Origin: Eunapius fragilis
Taxonomy: Eukaryota; Porifera; Demospongiae; Spongillida; Spongillidae
NCBI GenBank assembly: GCA_963681505.1
Contig: OY811977.1
Location: 4,779,264 to 4,843,263, forward strand
Direction: 5' to 3'
DNA length: 64,000 bases
The translations under genes and the position numbers were made by a program. This document shows positions 1 through 64,000 of the stretch, piece after piece. Position 1 is the first letter of the stretch; every line of letters begins with the position of its first letter. The notes beneath the pieces are model-generated. The model did not search any database. It was not told the origin of the DNA and saw only the letters and a program-made list of their open reading frames with translations.

Positions 1-79
1 GAGCTCGGTTTGAGTATGGGGGTGGCCCTCTATTTCCAGTCACTCAGCAGCAGCATGCATTGCATCCCTGAGCTCTTCT

Positions 80-945
80 GGCTTTAGTATGTCATCTCAA
101 CAACACCTTAAACAAGCAGTAGAGGCATTCAACTCCCTTGTTCCAACTTCTGATGCAATCTGTGCAGAAGATATGTTGACATCACCCAACCACCAAAAGA
201 TGCTATTCACCAAAGTGGCCACCCACCTTTTCAATCTGCTATTAGTGATCTCCTCCACAGTAGATAGAGCTCGCCTGCTCCCCAAATGCTGCCTCGTGGA
301 TCTCAGTTATACCCTCTAAGAGGCTTGGCCTTCATCCGCAGCCATCAGAGTTTCAGGTAGCCGTCAAGTGGTGGGCTGGGCCTTGACACCCCTAGTGGGG
401 CTAAGTGTGCCCTGCGTCCAGGGAGTGAGCTCGATCACCTTGGCCACCACGCTCTCACCTGCAAGCGGGGTGGTGATGTTGTCTCCCGCCACAATAGACT
501 TCAAGACACCCTTGCAGAGGCCTGTCACAGGGCCCACTTGAGTGATAAGGTGGAGGCAGGAAGCAACCTAACCCTTGACCCACCCAGCTGACATTCCAGT
601 ATCCAACTAGTCTGTGGGTAAGCCAGTGGCCTTTGACCTATCTGTGACCTCACTGCTCAATTTAAACATTTTTTTGGAAGCGGGACTCACAGCTGGTGCA
701 GCCACTTGACCTACTGAGCTGAGGAAGCATGAAGCAAATGATGGAAAGTGCAGGGAGCTATGGTGGGTCTGTGTCCCCATGGTTGCTTATGGTGCTTGAA
801 GTGCTAAAGCCATGGAGTCTTTGTCGATCTGGCCTCTCGCTTAGCAACCAGTTCCAATAAGGCAAAGGCAGCTGCCCTTAACAGCCTTTATGGCAGGCTA
901 AATCAACTGCTATACTTACTAGATGCTTTGCCTCAGATGTGTAGA
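80..945 (+). pseudogene. Decayed 3' part of a non-LTR retroelement with restriction-like endonuclease (REL) domain
   Basis: Plus-strand reading, in shifting frames, matches the retroelement at 44.9-46.3 kb on the other strand. In order one sees QAVEAFNSLVP (about 115), FQVAVKWWAG (about 350), a His/Cys stretch with HHALTCKRGGDVVSRHNRL (about 450-505), then GKPVAFDLSVTS (about 615-655), ELRKHEAND and finally LTAFMAG near 890. Stop codons and frame changes break it. Families of the R2/CRE type have a CCHC knuckle followed by a PD-(D/E)XK nuclease, and the spacing of RHN and DLSVTS fits that. No intact ORF remains, so it is a dead fragment. The exact element family was not identified. Confidence 0.7.
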
Positions 946-1222
946 CTGTTTAGATTAGGTAGTTATTTATATTCATGTTTTTTTGTATGATATTGATGTA
1001 TAATATTCAAACTATAATTATTATAATTTCAAGAGGACAGTAGAATTTAATTTGAATGGGGAAATTAATGGTAATGACATGTTAATGTGTAGACTTGCTT
1101 TTTGTTTTTTTTTTAACATATCCACACACCCAGTTATCATGTTAACAAGGTATTCATGTATAGTAGATGTATATATACACATAATGTTCATACAGATATT
1201 AACTGTACATGTTTGTAGACCT

Positions 1223-3259
1223 CTACACTGCTGCACGGTTGACACCTAGCAACTTTGACGTTTCATTGCTATGCGGGGAGAGTCCATTTTCAATATCATG
1301 GATGATCTCTGCTGCCGGATCAGTTTCAGTGATACCATCTGGGAATAAAGCTCCTCTGCTGAACCAAGCAAAAAATACCAGAAGCAGTGGAAGTATTATA
1401 GTAAAGATGCTTTGGATGCCTGCTGCTTGTGCTGACACTGTAAATACAATATTTCCGATCAAAAGAGCTACAAAGCTCAGAAGACAAAGGAAGAGGACTG
1501 GTGCACCAATCAAAGCAAGTGATTGCAAATTTTGTATTGCTGAGTTTCTCCTACAGCACTGTGTAAACCTTGAAGTGGAAATCAGCAGTGCTGTATTGAG
1601 TACAACACATATCACCACTGCTTTGACAAAGAAAAGTTTCACCAAAGTCAGAATTGGGTACAGGAAAAGTGCAACAAGTACTCCAATGGCATAGAATGCA
1701 CAAAGTGCCAAGAAAACATTAATAAACCAGATAACCAGACTCTGAATAAGGAAAGAGATAAAACACACCCTGCACTTAAAGATGTCTGCTCCTAAAACTG
1801 TATGCACACACTGCATGTGTTTCTTACATGCCTGTGCACACGGAATAGGAAAGTCAACTCTCTTGGGAATCAATACTGCCACCATCAGCAACAATGCAAT
1901 CAGTAAAATTAATGAAGCAACAATGTGAGGTGCTATATTGTTGAGGACTAGCCATGATGGTGCAATATCCCACAGAAAGCATAATGTGGTGAACCCCCAA
2001 AATATGGGATAGCCTGGACGCTGCTTTCCCTTAACACTGTCATATGCCATTTCATAGGCAAAACGGGCTGTGGTAGCTGACAGTAGAAAGACAAACAAAG
2101 TAAGAACAATAATTACCACTACCACAATGTAGTAGAAAGGCCAGCCATAATCTTCTTTCCAACTAACATGTATAGCATATCCTCTTGTATCATCATTATT
2201 CAGTGCAATGATGCTACCTCTGTACAATGCATACGCTTTTATCTGTAAAGGATAAAACACCACAGTAACCACAACAATCACATCTGTGTATGTTGCTACC
2301 CATTGTGAAGCCATGGTATAGAATGATTCCCACACTACATTTCTTGTTCAATAAACCCAGATGGCACCCTGGGAATTGTGGAACATTGCCAACCTGATTG
2401 AATCACAGAAATATTCCCCTGTGATCAGTGCTTATATAAAACCCGACCTTCGCATTTTGGCAGGCATCAAGCCTGTATCCATCATGCTACTAACACTTGA
2501 TTAATTAGCTGCGTATATGTATAGAGATGATAATTGCAGTTACTGAAGCCGCAAAGGGTTGAGCTACCCATGCAGGGATAAATATAAGTTTAGCCAGACA
2601 GACTAATCAAGTGTTAATAGCCCACTATCACACTATCTGATGGATACAATTCTTTGGTACAGTACATGTATATATGCTCAGTTGGGGCTACGCCCAACTA
2701 CGATGAATATTTTTTCAGTTACATTAGAAGATTCAAAGTGCTGCATTTCATATGTTCATACATATGTACGTACCTTGGTTGCTATCTCCTGCAGTGCACC
2801 TAGGAGTTCATTAATAGCCGTACAACTGTTATTAACGATTCCGATCGTGAGTTGAACTGACTCATTGAGCAAGCATAGGCCTTCCCAGCTGAATCCATTA
2901 ACCATGATACCACCTAAAGCATATGCTAGAACCAACTTTCCAACAGGAGTACTAGTGTCGTACGAAGTCCATAGAAAAGTAGCGTTATATTCAGTACTGC
3001 AGTTTACATCACCAACTTCGCGTACACTTTGTGCAGCACAATTGCAAACGAGTGAAAAAGTTACAGGAACACAGAACGGCGCATGTCCGCTTGTAGGGTA
3101 GAAGGTTGTTTGTAATTTGTACAAATTGTACGAATCGTTGGTGAGTAGATATTCAAGTGTTGCTTGGAGTTCGAAGGCAGCAAACGAAGGGTTCAAACTC
3201 GCTGTGGAGATTTCCTGTACATACGAGAGCAGAACAAATCCGAGTAGCACGCAATACAT
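1223..3259 (-). CDS. Multi-pass membrane protein with secreted-type N-terminal domain (hypothetical)
   Basis: Two exons are clear. Exon 1 (3259 to 2774) starts with an ATG and a hydrophobic signal peptide (MYCVLLGFVLLSYV), then about 140 extracellular residues with many Cys and N-glycosylation sites (NDS, NAT, NES, NNS), ending at a GTACGTAC donor. The second part (about 2335 to 1223) encodes roughly 360 residues with about eight hydrophobic segments, a Cys-rich patch (CAQACKKHMQC) and a hydrophilic C-terminus, ending at a TAG. Residues MASQWV at 2314 would be the first ATG if this part were a separate gene. The exon 1 donor is phase 0 and I could not find a phase-matched acceptor just upstream of 2335, so a small extra exon may lie in 2340-2770. 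I do not recognise the family. A topology of signal peptide, ectodomain and membrane bundle suggests a receptor or transporter. Joining the two parts is inference. Confidence 0.6.
2491..2616. mobile_element. Small MITE-like element in the intron of the membrane protein gene
   Basis: Terminal inverted repeats TAACACTTGATTAATTAG (2491) and its near reverse complement GACTAATCAAGTGTTA (ending 2616) bound 126 bp with no ORF. It lies between the two recognised exons. The target duplication is not clear. Confidence 0.5.
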
Positions 3260-3321
3260 TGCATAAGGCGTAAAAACGGGTCAAAAAGTGGATTACTTTT
3301 CATGTGGGTATGGCATATCAT

Positions 3322-3333
3322 GGTCACGTGACC
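3322..3333. promoter_or_regulatory. Palindromic E-box / CLEAR-like site GGTCACGTGACC
   Basis: A perfect 12-bp palindrome lies 63 bp upstream of the ATG of the membrane protein gene (3259, minus strand). GTCACGTGAC is the core of the CLEAR element bound by MiT/TFE and USF-type bHLH-zip factors in animals. Its use in this organism is inference. Confidence 0.5.
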
Positions 3334-3452
3334 GGTTTGATTACCGGCTATCGTACGTTAGTCTCGTTCCCAGACCAGTATCGGCGGGAAAGGGGCGACC
3401 ACCTCGCTAGGGTTGTACAGTGGCGTAGGAACCGGTGTGGGGGGGCCAAGGC

Positions 3453-4325
3453 CAGTGACGGATCCAGGGGGGCGGGTCCCAGGGTGTCTGGACCCCTCCT
3501 CGAACCTGAACATGAAATAATTAGCGTATGACGTGTCGCACGTGAGATATACATTTCTACGCGTGCGCGGCGCGGAGCGCAAGTTGCTAAATAGCTAATT
3601 CTTATTGCTTATTCATTGGTTAGTACTATATTTTAGTTCTGTAAATTGCGAGATACGTAGTAGGCTGGTATTTATACGTAAGGTAAATGTATTCCAAATG
3701 CAAACCAACGGTCGTAATATAGAGCATTCTTTCCGCAGTTATTTTGATTCGTGCTCTATATTATTAGTACCCATATCATCAAGGTTGAATCATAGCGGAA
3801 GGGATTGGAAACGGAAGTCTTTAACACCAACAACAGGTGCAGGAAAAATAAAATAAAATGGCGGATAATATCTATGGTTTCAGATACTTTTTCGAAGAAA
3901 ACCGGTCGTTGTGTATAGTTTGAGGCTTTTTCCTTTATTCTGTCACTTGCTTAAGAGGTGTGGATATTATCAGATATGTTTTTATGACTGTAAATGATTT
4001 TAGACCCGAGTTTTTTAAAGACCCGCGTTCCGTGTCTTTGCGAAGCCTTTGTGGGCGTATAGGAAACGTTAGCGTTGTCATATTGGCTACTTTATTGTAG
4101 AATCGAGTGGAGCTTCGTGAGACAAATCGGACTGGCTAGGTATTATCTCAAATGCATGTTGTACACTCGTACAAACGTTGGTAATAAAGATGTTGACATA
4201 AGAGTGGTTGTGGGCGTATAAAGTGCGCCAAGAGCTTTTGAGATAATACCTAGCCAGTCCGATTTATCTCACGAAGCTCCACTCGATTCTACCCCTCCCT
4301 CGCCAAAATCCTGCATCCGCCCCTG
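3453..4325. mobile_element. hAT-like non-autonomous element
   Basis: Ends are CAGTGACGGATCC at the left and GCATCCGCCCCTG at the right, so the TIR is about CAGNGRCGGATSC, the usual hAT style. It is flanked by CCAAGGC(C) on both sides (3446-3453 and 4326-4333), a 7-8 bp target duplication. The flanks join to give sequence like 26.39-26.47 kb, which supports an insertion. Inside: short ORFs without recognisable domains and, at the right end, a 196-bp palindrome. Confidence 0.65.
4097..4292. repeat. 196-bp palindromic fold-back element
   Basis: Left arm 4097-4152 (GTAGAATCGAGTGGAGCTTC...) and right arm 4237-4292 are near-perfect reverse complements with an 84-bp loop. It is nested in the right part of the hAT-like element. 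Confidence 0.75.
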
Positions 4326-4481
4326 CCAAGGCCCACCCAATCATAAATTTGTGGGGGTCAGCCCCCCCAATCCTAATTAAATTCAATGTTCACACGACGT
4401 ATCTTTGGTACGACAGTACGGAACAGCTAAGTATGGCACGGTACGACTACTGATTATTTGGGATTGTGTGGCGGCCGTGAC
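4326..4481. repeat. Dispersed repeat C, copy 1
   Basis: Matches 26430-26600 plus 27354-27433 in the same orientation (for example GGCACGGTACGACTACTGAT near 4434 and 27391). The second copy is interrupted by a 751-bp TA-flanked element. No coding potential seen. Confidence 0.7.
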
Positions 4482-4837
4482 ACGTATAACTCGCGTAGTA
4501 ACAGGGCCGACCCCGCCGTTCAAGCAGGTGCGGCCATGGCCGCACCACTTTTTGAAACTTCGATTTAAAAAAATAATTATACTTTATAGTTAATTGCGTA
4601 CTCTGCTGCATGATGCAAGTGCTATTCATTTAATACTCACCTCGCTTGTGGCTCCTTTTTGCTCATCAATCCTTTGCTTCATTTCATACAAGCGCCCGGC
4701 CTGCGCGCGGTTTGGCCGCACCACTTTTTAAATGCCGGTGTAACAGGATAGCCTGTCCCCCCGGATACAGTGTCCCCCCCGGACACCCCATCCTAGTACA
4801 CGCTGTCCCCCTTTAGGATACACTGTCCCCCCTCCCC

Positions 4838-4873
4838 CCCCCACACACACACAAACACACGCGCGCACGCACG

Positions 4874-4924
<51 letters not shown>
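4838..4924. repeat. (CA)n/(CG)n microsatellite
   Basis: Runs of CA and GCAC units. ORFs across it are artefacts of the dinucleotide repeat. Confidence 0.9.
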
Positions 4925-4926
<2 letters not shown>

Positions 4927-5529
4927 AAGTATGTTCATTGCTCCGCCTTTGCACGCTGATAATACATGTATAAGTTGGTGTCTGACAATACCACCGAATG
5001 CATAACATATATGGTCTGTATGATATTTGCATGCTCTGTTGTATTTGTTGTTATATATAATGGACTGAAGTGTATACCACCAAAAATGGCTAAACGAAAG
5101 GAAAGTAATTTAAAGACTCGGCCAAAATAGTTGAGGCCCAAGCGCCGTCCTTTGGTCGAGACGCCCCCAGCACGTTATAGTCACATACAGCAGGGGCGGA
5201 TACAGGATTTTCCAAAAGGGAGGGTTGAGACCGGCGATAATCATACGAAATGGGGGGGGGGGGGGTGCTGTCCGCTTCAGGCCCGACACGAAAAGCGGGG
5301 GGGGGGGGGGGGGGGGGGGGGTTTGCTGTCCGGCGCTTCAGGCCCGATACAAAAAGCGGGGAGGGGTTGTTTTACTTGTTTAGCAGAAGAGGGGGCGGTA
5401 CCTTATAATGAAAGGGGGGGTTCCCAGCGAAAAAATCCTGGGCACGATCTTGGCCAAGATCATGCCCAAGGTCAAGATGGCAAGATTATTGCGGCCAAAT
5501 TCTTGGTATCTTGACCCAAGATCTTTCCT

Positions 5530-6345
5530 CAAGATCTTGCTTTCTTGCCCCTAGATCTTGCCTCCTTGCCCCTAGATCTTGGCCATGATCTTGCCTCCTT
5601 ACCCCTAGATCTTGGCCACGATCTTGCCTCCTTGGCCCTAGATCTTGGCCATGATCTTGCCTCCTTACCCCTAGATCTTGTCCATGATCTTGCCTCCTTG
5701 CCCCTAGATCTTGGCCACCATCTTGCCTCCTTGCCCCTAGATCTTGGCCACGATCTTGCCTCTCTGCCCCTAGATCTTGTCCATGATCTTGCCTCCTTGC
5801 CCCTAGATCTTGGCCACGATCTTGCCTTCTTGCCCCTAGATCTTGGCCACGATCTTGCCTCCTTGCCCCTAGATCTTGGCCATGATCTTGCCTCCTTACC
5901 CCTAGATCTTGGCCATGATCTTGCCTCCTTACCCCTAGATCTTGGCCATGATCTTGCCTCCTTGCCCCTAGATCTTTGCCATGATCTTGCCTCCTTACCC
6001 CTAGATCTTGGCCATGATCTTGCCTCCTTACCCCTAGATCTTGGCCATGATCTTGCCTCCTTGCCCCTAGATCTTGGCCATGATCTTGCCTCCTTGCCCC
6101 TAGATCTTGGCCATGATCTTGCCTCCTTGCCCCTAGATCTTGGCCATGATCTTGCCTCCTTACCCCTAGATCTTGGCCATGATCTTGCCTCCTTGCCCCT
6201 AGATCTTGGCCATGATCTTGCCTCCTTACCCCTAGATCTTGGCCATGATCTTGCCTCCTTGGCCCTAGATCTTGGCCATGATCTTGCCTCCATGCCCCTA
6301 GATCTTAGCCAAGATCTTGCTTCCTTTAGGCACGATCTCGCGCTA
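5530..6345. repeat. 33-bp minisatellite (about 24 copies)
   Basis: The unit is built on CCCCTAGATCTTGGCCATGAT plus CTTGCCTCCTTG. The 33-bp period keeps long ORFs open on both strands (KEARSWPRSRG on minus, LPLDLGHDLAS on plus), so these 280-residue ORFs should not be called genes. Variation is mostly ATG/ACG, TTG/TTA and single-base changes. Confidence 0.9.
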
Positions 6346-6619
6346 AGATCAAACCTACAATTTGATCCTGCCCTCTTTGACACAAGAAATGAGCAAGGTT
6401 ATTATATTTAACAAAAAGAAACACACATCACTCATTTACTGTCCCTTTACTTTTGTTGTTACTTTGTCTCTGCACTTCTGATTGCAGGATTTTCGTTTGC
6501 TGGTAGCATTGTCTTTTTCTCCAAATTTATTTCTTAAACAATCTGTGGAGTGATATGCAGGCAACAGAAATGGGTAAATATCTGGCGAGGTGGGGCATAA
6601 AAAAAAATGCATTCATGCA

Positions 6620-7012
6620 AAAAATATAAAGCATCAAGTAGCTGCATTGGGACAATGGTGGCTTCAAACTTATCGTTGATTTTCCCACTGGGACAAACGA
6701 TCGATGCTTTCACCTCATCCTCAGTGTATAGAGTATCTAGTAGGCTGAGCACTTTTTTAATTTTATATCAGTCCCTCTCAGATTCAATAAATTTACACTA
6801 CTTTCCTATGTCAATGTATACATTCATTTTGTACTGGTATTAACTTACAGTCAAAAAGTACTCTGGTGAGTGACTTGAACCTGATGGACCTGCTGGTTGC
6901 GCATCTGGCAGTATCTCCGTGGGAGCAGGGTTAGCTGGGTGTTGATTACATTTCTGTACATCACAGGCCAGTGTGGGTCCTCCGATTCCTACAAAAAATG
7001 TGCCTAGTATTA
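6620..7012 (-). pseudogene. Two possible exons of an unrecognised gene inside the 4.35 kb element
   Basis: On the minus strand a reading segment IGGPTLACDVQKCNQHPAN... (about 6990-6850) follows an acceptor-like TTTTTTGTAG and ends at a good donor GTAAGTTA. The next segment, LLDTLYTEDEVKASIVCPSG... (about 6737-6530), follows an acceptor-like GTGCTCAG and runs to a stop. Codon use looks non-repetitive, unlike the flanks. No domain was recognised. It may be a captured gene fragment or a relic of the element's own gene. Confidence 0.35.
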
Positions 7013-7334
7013 TATCTTTCACCCGTGAGAGCTACTTATACCTTTATTTGGCTGGCTGGCTGGCTGTCTGTGATAAGGTGTGCTAAAATACTTTTCACTG
7101 CAACCCGTATACGTCTCAGCTCATCATTACATCCCTACAAATAAAGATAAACATGGTAACTGAAGTCATCGTATACCTGTATTTGAATTAATTACTGCAT
7201 GAAATGACCACAATATAATGCATATACGAGAATACATACATAATAATGTAATACATGGATGCAATACAGCTTCCCAGTGTTTAAGGGGTGGGTTATTATT
7301 GCTCTATGTATGCATACATACAAATGCATCTACA

Positions 7335-7770
7335 AGCCTCAAATCATCCACACACCCTTCAAGCCTCAAACACCCACACACAAGCTTTTGACACCCTACA
7401 AACCTCACAGACCCACACACACTACAAGCCTTCGTCGCACACACCCTACAAGCCTTTGACGCACACACCCTACAAGCTCCAACACACTGCAATGCTCGAG
7501 CAACCCTTCAACACCCTACAAGTATTTGACACCCACACACCCTACAAGCCTCCAACCACCTAAGCCTCAAACACCCACACACACTACAAGCCTTCAACAT
7601 CCACACCCTACAAGCTTCCAACATACACACACAGCAACACAACACCCTATAAGCGTCAATACTCACATACCCACACACACCCTCCTCCAAAAAGCCTCAA
7701 TACTCATACACTACCTACCAGCCTCCAGCATCACACACCACACATACGCTTCCACTCACCAATACTAAGA
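7335..7770. repeat. Degenerate CA/ACACCCTACAAGCCT repeat tract
   Basis: Loose repetition of ACACCCTACAAGCCTC(AAAC) and CACACAC. ORFs in this stretch are repeat artefacts. Confidence 0.8.
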
Positions 7771-8730
7771 CTCAGCACCGCATACATGTACCAACCAAGT
7801 CAGCAGCACTTGAACACAACCTACAACACTCCCCCTAACTATACACACCATCCACAATTCATCAACGACATGGGTGCGGATTCTCAAACAGGAAACAGCA
7901 TGCGCGCATCAATTAGAACATACCTCGAAATTATGTAGCTGCTGCTAACGTTTTTCGTTCACTAGCGTGAGAAAACCATACCTTTTATTACAAGAAACAC
8001 TAGAAAGGTCCACTTACTTCATATTCCCACTGAAGAAATGGATCTTTGTGTCTCTGCTAAAGTAGTATCATATTGCGTATTTTGTAAACTCACGCGACCG
8101 TTACAAAACCAGCGATCGTGACCAAACACGGATACCAAAATATGCCGGGGAATGGCTGAATGTTACTTGCCGATACACATTTTGCTTTCTTCGGCTCCTA
8201 TAGGTTTATGCCAGTCAACCCTCGCCCGTTAAAAGTTACGAAAAAATTTTTAAGGGTGCGCAATTGCGGATAATTAATCTGGCCGGTAATCGGTTAATGA
8301 AGTTCACAAGGTGTGTGTAGACCCTGTCAATGGTATGCGTGCCCGTACAATTACATACACATTGGTGATCCTAACATATAAACACTGGTACATGAACTTG
8401 TATGGTCTGTCATGCAGATGTTGAAAGCGCAGAAATGGACTGTGAAGATCATTAAAGCATGATATCTGTATGCACGTATTATAGATTGTGCAACTGTCTT
8501 TATAATGCATTTTGTATCTTGTGTATGATATCTGTATACAACACTGGATGCCATCTAATATATCAATATGTACAGTGCGATAAATGTTCTGCATGCATGG
8601 GCGACAAATCAAAAACGGGTTAAACCACCATGCAAGGCATGTATGCAGTCTGGTGAGAAATTACTTTGTTACTAAAGACGTTGCATGGGATTTTGAAATT
8701 AAGAATCACGAATCTTTTTCCATAGTGGAT
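7771..8730. other. Stretch without recognisable gene or repeat
   Basis: About 1 kb of mixed sequence inside the 4.35 kb element. Short ORFs (for example 8304-8612 minus) lack any conserved pattern. Nothing else seen. Confidence 0.6.
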
Positions 8731-8732
8731 CA

Positions 8733-9120
8733 AGGAGGCTAGAGGAGGCAAGATCATGGCCAAGATCTAGGGACAAGGAGGCAAGATCATGGCCAAGATC
8801 TAGGGACAAGGAGGCAAAATCATGGCCAAGATCTAGGGGAAAGCAGGCAAGATCATGGCCAAGATCTAGGGGCAAGGAGGCAGCCAAGATCTAGGGGAAA
8901 GCAGGCAAGATCGTGGCCAAGATCTAGGGGCAAGGAGGCAGCCAAGATCTAGGGGCAAGGAGGCAAGATCGTGGCCAAGATCTAGGGACAAGGAGGCAAG
9001 ATCATGGCAAAGATCAAGGAGCAAGATCCTGGCCAAGATCTAAGGGCAAGGAGGTAAGATCTTGGCCATGATCTAGGGGCAAGGAGGCAAGATTGTGGCC
9101 AAGATGTAGGGGCAAGGAGC
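8733..9120. repeat. 33-bp minisatellite, opposite orientation
   Basis: The same unit as at 5.5-6.3 kb, read on the other strand (CATGGCCAAGATCTAGGG with AAGGAGGCAAGAT), with shorter and partly deleted units. The two arrays form an inverted pair about 2.4 kb apart. Confidence 0.85.
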
Positions 9121-9493
9121 CCCCAAAGGAAACATGATGGGAGGCAAGATGATGGGGCCAGGAGGCAAGACCATTCTCAATATTCTTGTATGGAATCTTG
9201 GTCAAGATTGCATACAAGAATCCTGACCATGATCTTGGACAATATTATTCTTTCTGAGTATGTCGTTTGATTTTGGTGAAGAATATGTTGTCTGTCTTGA
9301 CACAATCCCTCAATTTGCTATCGCTGTGGATTATTTTAGTCCAATTTTGAAATTGTTTAATATTTTCTTGGGCAAGATCTTAGACATCATGGCCAAGAAT
9401 CTTGAATCTTGGTCAGGATGCATTAGATCTTGGTCAAGATTGCCAAGATCATGGCCAAGATCGATAAGATTTTTTCGCTGGGTTGCAACCCCC

Positions 9494-9527
<34 letters not shown>

Positions 9528-9542
9528 TGGATCCGCCTCTGT

Positions 9543-9728
9543 ACAGGATGCTTGTGCGCACTTAGTTCTAGGCCCAAGCGCCGTCCTCTGGTCGAGACGC
9601 CCCAGCACGTTATAGTCACATACAGGATGCTTGTGCGCACTTAGTTCTAGGCCCAAGCGCCGTCCTCTGGTCGAGACGCCCCAGCACGTTATAGTCACAT
9701 AAAGGATGCTTGTGCGCACTTAGTTCTC
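9543..9728. repeat. 79-bp tandem repeat (about 2.3 copies)
   Basis: GGATGCTTGTGCGCACTTAG begins units at 9546, 9625 and 9704. The unit also contains AAGCGCCGTCCTCTGGTCGA. A partial copy sits at 5131-5190 on the other side of the inserted 4.35 kb element. Confidence 0.9.
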
Positions 9729-10054
9729 AAACACTAGTGAGTGGACTGCTAGTCCTAAGGCGGACTAGCATTCCTAGAACTAATTGTCCGCTGGGGGACA
9801 ACGTATCCTAGGACGCGATGTCCGGGGGACTTCGTGTCCTAGGATACATTGTCCGGGCGGACAATTTTTACGGGGGGACAGGCTATCCTACTACACCGGC
9901 GTCGGCTCTGAGTAAGAAACGGATAGTTTACCTCTTTGTTTCCTATCGATCCAGAAGGCAAAGGCGGTCATTTTAATGTTTTGTTCCAGTCTTCAAACTG
10001 TTTGCTTTAAGAGAACAAAAAAGTTCGTGTTTTACCTCGTCCCCATGCCAATAC

Positions 10055-10095
10055 TTCTCCGTCGTCGTCGTCGTCGTCGTCGTCGTCTTCTTCTA
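10055..10095. repeat. (CGT)n trinucleotide repeat
   Basis: About nine CGT units followed by CTTCTTCTTC. It lies in the 230-bp spacer after the TIR unit, where nothing else is seen. Confidence 0.9.
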
Positions 10096-10129
10096 ATTCT
10101 CGGGTGAGTATAACTCCGGATAGGAATGG

Positions 10130-10285
10130 TTTCAAAGAGCGGCACGTATCGCCACTCGCACGGCTCGTTCCAAGTCTTCGGCTGTGTCGGCTCTGTACGG
10201 TAGGCTCAGCATCGTCCTGGTGAGAGCCAATGTAAGGGCCATATTAGCTAGATCTCCCACAGTTTATTGACTCCTAGTGTCTAAT
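10130..10285 (+). pseudogene. 3'-terminal fragment of the REL-type retroelement
   Basis: Plus-strand reading ends in SALYGRLSIVLVRANVRAIL near 10180-10245. This parallels LLYGRLSLTLMRANARALL in the copy at 44.9 kb. Only the last 45 or so residues are present. Confidence 0.6.
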
Positions 10286-10375
10286 TAAGGTTTATCTTGT
10301 ATATTGTAATTCATATAATTATGTAATTATAATCATAAAATGCAAAATAAAATAATAAAAAAGACAAGAAAAATG

Positions 10376-10800
10376 TTAGTGGACCTTTGCCTCTGCACAG
10401 GCCAACGCTATAGAATGGTGTTGTGAGTGGGAATGAAATGACCTGGTTCCTCGAAGGCACATGATCGCTGAGCAGAGTAATGAAAAACTCAGTTTGTATT
10501 GCAACCAAAAAAGAGTGGTAGAATAGGGTTCTTGTCTCTTGTCAGCAATTAATGATGCTATTCTCTTGTACACTGTGGTTGCTATGGGACCCATACCTCC
10601 AGCTGTAGAGAATACCAAGGGTGAAAAAGATCCATACTCAATCTCTCTTACTCTTTCTTCATATTTCCTCTTGTCCAGTTCATGCTTTCTATAGCATTTT
10701 GACATGGAGGAATTGGCATAGGATTGAGCAAATGGGTTGAATATTCTGACATCAAAGTAGGCAGTTTGGTGGTCTTTTTCCCAGAAATTCTGTGCAGCAA
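10376..10800 (-). pseudogene. C-terminal fragment of an RT/REL retroelement (block A copy 1)
   Basis: Reads TAYFDVRIFNPFAQSYANSS (about 10790-10710), then RKYEERVREIEYGSFSPLVF, STAGGMG and AIMCLRGTRS. It parallels the end of the larger RT ORF at 16-17.8 kb (AYFDVRVFHPNAPSY, VFTPLVFSTSGAMG, AIMCLRGSRS). A TTATT-rich tail follows at 10337. Only the region after the nuclease is left. Confidence 0.7.
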
Positions 10801-10943
10801 CATCAAGTCAAGCTCCTACCTCTCCATTGGCAGACTTATACTTTAGGTGCTCACCCTGCAATGGCTGCAATGTTGATTGCAATTGTACAGAAATTACTGT
10901 AACCATACGTGTTAAATATACACCTGGTCCTATATAATGTATA

Positions 10944-11195
10944 TGGGACAGTGTCTAACATAATCACCCTTGTGGTACTTTTTCAAAATTTCCAGGATAA
11001 TCAAAAGAAAAGTAACGCTTGCAATGAAAAGTATGGCTAATTAAAAATTCAGTGCCTTATAACTTTATGAGGGATAGTCCAATTTCAGATGCGTAAGATC
11101 CATTTGATAGAAGCCCTTTGGAGTTCATGGAAATTTTAAAAAATTGAAAACTTGAAAAAGTAGCCAGAAGGGTGATTTAGCTGGACACCGTCCCA
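10944..11195. mobile_element. 252-bp MITE with TA target duplication
   Basis: TIRs are TGGGACAGTGTC... and ...GACACCGTCCCA, extending imperfectly for about 55 bp. TA flanks both ends (10942-10943, 11196-11197). The empty site is seen in block A copy 2 at about 29080-29086 (AATGTATATGCAG), so insertion after the block duplicated is direct. Tc1/mariner-type mobilisation is inferred from the TA. Confidence 0.85.
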
Positions 11196-11512
11196 TACGC
11201 AGTTTGTGATCATAAGTTATTGAGCAGTAGAAGGCCCACCAGACTTATATGGAATCAATTGTCTTATGAAAATGAAGTACATAATCATGAACATGTATCA
11301 GCTGATATTATAAGGCGAAGTGTTAGACCGATAAGAGCTCGAGCATTCACCAGAAGAAAGGAAAAGTCAGAATTTTTTTTGAAAAAAAACATGACCTGTA
11401 CATAGCCACATAATGGACAATTGCAGCAATTTTGACCTATTCAAGTTAGCTTAAAAGTTCTGATGTTGAAATGATCCAGGAGTGTAGAAACATTGTGGTG
11501 TTGCCGTATGGC

Positions 11513-11792
11513 ATAGGCGGCCCCAGCGTTTACGAAGGGAGGGGCCGACCCCACGAAGGGCGCCAAAGGGGGAGGGGCATTATCGATTTTGCAATCTTAG
11601 TCATTTGTTCATCGCTATTTGTACGCTCAGATGAGTGTTACTAGCTATTTTACACATAGTTACATGTAGTAATCATATTGCAACCCTAGAGTAAAATTAC
11701 TTATAGGAGTTGGGGGGGCGCCATAACCAGGGGAGGGAGGTGCCATGGCCCCTGCCCCCCCCCCCCCCCCCCCCCATCCCGGGGCCGCCTAT
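11513..11792. mobile_element. GC-rich TIR element with 7-bp duplication
   Basis: TIR ATAGGCGGCCCC / GGGGCCGCCTAT, flanked by GTATGGC on both sides (11506-11512, 11793-11799). The second block copy has the same element at about 29395-29670. A C homopolymer lies near the right end. No ORF. Confidence 0.7.
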
Positions 11793-11920
11793 GTATGGCA
11801 CTGAATAACACGGAGAATTCTGCGGATTAACAGTTGGATCAATTTGTTTCTATATCAGTAGGATGTATTCTGAACTATGGAGCTATTCTTTGTCCAATAA
11901 CCAGACCAGTCTAAATGCTG

Positions 11921-12106
11921 ACAAGTAACTAAAAACATTCTCAACAAGAAAGCTGGTGGGAAATAGGATTTGAAGGCATAGTGGTGTAAAAAGCAAGAAA
12001 GCAATCAGGGGAAAATAAATAGAGTATACAAATAATATAATATCCAACAAATGTGGTAAATATAGGACTATTTATTTCACTCGTGAGAATGTTTTTAGTT
12101 ACTTGT
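11921..12106. mobile_element. MITE family M (ACAAGTAACTAAAAACATTCTC ends), copy 1
   Basis: It starts ACAAGTAACTAAAAACATTC and ends with the reverse complement GAATGTTTTTAGTTACTTGT. Internal GGTGTAAAAAGCAAG matches the members at 13.9 and 25.0 kb. Confidence 0.75.
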
Positions 12107-13133
12107 TTCATTGATATGAGTACGGCCCTAATCTAATAATACAATTACTAAAATACGGCATCAACTATTGGATCACAGAAGGCTCTTTTCCAGCCATTTT
12201 GAAATTGTGACACAAAAAATAGGTGAATGGGTACCAAATAAACAATCCGATCGTCATGCAGGAGTGTGTTTTTAATTATTTTATTGTCGTGAACCCTATC
12301 TGGAAGTTTCTAGCGAAATTTCCAATTATGAGACTAATTGCCTCAAATCAAAGACAAAGCCCAAAGTGTGGTGTCCGATTCCCTGTTTCAATCTTGAGGA
12401 ACAGAAATCATGAGATCTAGAGAGTGATGTGGAGACCTCCTGCTGTGCAATTAGCAGTATTAATATTCTAAACTATTGGAGTAATTATTTTCTCACCGTG
12501 ATTTCAATTTCAGTTCAGCAGTACTGCGCTTCTATTGATACCATAACTACAATTCTGGTTAGCAGCTGTTTATTCCAAAAGCTCATGCTATATGACCGAA
12601 TTGTTATGGAGGAGCTAGATCTTCTGCCATACTTGGCATGAAGCCAATGGACAGATGTGTACAAACAGAATGCACAGGTATGGATTTCACACATTCAGAG
12701 CTGTTTAGTTTTTTGACATGGTTTATTATATAATTATTATCATTATGTATGTACACATTTGCCATCCTCAGAGCAACAAACCTTTGTCTGAGGGGCTCCC
12801 ACACCAAATGGAGGAGTGCATTTGGAATGGATGATGGAGCAGGGTTACCTAGTATCTCTGCCTGAACGTCATGCTTAAATAGTTCATGTCATTATCATTT
12901 TTATTTGGTGTGTAATATTATTATTGTTTTTGCACCATATGTCTAAATGTATTATGTATTCTGTATATTACATTTATTTATACTGTCTAAAATTATTAAA
13001 ATAAATCTATTATTTATTTATTTTACCATTGATCAAATATAGCATATGTGTATGTAATTATTGCATACGTGAAATTGCCGCTATATAGTAGATGAAAGCT
13101 TTACGAGTGTTGGTGTCACAATATGGATATAAT

Positions 13134-13938
13134 GAGTGCAATACAAGACACGACAAGGTGTCAAGCCTTAGCGCGCTACTGAAAGGACCAACAAAGCGAC
13201 CACCCGAAGGTGCGTTACACCAAGAATGTTGAATCTGGACATAAATTATAGCGTGCATAGTGTATCGCAAAAATATTTTATGCAACAGTTACAGCGGAAG
13301 ATTTGCGTCTCTCTCCGTGCTGTTGTTTGAAATATGTGCACGCTGTTCGCTGACAATTTCGTAATAATGTAAATGTGTATTGTGGTGCATAATTTATATC
13401 TGATAATAGTGTCAAAGTTGCTGACGACAACGTATTGTGGCATGGTTGATCTGATAATAGCATGAGATCGTGGGTACATGTAATCTTTGTCTGATGTATT
13501 ATATGGCTTCGCTTGCCAGGAGGATTTGTTTTAACTAACGGTTGTTTAAATCACCTGTTCCAGGTCCAGGTCCAGGAGTCGCTCCACCTGCTCCACATCC
13601 AGGTCCAGGAGTGGTTCCATGTCCAGCTGCAGGATTAGCTCCACCTGCTCTACCTGCTATATATCCTGGATACAGAAGTATATCCTGGTCCAGAATATAC
13701 AGCAGTATATCCTGATCCAGGATATACAAGATGACACGCTCCTGGGTTTTATTATAGCTATAAAAGAACTTATTGTTTAAATAGTAATACTGTGTGTTTT
13801 AATGGTACACCCACACCTCAAAAAATTGCATGCATATGGCCACGAGATTCTAAAATAAAACTGTGATTTGACATTCTTGCTACATGGTTACGTTTCAAGA
13901 ACTAAATACAATACTAAATCCACCAAAAAATGTAGGAA
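13134..13938. other. Spacer with a Gly/Pro-coding stretch, otherwise unassigned
   Basis: Around 13560-13730 the plus strand repeats CCAGGTCCAGG and related units, which read PGPGPGVAPPAP in one frame. It is preceded by an acceptor-like CACCTGTTCCAG. It could be an exon of a low-complexity protein or only a degenerate minisatellite. The rest shows no gene. Confidence 0.4.
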
Positions 13939-14207
13939 ACAAGTGATAAAAACATTCTCTATGCGAGAAGGTTGGTGGTATATAGGAATCAAAGGCAGAG
14001 GTGGTGTAAAAAGCAAGGGAACAAGGATTGTGATTGAAAAGGAAAAATGAAATAGACCTATATAAGCAGCTTGTGTGTGCTAATATAGGTCTATTTCATT
14101 TTTTCTTTTCAATCACAATCCTTGTTCCCTTGCTTTTTACACCACCACCGCCTTTGATTCCTATATACCACCAACCTTCTCGCATAGAGAATGTTTTTAT
14201 CACTTGT
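13939..14207. mobile_element. MITE family M, copy 2 (long palindrome)
   Basis: Nearly its whole length folds back: ACAAGTGATAAAAACATTCT... at the left and the reverse complement ending CACTTGT at the right. The centre is around GCAGCTTGTGTGTGC, so the stems are about 125 bp. Confidence 0.8.
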
Positions 14208-14230
14208 ATATATAAACAGGAACTGTCTTT

Positions 14231-14776
14231 TTAAATAATAATAAGAATAAGAATGTATGATGATGTGTCCTCACCTGCACCCTCTTCTTCTTCGGGGACG
14301 TCCTCCTCCCTGGCCTCCCCGCCATGCTTGTTCTGGCCAGGCGGGCCAGGGTGGCAGTGGCCATGCAGGCCAGGGGGGCAGCACTGGTGGTGGTGGTCGG
14401 GGCAACGCTGCTTCAGGAGGTGGCGGAGTGAAGGGGAGAGGAGTCGGAAGATGAATGTAGTCATCCTCTTCCTCCTTGGATCCCTCGTTGGTGAAAAACG
14501 TCTGAGGTCTTCAGCTGCCATCTACATGTACGTGACAGAGAGTATGATTAAATTTTTACCTCTTTTTTGCAAAGTGCACTATTCAGCGTGTGAGTGACTT
14601 TTACACCTTGCAAAGCCTTAAAACGTGTATAGACTGTGCTATAATTCTATTGGTCCAATTCCATCATTAAAATAACAAGGAGGGAAGGGGTGTATGTGTG
14701 TCAGTTGTGCTAAAAATCTATTGGTCAAATTTGATACAGTAAGAATGCTCCCATCGAAACATGGAGGTGTAGCCTA
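14231..14776 (-). repeat. Dispersed block B, copy 1, with a frame-broken acidic/Pro-rich ORF
   Basis: Matches 25295-26153 in the same orientation. On the minus strand from 14521 a reading frame begins MAAEDLRR. One frame shift separates it from the EEDDY...PTPLPFTPPPPEA reading kept intact in copy 2 (25853). It then runs into low-complexity sequence with a GGTGGTGG-type background. The shared N-terminus suggests the first exon of an element-borne gene. Function unknown. Confidence 0.6.
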
Positions 14777-15118
14777 TTAATGAGTAAGTTGGGTAAATAT
14801 AGGCCGTTTTAGGAGGAAGTAAAAAAAATAAAAGATCCGCTGATGAGTATTTTGCTTCTCAAATACAGGAATGTGAAAGAACAACTGTTAAGACAACATC
14901 TGATGCATTTTGTGAGAGATCATTCAACTTGCTGGATGCTACAAATGCGGCGATATAAAAGTGGTCCATGTCGATGAAACCATACTTCATCATCATAGAA
15001 AAACAGCAATAATCACATTGCATAAGCCAAGTTAAACTTTTAAACATTTCAATGCTTTTTCAATCATATGCAATGTTTTTTTTTACTATGTGCATGTGTT
15101 CTATCGTGTCTATAGAAC
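14777..15118. other. Unassigned spacer
   Basis: AT-rich sequence between block B and the long inverted repeat. No gene or repeat recognised. Confidence 0.6.
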
Positions 15119-15815
15119 TTCATTGAGTTGCACCCACAAGGTCAAGGGAATGTCTTCACTGACGTGCCAATCTAGAATTCTACCACTGTCTCTAAGTACA
15201 AGGTTCACGGTGGCACCACCTTCACTGTCCACCGCTAACAGAGATGAAATGGTAATGTCATCATCACCTGGTTTGGTTGGCTAGTTGGATGAAAAAAAAA
15301 TTGACATAAAGTTGAAGTTCATTTCATTTTAAAACAAAAACTATATAGATATCATGAATTTAAAAATACAGATGCATGAGGTAGGCATTTACCTACAAGC
15401 ACAACAGAAAATATGCTTCATGTGACCAATTATAATTATAGCAATATTGCAATTAGTGACACTAATGCTGAAAATTGAATTGCCGACGCTGGAATAGAAC
15501 TAAGGTCATTTCCTGCATCACGTGGATTATGACGATGTAACAACACTGATGCTGACGTTGACACAATATTAGACCCAACTAAACTTTCTCAAAAAATGTT
15601 TTACTTGTATTAGTGATGGTAACAATCATTCTTGTATCATTTGTCAAATAACAGAAGTCTAAGTAATAAGATGAACCATCCGTTGTTCTTATAGCAATAT
15701 GTCGTAACAGAGGTACCCGATACCTCTGCAATGATGCGTTGCAATGAGAGCAGTGGATGGTCTTAGTCTTACTGCCCAAACAGACAAGTACAATGTGGCA
15801 AAACAATCAAACATG

Positions 15816-17829
15816 TAATAATAATAATAGTAATAATAATAATATTTCTACAATCAACAAACACAATGATAACAACATAATTACCATGTACAATAACCAT
15901 AGAAATAGATACAGTCTATGAAGAGACTCTGCCCTCATGCACTGCTAGGGTCAGATCACAATAGATTGGGTGGTGGTAGGAAGACCTGCTTCCTCGTAGG
16001 CACATGATAGCATTGCGCAGTATGGCAAAAGACAGACGACATCTCAGCCAGCCCATAATGAGGGAATATGCTTTGTCTTGTTTTTCAGATAGTAGGTCAG
16101 CTAACCATTTGTAAAAAGTGGTGGCTTCTCTCCCCCATTGCACCCGAAGTGGAAAAAACTAGGGGTGTGAAAACACCATGTTCAACATCTCGAATACGTT
16201 GTCCATATTCTCTTTTCTTGGTTTGTTCATGGGTACGAAAAAGAGCGGAAAGAGATTTTGAAACGTAGCTAGGTGCATTAGGGTGAAAAACCCTTACATC
16301 AAAATATGCATCTTGGCTTTTGGACCAAAATCCTCTAGCTCTGATATCTGCCCTGGCCTCAGCATCTGTGTTGGCTGTGAGGTAAGAAAAGGTTTCTCCA
16401 TTAAGAGGTTGTAGTTGTGGCTCTGTTGCAACATTATAACAAACTTCCGTCAGCAATGAGGCTGTAAGATCTCTAATGTCATTGTGCCTGACAGTTAGGA
16501 AACCACCAAGATGGCAAGTCATGGCATGGTCAACAGAGAACTGTTTTCCACAACTGCAATGTTGAGGGACATTAGTAAGCGTCCAGTCGTACCTCAGACA
16601 CAAAGCATCACGAAACTCTCCTTTATTCAGATGGAAGCCATGATCTGCAATGGGAAGGGCAGATAACCAAGAGGACGAACCTTTTTCGCAGGCCTGATCA
16701 AAGCAGCGTTGCAACGACGGAGAGAGTAGCTTGTATATGCCTTCTGCTTTTTGTTGGAGTAATTTATGATTTTCCGAGCTGATATCTCTCTTCAGGGATT
16801 GAAGTAAGTTGTAATCTAGGTGAGTCTCGGTTCCTTTTGACATGATCATGTCAGCAAGGGGGGCAGTTAGTTTTACCGAAGCAAGAAAAGAAGGAGAGGA
16901 TGCCTCAATGGGGTTAGATATGCCCAGTCCCCCTAGTTTAACTGGTAGGGCAAGATAGCTACGTTCCAGACTGGAGCATGAAGGACGACCTGTTAAAGCT
17001 GGTAAGAGAAATTGATGAATTGCATATTCCAAAGGAACTAGTAGGTGTTGTATGTCCGACATTGTCCTTGAGACAAAGGTCCACCGACTGGAGAGACCAT
17101 GGGTGAATGCACTGTATGCTGAATGCGGGTGTGTGGCAGCAATACTTGCCAGACTCTTAACTTCCTCAACCCAGGTGCATACTTTGTTTCTGACATACTC
17201 TTCAGTGAAGGACTTAGAGCCAATGGCCGCCCCAAGACAACGCCTTCCAGCACAAATAGAAACATCAGTGCCAGCAAATAATTGTTTGGCCTTCTCAGCA
17301 TGCTCAGGTTTGGTGACAAAAAATGTTTTTGAGGGATTTGGATGGTATCCAAAATTAGGACCAGCCGAACACAGAGCATCCCACCATACTCTCAAATCAG
17401 CACATGACCCTGCACCAGATGCATCATCTGCATACCACACCTGATTAACTTGAGGGCATTTTGTATTCAGGGTCCGTATTAAGGGTATAACTCCCAGTGC
17501 ATACATACCCATGGCCAAGGGATCCCCCTGAGATGTTCCTTCAGAAGAAGATATTTCACCATTACCTGGGATGACAACCCTTATCGGGGTGCGATAGGTA
17601 TTTTGGAGGATCTGGAAAAATGGAGGACAGAGAACACTGATGTTGTGTAGTGCAGCTTGTCGGTTTAGCACATTAAAAGCGTTGTTGGCATCAACTAACA
17701 AAATACCTTCTGTGGAAGTGTTTGAGAAAAGCGTCTGTATAGCATGTATTGCAGCCTCACAACCTCCCACAAGGCCTGCACACAACTGTAGGGGACAAGT
17801 TGCATCAGCAATATCCTGACCAATAATGC
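15816..17829 (-). mobile_element. 5'-truncated non-LTR retrotransposon, 9-bp target duplication
   Basis: TCAAACATG flanks both ends (15807-15815 and 17830-17838). The other arm of the inverted repeat has the uninterrupted site at 20864-20874 (reverse complement of TCAAACATGGCTAG). On the minus strand the 3' end is an (ATT)n tail (15816-15845), as in several REL-bearing non-LTR clades. The 5' end is cut within the RT domain. Confidence 0.9.
15916..17829 (-). pseudogene. Reverse transcriptase with C-terminal restriction-like endonuclease, truncated and frameshifted
   Basis: The frame runs open from the element's truncated 5' edge. RT motif A is LLVDANNAFNVLNR. Motif B is EGTSQGDPLAMGMYALG. Motif C is the catalytic YADD (YADDASGAG). 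A thumb-like region carries LPVKLGGLGISNP. It then shows a zinc-knuckle pattern C-x-C ... H ... C (CSCGKQFSVDHAMTCHLGG) with RHND, followed by ARADIRARGFW and AYFDVRV, which fit a PD-(D/E)XK nuclease. This order (RT, CCHC, nuclease) is that of R2/NeSL/CRE-like elements, which cut and prime at the target. The frame shifts near 16130, after which the last 70 residues (TFYKWLADLLSEKQ...CLRGSRS) continue. The finger subdomain and anything upstream are missing, so it is dead on arrival. Confidence 0.8.
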
Positions 17830-19165
17830 TCAAACATGGCTAGAATGCTGGAATGGTGGAATGCAAACAACTTTGTTTTGCGTACCCCGCGATGTACAAA
17901 CGTGCTCTGAGATACATGCGCAGGACATTAGATGTCCTTTAAGGTTGTCGTGTAACAATTATACCATAATCATTAAGATTGTCGTAGTATTCGCTTGCAA
18001 AATTGATGAGCACAGAGTTGGTTGCCATGGCTCCCGAAAGATAAAACCCAAACCCCATACCTTTGCTTCATTCTTCTTATACATTCCGTCTGAATCATCA
18101 TTCCCTGACTTGCCATTCCAGAAACCAGAGCTAGTGTTAAAGTGGTGACATTTTAGATTTGACACGGAGGCATTAAATGGCTCCATGGCTGAAATGGAAG
18201 ACTGGGACTGTAGGAGAACATTTAAAAGCGAGCACTTCTGTATAGATATGAGGAAGCTGGGTTATGATGTGTGGAGAGATGGGAAGTGTTGAGAAATAGT
18301 GTGGAGAGAGGAGTACATGTATGGATTATAATTAACCTCTCAACACAGTGTATACACAAAAATCTGATAACATCACCACATATGTCAACTGCTATAACCT
18401 ACTCCTTAGTACAATAATATTCTCCATCCCCAATCTGCGTGGCAATGCCCCACTCAAACACTTGGCAAAAAATGGTTAACGATACACCGGTCTTGCACGG
18501 AGCTCCTAAAAATATTACTCACATACCTACTGGCAACACAAAATGGTTACATGTGCTGGATTGTCTTCCACAAAGTGCCCAAGCTTGTAATCCTCTCCAT
18601 CCCAAAGCAAGAAGTCTGCTGTTCAGTGGCAATGTTGTGTGCATGAAAACCAATTCATTAACAAAATACTTTGCTGGCCTATTTACTATCATTCAAAGCT
18701 CAATGACATTTCTACACAAAACCTTTCTTTTGAACCACTAGTCATACTAATATAGCTTCATTAAGACCTCAGAAAGAAAATCAACCAGTAACACAATGAA
18801 TGAATGAAAGGAAATCAATGTTTAAATTGCCTAGTTCAGTACACATGAACGTGCTTGTCAACACCACAGTAGTAACCATTTATGCTCAATACAGTTACTA
18901 TCACAAGTCAAAGGTATGAGAAACGAGACGACTTAACCAGACTTAGTTTGTGCAAAGGATTCTTTCTTGCGAACACGCAAGGCAGGAACCTTGCTTAAAC
19001 AAACCCGCCCCTCAACTTTTAATTTTGTATATGACTTTGCATCTTCTACTAATCCCACTAGCGTTACTACATACCAGGGCTGTAACTGTTGCAGCAATAA
19101 CTAATTCTTACTAAATACACAACCAGAAATATTAACTAATCGGTGACCGTATACACCTAGTACTG

Positions 19166-19441
19166 CTCTCAGTTTCAACGCATGTCTCAGTTTAAAAAAC
19201 TTGAAAAAGCGGAGAGGCTTATACAATCGAATTAACAACCAATTAGCAACTTCACGCTCAAGTCTCCGTACAATTTGGCTGTGTACAGGTACTGTATAGA
19301 TATAGTATTGGAACACCTATCGTACTACTAGTATCGTTCTAGCATCGCTACAGCATCGATGTAAACTGTAGCTTACGCTATCGTTACGGGCCTTTGCACT
19401 TTCGATCCCGAAACAAATATATGTTGTAGCTATCGGTACAG
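19166..19441. other. Spacer of the long inverted repeat
   Basis: A 276-bp unpaired centre between the arms. No ORF or terminal repeats. In a transcript it would be the loop of a hairpin of about 2 kb. Confidence 0.7.
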
Positions 19442-21634
19442 GGTGTATACGGTCACCGATTGGTTAATATTTCTGGTTGTGTCTTTAGAATTATAGTCAG
19501 TACAGCCCTGGTAAGTAGTAACGCTAGTGGGATTAGTAGAAGGCGCAAAGTCAAATGGCAACTAAAAGTTGAGGGGCGGGTTTGCTTAAGCAAGGTTCCT
19601 GCCGTGCGTGTTCGCAAGAAAGAATGCTTTGTTAAGTCTGGTTAAGTCGTCTCGTTTCTCAAAAGCGTATACCTTTAACTTGTGATTGAGCATAAATGGT
19701 CTCTACTGTGGTATGTGTTGACAAGCACGCTCATGTGTACTGAACTAGGCAATTTAAACATTGATTTCCTTTCATTCCTTCATTGTGTTACTGTAGGGCG
19801 ACGTTGATTTTCTTTCTGAGAAACAAAAATAACGTGTGCGGTGTGTAATCATGCCTCTAGTCACTCAACAAGGGGCAGCTGAGCGGTAAGTGTAATTCTT
19901 TGGTTATCGACATCAGAGTGTTGTTATGGGTAGAGAAATTACATATTTGAGGTCTTAATGAAGCTATATTAGTATGACTAGTGGTTCAAAAGAAAGGTTT
20001 TGTGTAGAAATGTAATTGAGCTTTGAATGATAGTAAATAGGCCAGCAAAGTATTTTGTTAATGAATTGGTTTTCATGCACACAACATTGCCACTGAACAG
20101 CAGACTTCTTGCTTTGGGATGGAGAGGATTACAAGCTTGGGCACTTTGTGGAAGACAATCCAGCACATGTAACCGTTTTGTGTTGCCAGTAGGTATGTGA
20201 GTAATATTTTTAGGAGCTCCGTGCAAGACCGGTGTATCGTTAACCATTTTTTGCCAAGTGTTTGAGTGGGGCATTGCCACGCAGATTGGGGATGGAGAAT
20301 ATTATTGTACTAAGGAGTAGGTTATAGCAGTTGACATATGTGGTGATGTTATCAGATTTTTGTGTATACACTGTGTTGAGAGGTTAATTATAATCCATAC
20401 ATGTACTCCTCTCTCCACACTATTTCTCAACACTTCCCATCTCTCCACACATCATAACCCAGCTTCCTCATTTCTATTCCGAAACGCTCGCTTTCGAATG
20501 TTCTCCTACAGCCCCAGTCTTCCATTTCAGCCGTGGAGCCATTTAATGCCCTCCGTGTCGAATTTAAAGTGTCACCACTTTAACATTAGCTCTGGTTTCT
20601 GGAATGGCAAGTCAGGGAATGAGGATGCAGGTGGAATCGATGAGAAGAATGAAGCAAAGGTATGGGGTTTGGGTTTTATCTTTTGGGAACCATAGCAACC
20701 AACTCTGTGCTCATCAATTTTACTAGTGAATACTACGACAATCTTAATTGTTACACGACAACCTATGGACATCTAATGTCCTGGGCAAAGTATCTCAGAG
20801 CACGTTTGTACATAGCGGGGTACGCAAAACAAAGTTGTTTGCATTCCACCATTCCACCATTCTAGCCATGTTTGATTGTCTTGCCACATTGTACTTGTCT
20901 GTTTGGGCAGAAGCTTTGTAAGACTAAGACCATCCACTGCTCTCATTGCAATGCATCATTGCAGAGGTGTCAGGTACCTCTGTTACGACACATTGCTATA
21001 AGAACAGCAGATGGTTCATCTGTTCCTGTTTGGAGACTACTTATTGCTTAGACTTCTTTTATTTGACAAATGATGCAAGAATGTATTATGTTACCATCTC
21101 TAGTACAAGTAAAACATTTTTTGAGAAAGTTTAGTTGGGTTGACAATGTGATATTCTGTCAACGTCAGAATCAGTGTTGTTGAATCGTCATATTGTGAAT
21201 ATTTCCCAGCATCATTGACGTGATGCGGAAATAGACCTTAGTTCTATTCCAGCGTCGGCGATTCAATTTTCAGCATTAGTGTCACTAATTGCAATATTGC
21301 TATAATTATAATTGGTCACATGAAGCATATTTTCTGTTGTGCTTGTAGGTAAATGCCTACCTCATGCATCTGTATTTTTAAATTCATGATATCGTATATA
21401 GTTTTTGTTTTAAAATCAAATGAACTTCAACTTTATGTCAATTTTTTTTCATCCAACTAGCCAACCAAACCAGGTGATGATGACATTACCATTTCATCTC
21501 TGTTAGCGGTGGACAGTGAAGGTGGTAGCAATGATGCCACCGTGAACCTTGTACTTAGAGATTGTGGTAGAATTCTAGATTGGCACGTCAGTGAAGACAT
21601 TCCCTTGACCTTGTGGGTGCAACTCAATGAAGAG
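19442..21634. repeat. Right arm of the long inverted repeat
   Basis: Reverse complement of the left arm. It holds about 120 bp absent from the left arm (about 19830-19950) and the empty target site of the retrotransposon. It ends inside the 5' part of the Crinkler-like gene, so that gene begins within the repeat. Confidence 0.9.
19851..19885 (+). CDS. Possible short first exon (MPLVTQQGAAER)
   Basis: ATG at 19851 opens twelve codons ending exactly at a strong donor GCG|GTAAGTG. It lies in the segment present only in the right arm, on the same strand as the Crinkler-like gene 1.6 kb downstream. It may be that gene's first exon. No transcript evidence exists here. Confidence 0.3.
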
Positions 21635-23876
21635 AATAAGAAAAACATACTCTTTGAACTGGGAAGCGCAGTGGAAAACGCGGTCCACATCATTGACACG
21701 GACCGACGAACCCAAGTTGCACTAACTGCTTCACTAACTGCTTCAATAACTGCTTCACTGTCCAACATGGGCATTTTGTACCTATCACAATGGGAAAGGA
21801 TTCCAGTGTAGAAACAGGATCAGATGTTGTCGCATAATATGTTGCGTTTCTTGAGGATGAGGATAGGGATCTTGAGGGAATGGAATATATTTGTCAGTAA
21901 CATAGTTCGGAATAAGAAGGAGAACCCAGATTATTTGATGTTGACTCCCCACCATTTCTTTGAGACCGATTCAGGACAAACAACATCCATGCTTGGAAAA
22001 GATCGGAATTCTGATCTAAATAATCTAATTAAACTACAGATAAATAACGAAAACATGGGAGGGGCCAAAGAGCTACACCCTGTACATTCCTTAATTGCCC
22101 AACCCCGACAGGGAAAGTCTCTTTTCTTGGATGTTGTCAGTGAGCGTTTCAGACAGAAAGGCAGGTTTGCTGTGTGCATCACATACAACGGTGAGAGCAA
22201 ATATGATGAAATGGATTCCTTTCCAGAGAGCTTAGCATTCCGTTTTTGGGCCCGTGTGGTCCTTGCCATTGTCAATGCAGTACAGAAAGACGTGATAAGA
22301 TGGGACATTTTTAAGAGAAGTTCCTTTATTCCGTATCTCACAATTCGTCATGTTTTTGAGTTGATCAACAAGTGCATACCTGAGTTTGCAGAGAAACCCA
22401 TTTTTTTGCTGCTGATGAGTTTTCTCATGTCCTGGAGGCCCTGAGGAACAATAAGAAATTGTCGCTGCTTCAAAAAAAAGAAGCAATCTCCTCTATTACA
22501 GTTCCCATTTATTCTAACTTCTGCTCACTGATGTTTTCTGGGTTTGAGACTTGGAGCAAAGTGTTCTTTTGCACCTTGAGTGGGCGTCCAGTTAACAGTG
22601 TGTGGTTGCTCCCGGTAACACAGTCAGAGCGCCACCATTATAAACCACTCATTGATCAACTGATGGATTTCTACAAAAAGAACGACCAGTTTCCATTTGC
22701 AGTGTATGAATGGACCAAGTTCTCACCTGGACTGATGGGGCGGTGGCTTGAATTGCTCAAAACATCCGTAGTAGTGAAATCCATCAAAGATATTACCACT
22801 ATACCAATGATGGATGTCACTAAAAGTAAGGTCCAAAATAATCCCTTATTTTTTGCAGAGTATTGGAAGGAATGTTTTGACCTGATTAATACCAAGGATA
22901 TCCTGGAACTGAGGTGTATGCAAAAATACGAAGAAGAAGGAGTCTATCTCCTCATGTCACATTCAAAAGGATTTCTCAATCCCTTTGTTATCATCCACCC
23001 TGATATCGTACAATATTACCCGACATCAGAGAGGAAAGTGTTTGAACGCATCTTAGATGCTTTTACTGGGGAAACATGGAACTCGAATGCTAAAGGTAAA
23101 TCACTGGAGGTTATGATTGCGGGTGCACTGGAACTCAGACAGATCCACTCTACTGGTTTACTTGAATTCAGCACCATTGTTAGTGCACTCTGTGGTCAGA
23201 ATAAGTCTTCAAAAGATGTACTTGTAACTAATGCAAAAGTTAGATATCGCAAGTCCGTTGCTATCTAGAGAATTAAAGACATTTCCATGCCATTCGTTTG
23301 GACAGGAGGGTGATCCTTCTGGCGCAGGATTGAACGCACTAGAACTAGAGAAACAGAGGGAGGCTGGTGTTGTAGCTCTCAAGTCCCATGGCTTGATGCA
23401 TCCCACATCAACCAGCAATACAGGGTGTGATGTGGTAATGGTGGTTGATTTTGAGGATAAGGATAAAGGGGTAGCTCTTTTGATGTTTGAATGCATGTAC
23501 TATCTACCTAAGACCCCTCTTAGTAGCCAAGCAGCATCAAGGAAGGCATGGTTAGCACTAAATGGACTTTTGAGTGGGGGCAGTTGGTGACTGTGTAGTG
23601 TCCCACGTGTGCTTCACAATGTGCACTACAGTTGCTGACAAAGATATAAAGTACAATATGAACTACCGACCAAAGGGTGGAAAGCGGTCACTGGGAGAGT
23701 GTATCGAAGTGTTGAAGAAGAACAAGACAACTGTGTCTCTCCACCAAGTGTCAAAGGAAGACCACTGGATGAAGCTACTAACACCAGTGTTGTACTATGG
23801 CCTGCCTGATGTGGCAGAGAATACAAAATTTGAAAATGTAAAGCTCGGGCATAATGTAGCAGAAGTGCTGGCTTGA
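21462..23876 (+). pseudogene. Crinkler/RHS-type P-loop NTPase plus nuclease-like gene, frame-broken
   Basis: Five successive plus-strand frames join into one protein. N-terminal part: VNLVLRDCGRILDWHVSED (about 21550-21600). P-loop region at 22095-22150: HSLIAQPRQGKSLFLDVVSE, with a GKS but an Ala for the first Gly of Walker A. Then CITYNGES, and a Walker-B-like FLLADEFSH (about 22390-22425) that needs a one-base shift in a T run. Further on, VWLLPVTQSERHHYKP and FERILDAFTGETWNSNAKG. The C-terminal block CDVVMVVDFEDKDKG then VALLMFECMYY (23430-23510) resembles a PD-(D/E)XK core with the usual Lys missing. Breaks: stop at 21809, shift near 22405, shift near 23265, shift near 23580 (G run). Two of these sit in homopolymers, so they could be sequence errors. 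The family name is inferred from architecture; other STAND/AAA transposon ATPases are possible. Confidence 0.5.
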
Positions 23877-23879
23877 TCA

Positions 23880-24974
23880 AGACTCAAACGTTAAAAACTG
23901 CATTAATCATTTAATCGTGTATTATGTGAGCTTGTCAATTTGATTCATTAGTACGGTAGGTTAACATATACCTACCTAAATGTTATGATACTTAGGTGCA
24001 CCTAGGGATTACCTAATAAAATAGGTTAGCCTAACTCTAACCTATGTCAGACAAAGGTTAACCTAAGATTACCTAGACAATCCCCATGTTGCGGTGGTAA
24101 GGATTCCTTACCCTGATTTACTGAGATTAAATTGTTTGAACCTTGTTGCTATCCTTGCAAAAGAAATGCACCACTTGAAGGAGGAGAGGGCCCTGTTGCT
24201 ATATGAAATTGTCCAAAAGAAAAGCACCACTTGAAGGAGAGGGCCCTGTTGCTATGAAATCGTCCTTTATGTTGTTATGCACTACCCCTCTATAATAATT
24301 GATTTCCCCTCAGTGGAAAACCTAATAAACCTGCACACCTTACCTTGTCTTCTGCATTCTATGTCCCCATGGCCTATCTCCTCTCTCCCTCGTTCCCCTC
24401 GTCTTTGGCATCCTGAGGTTTGATCTCAGCTTTATACACATACATAGTCAGCACTGATGAAATTGATTTATGAGGGGGTGGGGATTGTGTCCCGATTCAA
24501 GCTATCTTGTTGTCATGCTGCGTACTAAGGTATACTTCACCCCTTGCCCCCTCCCCCATTCAGTATGATGTAATTTATGAACGATCCTTTCTTACAAACA
24601 TCAGTCAGGTCAGTTTCTATACCAAACAAGATTCGATGAGCGATCAAAATGCGTACCATCACCATACGCAGTACACAACGTCATGTAGAAATCATGTGCC
24701 TCCTGTCAGTCATACTCTTTAGGTGCCAATTCCTGTGTGGCTATTTTTCATTTCATTGTCATGGCACACCCATATGCAAACACACCCACACATTTATACA
24801 CATTATTATTTCCACCATAAGACACTGTAGCCATGTACCCCTGGAGCCTCTGTTATGTTGCTATTACCCTGCCTTGACCTTCTACTATGTGCCCCTCTTT
24901 TATGTTGCTCTATCTTCCCTCTCCTATATGTACCCCAGCCTAATCTTGCTACGTACAAGTACATTCTGAGTTGT
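23880..24974. other. Intergenic stretch with short repeats
   Basis: Around 23955-24085 AGGTTA/TAACCT units recur, and 24170-24265 holds a tandem duplication of about 57 bp (GCACCACTTGAAGGAG). No gene is recognised. Confidence 0.6.
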
Positions 24975-25230
24975 TGGTATGTAGGATTGACCAATGGTGG
25001 TGTAAAAAGCATGGAACAAGAGTGACAGAAATTTTACTGGAAAATTGAAATAGACCTATATTTAGCCCATTACTCAAGCATGCGCTGTTATTTTATGTAT
25101 GCTAAATACAGGCCTATTTCAATTTTCCAGTAAATTTGTCACTCTTGTTTCCATGCTTTTCACACCACCATTGGTCAATTTTATATACCAACAACTCTTT
25201 CGTTAGAGAATGTTTTTATTTACTTGTTTC
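24975..25230. mobile_element. MITE family M, copy 3 (left end truncated)
   Basis: Palindromic centre with AAATTGAAATAGACCTATAT and its reverse complement, and right end GAGAATGTTTTTATTTACTTGT. The left ACAAGTRA... end is missing. Confidence 0.7.
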
Positions 25231-25294
25231 ACTAGTTTTTTTCGCCCTGTCAGCAGTATCACAGTCAATCATCAAATTTATTTAATTATTATCT

Positions 25295-26153
25295 CGATTT
25301 ATGATGACGTGTCCTTGCCCGCGCCCTCTTCTTCTTCGGGGAGATGGGGCGCACTGGTGGTGGTGGTGGGGGGGGGGGGGGGTAGCACTGGAGGTGGTGG
25401 TGGGGGTAGCACTGGTGGTGGTGGTGGGGGCAACACTGGTGGTGGTGGTGGGACAGCACTCGTGGTGGTGGCGATGGGGGACAGCACTGGTGGTGGTGGT
25501 GGGGGTAGTACTGGTGGTGGTGGTGGGGACAGCACTTGTGGTGGTGGTGGTGGGGGACAGCACTGCTGGTGGTGGTGGGGGCAGCACTAGTGGTGGTGGC
25601 AGTGGGGGACAGCACTGGTGGTAGTGGTGGGGGCAGCACTAGTGGTGGCGGTGGGGGACAGCACTAGTGGTGGCGGTGGGGGGCAGCACTGGTGGTGGTG
25701 GTGGGGGCAGCACTGGTGGTGGTGGCGGGAGAGCAGCACTGCTTCAGGAGGTGGCGGGGTGAAGGGGAGAGGAGTCGGAGGATTAATGTAGTCATCCTCT
25801 TCCTCCTCCGACCCCTCGTTAGTTAAACAACCTCTGAGGTCTTCAGCTGCCATCTACATGTACGTGACAGAGAGTATGATTAAATTTTTACCTCTTTCTT
25901 TTTTCAAGCAAAGTGCAAAGCCTAGAATTAACATAGTATTAAATTTTTACCTCTTTTTGCAAAGTGCACTATTCAGCGGGTGAGTGACTTTTATACCTTG
26001 CAAAGCCTTCACACATGTGTAGACAGCAGTGCTAAAAATCTATTGGTCCAATATAAATGACAGGGAGGGAAGGGGTGCATGTGTGTCAGTTGTGCTAAAA
26101 ATCTATTGGTCAAACTTGATCCAGTAAAAATGCTCATGGAGGTGTAGCCTAAA
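25295..26153 (-). repeat. Dispersed block B, copy 2, with GGTGGTGG-type low-complexity array
   Basis: Contains a GCACTGGTGGTGGTGG array (25350-25735) in a frame that reads HHHHQCCP on the minus strand. From 25853 (minus) an intact start MAAEDLRG is followed by NEGSEEEEDDY and PTPLPFTPPPPEA before the array. Copy 1 at 14.2-14.8 kb has the same N-terminus with a frame shift and a much shorter array. A short acidic, Pro-rich secreted or disordered protein is possible, but the array frames are unreliable. Confidence 0.6.
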
Positions 26154-26602
26154 TGCAATAGATGGATGGTGTGGGAACTCATATGAAGTGAACTACATGG
26201 CTCAGTGTAGATCATGTATCGATAAGTATAAGGAAGCCCTATCAGATTAAAACAATAGACACTGCTGTACACACCATGCATGCTTTACATGGTAAGTGAA
26301 CGGTTTTGTGCAGATCCGTGCTGTACATAGTCGGGCGGGCCCTACTACCGCTATTGGTCAGGTAGTTGGGGACGAGACTATAGTTGTACAGTTTAGTAGA
26401 AACCGGTGGGGCCGGGGGGGGGGGGGGGGGGGGGGCCTAGGCCCACCCAATCATAAAATTGGGGGGCCTGGCCCCCCCCCCCAATCCAAATAAAATTCAT
26501 TTTGCACCATATGTCTAAATGTATTATGTATTCTGTATATTACATTTATTGAAGTCGTGAAAAAAATAAAAATAAAATAAAATTCAATGTTCACACGACA
26601 TA

Positions 26603-27353
26603 CCGTACTGCCAAGACATAATGGCGGAGAGAACTATTTGGCGGAGCCAAAACTATTTATTTTAACTAACTGATTGACGGAAGTCTCAGAATCATTAAAT
26701 TTATGGCGATTTATCATTGGCGGAAATGAAATGATTAGTAGCTCATACTTCGAAAGCGGGCTCCCTGGGGGATTCGGGGGAGGATCCTCAGCAGAGAGAG
26801 TACCGGGGGTAGGATACAGCTCAGTGCCTTCCATGAATTGAACAGTACCAGTTGTATAGCGAGGAGAAAGGAATTATTTCGTATGGCCGACCATAGATAT
26901 TTGATACAGTATCAAATATCTATGGGCCGACCCGCTACCGGGTTAGTCTCGTACCCAGACCCTCAATCCCACAGCTGCGGGTGGATTACATCACCGCTAC
27001 GTGATTACATCACCGCACGTAGCGGTGATGTAATCCACAGCTGTGGGATTGATTGACGGTATGGGTACGAGACTACTACCGGGTATATAGTAGTACCGGT
27101 ATGAAGACTACAAGCGCCGTATGTCTGTGCATTGTATAAGAAGTACATGTACATGTACGGACAGTAAGTACAGTATAGTTTAGCATGGCAAGATTAAGAG
27201 CCATAGGTCTAGGGTACAAATACTCCTCCCCCGTCCCCTTCCGCGACGCCCCAATAGCATGTTGGCGGAAAAAATTAAATATTAAGTTGATGGCGGCACA
27301 GTTGGCGGAGCCTTCCGCCAAATAGTCGCCGCCAAAACGTCTTGTCAGTACGG
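26603..27353. mobile_element. 751-bp TIR element with TA duplication
   Basis: TIR CCGTACTGCCAAGAC (left) versus GTCTTGTCAGTACGG (right), continuing into TGGCGGA-rich stretches. TA at 26601-26602 and 27354-27355. The copy at 4395-4405 gives the empty site (CACACGACGTATC). No transposase. It carries a nested palindrome. Confidence 0.8.
26943..27077. repeat. Nested palindrome (TAGTCTCGTACCCAGAC family)
   Basis: GGATTACATCACCGCTACGT faces its reverse complement, and the outer ends are TAGTCTCGTACCCA and TGGGTACGAGACTA. A separate perfect palindrome CATAGATATTTGATAC / GTATCAAATATCTATG sits at 26893-26925. Confidence 0.8.
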
Positions 27354-27433
27354 TATCTCTGGTACGACATGGTACGGAACAGCTAAGCATGGCACGGTAC
27401 GACTACTGATTATTTGGGATTGTGTGGCGGCCG

Positions 27434-28474
27434 TAACTATGCTAGCTACAATTAATGCCTGAAATCAAAAACCACGCCATCTTAATACTATGGAAACGAG
27501 CTACTGTGCATGCTCGCTTGCTATCATATCGCAATCTACCACAATCGAGCGACTGTATGGTTTTGGAGTGTTCAAGCGTCGAATTTTAACCATGCTGTAC
27601 CGTAGTACAGTACCATGCTGGCATGGAAAGATGAAACTTAGCATTAATAGTGTTAAAATATAAATCCACGCGTCCGTTTGATAGCGGTGTGATAGCGGTG
27701 TAGAGGCCCAGACCTACAACCAGATATATTACCAAGAACCGGGCGGAAATTAATTGGAATAGGAACACGTGATCAGATATAGATTTTTGGCGTATCGTTT
27801 TGTTGTTGGCGTGTGATATAAAATACTTTGTGGTTAAGTATTGCGATCCGCCACATTGGTGACCCTGACGTGAGCTGAACACGCAACGCAACCTTCTGAT
27901 ATTGCGACCCGCCACAGCGTTAATCTTGTAGCCCCTCGGGCCTCTTGATCGGAAAATGACAACCTGACTTTCCCGAAGGCTATGGTCAAGGCTATAACTT
28001 CAGTGTAATTTACCTTTATATGTAGTAGTATTTAAACAACTATGTGCGACCGTGAGGTTTCATAAGCCAACTACCATACTTTTTCAAAAGCTTCCGCGCC
28101 ACCCCCCGCCCCGGCCCCCGGAAACAACACCCCTAACCCTATAATTTTCATACTAAATAATGGAAGGTGGGGGGGGGTCATGGACAACATGTCTCGTGTA
28201 GCTAGTTATAGTGTATTATTACATTAATATTTCATACACAAAAATTTCATTACACGAGGCGTGGTATGTGTTTACGTGAATAATGCAGCAGCTGTTACAT
28301 TTTATAGGCAAAGTAATGCATGTGGTACAGTACCGATGGTATGAGAAAGATTGAGTAAACAAAAAAAGGAAATGGAGTAGTAGGACATGATCGGACATGA
28401 TAGGACATGGCAAAAGAAATATTTGATTGCATTTTTTTTTTTTGGCCTATATAAAATAATTTAATAACACAAAT
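27434..28474. other. Possible LTR remnant with primer-binding-site-like sequence
   Basis: Around 27840-27875 the sequence TTGCGATCCGCCACA is followed by TTGGTGACCCTGACGTGAG, typical of the LTR end plus primer binding site of Ty3/gypsy-type elements. ATTGCGACCCGCCACA recurs at 27900. The LTR start is not defined and no gag/pol reading follows. The rest of the stretch shows no gene. Confidence 0.35.
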
Positions 28475-31003
28475 GTAAAATACAAAATAAAATAATAAAA
28501 AGACAAGACCAAATGAAAAATGTTCAGTGGACCTTTGCCTCTGCACAGGCCAACGCTATAGAATAGTGTTGTGAGTGGGAATGAAATGACCTGGTTCCTC
28601 GAAGGCACATGATCGCTGAGCAGAGTAATGAAAAACTCAGTTTGTATTGCAACCAAAAAAGAGTGGTAGAATAGGGTTCTTGTCTCTTGTCAGCAATTAA
28701 TCTTGTACACTGTGGTTGCTATTGCCATACATGTACCTCCAGCTGTAGAGAATACCAAGGGTGAAAAAGATCCATACTCAATCTCTCTTACTCTTTCTTC
28801 ATATTTCCTCTTGTCCAGTTCATGCTTTCTATAGCATTTTGACATGGAGGAATTGGCATAGGATTGAGCAAATGGGTTGAATATTCTGACATCAAAGTAG
28901 GCAGTTTGGTGGTCTTTTTCCCAGAAATTCTGTGCAGCAACATCAAGTCAAGCTCCTACCTCTCCATTGGCAGACTTACTTTAGGTGCTCACCCTGCAAT
29001 GGCTGCAATGTTGATTGCAATTGTACTGAAATTACTGTAACCATACGTGTTAAATATATACACTTGGTCTTATATAATGTATATGCAGTTTGTGATCATA
29101 AGTTATTGAGCAGTAGAAGGCCCACCAGATTTATATGGAATCAATTGCCTTATGAAAATGAAGTACATAATCATGAACATGTATCAGCTGATATTATAAG
29201 GCGAAGTGTTCGATAAGAGCTCGAGCATTCACCAGAAGAAAGAAACGTCAGAATTTTTTTGAAAAAAAACATGACCTGTACATAGCCACATAATGGACAA
29301 TTGCAGCAATTTTGAACTATTCAAGTTAGCTTAAAAGTTGTGATGTTGAAATGATCCAGGAGTGTAGATAACATTGTGGTGTTGCCGTATGGCATAGGCG
29401 GCCTCAGCGCTTACCGAAGGGAGGGGCCAACCCCACGAAGGGCGCCAAAGGGGGAGGGGCATTATCGATTTTGCAATCTTAGTCATTTGTTCATCGCTAT
29501 CAGATGAGTGTTAGTAGCTATTTTACACATAGTTATATGTAGTAATCATATTGCAACGCTACAGTAAAAATTACTTATAGGAGTTGGGGGGGGGGCGCCA
29601 TAACCAGGGGAGGGAGGTGCCATGGCCCCCCCCCCCCCCCCCCCCCCCCCATCCCGGGGCTGCCTATGTATGGCACTGAATAACACGGAGAATTCTGCGG
29701 ATTAACAGTTGGATCAATTTGTTTCTATATCAGTAGGATGTATTCTGAACTATGGAGCTATTCTTTGTCCAATAACCAGACCAGTCTAAATGCTGACAAG
29801 TAACTAAAAACATTCTCAACAAGAAAGTTGGTGGGAAATAGAATTTGAAGGCATAGTGGTGTAAAAAGCAAGGAAGCAATAAAGGGAAAATAAATAGAGT
29901 ACACAAATAATATAATATCCAACAAATGTGGTAAATATAGGACTATTTATTTCACTCGTGAGAATGTTTTTAGTTACTTGTTTCATTTATATGAGTAACA
30001 TTCAGTACGGCCCTAATCTAATAATACAATTACTAAAATACGGCATCAACTATTGGATCACAGAAGGCTCTTTTCCAGCCATTTTGAAATTGTGACACAA
30101 AAAATAGGTGAATGGGTACCAAATAAACAATCCGATCGTCATGCAGGAGTGTGTTTTTAATTATTTTATTGTCGTGAACCCTATCTGGAAGTTTCTAGCG
30201 AAATTTCCAATTATGAGACTAATTGCCTCATATCAAAGACAAAGCCCAAAGTGTGGTGTCCGATTCCCTGTTTCAATCTTGAGGAACAGAAATCATGAGA
30301 TCTAGAGAGTGATGTGGAGACCTCCTGCTGTGCAATTAGCAGTATTAATATTCTAAACTATTGGAGTAATTATTTTCTCACCATGATTTCAATTTCAGTT
30401 CAGCAGTACTGCGCTTCTATTGATACCGTAACTACAATTCTGGTTAGCAGCTGTTTATTCCAAAAGCTCATGCTATATGACCTAATTGTTATGGAGGAGC
30501 TAGATCTTCTACCATACTTGGCATGAAGCCAATGGACAGATGTGTACAAACAGAATGCACAGGTATGGATTTCACACATTGTTTAGTTTTTTGACATGGT
30601 TTATTATATAATTATTATCATTATGTATGTACACATTTGCCATCCTCATGCAACAAACCTTTGTCTGAGGGGCTCCCGCACCAAATGGAGGAGTGCATTT
30701 GGAATGGATGATGGAGCAGGGTTACCTAGTATCTCTGCCTGAACGTCATGCTTAAATAGATCATGTCATTATCATTTTTATTTGATGTGTAATATTATTA
30801 TTGTTTTTGCACCATATGTCTAAATGTATTATGTATTCTGTATATTACATTTATTTATACTGTCTAAAATTATTAAAATAAATCTATTATTTATTTATTT
30901 TACCATTGACATATGTGTATGTAATTATTGCATACGTGAAATTGCCGCTATATAGTAGATGAAAGCTTTACGAGTGTTGGTGTCACAATATGGATATAAT
31001 GAT
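28475..31003. repeat. Composite dispersed block A, copy 2
   Basis: Counterpart of 10337-13133. It includes the RT/REL C-terminal fragment (minus, about 28510-28935), the GC-rich TIR element, MITE M copy 4 (29796-29981) and the (ATTT)n end. It lacks the 252-bp MITE of copy 1 and has small indels. Confidence 0.9.
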
Positions 31004-31185
31004 CACCAAATAAACACACCACAGAGTGTAGGGATAATGTATGATTGGTGCTGCTATATAAATATATGTGCAGATCATGAATTAATTAACTTAACTAAAG
31101 TTAAAATCATTTCAACTCCCAACTGATCTAAATATAATTCACTGACAACAGATTATAATAGACACAATTTAAAATTGCATACACG

Positions 31186-34100
31186 TCATGCATGTAACAG
31201 ATTCTTTGCCAGCTGTCTGTTATGAATGGTTGTGATGACAACATGGTGGTCATCTCCCAGTTCATTCTTATAAATATGGATTGCTTGGTCATACAGAGGA
31301 ATAGCTTCACTATATGATTGCTAAGTGTGGATAAAGAGGAAAAAATTATATATCTCCTATTAAATATTGCATTCTACATTCATGCACTCATTTATAATAT
31401 TCATAGGTAATGGTCATGTTCCCAAAATGTGTTCTACCAATTGCCTGATTTACAGTTTGATTATTATCAAATTTGTATCAGATATTATTGGCTGTGTAAT
31501 TTTTGTAATTCTAGGACTTAGGGAACACCACATAAGTGAAGCATTTAATTACAGAACAAGTACGATTTCAATTCAATGAATGCTTTCATTACTGATATTT
31601 CAACATTCACTGAAAGCGGGTATATGTGCATTTACCTGCAAGCAGTGGATAACTGCAAGGTTGTTCATTGACTTAGCAACTTCCAAGTGATATTTACCAA
31701 AGTGGGTTTGGTTGAATACAATTAGCTTTCTGTGTAGTAGTTCATATAAGATAGCAGTATGTAACTTACAACATGGATCAGCATTGCGCATTCTTCAACT
31801 TACTTTTGCAGCTGCTCTGCACAGTCTAATATCCCCTGTAGGATAAAATGGCATGCTGCACTAGTAGATACATAAATTCTTACATACTTGCTCCCTGTAA
31901 AGCACAGCCAACTTTGAGATGGTGTCCATCACCTTAGGATCCATTTCTTCAAAATGCTAATAACAATTTGGACTGTACTTTAATACATGTATACTTTTCA
32001 TTTCCTACCTGCAGTTGTACTGCATAAGCCTTTTCATATAAAGGTGTAGCTAAATCGAATCTACATGTAGGTACCTTGAACATACAATTGGTAATAAACA
32101 AGAATAGCATACTTTTGGCACTGCAAATAAAATGCTGCCAAGTTTCTCATGACCTCTGCACTCCTAAGGTGGTCCTCCCCGAGTAGCGTCTCAAAGGATT
32201 TCAACGATCTCAACAGAAAGTCTTCTCCAGTCCTGCAGATGGGGCAATATTGTGAAGCATTAAAACTACTCGTGAATATTGTAATCCACTCCCTATGGGC
32301 TTGTTGAACAATTCATTTTTAAGTTGGTAAATTGATGATTGCCAACAATACATGTAGTTAATCCTGAATGTCATACCTCGGGAGTACAAATTGTACATCC
32401 TGGTGTACAGCAAACAAAAAACGTTTTTTGCGATTTGGTCATTGAAGTGAACATGTTACAGTTATCAGTACTGACAAATGGTCCTTTTAGGTGAATCATG
32501 ATATGTAAGTAGAACAAGTGGTGCTGGCACAGCTATTCATTATGTTCTATGAGCTGATAGCTCAAGTACTACATATTTTACTAAGGTATACAAATCTCGA
32601 CTCAATCATAAAAGGACTTGTACTCAGTGGCCACAGTTTGCACATACCAACATTTATGAAAGTTTAGATTGATTTTGGTCAGTATTGGTGGGAATAATGA
32701 TTGAAAACAAAACAAAGTAGATAGCCAACATATGCACTTTACAGAAAAATCATGTTGCATGAAAGTTACGTTCGTATTTGACTGATAGCATCATATAATA
32801 CAATGGTATCGTTTTCTACTTCTATGTGCACCACTTACTCTGGGTCTCCATAAATGGTGTGAATTACTCCAAGCTGATTCATTTTTGAAGCACTCTCCAC
32901 ACTTTCTGAGGTCAATGAGGCACAAAATTGCTCCAGTTTGGTGACATAGCTTTTTAGTATTGCGCTTGCCTGTGACGGATTACAGCAATTAAACCTTGTG
33001 TGCTCTAATTAGGTGCATACCGAAGCCTTTTCATTTTGATATTGCTGGATGGCAAATATTCTTGGCATCAGGGAGTTTGATAGTTCAACACTGTATTAGG
33101 TATTGACCAAATGCATACATGTGTAAATGCACAAGAACACGTGTACACAAATCACACAGTTGAAATTACATGCAGCATTAGGGTGCTGTCAAACAAATAA
33201 AAATTGTAATCTAAATTAGTAATCAACCCAAGTTTCCTACAGTTAGAATACTTGCACAATGTATATTATTAATATGCAGTATTTACTGATGTGCACATAG
33301 ATGCACAAGCAATGGCAGGACCCAACGCTAGGCAACGCTAAAGTGCATTACTTACTATATGCAAGTAATTTTGTACTCACTTATTCTGTTTGTTCTGTAC
33401 TTGACACAGCCGTTCTAAAACCTAAGATAGAAAGGTGAGGATCATGGCTGGTAGCAAAGGCCCTGTGTACTGACCTTTAATACTTCTGGTGAGTCATCTC
33501 CATAATTAGATTCAAAAATCTCCAACGCCTGCTTATAGAACTCTATGGCAGTGCTTACATACAAAACATGGTTTGTAGAGTTATTTAAACATATAAATAC
33601 CAAACAGACATAAATGTACTGTAACATAAGACCCTGCAAAGATATCGTAAATTGTGTTGATTAAAACATAGTCAATATTACGTATTATGTTGACTGTGTC
33701 CATGCAGAGGCCAGGTGTCTGTAATATGTACTCACCTTCCTCTGTCAGACAGAGAGTACAGCACACCAAGTTCGTACATTGCAGCACCCACTTCAGGACC
33801 ATCCGGATCAAGGTGGGCTTCTCCTAGCTCCAAGAAGTGTTGCAGCAAAGGTAGTGCCTTAAGAGATGGCAGCAAAATGCACATACACGCTGAACACGCT
33901 GAACATCATAGTGCTACCAGATACATGTACCTGTTCAGCAGTTAAAATTACATGTGTTAATGTACATGTAACTGGTCATGTGATACTAGCAAAGCATGCA
34001 TTGTGATTTACTGATACCACCAGGAAAATGTTTTTCATTATTTTCATTATGGAGAGTAACATTGCATATTGATAGCCAAGCAGTGTGCAAAGGATGGACA

Positions 34101-37100
34101 TCCTAATTACGCTGTTTACTTAACATCCATCACTGAAGAGCAGGCATGTGGTGCTAAGCTTAGCACTACACATGGAAGCCGTTTCCGTCAATAAGGTAAT
34201 CTGGTCATGCATGGCTGCTACTTGAATTGCTAAAATACCTCCTCAAAAAATCCTAGATCTCTCAATATCTGTCCAGCAATGTTGTAGAGAGATGCCACCT
34301 GAAGGAGGGCTGATTGCTCACCGCCGCCTGAGTGCAACAACACAATGCAAACATACATAACACGTGTGTTCATATGCCCCAACACTTCTTTCTAATTCAC
34401 TAACATTCATCTTCCATCTTGCTTAAGGTTGTTTCATACTGTCGAACAATAGCTTTTTTGGTAGGATCCAAAAATTGCCAATATGATAGAAGGTCACTGC
34501 TGTTCCCACTGTGCAAAAGAATAATACATTACAAAGTGTGGCTGATATATATATGACTGTCAACTGGTAACTTTCCAATTGCCTTGCAAATACCACTACA
34601 CCTAACCTTGCATAGAGTTGGACAAGCAGGTTTACATCCAAAATCACTTCCATGAGCTCACTCTTTAGTTCCAACCTCTTAAGTAACCATGGCAATTCCT
34701 CTGCACATCGGCTACCAAAATATGGCCTATATTTTTACAAGGCCAGGGTAAATGTAGCACATGTTTAGGTATGGTTGATCATTTACAATTACCTAGAAGC
34801 ATTTAAAAATAGACCAATGAGAAGCTTCGACCATTCCAAGACATGGTTAATGTCCGGTTGAACACAGTACTTCAGCTGGACAGCATCTTGCATCTGTTTG
34901 CAGGCAAAACAGTTGTATGTGGAATGGAAATGAAGTAAGCAGAATGTGACATTACCTGGTCATGTGATAAATGCACCAATCCACACACATCGCGAAGAAT
35001 ATGCCTTTTTTCCAACACATGGACCGCAATGAGTAATGTTGATAAAGGAATTGAAGTAAGCTAAATATTATAAGGAACAATAAACAATAAACCCAGCAGG
35101 TGCTGATCATACAAACTCCACAGCAAAGCAACAAATAATGCGAACAGTGAAAATCAGATACATGTAGCATAACAGGAATAGCAATTATGAGAACTTGAGT
35201 AGAGCAAATGTCAATACCAAGCAGACGTTTATGTTATTGCTGATACACCTTTTTGTGTAATTGAACTCCAATTTCCATTGCGTATGTATATGCATACCTC
35301 CACCTCCCTCCAATATATCTCCATCTCCCTCCCCCTGTATATCGCCATCTCCCTCCCCTTGTTCAACATACACAAGTACAGTCTGACCTCGTTAAGAGCG
35401 CACTCGTTAGTAGCGCATTCCCTCGTTAGATTATTGAAAATTATATTCATGGTTGATGCGGGTACCACACATTCTCTATGTCTACAATGTGCAATCTATG
35501 CCGGTAGTAGCGCAGGGAACAAACGTGGCGCTACTAACGGGGGTAGACTGTACATTGTACATGTACATGTAGTAGAGTAATACTTTTGACTAACCACCAT
35601 TTTAACTACAAACATATTTAAAAAATAGTTATTTTCATCTCTAGTGCACACACCACATTGATAGCAGCAGACCAGCCAACTACACGTATAGTGCTCTAAG
35701 TGTAATAGGTATGCCCCAACAGCAGTATGCCAATAACTATTCCTGTATGATTCATTGAAGGCTAAATACTTATGGCCTTAGCTTTACTGAGCTGTTAAAT
35801 ATTCCAGTCAAAGATATAATACAAAATGCCCATAGAGTGAGTCATGAACTAACACTTGCCAATATGACAGAGTACTTACATTAATTATGGGTTGGCACAA
35901 ATCTTTCCAAGGAAGCTACAATCAATTCATACTGATAATTGATGTACAGTGCTCTGTCATAATGACAAACTTTAGTTCATGTACTTGCACACATGTAGTG
36001 CAGCAAACAAACCTCTTCCAACTCAGTCACAAGCAGACCATTTCTTGACCAATGTACAAACTGCAACAACTACATCAATAAAAAACCACATAGTAACCAC
36101 AGTATGATGTACAATACTTTGATGTATGCACAGCCAATACCCAAGCACTTTCACACTTTTACTACAACAGAATGCACCATATAGCAGGAAAAGTAAAAAT
36201 AATAATCCAGCTACAGCCATGTAGGTACCAATAGGATAATATATTTAGCACAGTGAAATAATTATAGCTGCTATCCCAACAGATGCATGTACAAACTACT
36301 GTACTTTGTGCAAGCCATATTTGAGCCTCCATTACAGAGGTGTACATTATTCAGAGGTCCTACCATAGTACCAGTGACATACTTAATTTCTACAGGCTCA
36401 TCACTTGTATTGGTTCTTTGTGCTATAAAACACCTGTACACAGTCTGAAATTCATCTCAATCTCTGTTCCATCTGGTCAATTTGTCACCCTAAGGCCCTT
36501 GATGTGAACTAACTATGATATGGGACACAGTTGTGCATAGCTTGTATGTGACAAGCTATGCAAAACTGAAAAATTGCATTCAGCTGACAACGTTGGCTGA
36601 CACAACCACATTTCAAATAACCCACATAGAAGAAAGCTAATGCTAGCTCTGGATATCCAGACTCCAGCTCATCAAGTATGTGCACCACCAGATCTGACAC
36701 CTCCTGTAGAACACCACACACATAGGCAACACACAGGAGGTGTGAAGTAATGGTTACCTGATGCTCACAAATGGCATCAACGACTTCATTTAGCTCATCA
36801 GAACCCAGAGAAGTATAGCTGCTAATAAAGCAATCATATAGAACATGAACAATCTATTGGAGTGGATTGTCCACCAACTCTACATAAGTGCATAGTGCTA
36901 ACATCATGGATGGAAAAAATATACACATGCATAAAGGTGAGGTAATATAGGTAAGAGCAGGGATGAGCAGCGAAGAGCAGGGAAGATGGTTCTCTGTACA
37001 AAAATTTTATCTCTAAATGATGGTTCAAAGTTTTAATTTACAAGTAGATCTTGGGGTACTTGGATCATATCCCGTGTACTTACATCTCTAAAGTGCGTGC

Positions 37101-37276
37101 CGTCCCGCTCATATGACATGACATGTACGTACATGTATGAACAACATACATGTACATACATACATACATACATACATACATACATACATACATACATACA
37201 TACATACATACATACATACGAACATACGTACATACATACATACATACATACATACATACATACATACATACATACA

Positions 37277-37307
<31 letters not shown>

Positions 37308-40300
37308 TGTGCTGCTATCCATGTAATGTGCATGAACACAATAAGATTAAGATACACTGCGTACATGCACATGTATACCTAATCATATGCCTTGCTGCAA
37401 CATCACACCACAGAGGACTGGACATAGGAGCACTACAGCCAAGGGTTATCGCCTAGGCATCAATCAGGAGACAATCAGTGATAATACGCATGCATACATG
37501 TTTTTTGCCAGAACGTTCGCCATGTACACGAAAACATGAGTAAGGTACATGTACCTCATAGCAAAACAGCTAATATATTATGTGAGTGCAAAAAATGTTG
37601 TACTGACTAAAAATATTATGCCCAGCTGCCAGGAAGCTTTACACTTGTACTACATGTAGCTCATCATTGAGTGTTGTCATCAAATTGATGCAAAGATCAC
37701 ATAAACTGCACATGTGCAAGGGAAAAAGGAAAAGAGGCCGCAAATAAGTCACTCACACAATCATTTCCAGTAAACTGTGTTGATAGAATGGTCTCAATAA
37801 GCTGCACAAGGTCACTTGCTGTTGGAATAGGTAGGCTTGGAGAAGAGATCAAGCATCTACACATGTGGGAGAGGTCCTGTAATTCACATGACTGCACATA
37901 GTATTTTGATTTATATATGCAATGGTTCAATTCCCATAAGTGCTTTTAACAATGTATTTATTCTTTTTTTTTACAGAGGACTTATGCATGTACACATCTG
38001 CTATACACAGTATACCAAACAACCCTCTGTGAGACCTAAATGTTGCAGTTTAAGACACTAGCATCAATCAGGCAAAAGCAGTCATCCCTGCCTTCTTCCT
38101 CACCTTCTACATCCCTCCACACCCTCACCTTCCCCTCCCCCACCATCTTCACACTTACACCCTCCTTTTGGTTTCCTTAGCAATCTACCTTTTACAACTC
38201 TCTCTTCTCCCTTTACATTTCTTTAGACATTAAATTATTATTTACCTTCCAGATTCACCCACTAATACGTACAACTGCATGCAGTACAACATAAAGCATG
38301 TAAAATACCTCCACGAATCAGGGTAGTTTTCCTCAGTAGTAGTAAGCACAACATGGATGTTGGCAGGTAATGGCTTAACTATCCAGGAAAAGTGGTTCTC
38401 GAAGCCCTAGGAATGGGGCAATGAAAGCCAACTACAGGCAGCACTACGTGTACAGATATCCATGACACCACCCTAATAAATGCATATGCACCATAACCAA
38501 TGCCCATGTACACAAAAAAGCCTCACTGTAATGAGATCAGCACTATCTATGACAATAACAACTTTCTCTGCATTTGGTTTTCCAAGTGTGGTTGATAACT
38601 TCTGCATCCACTTCATGAAGCACTCATTAAGCTGAGATACGTCAATGAATGGCTGGCTAGTCTCCTTACAGTGGAACATCATCTGTGGGCAAGAGGCAAT
38701 GGTTAAAGGACGTCCACATGTATGTGTACATGCACAATGTGAATACATGGATTTCCAGTGGTGTGGTGAAAACCAATACCTTCTGTACAAATCTCCTGAT
38801 AATAGTTGCATACTCTGCACTGGAAGTTCCCAAACACTTCACAAAGTGGTATAAGACAATTAGCTTGTCCCCTTGAGAGAACTGAAGATGTTCAATCCTC
38901 AAAAAGAATAAGAAACGTTAGCCGTGTGGTTTGTGAGAGCTTACAACATACCATTTTGCCATCATGGTTGTTTTACCATATCCAGGAGGCCCAGTTAGTA
39001 CAAGTCCAGTTGCCGGTCCAGTGCCTGCCAAATGTTCTTCCAAACACTGAAATATCTACAACACAAATTTCATCCTAATACCATGGTTCCAATAGTTACA
39101 TGTTTTTAAACCTCATTAGATCCAAGAATGTAGTAAAATTAACGTGAGTTACATTAACCTTAATTTTGCAAAATGTTTGGATCAAAATGAGGTCAAAAAA
39201 ATCAAGTTGTTACAGGAACAGAGTACCAACTACAATGATTTAAAATATATATATTTCTAACAGATAATATTATCTCCCTCAATCTCAGATAATACTTTTA
39301 CTCAAAGGCATTCAACAGCTAGTCTTCACATTATGAATCAAATTTAAACAGCTTTTGATGCAAGTTCTCCATCCATGGTTTATTATTTTTGTTCCAAGGA
39401 CCAACCTACACCAAACTGGTTAAGGAAGAGCTCAGCATCAAAAGGGCAATAGATATTGAATTATTAATAACAGGTTTCCTACCACTGTAGAAAGATTTTC
39501 TACATCTGTGGAGTATGTCTAAAACTGCGCTCAAGAGCATTGACAAGAAGGGTATGAGTGGGAATGCAACATTGCATCACATTTAGCTCAAATGCCAAAG
39601 TGCAGCAAAGAATTAACCCCCCCCCCCCCTCCCCTTCTTCCCCGAGTTACTCACACTGGATTCAAAGTGCATAGTCTCATAATAGGGTCATTTCACAGGA
39701 AACAGGACCACCCTCAAACCATCACCATCTTATATCCTTGTACAACTTCCATATATATTTTCCCTTTCGAACTACACTAAATTGCTGTATATTTGTATAC
39801 CCCAAGTTATTTGGTTTATAAAATGCAACCATTTGAATAATTAATTTTTTGGTGTCCTTTAGCACTTTGAAGGGAGATTTCTATAGGGTCTTTACAAGTG
39901 TTAGTACAATATTTGCTCAGTATCATAGGTGCTAGCCAAGTGACAAAAAGCAACGCAGATTTTTATAGCTATGCATAAGGGGTTAAAGTAGACGATGAAT
40001 ATGTTATGAGAATTATAGCAGCAAAAAAAATAACATACAATTACACCATTTTTTAATGAGTAGCTTTTTACTTCAAGATCACTTTGCTTTATATTTTATT
40101 GAGATTCATATACATTGGCTGTTTTAATTACAGTGTCCATTTTGATTCCCTTATGTGTTACATGTACATGGTGTTTGTGATAAAGTTGTGATTGAGAGAA
40201 AGGTAGGTCTCTCTATTACAACTTTGTCACTAACAAGTTGTAACACATCAGGGAATCAAAATGGATGCTATAATTAAAACAGATTTCCCAGCCCAATGTA

Positions 40301-43300
40301 TATGAATCTCAAAGCAAAGTGATCTGGTGATTTAGGGTTAGGGTCATAAAAATGGTATAATTGGAAGTATGTTATTTTTTGCTGCTATAATCTCATAACA
40401 TATTCATCGCCTACTTCAACCCCTTATGCATACCAATAAAAATCTGCGTTGCTTTTTGTCACAATGACATGGCTAGCACCTATGATACTGAGCAAATATT
40501 GTACTAACACTTGTAAAGACCCTATAGAAATCTCCCTTCAAAGTGCTAAAGGACACCAAAAAATTAATTTTTCAAATGGTTGCATTTTATAAAAAATAAC
40601 TTGGGGTATACAAATATACAGCAATTTAGTGTAGTTTGAAAGGGAGAATATACATGGAAAGTTGTGCAAGGATATGAGATGGTGATGGTTTGAGGGTGGG
40701 CCTGTTTCCTGTTAAATGACCCTATACTCTACCCATACAGCACGCCCATATCTACAGTGTTCATCTGGATGCAAAGCATACCATATCCTTTCCAATGGGA
40801 GATGTAACAGCTTTCAATGCAGAGTTCAGCAGCTCAGTTTGCTCCAGTTCAACTCGCATATCTCCCAGTAACCCAGTCCTTTCCAACTTCATCTCTCCAT
40901 TAACAGGTTCCATCACAGCAAAATGCTACTTTATCCAACACATACATGAATGCATTTAAGAAAAGTTACATCATGCAGCAATTGGGCGTAATCAAGTGCA
41001 CATGAAAAGTAGAAAAACTTTTTTATTATTGCAATGAAGCCAAAAATAGCCCCTCTGCGAGCACACACACAGTCACACAGTGATACACACTGGTAGAAGG
41101 TAAAAGGAATGATCATACAGAAGAAAAGCACTGATCAAACGGAAGAGCTTATAAATAAATTATTGCTTTTTCAGCTTGCACTGATCAGCTGGACATAAAG
41201 TTACAAAGTTTTGCCATCGAGGATGCAGTTAGCTACTCCAATACCTGCCTCCCACCCACTCCAATACCTGCCACCCCACCCACTCCAATACCTGCCACCC
41301 CACCCACTCCAATACCTGCCACCCCACCCACTCCAATACCTGCCACCCCACCCACTCCAATACCTGCCACCCCACCCACTCCAATACCTGCCTCCCCACC
41401 CACTCCAATACCTGCCACCCCACCCACTCCAATACCTGCCACCCCACCCACTCCAATACCTGCCACCCCACCCACTCCAATACCTGCCACCCCACCCACT
41501 CCAATACCTGCCACCCCACCCACTCCAATACCTGCCACCCCACCCACTCCAATACCTGCCACCCCACCCACTCCAATACCTGCCACCCCACCCACTCCAA
41601 TACCTGCCACCCCACCCACTCCAATACCTGCCACCCCACCCACTCCAATACCAGTCACCCCACCCACTCCAATACCTGCCTCCCCACCCATTCCAATACC
41701 TGCCACCCCACCCACTCCAATACCTGCCACCCCACCCACTCCAATACCTGCCACCCCACCCACTCCAATACCTGTCACCCCACCCACTCCAATACCTGCC
41801 ACCCCACCCACTCCTTTCCTGTAAGCGACAAAGGATCACGCAACACTAAACGTACAGCTTTGAGAAGTCTTTGCAGTTCAACAGTCAGTTCCTTCAGTGC
41901 TGTGTTATTGCAATTGAGACTTCCATTGATGATCTGGAGGGCAATAATACAGTGATACACACAGGTGGATTGCAGCAATAGGATAATCGGCCACATGGAT
42001 GGCATGATGAGAATAATGTCAGAACACTAGAGAAATTTGTGAAATGATTCTTATATCATGGATTGATTGTGTACCTTTTACAGTGGCAAAAAAATGCACC
42101 TCATTGGTATGCTTATATAATAGTCTCAATTGGAGGAAAGACATGTATGGTTCTGTTGCATGACAGAGGTTTTGCTGTACCCGGGTACCCGGTAGGATTT
42201 CCAAAACTGATACAAGTCCACACACATGTGGAACAGTCAAGTCACGTGTAACAAGCATGCAGAGAAAATGGAAAACTAAAAGGTGCACCAAGAATGTTAT
42301 TCAGAACAAGAAAAGATCCTAGACATACAGAGTTAAAGGTGATATCTAAAATCACAACTCCTGTTGATGGCAGAGACACAAAAACAGAATTTGCTCCACC
42401 TGTGTTAATTATAGTAAGCCAATTGGAATCCAAAAAAAAAAAAAGAGGGTGAAGGTGTCATGGATCATCAACACCAGTGGTGTTTACAATGTCACATGCC
42501 TATAGCCAGCACAGACCTTGGCATTCACTGCTGCTTTCTTCACCCTCTGCTTTAGCCGGAGTGAGGTATCAGCTTCAGGAACTGAGTGTGGTTCTCTAAT
42601 GATAAATGTAGAAAAATATTTAAAAACTAATTTTTTAATGCCCTGGAGAAACAGTCAACTAGAGAATTATGAACTAATACACGTCCATATATGATTATAA
42701 GAAATGCTCTTTAGAAGAATCACATACATGTACATGTAGAGGAACTCCCCCTACAAATGTACATGTCTTAAAATTACAAGACTCACTAAACAAACAATAA
42801 TTTTTAATACAAACCCATTGTTATTAATTGTAGTCAGTCACTTGCAGGAATGACGGAAATGGTACGGCCACTCCAGCCATGGACGTATCACTTTTAAGGG
42901 CTGAAATTAATCATTTGTACAACAATTTGATGCTCATTTTGTTCATTGGCCACACCAATTCTGTCACCCCTGACTTGTATGGGACATTAAACACACTGAT
43001 TTATAAATACCGAATGCAATCAACTTTAATACTTTTTCTCACCTGTCACAGTCATAAAAAACAAAAATCGCTGGCCTCAGGTTGGGGTTGTTCAAATATG
43101 CATGTTCAACTTCCATCTTTACGCTAAACAAGAGCATCACATGTACACTACATACCAACATGTCCTGAGCACACCTCTGATTTGTCGATGATCCCAAGAA
43201 GCACACAAAAATGTCAGACTTCTCTATCTCACTGCAGCAAAAATCCATATAGTCAGACTGAGACTTTATTTGAGCAGACAAAATGTACCGTTAACCACCA

Positions 43301-43870
43301 GTATAACCACAATTAACCACCACTAACCAGACAGAGGCTCTCGGCCTCTTCCTGGTCACAGTGCACAGGGACAACAGTGCCCCCTCCATCATGACACTGT
43401 TGTACTAGAGAAAACAAACAGTCCTGCAGAAAGGAGACATAGTAAGGGAAATTAATGTAAGGGAATACATATGCAGCATACCTTTAGGTATGTGTTGACA
43501 TAATGCTTGACATCTACAGTGGTTGAAATATACACCCTCAGGCAAAATCTCCATGGACTAGACCAGGGAGATCCAGGTTTCCATAATGGAACATCTGAAT
43601 TCATACGAAGAAAAGAACTGTAATATTTATATTATACCTACACACATACATGTAAGCATGTGCTCTGTTAATGTCCTACAACTGTACCCTGCATATATGA
43701 ATGACCTCACTTTTCTCTGCTTTGAGCCTCTCGTCAAATACAGCAAGTGTGTCATCCATGCCATCCCACTTGGATATGGTGTTTACCACATCGCTAGCTG
43801 GCAGCTGGGGAAGTCCAAAGGCAAAGGTATCCGAAGTACTAGCAGAGATATCACCTTGGATACACACACA

Positions 43871-43914
<44 letters not shown>

Positions 43915-44297
43915 TCACACTCATTAGCTAGAGATGCAACTGACAGCAAGAACAAACCTCTTTGGTGGTCAAATAAAGATATGGTCTCATTAGGGTGCAC
44001 TAATGAGTGAAGTCGTATCTCAAGGTCATGGTTAATCTTCCTCAATTCTGACAGCTCCTTTTCTTTGGTCTCTCGGAAGTTTTGAAACATTTTGTCACGT
44101 AACTCTAATTCACGTTCAAGCCTCCTGCAATGTAATAGTTCATAGCTTTATAAAATGTTCATGCATACAACAGTTTGGAATCAACTACAGTAGAGTAACA
44201 TTGGTAGGAAGACAACAATATGGCATGAATTCTCACATAGAAACATGGAAACATAGACACGCATTTACGCACACCACAAAAACCACTCCAAAACACA

Positions 44298-44355
<58 letters not shown>

Positions 44356-44530
44356 GTCACGTGTTTATGCAACCATTATCTTACTTAATCTTCGTAGTGG
44401 CGTCTTCAATAGTTTGAAGTGCCTCGTTTTTCTCTCGTATTAACTTCGCACAAACTGCCTCTTGTGCTTTCAGTTGTCGACGTAACGCGCTGTTCTCAAT
44501 AAATCCCTTCTCACTACTAGTACCATCCAT
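31186..44530 (-). CDS. NPHP3: Nephrocystin-3 homologue (coiled coil, NTPase, TPR), many exons
   Basis: Starts ATG at 44530. Resolved exons: 44530-44385, 44124-43958, 43854-43711, 43594-43482, 43423-43328, 43257-43156, 43116-43043, 42595-42517, with consistent phases. The N-terminus is a coiled coil containing NFRETKEKELSELRK, close to vertebrate NPHP3. A domain with FCLRVYISTTVDVKHYVN and CSEIEKSDIFVCFLGSS follows, matching the pre-NTPase part. Walker A GPPGYGKTT is at about 38980, LIVLYHFVKCLGTSSAEY at 38840, Walker B VVIVIDSAD at 38545, and KPLPANIHVVLTTTEE at 38360. TPR exons follow (ALPLLQHFLELGEAHLDPDG at 33850; AIEFYKQALEIFESNYGDDS at 33530; KYHLEVAKSMNNLAVIHCLQ at 31690; AIPLYDQAIHIYKNELGDDH at 31300), ending TGA at 31186-31188. 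NPHP3 acts at the inversin compartment of cilia. Middle exons near 42.4-41.8 kb and several TPR exons are not fully defined. Orthology to NPHP3, rather than a generic TPR-NTPase, is supported by matches across the whole length. Confidence 0.82.
35379..35550. mobile_element. 172-bp pogo/Tigger-like MITE in an NPHP3 intron
   Basis: TIR CAGTCTGACCTCGTTAAGAG and right end TACTAACGGGGGTAGACTG, flanked by TA (35377-35378, 35551-35552). CAGTNNNACCTCG ends are typical of pogo-group elements. Confidence 0.65.
37142..37305. repeat. (CATA)n microsatellite
   Basis: About forty ACAT units with a few interruptions (GAACATACG). It sits in an NPHP3 intron; all ORFs over it are artefacts. Confidence 0.95.
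39685..40722. mobile_element. 1.04 kb fold-back element with TA duplication in an NPHP3 intron
   Basis: Two arms of about 500 bp are inverted copies. Ends are GGGTCATTTCACAGGAAACA (39685) and TGTTTCCTGTTAAATGACCC (40722). TA flanks both ends (39683-39684, 40723-40724). The centre lies near 40190 and no ORF is present. Confidence 0.85.
41225..41818. repeat. 24-bp minisatellite in an NPHP3 intron (about 24 copies)
   Basis: Unit CACTCCAATACCTGCCACCC CACC. On the transcribed (minus) strand each unit reads GGCAG|GTATTGG, so both an AG acceptor and a GTATTG donor look repeat in every copy. It lies right next to the exon ending ...LQRLLKAV (about 41850). Long ORFs on both strands are artefacts. Confidence 0.9.
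43860..44353. repeat. Two (CA)n microsatellites between the first NPHP3 exons
   Basis: CA runs at 43862-43912 and 44294-44353. The first begins 6 bp from the acceptor of exon 3 and the second lies in intron 1. Confidence 0.9.
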
Positions 44531-44905
44531 TTTCTGTGGCTAGTCCCCTATTACATGTACCCTAGTAAATACTTGGTTTACACAAGGTACTGCATCGTGT
44601 TTTGGGGTCTTCAATTCCAATATTAGACGAATATTTAAAACTTAACATTTAATAACACCAAATCCAGGTGACGATTTGGCTCGCAAAACCACATCCTACG
44701 AGCCTAATTAGAAAGCATATCTTTTATCTGTTGCGGTGCACAGAGGCAATGATGCATCTCCGTTCTCTGGAGTGCTGGTTCAGAGTGTGCTGGTTCAAAT
44801 TTTATAACTCTACAGGGTTGAAGTTAGACTTACGTTTTAATTGTGTTATTATATACATTATTATATATATATATTTTGAATCTTGTTACACATATACATT
44901 ACAAA

Positions 44906-46350
44906 CTAAAGGACTAATATACAATAAGTTCTACAGATCTCCACAGATGATCCTGCTCGAGACAGGAGTGCCCGTGCGTTGGCTCGCATCAAAGTCAGGC
45001 TAAGCCTGCCATACAATAGACAGGTAGCATGGGACTTGGAGCAATTTCCCCTGGTGGCTAGGCGAGAGGCAAGGCGTGATAAAGTCTGCATGGCTTCTGC
45101 ACCCCAGCACCCAGAAGTCTCCACTGCTATGGGGATACATGTCCAGCCTAGCTCTGAGCACTTGGCATCATTAGCATTGTGCTTGCGCACCTCAGCTGCC
45201 AGAGCTGCAGATCCACTTGTCACACCCGCTTCCAATAACGTACTTGAATTTAGCGTAGATGTGACAGTCAGATCTAGAGCTGCTGGTTTGCCCAAATCCC
45301 AATGAGGGATAAGGATGTCTGCTGGCCGTGTTCTATGTCCTTCATGCCCCAAACCACTTCCTGCTTCAACTTGAGGACCCAAACAGGCCCGTCGGCAAGA
45401 TTCTAAGAGGACATCCCTGATGAGCCTGTTGTGCCGCGACACCACATCTCCTCTGTGCTTGCATGCTAAGGCATGGTTGGCCTAAAGGGTACAAAGCATA
45501 GGATGGGCAAAAGGAGCAAACAGGAATATCAGTAACAGCAATGCCCAACCACCATTTTACAGCAATCTGAAACTCAGCAGGTTCAAGATGAAGATTGAGC
45601 CTGAGGGAAGAAATCACAGAGAGCTAAGCAGCTGCATGTGGTGAAGAAATGGAAAGCAGACGTACTTTGTCAGGCAAGGAGACCTGATCAAATAACACAC
45701 TTTAATCGTGATCTTCAATTTTGCCAGACAGAGATCTTTGGTGCATCACAACATCAAGATGATCCAACACCAAGGCATCATCAGAGGAGACAGGTTCATT
45801 AAAATCCTTGATGGATTCAGCTAGGTGCTTGCAAGAAGATGAGCAGACACCAGAAGCACTTAAAGAGGATATGTAGGCAGCTGAACTGTGTTCTGAAAGA
45901 CTACGGAGCCCAAGGCCCCCTCTGCTTAGGCTGAGTTGGGCTTGTTGCCATGGGACATTGGGTGTGTCTATCGCGGTGCATTCAGAAAAACAGCGACGGA
46001 CATCATCATCAATGAATTGCAAAGCCTCACCAGTTAAGGCTGGGGGAGGGGGGGGGGGGTAGATCTAGCAAGGTGCACCAACTTGCAAAAGCTACCACAT
46101 TGCCTAAGCAGGAGCAGAGCCACCTGTGGATCAACAGCACCCACATCCTCCAACTGTTCAAGCAACTTGGAAGCATTTGCACATTTGTGCGCAAAAAACT
46201 TGGCACAAAAGATTATATCTCCAAGAATCTCAAAATTTGGAACACTAGACTTTTTCATCAGAGGTGAAAATGAGCTGAGATCACCCAAGCCAAACAACTC
46301 ACATTTTCCAGCATTGATAAAAAGACCAAGTGGAGGATATATACTGAATT
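44906..46350 (-). pseudogene. REL-type retroelement fragment (RT thumb to endonuclease)
   Basis: From 46330 down: KKSSVPNFEILGDIIFCAKF, then SLSRGGLGLRSLSEHSSAAY (RT thumb, about 45900), LEPAEFQIAVKWWLG (45570), a Cys pair CSFC, and after a frame change GDVVSRHNRLIRDVLLESC (45440), RPADILIPHWDLGKPAALDL (45320) and YGRLSLTLMRANARALL (44980). RPADI...DLTVTS fits a restriction-like endonuclease. The catalytic RT motifs are absent, so this is a 5'-truncated, frame-broken copy. It lies 0.4 kb upstream of the NPHP3 start. Confidence 0.7.
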
Positions 46351-46599
46351 AAAGTGCAGCAGCAAATACATCAATGCATGAATACATTAACGTGTATAAG
46401 CAGAGTCCGAGATCAATAATTATTTATATAATTAGTCTGGGGACCAGATGACTGGCATTCTCTGGTATGATACAACATCCAGGGAGCTAAACCTAGTGCA
46501 AGTAACAAAGAAACAATGGTGTCATGGGACATACCTATCCAAAAATCTATATAGCTAGCTGGTAGTGCCCTTGTGTACATCTAACAAGGGTTATGTTCA

Positions 46600-47330
46600 T
46601 CTTCCGATAAAGAACCATCAAGATATTAGACTTAGGCTCTGGAAGGCTGAGGCTCTGGAAGGAAAGTTAGCACTCAATCGCTAGTGTGGCATTGGTGGTC
46701 ATTCGCAAGGTGTTTTCTTTGCTCAGCCACTGTGGCTGCTGTACCAGAAGTGACACTTGCCTCTGATAGAGACAAAGGAGTCAGTCACTGTCAAGTCAAA
46801 AGCAGCTGTAGGCCATCCTGACCAAGATATCGGCAGGACAAGACACAGAAAGGTCAGGAGTGAGACCATTGCCTGCTTCTATCTTCAACCCTAAATGTGC
46901 ACCATGACAAAGGTCTATAATGGTGTCTCAAAACTGATTATTACAATGTCACTGCCTCACCTAAAAGATACCGCATGGTGACCAAGAGGATCGACAGCAA
47001 GAGCCCCTGGAAGTATCTAAGACCAGCCACCAAATGATTGCCATGCGAAATTCACTCGGATCAAAATGCATATTATGTTATACCAAGGTGAGGGCAGCGA
47101 TCCAAGAGGAAGCGTAAGAAGCTCATGTTGAGAGAGGAGGCAGACTTTATCTGCAAGGGATGATGTATCAAGTAGGCTGATAAGCGCTATACTCCAGCTT
47201 AGCGGAAAGATTACTAAGTCATTAAAGGCATTTACTGCATGAAGAAGATTGAGATTGTCTGAAGTGGCAAAGCCTGATGAATAAAAGGATGCAAATAAAA
47301 GCTGCACATGCCATGATGAGAGAGGGAATG
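46600..47330 (-). pseudogene. Second, more decayed REL-type fragment
   Basis: Minus-strand reading contains NLLHAVNAFNDLVIF (47250) and VAEQRKHLANDHQC (46690), like the other copies, with many stops. The 250 bp between this and the previous fragment shows nothing. Confidence 0.55.
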
Positions 47331-47339
47331 TAAGCCAAG

Positions 47340-47466
47340 ACTACCAAACCTCAACCCCAGTTTAGACTGATGCCAGGCTGATTTTGCATGAGCAGACCAA
47401 AGAAAGGCAGTTTAAAAAACATAAAAAAAGTAGTTATATTATTATTATTTACATAGTGAATAAGTC

Positions 47467-47541
<75 letters not shown>

Positions 47542-48416
47542 AAATAAAGACAAGTCATGAGGGCTGGAACTTGCTTCAATTTTTTAGCACGGGTCCCTAA
47601 TGGACATATAAGTCACCTCACCATATATATAGTAGGAAAGCATGATTGTTTCCTTATTGCCCTGAAGTTGAACATCATATATAGATGTAAATTATGAATT
47701 TTCAAACTGTGAAGTTGTCTTGCAATCAATTGGAAGCTACAGTATGTTTATTTGTTTCTTTCTTTTTAATCGTTAAAGGTAATAACGTATATTTGCCTAA
47801 CTTAGGCATTGTATATTAGCAATTTTGTATATTCACTTGCAACTTTTCCCTACATTAGCAGTTCATTCAAATGGCTCGATTGCTACTCAGAGCAAAATGA
47901 TCCTATTCCGCTCGATGCGCAAGTGACATGTTTTGATTTGTAATAACTTCATCATACGGCAAGATTCCTATATGGAACCTACGAGTTATGCGTGCATCGT
48001 ATGTGCATATTGCACATGTATAGTGACATAAGACCTCACTACTCCCCCTCCTCCACTGATTGCGGTTATGAACCATACATACTCGAGTCTGTCTACTCTA
48101 TAATGTCTATGAGTGAACAACACTGGTAAGAATGCATTATACTGTAAGTTGTTGAGCCCAAGACAACGGGGAGTTTCACTAAGGGTGTGTACCTCTGAAC
48201 GGGGCAACACACTACAAAAATGAAAGTATTACTCTAGTCCTTGTATCCATCCACTTCATTTTCTTGTCGATTATATCACACGAAGGTCTGTAAACAATAT
48301 TCGAAGCAAACGTCAGATTGTATGTAATGGCAGCTAATATAATGGCAGATCAAAAAAATCCACACAACGATATTTTACACAATCTCTACTATGTCCTAGT
48401 GTTGTGTTTCTTTGCT
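47340..48416. other. Intergenic stretch with a (CA)n microsatellite
   Basis: CA repeats at 47467-47538. The rest is AT-rich and no gene was recognised. It is the downstream flank of tetraspanin A. Confidence 0.6.
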
Positions 48417-50389
48417 CTATGACGTGGGTGCATCATCGTGGATGTCCTGCTTATCTTCTCCTGGGCTCATGGTGTCATACTTAACCCCTTTCTTCTCAGC
48501 AGCAACAAAGATACTTACAACAATGATGATGATCTGATTGGTTGCAAGGAATTTAAATTCAGGATGGTGAGTGGATAGATAACTCACCTGAATTATGGCA
48601 AAGATAATGGCAACAGCTGCCACTGCAGCAAGGTAGTTGGCCAGTGTGCCCTTGACAGCGTCCACACAACCCTAGAGAATAAAGGTACACTATCACACAT
48701 ACTCGTCACATCTTGTCTTGTGCTATTAATAAAAGGTGCATCAACGCGATGAACACAGTACACTTCATGTACAGATTCATATTAAAGATGGAGGTTTTAA
48801 CACTGCGTGTTATGTACTGGACAGATTGAAAAAATATACCGTTTTCCAGATGTAATTTAGATTCGTTGTTGTAGCACATGTTATGGTAGGTGTAGGTGTC
48901 TGTGGAATGTTACAGCAGGAATCAGGAAGAGAGATGTTGAGCAGGATCCTGTAGTCACTGTAGTTGTGCACTCCACAGCAATCAAACTAAAATAATAGCA
49001 CGTTAGAGAAAAGAGGTTTATAGGAAAGAAATGCATATTTCATTGCGAAGACCTCTTCAAATTACAGTGTGCGATTTTACATTATGATACCAATACACGA
49101 TTTAATAGATTAGCAACAAGAACAGCATTGATCCTTCCATAACATACCACAATACACGCCACTTACTGCTATCTGGAAGTTGTCCCACACTGCTTTATTG
49201 AGCTGGTACTTATCAAATGTTGCTTGAGCACTAGTCTCAAAGAGGGCTGCCACCTGGATGACCCCAGACCACATTATCCGTATCCTACCTAACACCGCCC
49301 ACTCACATCATCCTTCCTGACAGCAGCCACCACACCTCCAATGATCTCCATGAGAACCAGAACGGCGAGGGTGATTGCATACTGCAACACAACATGAGAT
49401 TAGTACCAAAAGGACAGGACAGTATTAATTTAATAACCACAGTTGAATGCCGAGCCATATAATCACTGCAAACAAGATGAAAGACATGCCAAACATATTC
49501 CCTTCCTGTATCCCCCACAGCATGCCGGTCAAGGTCACTTGGCAAACGCATAAGCAGTCATGACAACAAGTGTGTAAGGGATGAATGCAAGAGTTAGTCG
49601 GAAATTGAATTTCCACAAGATGGCCATTTTGAACCATCATCCTAATACTACAGGCACCTTTGTCAGTTCCCCACTTTCACACCTCACACCAAGAGTGCTT
49701 TGTAAATACAGATACATGTATGACTACAACCTTAGCACACAGCTGAATAATGACAAAACAAAGAAGGGTACTAACATAGAACTAGCACACAGTTACGGAA
49801 TGCTCACCATCAACGACCCTGACTTACCACAATGAGCAAGACTCGTCCCCACTTGGTCTTGTTGAAGAGTGAGCCCACGACTCCTACGCCGGCCAGAAGT
49901 ATGATGAACACGCCGAGCACAACCAAAAGGATTGGCACTCCCGTGAACTTGTCATTTGACTGCTGCGAAATTACGATCAACGACTTCTCTCCTGACAGCG
50001 CCCACGCACCCACGATCAAAAGAGCCAAACCACAAAACTGTACATAGAAAAGAAAGCAGCACTTGATGCCTAGTCTATAAGAATATTTCAAACGATTCAC
50101 CACCACAGCGTTCAAAGAAATGAGCGGTACATAAAATGACCTTACGAGACGACCATAGAGAAACTTTATATTTGACTAATGCCAAAATGCCAGTACGATA
50201 ATGCCCACAGGCCTTTAAAGCAAACACGATCACACTCGCGGAAAACGCAACCGCACATCCGATGAACTGTCGTTATTGTGTTCTTACACAAACTAAGTAA
50301 CTCACCCCTCCTAGAACGTTCAGGATCACCATTATGACCCGCAGGAACCGGCGTATGCATGTCAGCACACCACCCAAAGTAACCGCCAT
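48417..50389 (-). CDS. Tetraspanin A (seven exons)
   Basis: Exon 1 (50389-50306) encodes MAVTLGGVLTCIRRFLRVIM and TM1. Exon 2 (50037-49828) carries the end of TM1, a short loop and TM2 (PILLVVLGVFIILLAGVGVV). Exon 3 (about 49387-49313) gives TM3 (YAITLAVLVLMEIIGGVVAA). Exons 4-5 (about 49250-49165, 48987-48841) form the large extracellular loop with the signature CCG (FDCCGVHNYSDY) and SCC. Exon 6 (about 48672-48590) starts GCVDAVKGTLANYLAAVAAV with TM4. Exon 7 ends TAG at 48417, with a short acidic tail. Introns have GTGAGT/GTAAGT donors. Tetraspanins organise membrane microdomains. The exon pattern matches tetraspanin B 4 kb away, which suggests tandem duplication. No closer orthology is claimed. 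Confidence 0.85.
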
Positions 50390-50652
50390 CGCTCTTTCCT
50401 TGTAGAGATATTACGGGCACCCAATAAAGAAAAAAAAAAAAAAAAACAGGTTTTGAACACCGGATTGCTCGGTTTTATAAATGACGCAACAATAGCCAGT
50501 TCTATTTATAGTACTCGCGGAAAAAGTTCTGACTGAACGTTCAATGTTCAACAGTCTCCCAGCCTATCCAGTGTGGAAAAGCACGCTTCATAACCACCCT
50601 GGATTTAATCGAACAGATTCAGGATATAGGATTGCTTGCTGGGAATTTAATG

Positions 50653-50898
50653 GGCTATTCTATTGTTTAACCGTACACCATGTCCAGTGTTTGGAGGGAG
50701 CGTTCCGACGCCCGGTAGGTTAGCAAGCGTAGGTATAACATAAGCTTGTCTCGGGTGGGCAATTCAAACGCCTGTCCCAGGGGGGTTTAGATATAACCAG
50801 ACTTGTGTAAGGGCGGTCTTTACATATTGTCGCAGGGAAGGGGGTTTACGTAATGATTGTCATCTGTAGGGGGTGTATGTTTAAACAATGGAATAGCC
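50653..50898. mobile_element. 246-bp TIR element upstream of tetraspanin A
   Basis: TIR GGCTATTCTATTGTTTAACC and right end GGTGTATGTTTAAACAATGG AATAGCC, with three mismatches over 27 bp. No ORF; the target duplication is unclear. Remaining bases 50390-50652 and 50899-51051 show nothing. Confidence 0.6.
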
Positions 50899-51051
50899 GA
50901 ATTCCCTCTCCGGATGTTTCTAACTTTCCTATGAAACGAATAGCCTAAATTGCAAGACACCTTGAAATTTATGAACTGTTCTCAAAGCTTGATTGAATTA
51001 AGACATGTAATGTACATGAAATCATCTCCTCCACATGGTATAACTTCTGCT

Positions 51052-53084
51052 TCATGTCCTCAACTTATCCTTTCTCTTTCCAGTGTTGAAGAAGCGACGG
51101 ATCGCGATGACTTGGACCACACCCACTGCAATCATGATTGCACAAACGACCAAGGACCACGACAATACACGGAAGTTGTTACTTTCAGCTGTGTACTTGT
51201 GGCGCGACTCTCGAGCCTTGAAGAAGGACTGCTCCAGTATCACCTTACTGAGGTTTCTGCTTATTGAGTCCAGGGAATCCTTTGTTTAAAGGAAGGATGT
51301 GGAATCAGTAATAACTCCACTTAAAAATTGACACACAAAACACAGCAGCTAGTGATACGTGTGTATGAACCAAAGTAAGTTGTACATCATCAAGTTATTG
51401 ACAACAAACGATATACATTTACTTTCCTCCCATCCTTAAATCCACACACCTTTATGTCCTGCACTTTCATCTCTAAGATAACTGCCTCCTTTGATAGCTT
51501 GTAGGGTACAATAACTTCCTCCACCTCCCCCTGGTCTCCCTCAATGATCACATCCAAGAACACCCTCTTTTCTGTCATGTGGCTGTTTTGGGGGCGTAAG
51601 TGTGGTATGTGTGGGAGTGGCAGTGAATAGTGTGTACACGTAGCTCTATTATTTTACAACAGCACCTGAACCAGCACATATTTGGATGATCACTGTGTAC
51701 TGGGAATATCACACTCACGCATGCACCCCTCCAACACACACACACACACACACATTGTTTGCCAAGCACCTTACAAAGTTTCTTTGTATTGCAGGTACCT
51801 AGAATTGTGACTAGACATATATATATATATATATTTGCCAGAGGGCCCCAGTGTTGTCAGAGTGGGGAAATGGTGAAAGCTAGTTGTTTTGTACATGTTC
51901 TTCCAGTAACCAAAATTAACCACTGAATCCATCCATTTTCTGTATTTAGTAGTGTGGGTTAAAAACCTCAATGAAACAGCACAAAAGCATGCATGACCAC
52001 ACATAAGAACCACACCCATACGTAAATTCATACTATTTAACTACATTCATATCAGGCTTCATCACCTCTGAACTCTAATCCCAGGTGGGAACGTGATTCT
52101 AAGTAAACAAGACTGAATGGCTCCCAAGGCAGTATGTAGTGTCTGCAAACAATGGGACAGCTGGTGAAGACACCTTGTTATACACAATACACAAGCCCTC
52201 TAAGACAATAGACAACAGGGTGGCAAGTAGGTATGACTTCCCTTGCCTAGATCCAGCAACCACACACATGTAGTGCCCGCTATCCTCTTAGAACCCCCTG
52301 CACTACACTGTCTTTTAAACTGGATCTGCGAAAAATGCTATGATGCCTTCCTTACGAGTTTCCTACTGGGAAGAGCAAAGGCATAATTTCTCCTAGCCAT
52401 GCCTTACTGCAGTCAATTTTCTCCTAGCCAACAGCACAGCTATGGCATAGGCATCTAACTAATGACTATGCTACAGTTGGTTCCTAATGAATATTACAGT
52501 ATGAAAAATAAACCATCAAAAGGTTTTAGGGCGTGTCTTTTTGATAGCAGGTTTGTTGAGCAATAGGTTTGTGACACAAACTGAATGCATTAATATTTAT
52601 GTCACAGCCTTTGACATTGTGTATGCTGCCTTGGATTATATTCTATCAGCCACACACATCAATAGATCAAAACAGAGAAGTGGCAATTGATTCTATTTCA
52701 AGGAAGCGAGAAGGATGTATACACACCCTCCAATTCCAGCTCCTGTGAGGACAGCAGCACATCATGCAACAGACAAAGTGAGGTGAATCACTACCTATCT
52801 GATTCTGTGTGTGACACAATGAAAAGATATAATCAATATCAAACAAAAAAATTATGGGCACATTGTAGGAGGTATGTTCAATAGCTTACTATTCTTTACA
52901 CTTATTAACATTATATTACTTGTGATGAAACGAGGAACATCAGTCCACGTACATTTCTTCTGTGAAGCATTACGGCAACACAACTCTACATATACATGCT
53001 GGATGATAGCTCTAATTATTGCCATGAAGTGACATTTGACCCCTTTTAAATTCTTCCCAAACAATGCAAACCTTAAAAACTTCT

Positions 53085-53126
<42 letters not shown>

Positions 53127-53869
53127 ACAGCTTTACTAGTTAATGTAGATTAGCACAACCAGCCAATAGTTGCTTCCATTGAAGCAGATCAAAGATAAGC
53201 AGGTTTTTTTGCAATGAAAGAAATATTTAGTCCTTGGCACCAAGTGAACAGACAATACATGCAATGTCATGCTGGAGTTTTTTTTTAATTTTTAACAGAT
53301 ATGTATTGGTTTCTCAGCCAGCTTACCACAACAAGTGATATGGCCAATCAGTGTCCTACCTGAATGAGTTATCCAGACATATCTCATACTCCCCTGTCTC
53401 TTTGATCTCAATGGCATGGAGACCATCACTATGGTGTGGCTCCATCGCTATCACCTGTTTCTGAGGACCACTCACAAGAAACGTGATGTCCAAACCGCCC
53501 CCTGCTATTACCTACCAGGTGGTGTGGGGGGGAAAGAAGATTGTTACACATTACTATTTCAGTTTGACATGCCAAACGAGGCGGCTATCTGCACGAAATA
53601 GCTGTAAAGTCGATCACTTATGCACAGCCTACGTGATTGGTAATATTTCAGTACGCGGTCAAGCAATCCAGGGGTGATTATGTTTACGATGTCGATTTAA
53701 AGCGCACCTGGTACTCGATCTCCAAATAAGCTCCCTCGTGTATGTAGTCGTAGAAACACTCCACTCTTCCGGCCGGGACTCTGAACGTGTATGTGAAGTC
53801 TCGAGCAATACATGACATCAGCAACAGAGCAACCAGTACTGTAACACATAGCGCCTTATAGGCGGCCAT
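51052..53869 (-). CDS. p24/TMED family cargo receptor (EMP24/GP25L), four exons
   Basis: Exons 53869-53708, 53511-53360, 51582-51450, 51279-51052 join in phase to 224 residues, the usual p24 length. Signal peptide MAAYKALCVTVLVALLLMSC. The GOLD domain follows with FRVPAGRVECFYDYI (Cys at about 38) and EYEICLDNSF (second Cys), the disulfide pair of the family. Then a helical region, TM FRVLSWSLVVCAIMIAVGVV, and a cytosolic tail IRRFFNTGKRKDKLRT with the FF motif and basic residues. p24 proteins load cargo into COPII/COPI vesicles between ER and Golgi. The ATG at 53869 was chosen over an in-frame upstream ATG at 53908 because the signal peptide begins there. The tail most resembles the TMED1/5 group, but this is not certain. 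Intron 2 (51.6-53.4 kb) is long and contains a (CA)n repeat at 53088-53124. Confidence 0.88.
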
Positions 53870-54069
53870 TGCTTTGTGGACTTCGCGGTTTTCGATTATT
53901 AAATTCATTATTGCTTGTACTGTATTTGAGAAATATTGGATAGTTGTGTCTGGTACATCTTGCTACATGTACTAATAATATCATGGCATTAATTTGCTGT
54001 TTTTAAAATCACACTGCACGATTTAAATACATTGACGGTGTACAAACTGAACTGAATAAAGATAATAGA

Positions 54070-54420
54070 AAACACCTGGAGAGGGTGGTGGCAGTGTTGG
54101 CTCTAAGTTGGATGGGTGGGATAGCTAGAACCACTGCCTTCATCCTGCACTATATGTCTCAACCACCATGGGGATGCAAACCCCCCTACCTCCGTGAATT
54201 TGGCATCATTTTGTTTATGTTCCCTCTGTTCAGTAACTCCTAACCTGCTGCTAGTCACAGACAGGTCGAAGGCTGCTGGCTTACCCAAAGACCAGTTAGG
54301 TACAAGGATGTCTGCTGGGCAACTGTGGCATGGTGACAGGCGAGGTATACGTTAAAATTCAGCCACACGTCTCAGCAAGGGTGTCCAGCAGTTTAATGTG
54401 GCGGGTTACTACATCACTAG
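54070..54420 (-). pseudogene. Short REL-type retroelement fragment between tetraspanin B and TMED
   Basis: Minus-strand reading LGKPAAFDLSVTSSRLGVTE and EHKQNDAKFTEVGG matches the nuclease region of the copies at 0.6 and 45.2 kb. Only about 100 residues are left, with stops. Confidence 0.65.
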
Positions 54421-54601
54421 CAGGTGAGTTCATAAATATTGATGTGTGCGCAATACAACCGATTAAAAAAATACCCTTCATGGTGAACTAGTGAAATTGC
54501 AGCTCTCCTTCCATTACAATAATAATAATACACAAGTTAAGCATAATGCATGTAGCTAAGAGCACAAACTAAAGCAACAGCCATTATTCCAGTTCATTAC
54601 A

Positions 54602-55185
54602 CTACACAATTTCATACTTATCCTTTGGCTTGCAGAAGGCTACAACACAGGAAGCAACAACACCAACAACCTGTGTGTGGATTCCAAATAAATAATGCAG
54701 TCATGTACATGTAGCAGGTGACTGTATTAGGACATTCCCTAACCACAAGATGTATACATGTACACTGTAGGTGAGTAATTCCACGCAACAAATACATGCA
54801 TTAAATAGCTGGGAATTCCCTTATGCAGGACTGGACTCATCATCACTGCTTGCATTATATGTAGCAACCAATGAACTTGGAATACACACCCGCTAATGCA
54901 TGATACCTTGCCCACATACCTGCAATAGTGCAACAATAATAGCGCCTGCTGCAATACCACCCAAGTAATTCTTGATGGCACCAATGACTTGTGTAACACA
55001 GCCCTATATAACAGGACAGGGGAGGGTAGGGGGAAGGGAGGGAAGAGAACTCACAAGGACTGCTATGGTGGGTCTACATTAAAAGGATCTACATATCTAG
55101 TATAATGTCACCTGGAAGCATGCATGTACATTCCCATACAACACAATCCTGATGTCGTATGCAATGCTGACATTGGAGGCATATC

Positions 55186-55265
<80 letters not shown>

Positions 55266-55287
55266 GTGTGTGTATGTATGTATATGT

Positions 55288-55320
<33 letters not shown>

Positions 55321-58300
55321 TACATGAATCTCTTTATGTGCACAATAGCCTCAGGAATGTAACAGGAAATAAAATTGCCTCTTGAAGTTCAAGAAACAGC
55401 AGTCCATAGCTAGCTAGTCATTACTACGACTTGCTTACTGTTTGGAAATAATTAGAAGGATTATCTTTATTGCACTGGTCACGGAGAGCAGCAGTACAGC
55501 ATGAAACTGGAGCTGACATGTTCAGCCTGGCCCAATCAGTGTAGCTAAAGACTCCACAACATTGAAACTGCAAGTGTGCACAAAGAACATGAAACCAAAC
55601 TATGGATACAACCATACATTGATACCAGGATCACAACTAGAAGCAGTAAAGTGTAATCAACAGTACATCAGCGTTTTCCTCTGGATATAAATTACAGATA
55701 CGCATGCCAAAAACCCAAGGATCTACAAAAGGTCAGGGTTGTATGCATTGCATGCACACATACCGACTGCTGGAAGTTGTCCCATGTTTGTTGGTACTGG
55801 CTATTTGAAGCAACCAGCATGAATGTATCATTTGCACTTGAGGTGAAAAAGTTGTCAACCTGTTTTGGGAATTGATATTCAATTCATTTCTTTCACAATA
55901 AGGTACCACTTAGAAGCCCCTTCCTCTGCCCCGCCAATTAAAAAAAAAGGCTAAACGTGCGCAACTCCATAACAGATCATATCCGAGAATTTGTTTAGTA
56001 TGTCTGTAAATAAAATGGTACCCATACATGGTTACGAAATAAGATGCGTAGAAGTGTAACGAATATACGGACGTTTAAACAAACGAATTACTAGTAAATA
56101 AACTATCAATGCAAGATCACAGATTACGGTACATGTATGTACACGCATACCTTTGCCTAAGGGAAGTAACCGCATTTTATAACACAAATATCGTTTTGTG
56201 AATACGTTAATGTACATCCTTGTTTTGTGAAATATAATGCTTCCTATACTAACTCCGCTTAGTACAAAAATTTGATTTCAACAATTCATAATAGTTAATA
56301 AGCATCTTGTGGCAAAATAGGTTGACTGTTGCTCCAATAATTGATCAGTTTTTAAAAATGCTAGAATGAACCATGAATTCTGACATCTAACCTGGGTTAG
56401 ACCTCATTTATCAGACCGTAGGACATGAAGTTGTATTACACAATGGACCAAGAGTGAACTTACAGTCTGTCTCAGCACACCAGCTGCTATTCCACCACCA
56501 ATCTCACAGATAACAAGGAGAGACAGGATTACAGCATACTGCAAGGAGGCAAATATATTGCAATACTATATATAAGTTCAATTCGTAGCCAAAAGGTAGT
56601 GGTAGCAGATTACTGTAACATCAGCATACTCCATACTCTATTAGAGCATAGACACAACAGACAGGGATTGGAAACACCAATGTTAACAATAATACCAGGC
56701 GCTGTTCATGCTTAACCACTGTAGTCGCCGGGTATTGTTGATATGAGTAACAAGACCTCATGTAAAACTGCAGTATAGAGGCACTATACACGTAGGTAGT
56801 TAAATGCGTCCATGATAAATCAATAAATTGTATGGCATCCAAATCAAACCTCAAGGCATTCTGTTAATTGAGTATATTACTGTGCAATGGCTTTATTTCT
56901 AAGCTAAGTATCTTGATGATCATACATCCCAATTGAGTAAAACAAGAACCAGGGCACATTTCAAACACTCCTTTGTATTTAAGGTGAGTAATTTTCTAGT
57001 GAGCTTGTTTAACATGATCAAAAACGGTACCACAGTTACAATACCTGTGGGGGGTAAAAATAGGTCATTAGGCCACACAGAAATCGTTCAATTATCTACG
57101 CAGTATCCATGAACATGTATGAGTTCACCATGGGTACATGGACAATCAGGCAATGACGGACTAATATTTTCATAATCCCGGGAACCATTTCGTTCTTCTA
57201 GATATTTATATATCTTAGTTACTTCAAGTGGAGTTCCTCCGTAACTCACTACATAATGTTCAAACCAACTTATGAGCTACAGAATAATCTAGCCAATTAA
57301 TGATTTAGTGACACGTGATGTGACATACGCCATGCAACTAGATAGGCCATTGCCAATCCATGTATGATTAAAGTAACCTGATACACATGAGTATTTAAAA
57401 GGATTTGGTTGGCCACCTTGTATCAAGGCAACCTTGTGTGTATGTTGTGCTGTTGTCCAATATTGTCAGTCAATGCGCTAGAATGCGAATATCAGCCATG
57501 GTTACTAATAAAAATGGGAAAACGATAATGGACTGTTCCCACTGTTCATGACCAACATGCAATCCAACTATCAAAGTGAGAAAATCAGCATCAAAAGATG
57601 AAAATCATAGGAAACAATTGAACTAATTATTTTGTGTTGCACTGTGTAGTCCATAATGGCTAGTTAATCATAATGGTGATGCTATTGATTCAAAAGCTGC
57701 TTCTGAGCAAAAACATGCAATAGACACGATCAAAAGCCTTCTCAATCCACGATGAGCCATATATTAACTAGTACATGTATGTAATCCATTTTAACAGCAT
57801 GAGTGACAACTCCCTATTAGGAAAAGCAGTAAAAATTATGTGCCAGCATAAAATCATGTGATGGTAGTACTACTTGATTCTGAACATACCAGAACCCATA
57901 TGCATGTAAGAAAAACAGCTTACATGCAAGGATTCTGCTAGTTTCACTAGTCATGGAATCCGTTTTTTCCCCCCAGCTGATTATTTTAATTTTAAGGTTA
58001 CTGCTAGATGAAATTAAAACTGCCAAGCTGTCATCATATGTTTGTGTGGGCTGAAAACTACCTGATCCTACTGACCTTACAGACCTGTATGGAATGTAAT
58101 CCCATTTTGAGCCAATCTCACCCAATCCTCTAGAGCAAGCTTTAGAAACTGAGCATGGCAAATCCCATAATTACACGACGAGGATGTTGCATTCACGGAC
58201 AGAAAGGTTTGAAATGTGCGAGTGTGTGTGTATGCGTGTGTGTGTGTGTGTGTCATCTCACCACCAACAGCATCACACGGCCAAACGACGTGCTGGAAAA

Positions 58301-58538
58301 GATGGCCCCGGCAGCTCCTACAGCGCCTACGATTGTTATGAACAGACCAACGATTATCAGAAGAACGGGAACCCGTGTAAAGGTGGAAGTGGACTGGGCG
58401 ATGGCGAAATAATCCTTTCCTTGGCCGAGAGACACGGCACCGAAGATGAGTATAACCAGACCAAGAAGCTGTGCAAAGGAGAAGGAAATAACAAACCGCA
58501 CAATGTCCGATGATATACAAACTCACACACATACACAG

Positions 58539-58592
<54 letters not shown>

Positions 58593-58794
58593 CAAAGCAT
58601 GCACGTTAGCTCAAATAACCTCAAAAGGAGCGCACGCATTACGGATAGCGCGCGAACAACTTGAGAACGCGGGTTAACACAAGCATTTACTTAATAGCTG
58701 CTAAGTAGGTAAAGAATTCACTCACAGCCACAATGACATTGATAATGATGATGCCGAATCTTAAAACTCGGTTGCAGCAGACACCGAACTCCAT
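54602..58794 (-). CDS. Tetraspanin B (seven exons)
   Basis: Exon 1 (58794-58726): MEFGVCCNRVLRFGIIIINV. Exon 2 (58468-58262): TM1 end, loop and TM2 (VPVLLIIVGLFITIVGAVGA). Exon 3 (about 56540-56463): TM3 YAVILSLLVICEIGGGIAAG. Exons 4-5 (about 55857-55766 and 55568-55440): large loop with QCCGVFSYTDW, SCC and a further Cys. Exon 6 (about 55005-54921): GCVTQVIGAIKNYLGGIAAG with TM4. Exon 7 (about 54673-54602): short tail CKPKDKYEIV with a final YEIV, a possible tyrosine sorting motif (YxxV type). Exon sizes and phases parallel tetraspanin A (exon 2 of 207 versus 210 bases), so they are duplicates. A divergent start faces the chitobiase gene 119 bp away. Confidence 0.85.
55188..55319. repeat. 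(GT)n microsatellite in tetraspanin B intron
   Basis: GT runs at 55188-55258 and 55289-55319 separated by GTATGTATATGTGGTG. Other CA/GT tracts flank exon 2 at 58221-58250 and 58531-58590. Confidence 0.95.
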
Positions 58795-58913
58795 TCTGCC
58801 TTCAAGTCCGAACTTGCTAGAGTAAGCACTATCATGTGACTGGGGGTGTTCTAATAGTCAGCTTTACGTCATTGTGAGCTAATTATAGATACGTGTAAAC
58901 GGATTTGGAAATT
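58795..58913. promoter_or_regulatory. Divergent promoter shared by tetraspanin B and chitobiase
   Basis: Only 119 bp separate the two start codons. It contains TCATGTGAC (58832-58840), an M-box/CLEAR-like E-box, and TTTACGTCATTG (58862-58873), a CRE/ATF-like site. No TATA box is evident. Factor binding is inference. Confidence 0.5.
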
Positions 58914-60017
58914 ATGGCACTACGTGTGACCGTCCTTGGAACTTTGTTCCTAACGGCAGTCCGGTGCGACTGCCCTTGTGAAGATGCCACGCTATGCAGC
59001 CCGGTAACGGTGGGGCAAAGGCAGGAAGTTGTTGGCTTCGTGACCTCACTAAACAACTATATGTTTTACAACTGGTCAGAGATAACGACCCTTGCACTCT
59101 TTACAGGGAGCCAGTATTCATATCCGCTCATGTGCTATGCGCACTCGAGGGGCGTTAGAGTCGTTCTGGGCGCGGGTTTCGATGTGACCCAACTAAATGA
59201 GTCGACCAAGCGACAAGAGTGGGTAGCAAATCAATTGGCCACTGTCCAGAAACTATACGCTGATGGCATCAACATAGACATTGAAGACCCTATCGGAAAG
59301 GGGACGTTACAGATGAAGCTACTAGTTGTGCTGGTGCTGGAGACGTACGCTGCATTCAAGAGTGCCAACTCGAACTATCAAGTCACTTTCGACGTGGCTT
59401 GGTCCCCGGACTGCATCGACGGGAGATGCTACGATGCAGTCGGACTAGCGGCTGCTGTCGACTTCCTGATCGTGATGTCGTACGACGAAAGGAGCCAGAT
59501 ATTCGGCGACTGCACAGCCAGCGCCAACTCAGCCCTGACCACGACCGCTGAGGGCATAGAGAAATACATCGCCTTGGGGATACCCGCAAGCCGCTTGGTC
59601 CTGGGTCTTCCTTGGTACGGATACGACTACCCCTGCCTGAGCGTGTCCGCCGACGACATATGCACCATCCCGGAGGTACCGTTCAGGGGAGTCAACTGCA
59701 GCGACGCAGCGGGAAGCCAGCTTGCATACAGCGAGCTATGCACGCTGCTGCCGAGTTCGACATCGGGGCGCGTGTGGAACGCATCGCTCCAGTCTCCTTA
59801 CTTTGATTATGTTGCCGCTGATGGGCGCAAGCACCAGGTGTGGTACGACGACCCTCAGAGTCTGACGCTCAAATACCAGTTTGCCCGCAGTATTGGGATG
59901 AAGGGACTTGCCTTCTGGAACGTGGACACGTTGGACTACAGCGGATCCCCAGCGAGCAAGGCACTAACTGATGCTATGTGGGAAGCTCTGTCAGCTTTTC
60001 TAGGCAATCAGAGCTGA
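58914..60017 (+). CDS. CTBS: Di-N-acetylchitobiase (GH18), intronless
   Basis: A single open frame of 367 residues from ATG 58914. Signal peptide MALRVTVLGTLFLTAVRC, then a Cys-rich start (CDCPCEDATLCSPV) like vertebrate CTBS. The GH18 catalytic motif is DGINIDIEDP (residues about 121-130), with Asp-x-Asp-x-Glu; the Glu is the proton donor. Further conserved parts: FDVAWSPDCIDGRCYD, VDFLIVMSYDE, LVLGLPWYGYDYPC, HQVWYDDPQSL and GLAFWNVDTLDYSG. CTBS releases GlcNAc from the reducing end of chitobiose cores in lysosomal breakdown of N-glycans. The gene is clearly richer in GC (above 50 percent by eye) than its neighbours and lacks introns, unlike them. A polyadenylation-like AATAAA lies near 60238. 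The upstream TTG-started extension is not needed. Confidence 0.9.
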   Translation: MALRVTVLGTLFLTAVRCDCPCEDATLCSPVTVGQRQEVVGFVTSLNNYMFYNWSEITTLALFTGSQYSYPLMCYAHSRGVRVVLGAGFDVTQLNESTKRQEWVANQLATVQKLYADGINIDIEDPIGKGTLQMKLLVVLVLETYAAFKSANSNYQVTFDVAWSPDCIDGRCYDAVGLAAAVDFLIVMSYDERSQIFGDCTASANSALTTTAEGIEKYIALGIPASRLVLGLPWYGYDYPCLSVSADDICTIPEVPFRGVNCSDAAGSQLAYSELCTLLPSSTSGRVWNASLQSPYFDYVAADGRKHQVWYDDPQSLTLKYQFARSIGMKGLAFWNVDTLDYSGSPASKALTDAMWEALSAFLGNQS

Positions 60018-61925
60018 GCTACTGTTACATGTTGTTTTGCTCCGCATTTGCATGTATGTTTATTGGGATATGTTTGACCTTTTTGTTCAGTCTTGGTGTA
60101 CAGAAAATGCTCACACCAGTGCAGTAGTTATTTAATTTGCAATGTGCATTAATAATATTATTGTGGCTTTCTTATTCCGAGAGAACAACCATTGGTACAC
60201 AAAGACTGCATCAAACCTCCAACATCAAGATTAAAATTAATAAAATTGTACTAGAATAGAACCAGACTGCTTGTAGTAACCTGCTGCCTAGCTCTGGTCT
60301 AAGTGTTGGAGAATTAAATAGCTCTGGGGCGTGATTATATATATCTCAACGCCATGCAATTCACACATTTGATGTTGGAGAATGACCCCTTGTGACTGAA
60401 ATATGCTCAAAGCTGGGGGCCTGGGAGTAACCCTTATCTTCTAAATGGATGTGATGCTCAATTATGAAGTTAATGCTGGCAGTAGCAATGACACCACCAT
60501 GATGAGAGCAATTAAGGGAAGTGCTGGGCACAACCATCCTTCATCCCAAGCTTCCCAAAGGCATTTAGCCACGCCCACCTTAAGTGGGTAGTACAAAAGT
60601 ATTAGGAGTTCTCAATACTTTCTGTTTTTAAATTGCCACTATCGACATATAAAGTACTTAGCCACGTTGATAGGGGGGTTTGGTTTTTTAATTAATGAGT
60701 ATTAATAGCTGCCTAAAATGAAGGATGCAATATAAATATAATAATGAGTTGGAAAAGGGATTATAAAATTTTCCACAAAAGGAGCATTACATTTGAGACA
60801 TGCAGGTAAAATGCATGCATAACACCCCTGCTTGACTCAGCCATTGTGTATATTACACTGGGCATGTATTCATGTGTTTCAGGGAGGTCAGATAACACTC
60901 AGGAAATGACATCAAATGTGCAGGAATGGACTTGGTGCTATATGCACGTCTCAATCAACGCCTGTGTGCATATCAACTGGTGGGACTTTATGTGTAGTAT
61001 GCTATATCATTTAAAGGTGGATAGATAGGATTGCAAGGCCATGGTTGTGTAAAAGGAAGGAATCTAGCAAAAAATTAACCTGTAAGATTCTTGGTATTAA
61101 TATTGGTGTGCTTCATTGATAGGCACTATTTTGCCTTGTAATCCTATAGTTATCCAAATGTTTACAGGTTTGTCAGATAACATCTATTACATATAGGAAT
61201 ACACATAAGGCTTTGAGGTAATCAATTAATTGTGATGTGTGTATAAGGAAAAACGCAATATACTAACATCTTGCCCGAAAGAAAGCTGTAAACCATCATG
61301 ATACATGTATTGGACAGGGATGAAACAGTGAACATGGTATTATCTGATTTCAATGACGATGACAGTGCAGAGAAGGTTGGCTAATGCACTGAACAGAGAG
61401 GTTTCAAACCAAATACGATGAATGAGAAATATGATGTTAAAAAACAGTGGCACTAGCTGTAACTGGCTATGACACCATAAAGATTAAGTTGCCTTTAATA
61501 AACAGGAATGCTAAAAGGACTATGTGTAGCATAATAAAAAAAAATAGATGCCTACATTATAAATTTGTTCAGTGTTGCACATGTTAAGGAAAGACAGCTT
61601 ATGCAAATTAAGCTAATCTGCTTCTAATGAAGGAGGCATGATATGAACTCTAAGTTCCCACACTTGTATAAAAGATCTAAGAGTTAGGTTTGATGTACAA
61701 ATTTGTACTTAATACTATATGGTACTATGTTAGTGCTAATATAATGTGTTCACCATAACTCAGACTGGAGAAATTAAATTTAAGGGTTACAAATGGCTAT
61801 TATCAACCACCAAGGTGATCTGATTATATATACAATGCTTATTAAATAACGATATAAAAGCTAGAAAATAACATTGCTGTGACATACAGAAATATTGTTC
61901 CTCACACATGTAGAGATATTCTGGC
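60018..61925. other. Intergenic stretch between convergent genes
   Basis: 1.9 kb of AT-rich sequence after the chitobiase stop, up to the SLC35F stop. Only short ORFs (for example 60846-61028) and no recognised repeat. Confidence 0.65.
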
Positions 61926-63680
61926 TCAAAAATGCTCGTCTCTGCGTTTTCCACACATCCACAGCCATTGGGTCAGCTTTAGAAATAACGTATATACAGC
62001 CTGAGAGTCAGACGGAGGAACCAACAGCATCAAGAAACCGCTCATTATGAGGACTGCACCAGTGATCTTCCAATTCAGTAGATCCACATTATTTGCTGCA
62101 GCATCAATTACAGCATTTATGGGAATTCCCAATACTGTTCCCAGTGATATGAATAGGGGGTAGGTGTATGCAATACCAAAGTTAATTAAGAAATTGAAAA
62201 CTGTTCCAAGAATGGAACTTCCGATAACGTAGTTCCATGGAACATGATATAGAGTCTCAATACCCATGAAGTGAAGTAGCAGGACAACTGGAAACAGAAT
62301 GACTGTACTAAATGCTCCAAGCATTGAGAGAAAAAGGGCCATCTGGTATATAGAAGCCTCCCCTACTCGCCACTTCAGCAGTACCTAGCAAGAGATGCAG
62401 TATGTGAATTTACCACATACTTATATGCAATACATTTGTGCTATAATGTAAATGCATTCACCATTTTGCACACCCACCTTATACATTGCTATACCGATCG
62501 CGGATACTACTGAGAGAACCACACCTATAATCCCAGCAGGCTGGAACCCTTCAGCATATGCAAACAGAACAATTCCTCCACATGAGAAAAAAACTGAAAC
62601 GATCTAAAACACAGACACATCTTCAAAACTTTCACATTGTGCCAATTTGATATATACAGTATTTGATGGATCTGTCACTAACATTCATACCCTAAGAATC
62701 AATACTGGTTCTTTTAGAATGATGATAGAAAGCAAGACAATAAATGCTGATGATGAGGATGTGAGTGTGGCCACATCAGTAGCTGAGGCATGCATCAATG
62801 CCCTTGAGTAGGAATAGTTGGTGCCCACCCAGAGGGATGCAAATAGGACCGTTGAGGAGATGAGGCTACAGCCAGTGATGCCATTTGGTGAAAATACATG
62901 TGTGCAGTGCCTGAAGGAAAACGTTGGAGCACATTACTTCTGATAGTTAAAATTATAAACGCAGACACTCAAAAGACTTCGTACCAGTATTGCAGAAATT
63001 AGCATGCTTATAGGTGTACACAGTTCTGTCTTTGTATGATTGAATTTCTACCATACATTTGTCATAGTGAGAAGTAGGAATGTAAACGTGTTAAATGTGA
63101 TATGACCACATTTACTGTACAGCAAACCTTACACATGACCACATTTATTCATACCTCCCTTTACGTACGACAAATGAAATTCAATATTACATCCAGACAA
63201 TTTAGCAATTGAAAGTAAATTCAATGTCCATTGCGTGCTTAAATGTGCAGTGACGATGGAATTACTCTGTTATACTGAAGCACATCATACAGTAAAATGT
63301 CCTTTTGCAGGAATCGAACTGAACGCTTACCTCCAGTATTCATCCCAATTCCTGTGTCTGTGTGGAACCGTAAGAAAATACATCGCTGACGCGAAAGGAA
63401 ATAGCGTCATCATCCAAGCTGTGCCGAACCAAACAAGGAACATCGGAGCAGAGAAGCCTCCGTTATAACTGACCTTCGTTGTCTGTACCGCACCGACCCA
63501 AGATAAGGCTATGCAAATTACGATAATCACGCCCAACGTCAGTCGCCTGCAGTTAGTTGTTGAGATCGACGGATCTCCAACTACTGGGGCGCTGCTGGCT
63601 TTGTCTGCATTGGTTTGACCGCCATCGCTTGATGTTACAATGCTTGTCATTTCGCCTGGCCATGGGACCGAAGAAGACAT
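61926..63680 (-). CDS. SLC35F3/F4-like multi-pass transporter, four exons
   Basis: Exons 63680-63331, 62910-62691, 62603-62478 and 62384-61926 join in phase to 384 residues. The N-terminus is cytosolic (MSSSVPWPGEMTSIVTSSDG), then about ten TM helices: LTLGVIIVICIALSWVGAVQ, FLVWFGTAWMMTLFPFA, LISSTVLFASLWVGTNYSYS, LTSSSSAFIVLLSIIIL, IVSVFFSCGGIVLFAYA, GIIGVVLSVVSAIGIAMYKV and the last exon with GTVFNFLINFGIAYTYPLFI and SLGTVLGIPINAVIDAA. This last stretch is typical of the SLC35F3/F4/F5 group of the drug/metabolite transporter superfamily; SLC35F3 has been linked to thiamine transport. Substrate here is unknown. The ATG at 63680 was chosen; an in-frame ATG at 63776 would add 32 residues. Confidence 0.82.
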
Positions 63681-63791
63681 TGTTACATGGGCAAATGTAA
63701 TACGTGTACTGCGGAAGTGACGACGTACTGTGTGATAATGAATATAGTGGCCTTGAATAGTTAATGCAACATTCATTCATTCCCAAACCGC

Positions 63792-63980
63792 ATGTGTATC
63801 TCCCACATGAACAGTATTATAGAGCTGCTGCGAGGGGTTGCTGACCTACACATTCCCATTGTCCCCATCTTATCCAGACTACAATGCAGCATTGAGACTT
63901 TTGAGAGCATGCTTGTCCATTTGAATAGAGTCATGGATCCCTACAGTATGCTGCAAGTTACATCAGTAGTGGACAGATAA
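63792..63980 (+). CDS. Possible 5' exon of a divergent gene (hypothetical)
   Basis: An open frame MNSIIELLRGVADLHIPIVP... with a good helical, non-repetitive pattern starts just upstream of and opposite to the SLC35F gene and ends in TAA near 63978, 20 bases before the window end. It could be a first exon or a chance ORF. No domain is recognised. Confidence 0.25.
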   Translation: MCISHMNSIIELLRGVADLHIPIVPILSRLQCSIETFESMLVHLNRVMDPYSMLQVTSVVDR

Positions 63981-64000
63981 GGACTGCAAATTTAACCAAA

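What the first reader, a model, noticed from the sequence alone, without database searches (positions are those of the whole stretch)
15119..21634. Long inverted repeat (about 2 kb arms, 276-bp spacer) overlapping the 5' part of a Crinkler-like gene
Both arms are nearly identical by eye over their length, including a 100-codon ORF with two substitutions. The right arm contains the gene's 5' coding part, and the left arm carries an inverted extra copy of it. Transcription across this locus would give a hairpin with the gene's own 5' sequence in the stem, a natural source of small RNAs that could silence the gene and its relatives. The structure is seen; the silencing role is inference.
Basis: partly seen in the sequence, partly recalled or inferred. 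Interest (0 to 1): 0.75.

Follow-up and report, generated by a model that had tools for sequence, protein, structure and literature searches.

The report
Inverted partial gene copy, decaying palindrome
In what is probably a sponge chromosome, an interrupted ATPase-type gene sits head-to-head with a truncated inverted copy of its own start region; the palindrome is real but looks like ordinary duplication debris rather than a proven gene-silencing device.

Summary
The inverted repeat is real: left arm 15118-15815 plus 17830-19163, right arm 19436-21632, spacer 272 bp. The arms are 95.5% identical over 1971 aligned sites with 23 gap events, not nearly identical throughout. A young 2.0-kb reverse-transcriptase (LINE-type) fragment splits the left arm; none of the 5 other arm copies carries it.

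Only about 172 bp of the right arm is supported as coding. The left arm lacks the candidate start exon, the "100-codon ORF" is not conserved, and the adjoining gene is interrupted. Related arms lie 55-66 kb and about 130 kb away, in a nest of segmental duplications. One of these palindromes (U3) has lost the core of its left arm. Site patterns indicate arm-to-arm gene conversion in a 0.47-kb core.

Best reading: a head-to-head partial inverted duplication, copied by segmental duplication, partly homogenised and now decaying. Silencing is not excluded: the arms share 877 perfect 21-mers, and Dicer- and Piwi-type domains are encoded. No RNA data were available, and both gene starts face outward, so a hairpin needs read-through from outside an arm.

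The parts
15118..15815 (-). Left arm, outer part (inverted copy of 20867-21632). Includes the counterpart of exon 2 at 15118-15280; its outer end lies inside that exon.
15816..17829 (-). Young non-LTR (LINE-type) reverse-transcriptase fragment inserted in the left arm; 9-bp target-site duplication at 15807-15815 and 17830-17838.
   Evidence: RVT_1 E 7.5e-5, below the curated cut-off; not in 5 of 5 other arm copies; copies at 99-100% elsewhere; duplication seen
17830..19163 (-). Left arm, inner part (inverted copy of 19436-20875), lacking the candidate first exon.
19164..19435 (.). Spacer, 272 bp; about 19155-19273 and 19284-19441 match dispersed repeats.
19436..21632 (+). Right arm, continuous with the gene.
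19851..19885 (+). Candidate first coding exon (ATG, then a GTAAGT donor); present in U1, U2R and U3R, absent in U2L and U4; U3L lacks the region.
   Evidence: exon status inferred
19948..20420 (.). Core of the arm in which the two window arms differ at 1 of 472 sites; gene-conversion tract (pairs with about 18298-18771).
21461..23876 (+). Gene of a P-loop NTPase-type family; its reading is spread over frames ending at 21811, 22444, 23268, 23590 and 23876.

Best explanation
A head-to-head partial inverted duplication in a family of NTPase-type genes. The 5' region of one gene, up to partway into exon 2, came to lie inverted upstream of a full-length relative. This left a truncated copy without the candidate start exon, facing away across a repeat-filled spacer. 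The palindrome-bearing unit was copied by segmental duplication (U3, and a further inverted left-arm copy, U4). The two arms in the window exchanged sequence by gene conversion in a core of about 0.47 kb, and a LINE-type element later inserted into one arm. Shown: the structure, the absence of the insert in the other copies, shared junctions, mosaic site patterns, the interrupted gene. Inferred: the order of events, and the absence of a selected function.
For: Arms, insert and 9-bp duplication. The insert is absent in 5 of 5 other arm copies and has 99-100% copies elsewhere. The left-arm/spacer junction is shared by U2, U3 and U4, and the left outer flank by U2 and U4. Nested local duplications. 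Site patterns: 33 sites group U2R with U3R and 0 group the two U2 arms in the blocks 19436-19793, 20421-20870 and 20871-21340; in the core it is 0 and 3 (Fisher p 1.4e-4). Core tree support for the U2 arms together is 96. Longest identical run of the U2 arms, permutation p 0.0007. Interrupted frames. U3L has lost the core.
Against: The core is somewhat conserved in all 10 pairs tested, and two other pairs also gave low permutation p (U2L/U3R 0.0013, U3R/U4 0.0093; no correction for 10 tests), so constraint may explain part of the signal. Only 3 sites carry the grouping of the U2 arms in the core. Support for one left-arm clade (U2L, U3L, U4) is weak (42 and 79), and U1 falls on the left-arm side of the unrooted trees, so the source of the left arm is not settled. 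Absence of function cannot be shown without RNA data.
Confidence: 0.75

Rival explanations
1. A young hairpin-RNA locus: a + strand transcript starting left of 15118 runs through both arms, Dicer cuts the stem, and the siRNAs silence paralogues of the U1/U3R type.
For: 877 perfect 21-mers between the arms, 584 in U3R and 293 in U1, of which 88 and 24 from the exon-2 part. U3 keeps 313 shared 21-mers. Dicer-dimer and Piwi domain matches. In Drosophila, hpRNAs arise from partial 5' duplications next to their target gene, and transcription across divergently oriented relatives has been proposed as a source (PMC10317233, passages).
Against: Gene starts face outward. The flank just left of the left arm is dispersed repeats, and no promoter or transcript is known. 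U3 has lost the core of its left arm. The stem shares 0 21-mers with the two distant paralogues given. PMC6211395 (passages) attributes most unique endo-siRNAs of the sponge Amphimedon to cis-antisense pairs rather than hairpins, although hairpin RNAs are also reported there.
Confidence: 0.13
2. A divergent gene pair sharing a promoter in the spacer: the left copy makes a short sense transcript or decoy RNA.
For: Head-to-head orientation with a 272-bp spacer.
Against: The left copy lacks the candidate first exon and its donor, ends inside exon 2, and carries a 2-kb insert. Most of the spacer is dispersed repeat.
Confidence: 0.07
3. An assembly artefact (fold-back of a long read, or misjoined haplotypes).
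For: Inverted duplications are a known failure mode of long-read assembly (recalled).
Against: 4.5% substitutions and 23 gap events, an insert with its duplication in one arm only, and the same inner junction at U3 and U4. The only N run in the 290 kb examined lies 77 kb away.
Confidence: 0.03

Closest known systems
Palindromic inverted duplications with gene conversion between arms (springtail Folsomia candida, PMC5490193, passages; human Y palindromes as cited there)
   Same: Inverted arms carrying gene sequence; a tract where the arms are more alike than expected; part of a duplicated gene cluster.
   Different: Much smaller; one arm is truncated and lacks the candidate start exon; conversion is seen only in a core of about 0.47 kb; the related copy U3 is decaying.
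Drosophila hairpin-RNA (hpRNA) loci, some born from partial 5' duplications beside the target gene (PMC10317233, passages)
   Same: A long inverted repeat with homology to nearby gene relatives; 877 shared 21-mers.
   Different: No primary transcript or siRNA evidence here; gene starts face outward; the stem is mostly sequence not shown to be coding.
Crinkler (CRN) proteins with P-loop NTPase plus REase-type nuclease (PMC5289972, passages)
   Same: P-loop NTPase-type fold in homologues; a multi-copy family with interrupted members.
   Different: No LXLFLAK or HVLVXXP motif found, no Pfam match for the window's gene pieces; the host is probably a sponge.

Membership tests
Palindrome with arm-to-arm gene conversion | Two inverted arms of high identity | tested here: met
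   95.5% over 1971 aligned sites
Palindrome with arm-to-arm gene conversion | A tract where the arms are closer to each other than to their counterparts in duplicated copies | tested here: met
   Core: 3 sites group the U2 arms, 0 group U2R with U3R; three other blocks: 0 and 33; permutation p 0.0007. Part of the signal may be constraint.
Hairpin-RNA (hpRNA) locus | Long inverted repeat able to pair over many Dicer-length stretches | tested here: met
   24 perfect runs of 21 bp or more; 877 shared 21-mers
Hairpin-RNA (hpRNA) locus | Sequence complementarity to other genes | tested here: met
   584 of 877 21-mers in U3R, 293 in U1, 0 in two distant paralogues
Hairpin-RNA (hpRNA) locus | One primary transcript across both arms | not testable with these tools
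   No RNA data
Hairpin-RNA (hpRNA) locus | Dicer-dependent 21-22-nt small RNAs | not testable with these tools
   No small-RNA data; Dicer-dimer and Piwi domain matches exist in the genome
Crinkler (CRN) protein | Header with LXLFLAK and HVLVXXP motifs | tested here: not met
   No match in six frames of 14500-24500 nor in P0001-P0013. Motifs only; a diverged ubiquitin-like header was not tested, and P0004-type frames may lack the true N-terminus.
Crinkler (CRN) protein | P-loop NTPase domain | tested here: met
Crinkler (CRN) protein | REase-superfamily nuclease domain | tested here: inconclusive
   A D...ExK-like pattern near the C-terminus of P0009-P0011 is seen by eye only; no Pfam match; that part of the model has low confidence

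The most novel reading that the evidence does not exclude
A nascent RNAi locus in a sponge: a partial 5' inverted duplication, kept pairable by arm-to-arm gene conversion, makes hairpin siRNAs that restrain a duplicating NTPase/nuclease-type gene family, a parallel to Drosophila hpRNAs in an early-branching animal.
Probability: 0.1. Interest if true: 0.65.

Novelty: new member of a known kind. Interest (0 to 1): 0.27.

Why it matters
As debris it is a compact example of how a palindrome is made, copied, partly converted between its arms and then decays in a repeat-rich invertebrate genome. If it did make siRNAs, it would extend the hairpin-RNA route of gene-family control to an early-branching animal. 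Small-RNA libraries would settle which.

Tried and rejected
Coding role of the 107-codon frame in the core: rejected, broken in 3 of 3 other copies that have it. Not fully rejected: two shorter frames stay open in most copies, 20027-20200 (57 codons, 4 of 5) and 20866-21051 (61 codons, 5 of 6), so an unrecognised exon in the arm is possible. RNA-pairing selection: 32 arm differences would still pair as G-U in a + strand transcript, 20 would not, and 37 are transversions; I treat this as no evidence, because mutation bias is uncontrolled. Rfam: 0 matches at 14500-22000. Pfam at E up to 1: none for the two gene frames of the window nor for P0004, P0006, P0007, P0008, P0009, P0010; P0003 and P0011 had only hits under the curated cut-off. 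PDB sequence search: 2 matches, best E 0.41. RdRP: no match, but the control was silent too, so absence is not shown. Dicer-dimer: 4 matches, but the control rang in 0 of 14 genomes; Piwi control rang in 1 of 14. The promoter scan uses a bacterial consensus and says nothing here. The first structure model (mean pLDDT 55.5) and its Foldseek list agree with an AAA+-type fold at weak scores; the Foldseek job was not collected, and re-ranks the Foldseek matches of the same model. Papers holding both 'crinkler' and 'sponge': 2 listed, off topic by title and abstract.

Dropped rows: U3L was left out of the core comparison because it lacks the core. Hits under 50 bp or 60 bp, and inverted pairs under 200 bp or 80%, were dropped. 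In some searches only 40 of 61, 611, 127 and 1612 candidates were scored, so copy counts are lower bounds. Of the four distant paralogues two were fetched, with about 2.0 and 1.6 kb upstream of the homology, so exons further upstream could be missed.
Full report
Setting. The window is G000:C7:4779264-4843263 of a 219-Mb genome in 24 contigs. The only hit with a label that suggests a species is Em0006g1189a, at 31% identity to the gene beside the right arm; that 'Em' stands for the sponge Ephydatia muelleri is recalled. The host is probably a sponge; this is an inference.

The repeat. Self-comparison gives an inverted repeat with left arm 15118-15815 + 17830-19163, right arm 19436-21632 and a 272-bp spacer. 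With the insert left out, the arms share 1882 of 1971 aligned sites (95.5%), with 278 gap columns in 23 events. Divergence is uneven: 1 of 472 sites in 19948-20420 and 88 of 1499 elsewhere.

The insert in the left arm. Positions 15816-17829 hold a reverse-transcriptase fragment on the minus strand (580-codon open frame; RVT_1 E 7.5e-5, below the curated cut-off). It is flanked by the same 9 bases on both sides. None of U1, U2R, U3L, U3R and U4 carries it (5 of 5); in four of them the two flanks meet with the 9-bp overlap, while U1 differs by a few bases there. Four other copies match all 1.7 kb searched at 99-100%, so the insertion is recent.

Relatives. In 290 kb around the window I found U1 (gene on the minus strand, 4657564-4668611, with no inverted partner found), U2 (the window palindrome), U3 (left arm 4849107-4851549; right arm and gene 4854325-4858974) and U4 (4860785-4864103, a left-arm-type copy that runs on into the same flank as window 14581-15117, to 4864631). 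The left-arm/spacer junction recurs in U3 and U4. U3L has lost the part that corresponds to 18259-18862, and U3 has insertions in its left arm and spacer. U2 and U3 are 96% identical over 20069-25186. U1 continues from the right arm into part of the spacer (19383-19435, 79%), so that part is probably ancestral upstream sequence. Two more local duplications, 10336-13135/28476-31002 and 31591-33834/4846524-4849105, show that the palindrome lies in a nest of segmental duplications. Four more distant paralogues, at 68-69%, lie on C4 and C10.

What the arms contain. Two of those four paralogues were fetched. Their homology to the window begins at 21441, next to a splice-acceptor-like site at 21459-21460 that opens the frame shared with P0004. 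So about 172 bp of the right arm is supported as coding. A candidate first exon (ATG at 19851, donor at 19886) is present in U1, U2R and U3R and missing from U2L and U4; U3L lacks the whole region. In U2L about 131 bp is gone between two TGAG tetramers, consistent with end joining at a microhomology (inference). The gene's reading is spread over frames ending at 21811, 22444, 23268, 23590 and 23876; U3R has two long frames, 410 and 401 codons.

Gene conversion. Among U2R, U2L, U3R and U4, sites grouping U2R with U3R number 13, 11 and 9 in the blocks 19436-19793, 20421-20870 and 20871-21340, with none grouping the two U2 arms. In 19948-20420 there are 3 grouping the U2 arms and none grouping U2R with U3R. 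In 21341-21632 there is 1 grouping the U2 arms, and at 20472-20485 there are 4 grouping U2R with U4 (and so U2L with U3R). Trees agree: the split of U2R and U3R from the rest has support 100 in the two blocks outside the core that were built, and the U2 arms together have 96 in the core; U1 falls on the left-arm side, and the left-arm clade itself has only 42 and 79. Over 211 variable columns the longest identical run of the U2 arms has permutation p 0.0007; U2L/U3R (0.0013) and U3R/U4 (0.0093) are also low, without correction for 10 pairs. The core diverges less than the rest in all 10 pairs, so part of the signal may be constraint.

Spacer and base rate. About 19155-19273 and 19284-19441 match dispersed repeats. 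In the 290 kb there are 9 rows of inverted pairs of at least 500 bp within 20 kb, 4 from this family and 5 not. Long inverted repeats are not rare here.

Silencing. Sequence allows it: 877 perfect 21-mers between the arms, 584 in U3R with its gene, 293 in the U1 pieces, 0 in the two distant paralogues; of 109 from the exon-2 part, 88 and 24 recur in U3R and U1; U3's own arms still share 313. Dicer-dimer and Piwi domains are matched in the genome. Precedents: Drosophila hpRNAs (PMC10317233, passages), and small RNAs matching Crinkler genes in Phytophthora infestans (PMC3522703, passages). But both copies read outward from the spacer, so a hairpin needs read-through from outside an arm, and the sequence just outside the left arm is dispersed repeats. 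PMC6211395 (passages) argues that most unique endo-siRNAs of Amphimedon come from cis-antisense pairs, and says that Amphimedon encodes no RdRP. Without RNA data the role is open; I put it at 0.13.

Noticed in passing
39682-40725: A 1044-bp sequence that is its own inverted repeat (85.5% self-complementary), another hairpin-capable element in the window.
   Followed up: partly
13939-14207: A 269-bp near-perfect palindrome (94%) just outside the left arm, of the size of a short dispersed element.
   Followed up: no
5554-6326 and 8743-9119: Two arrays of the same 33-bp minisatellite in opposite orientation, 23 and 12 copies.
   Followed up: no
10336-13135 and 28476-31002: A local direct duplication at 94-96% on either side of the palindrome; the longer piece (11195-13135) has only these two long matches among those scored in the genome.
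   Followed up: partly
15816-17829: The inserted reverse-transcriptase family looks recently active: four other copies match 1.7 kb at 99-100%, among many shorter ones.
   Followed up: partly
58899-60014: An open frame with a glycosyl hydrolase family 18 (chitinase-type) domain, E 7.4e-29.
   Followed up: no
41235-41814: A 24-bp tandem array, 24 copies, 97% matches, with open frames on both strands.
   Followed up: no
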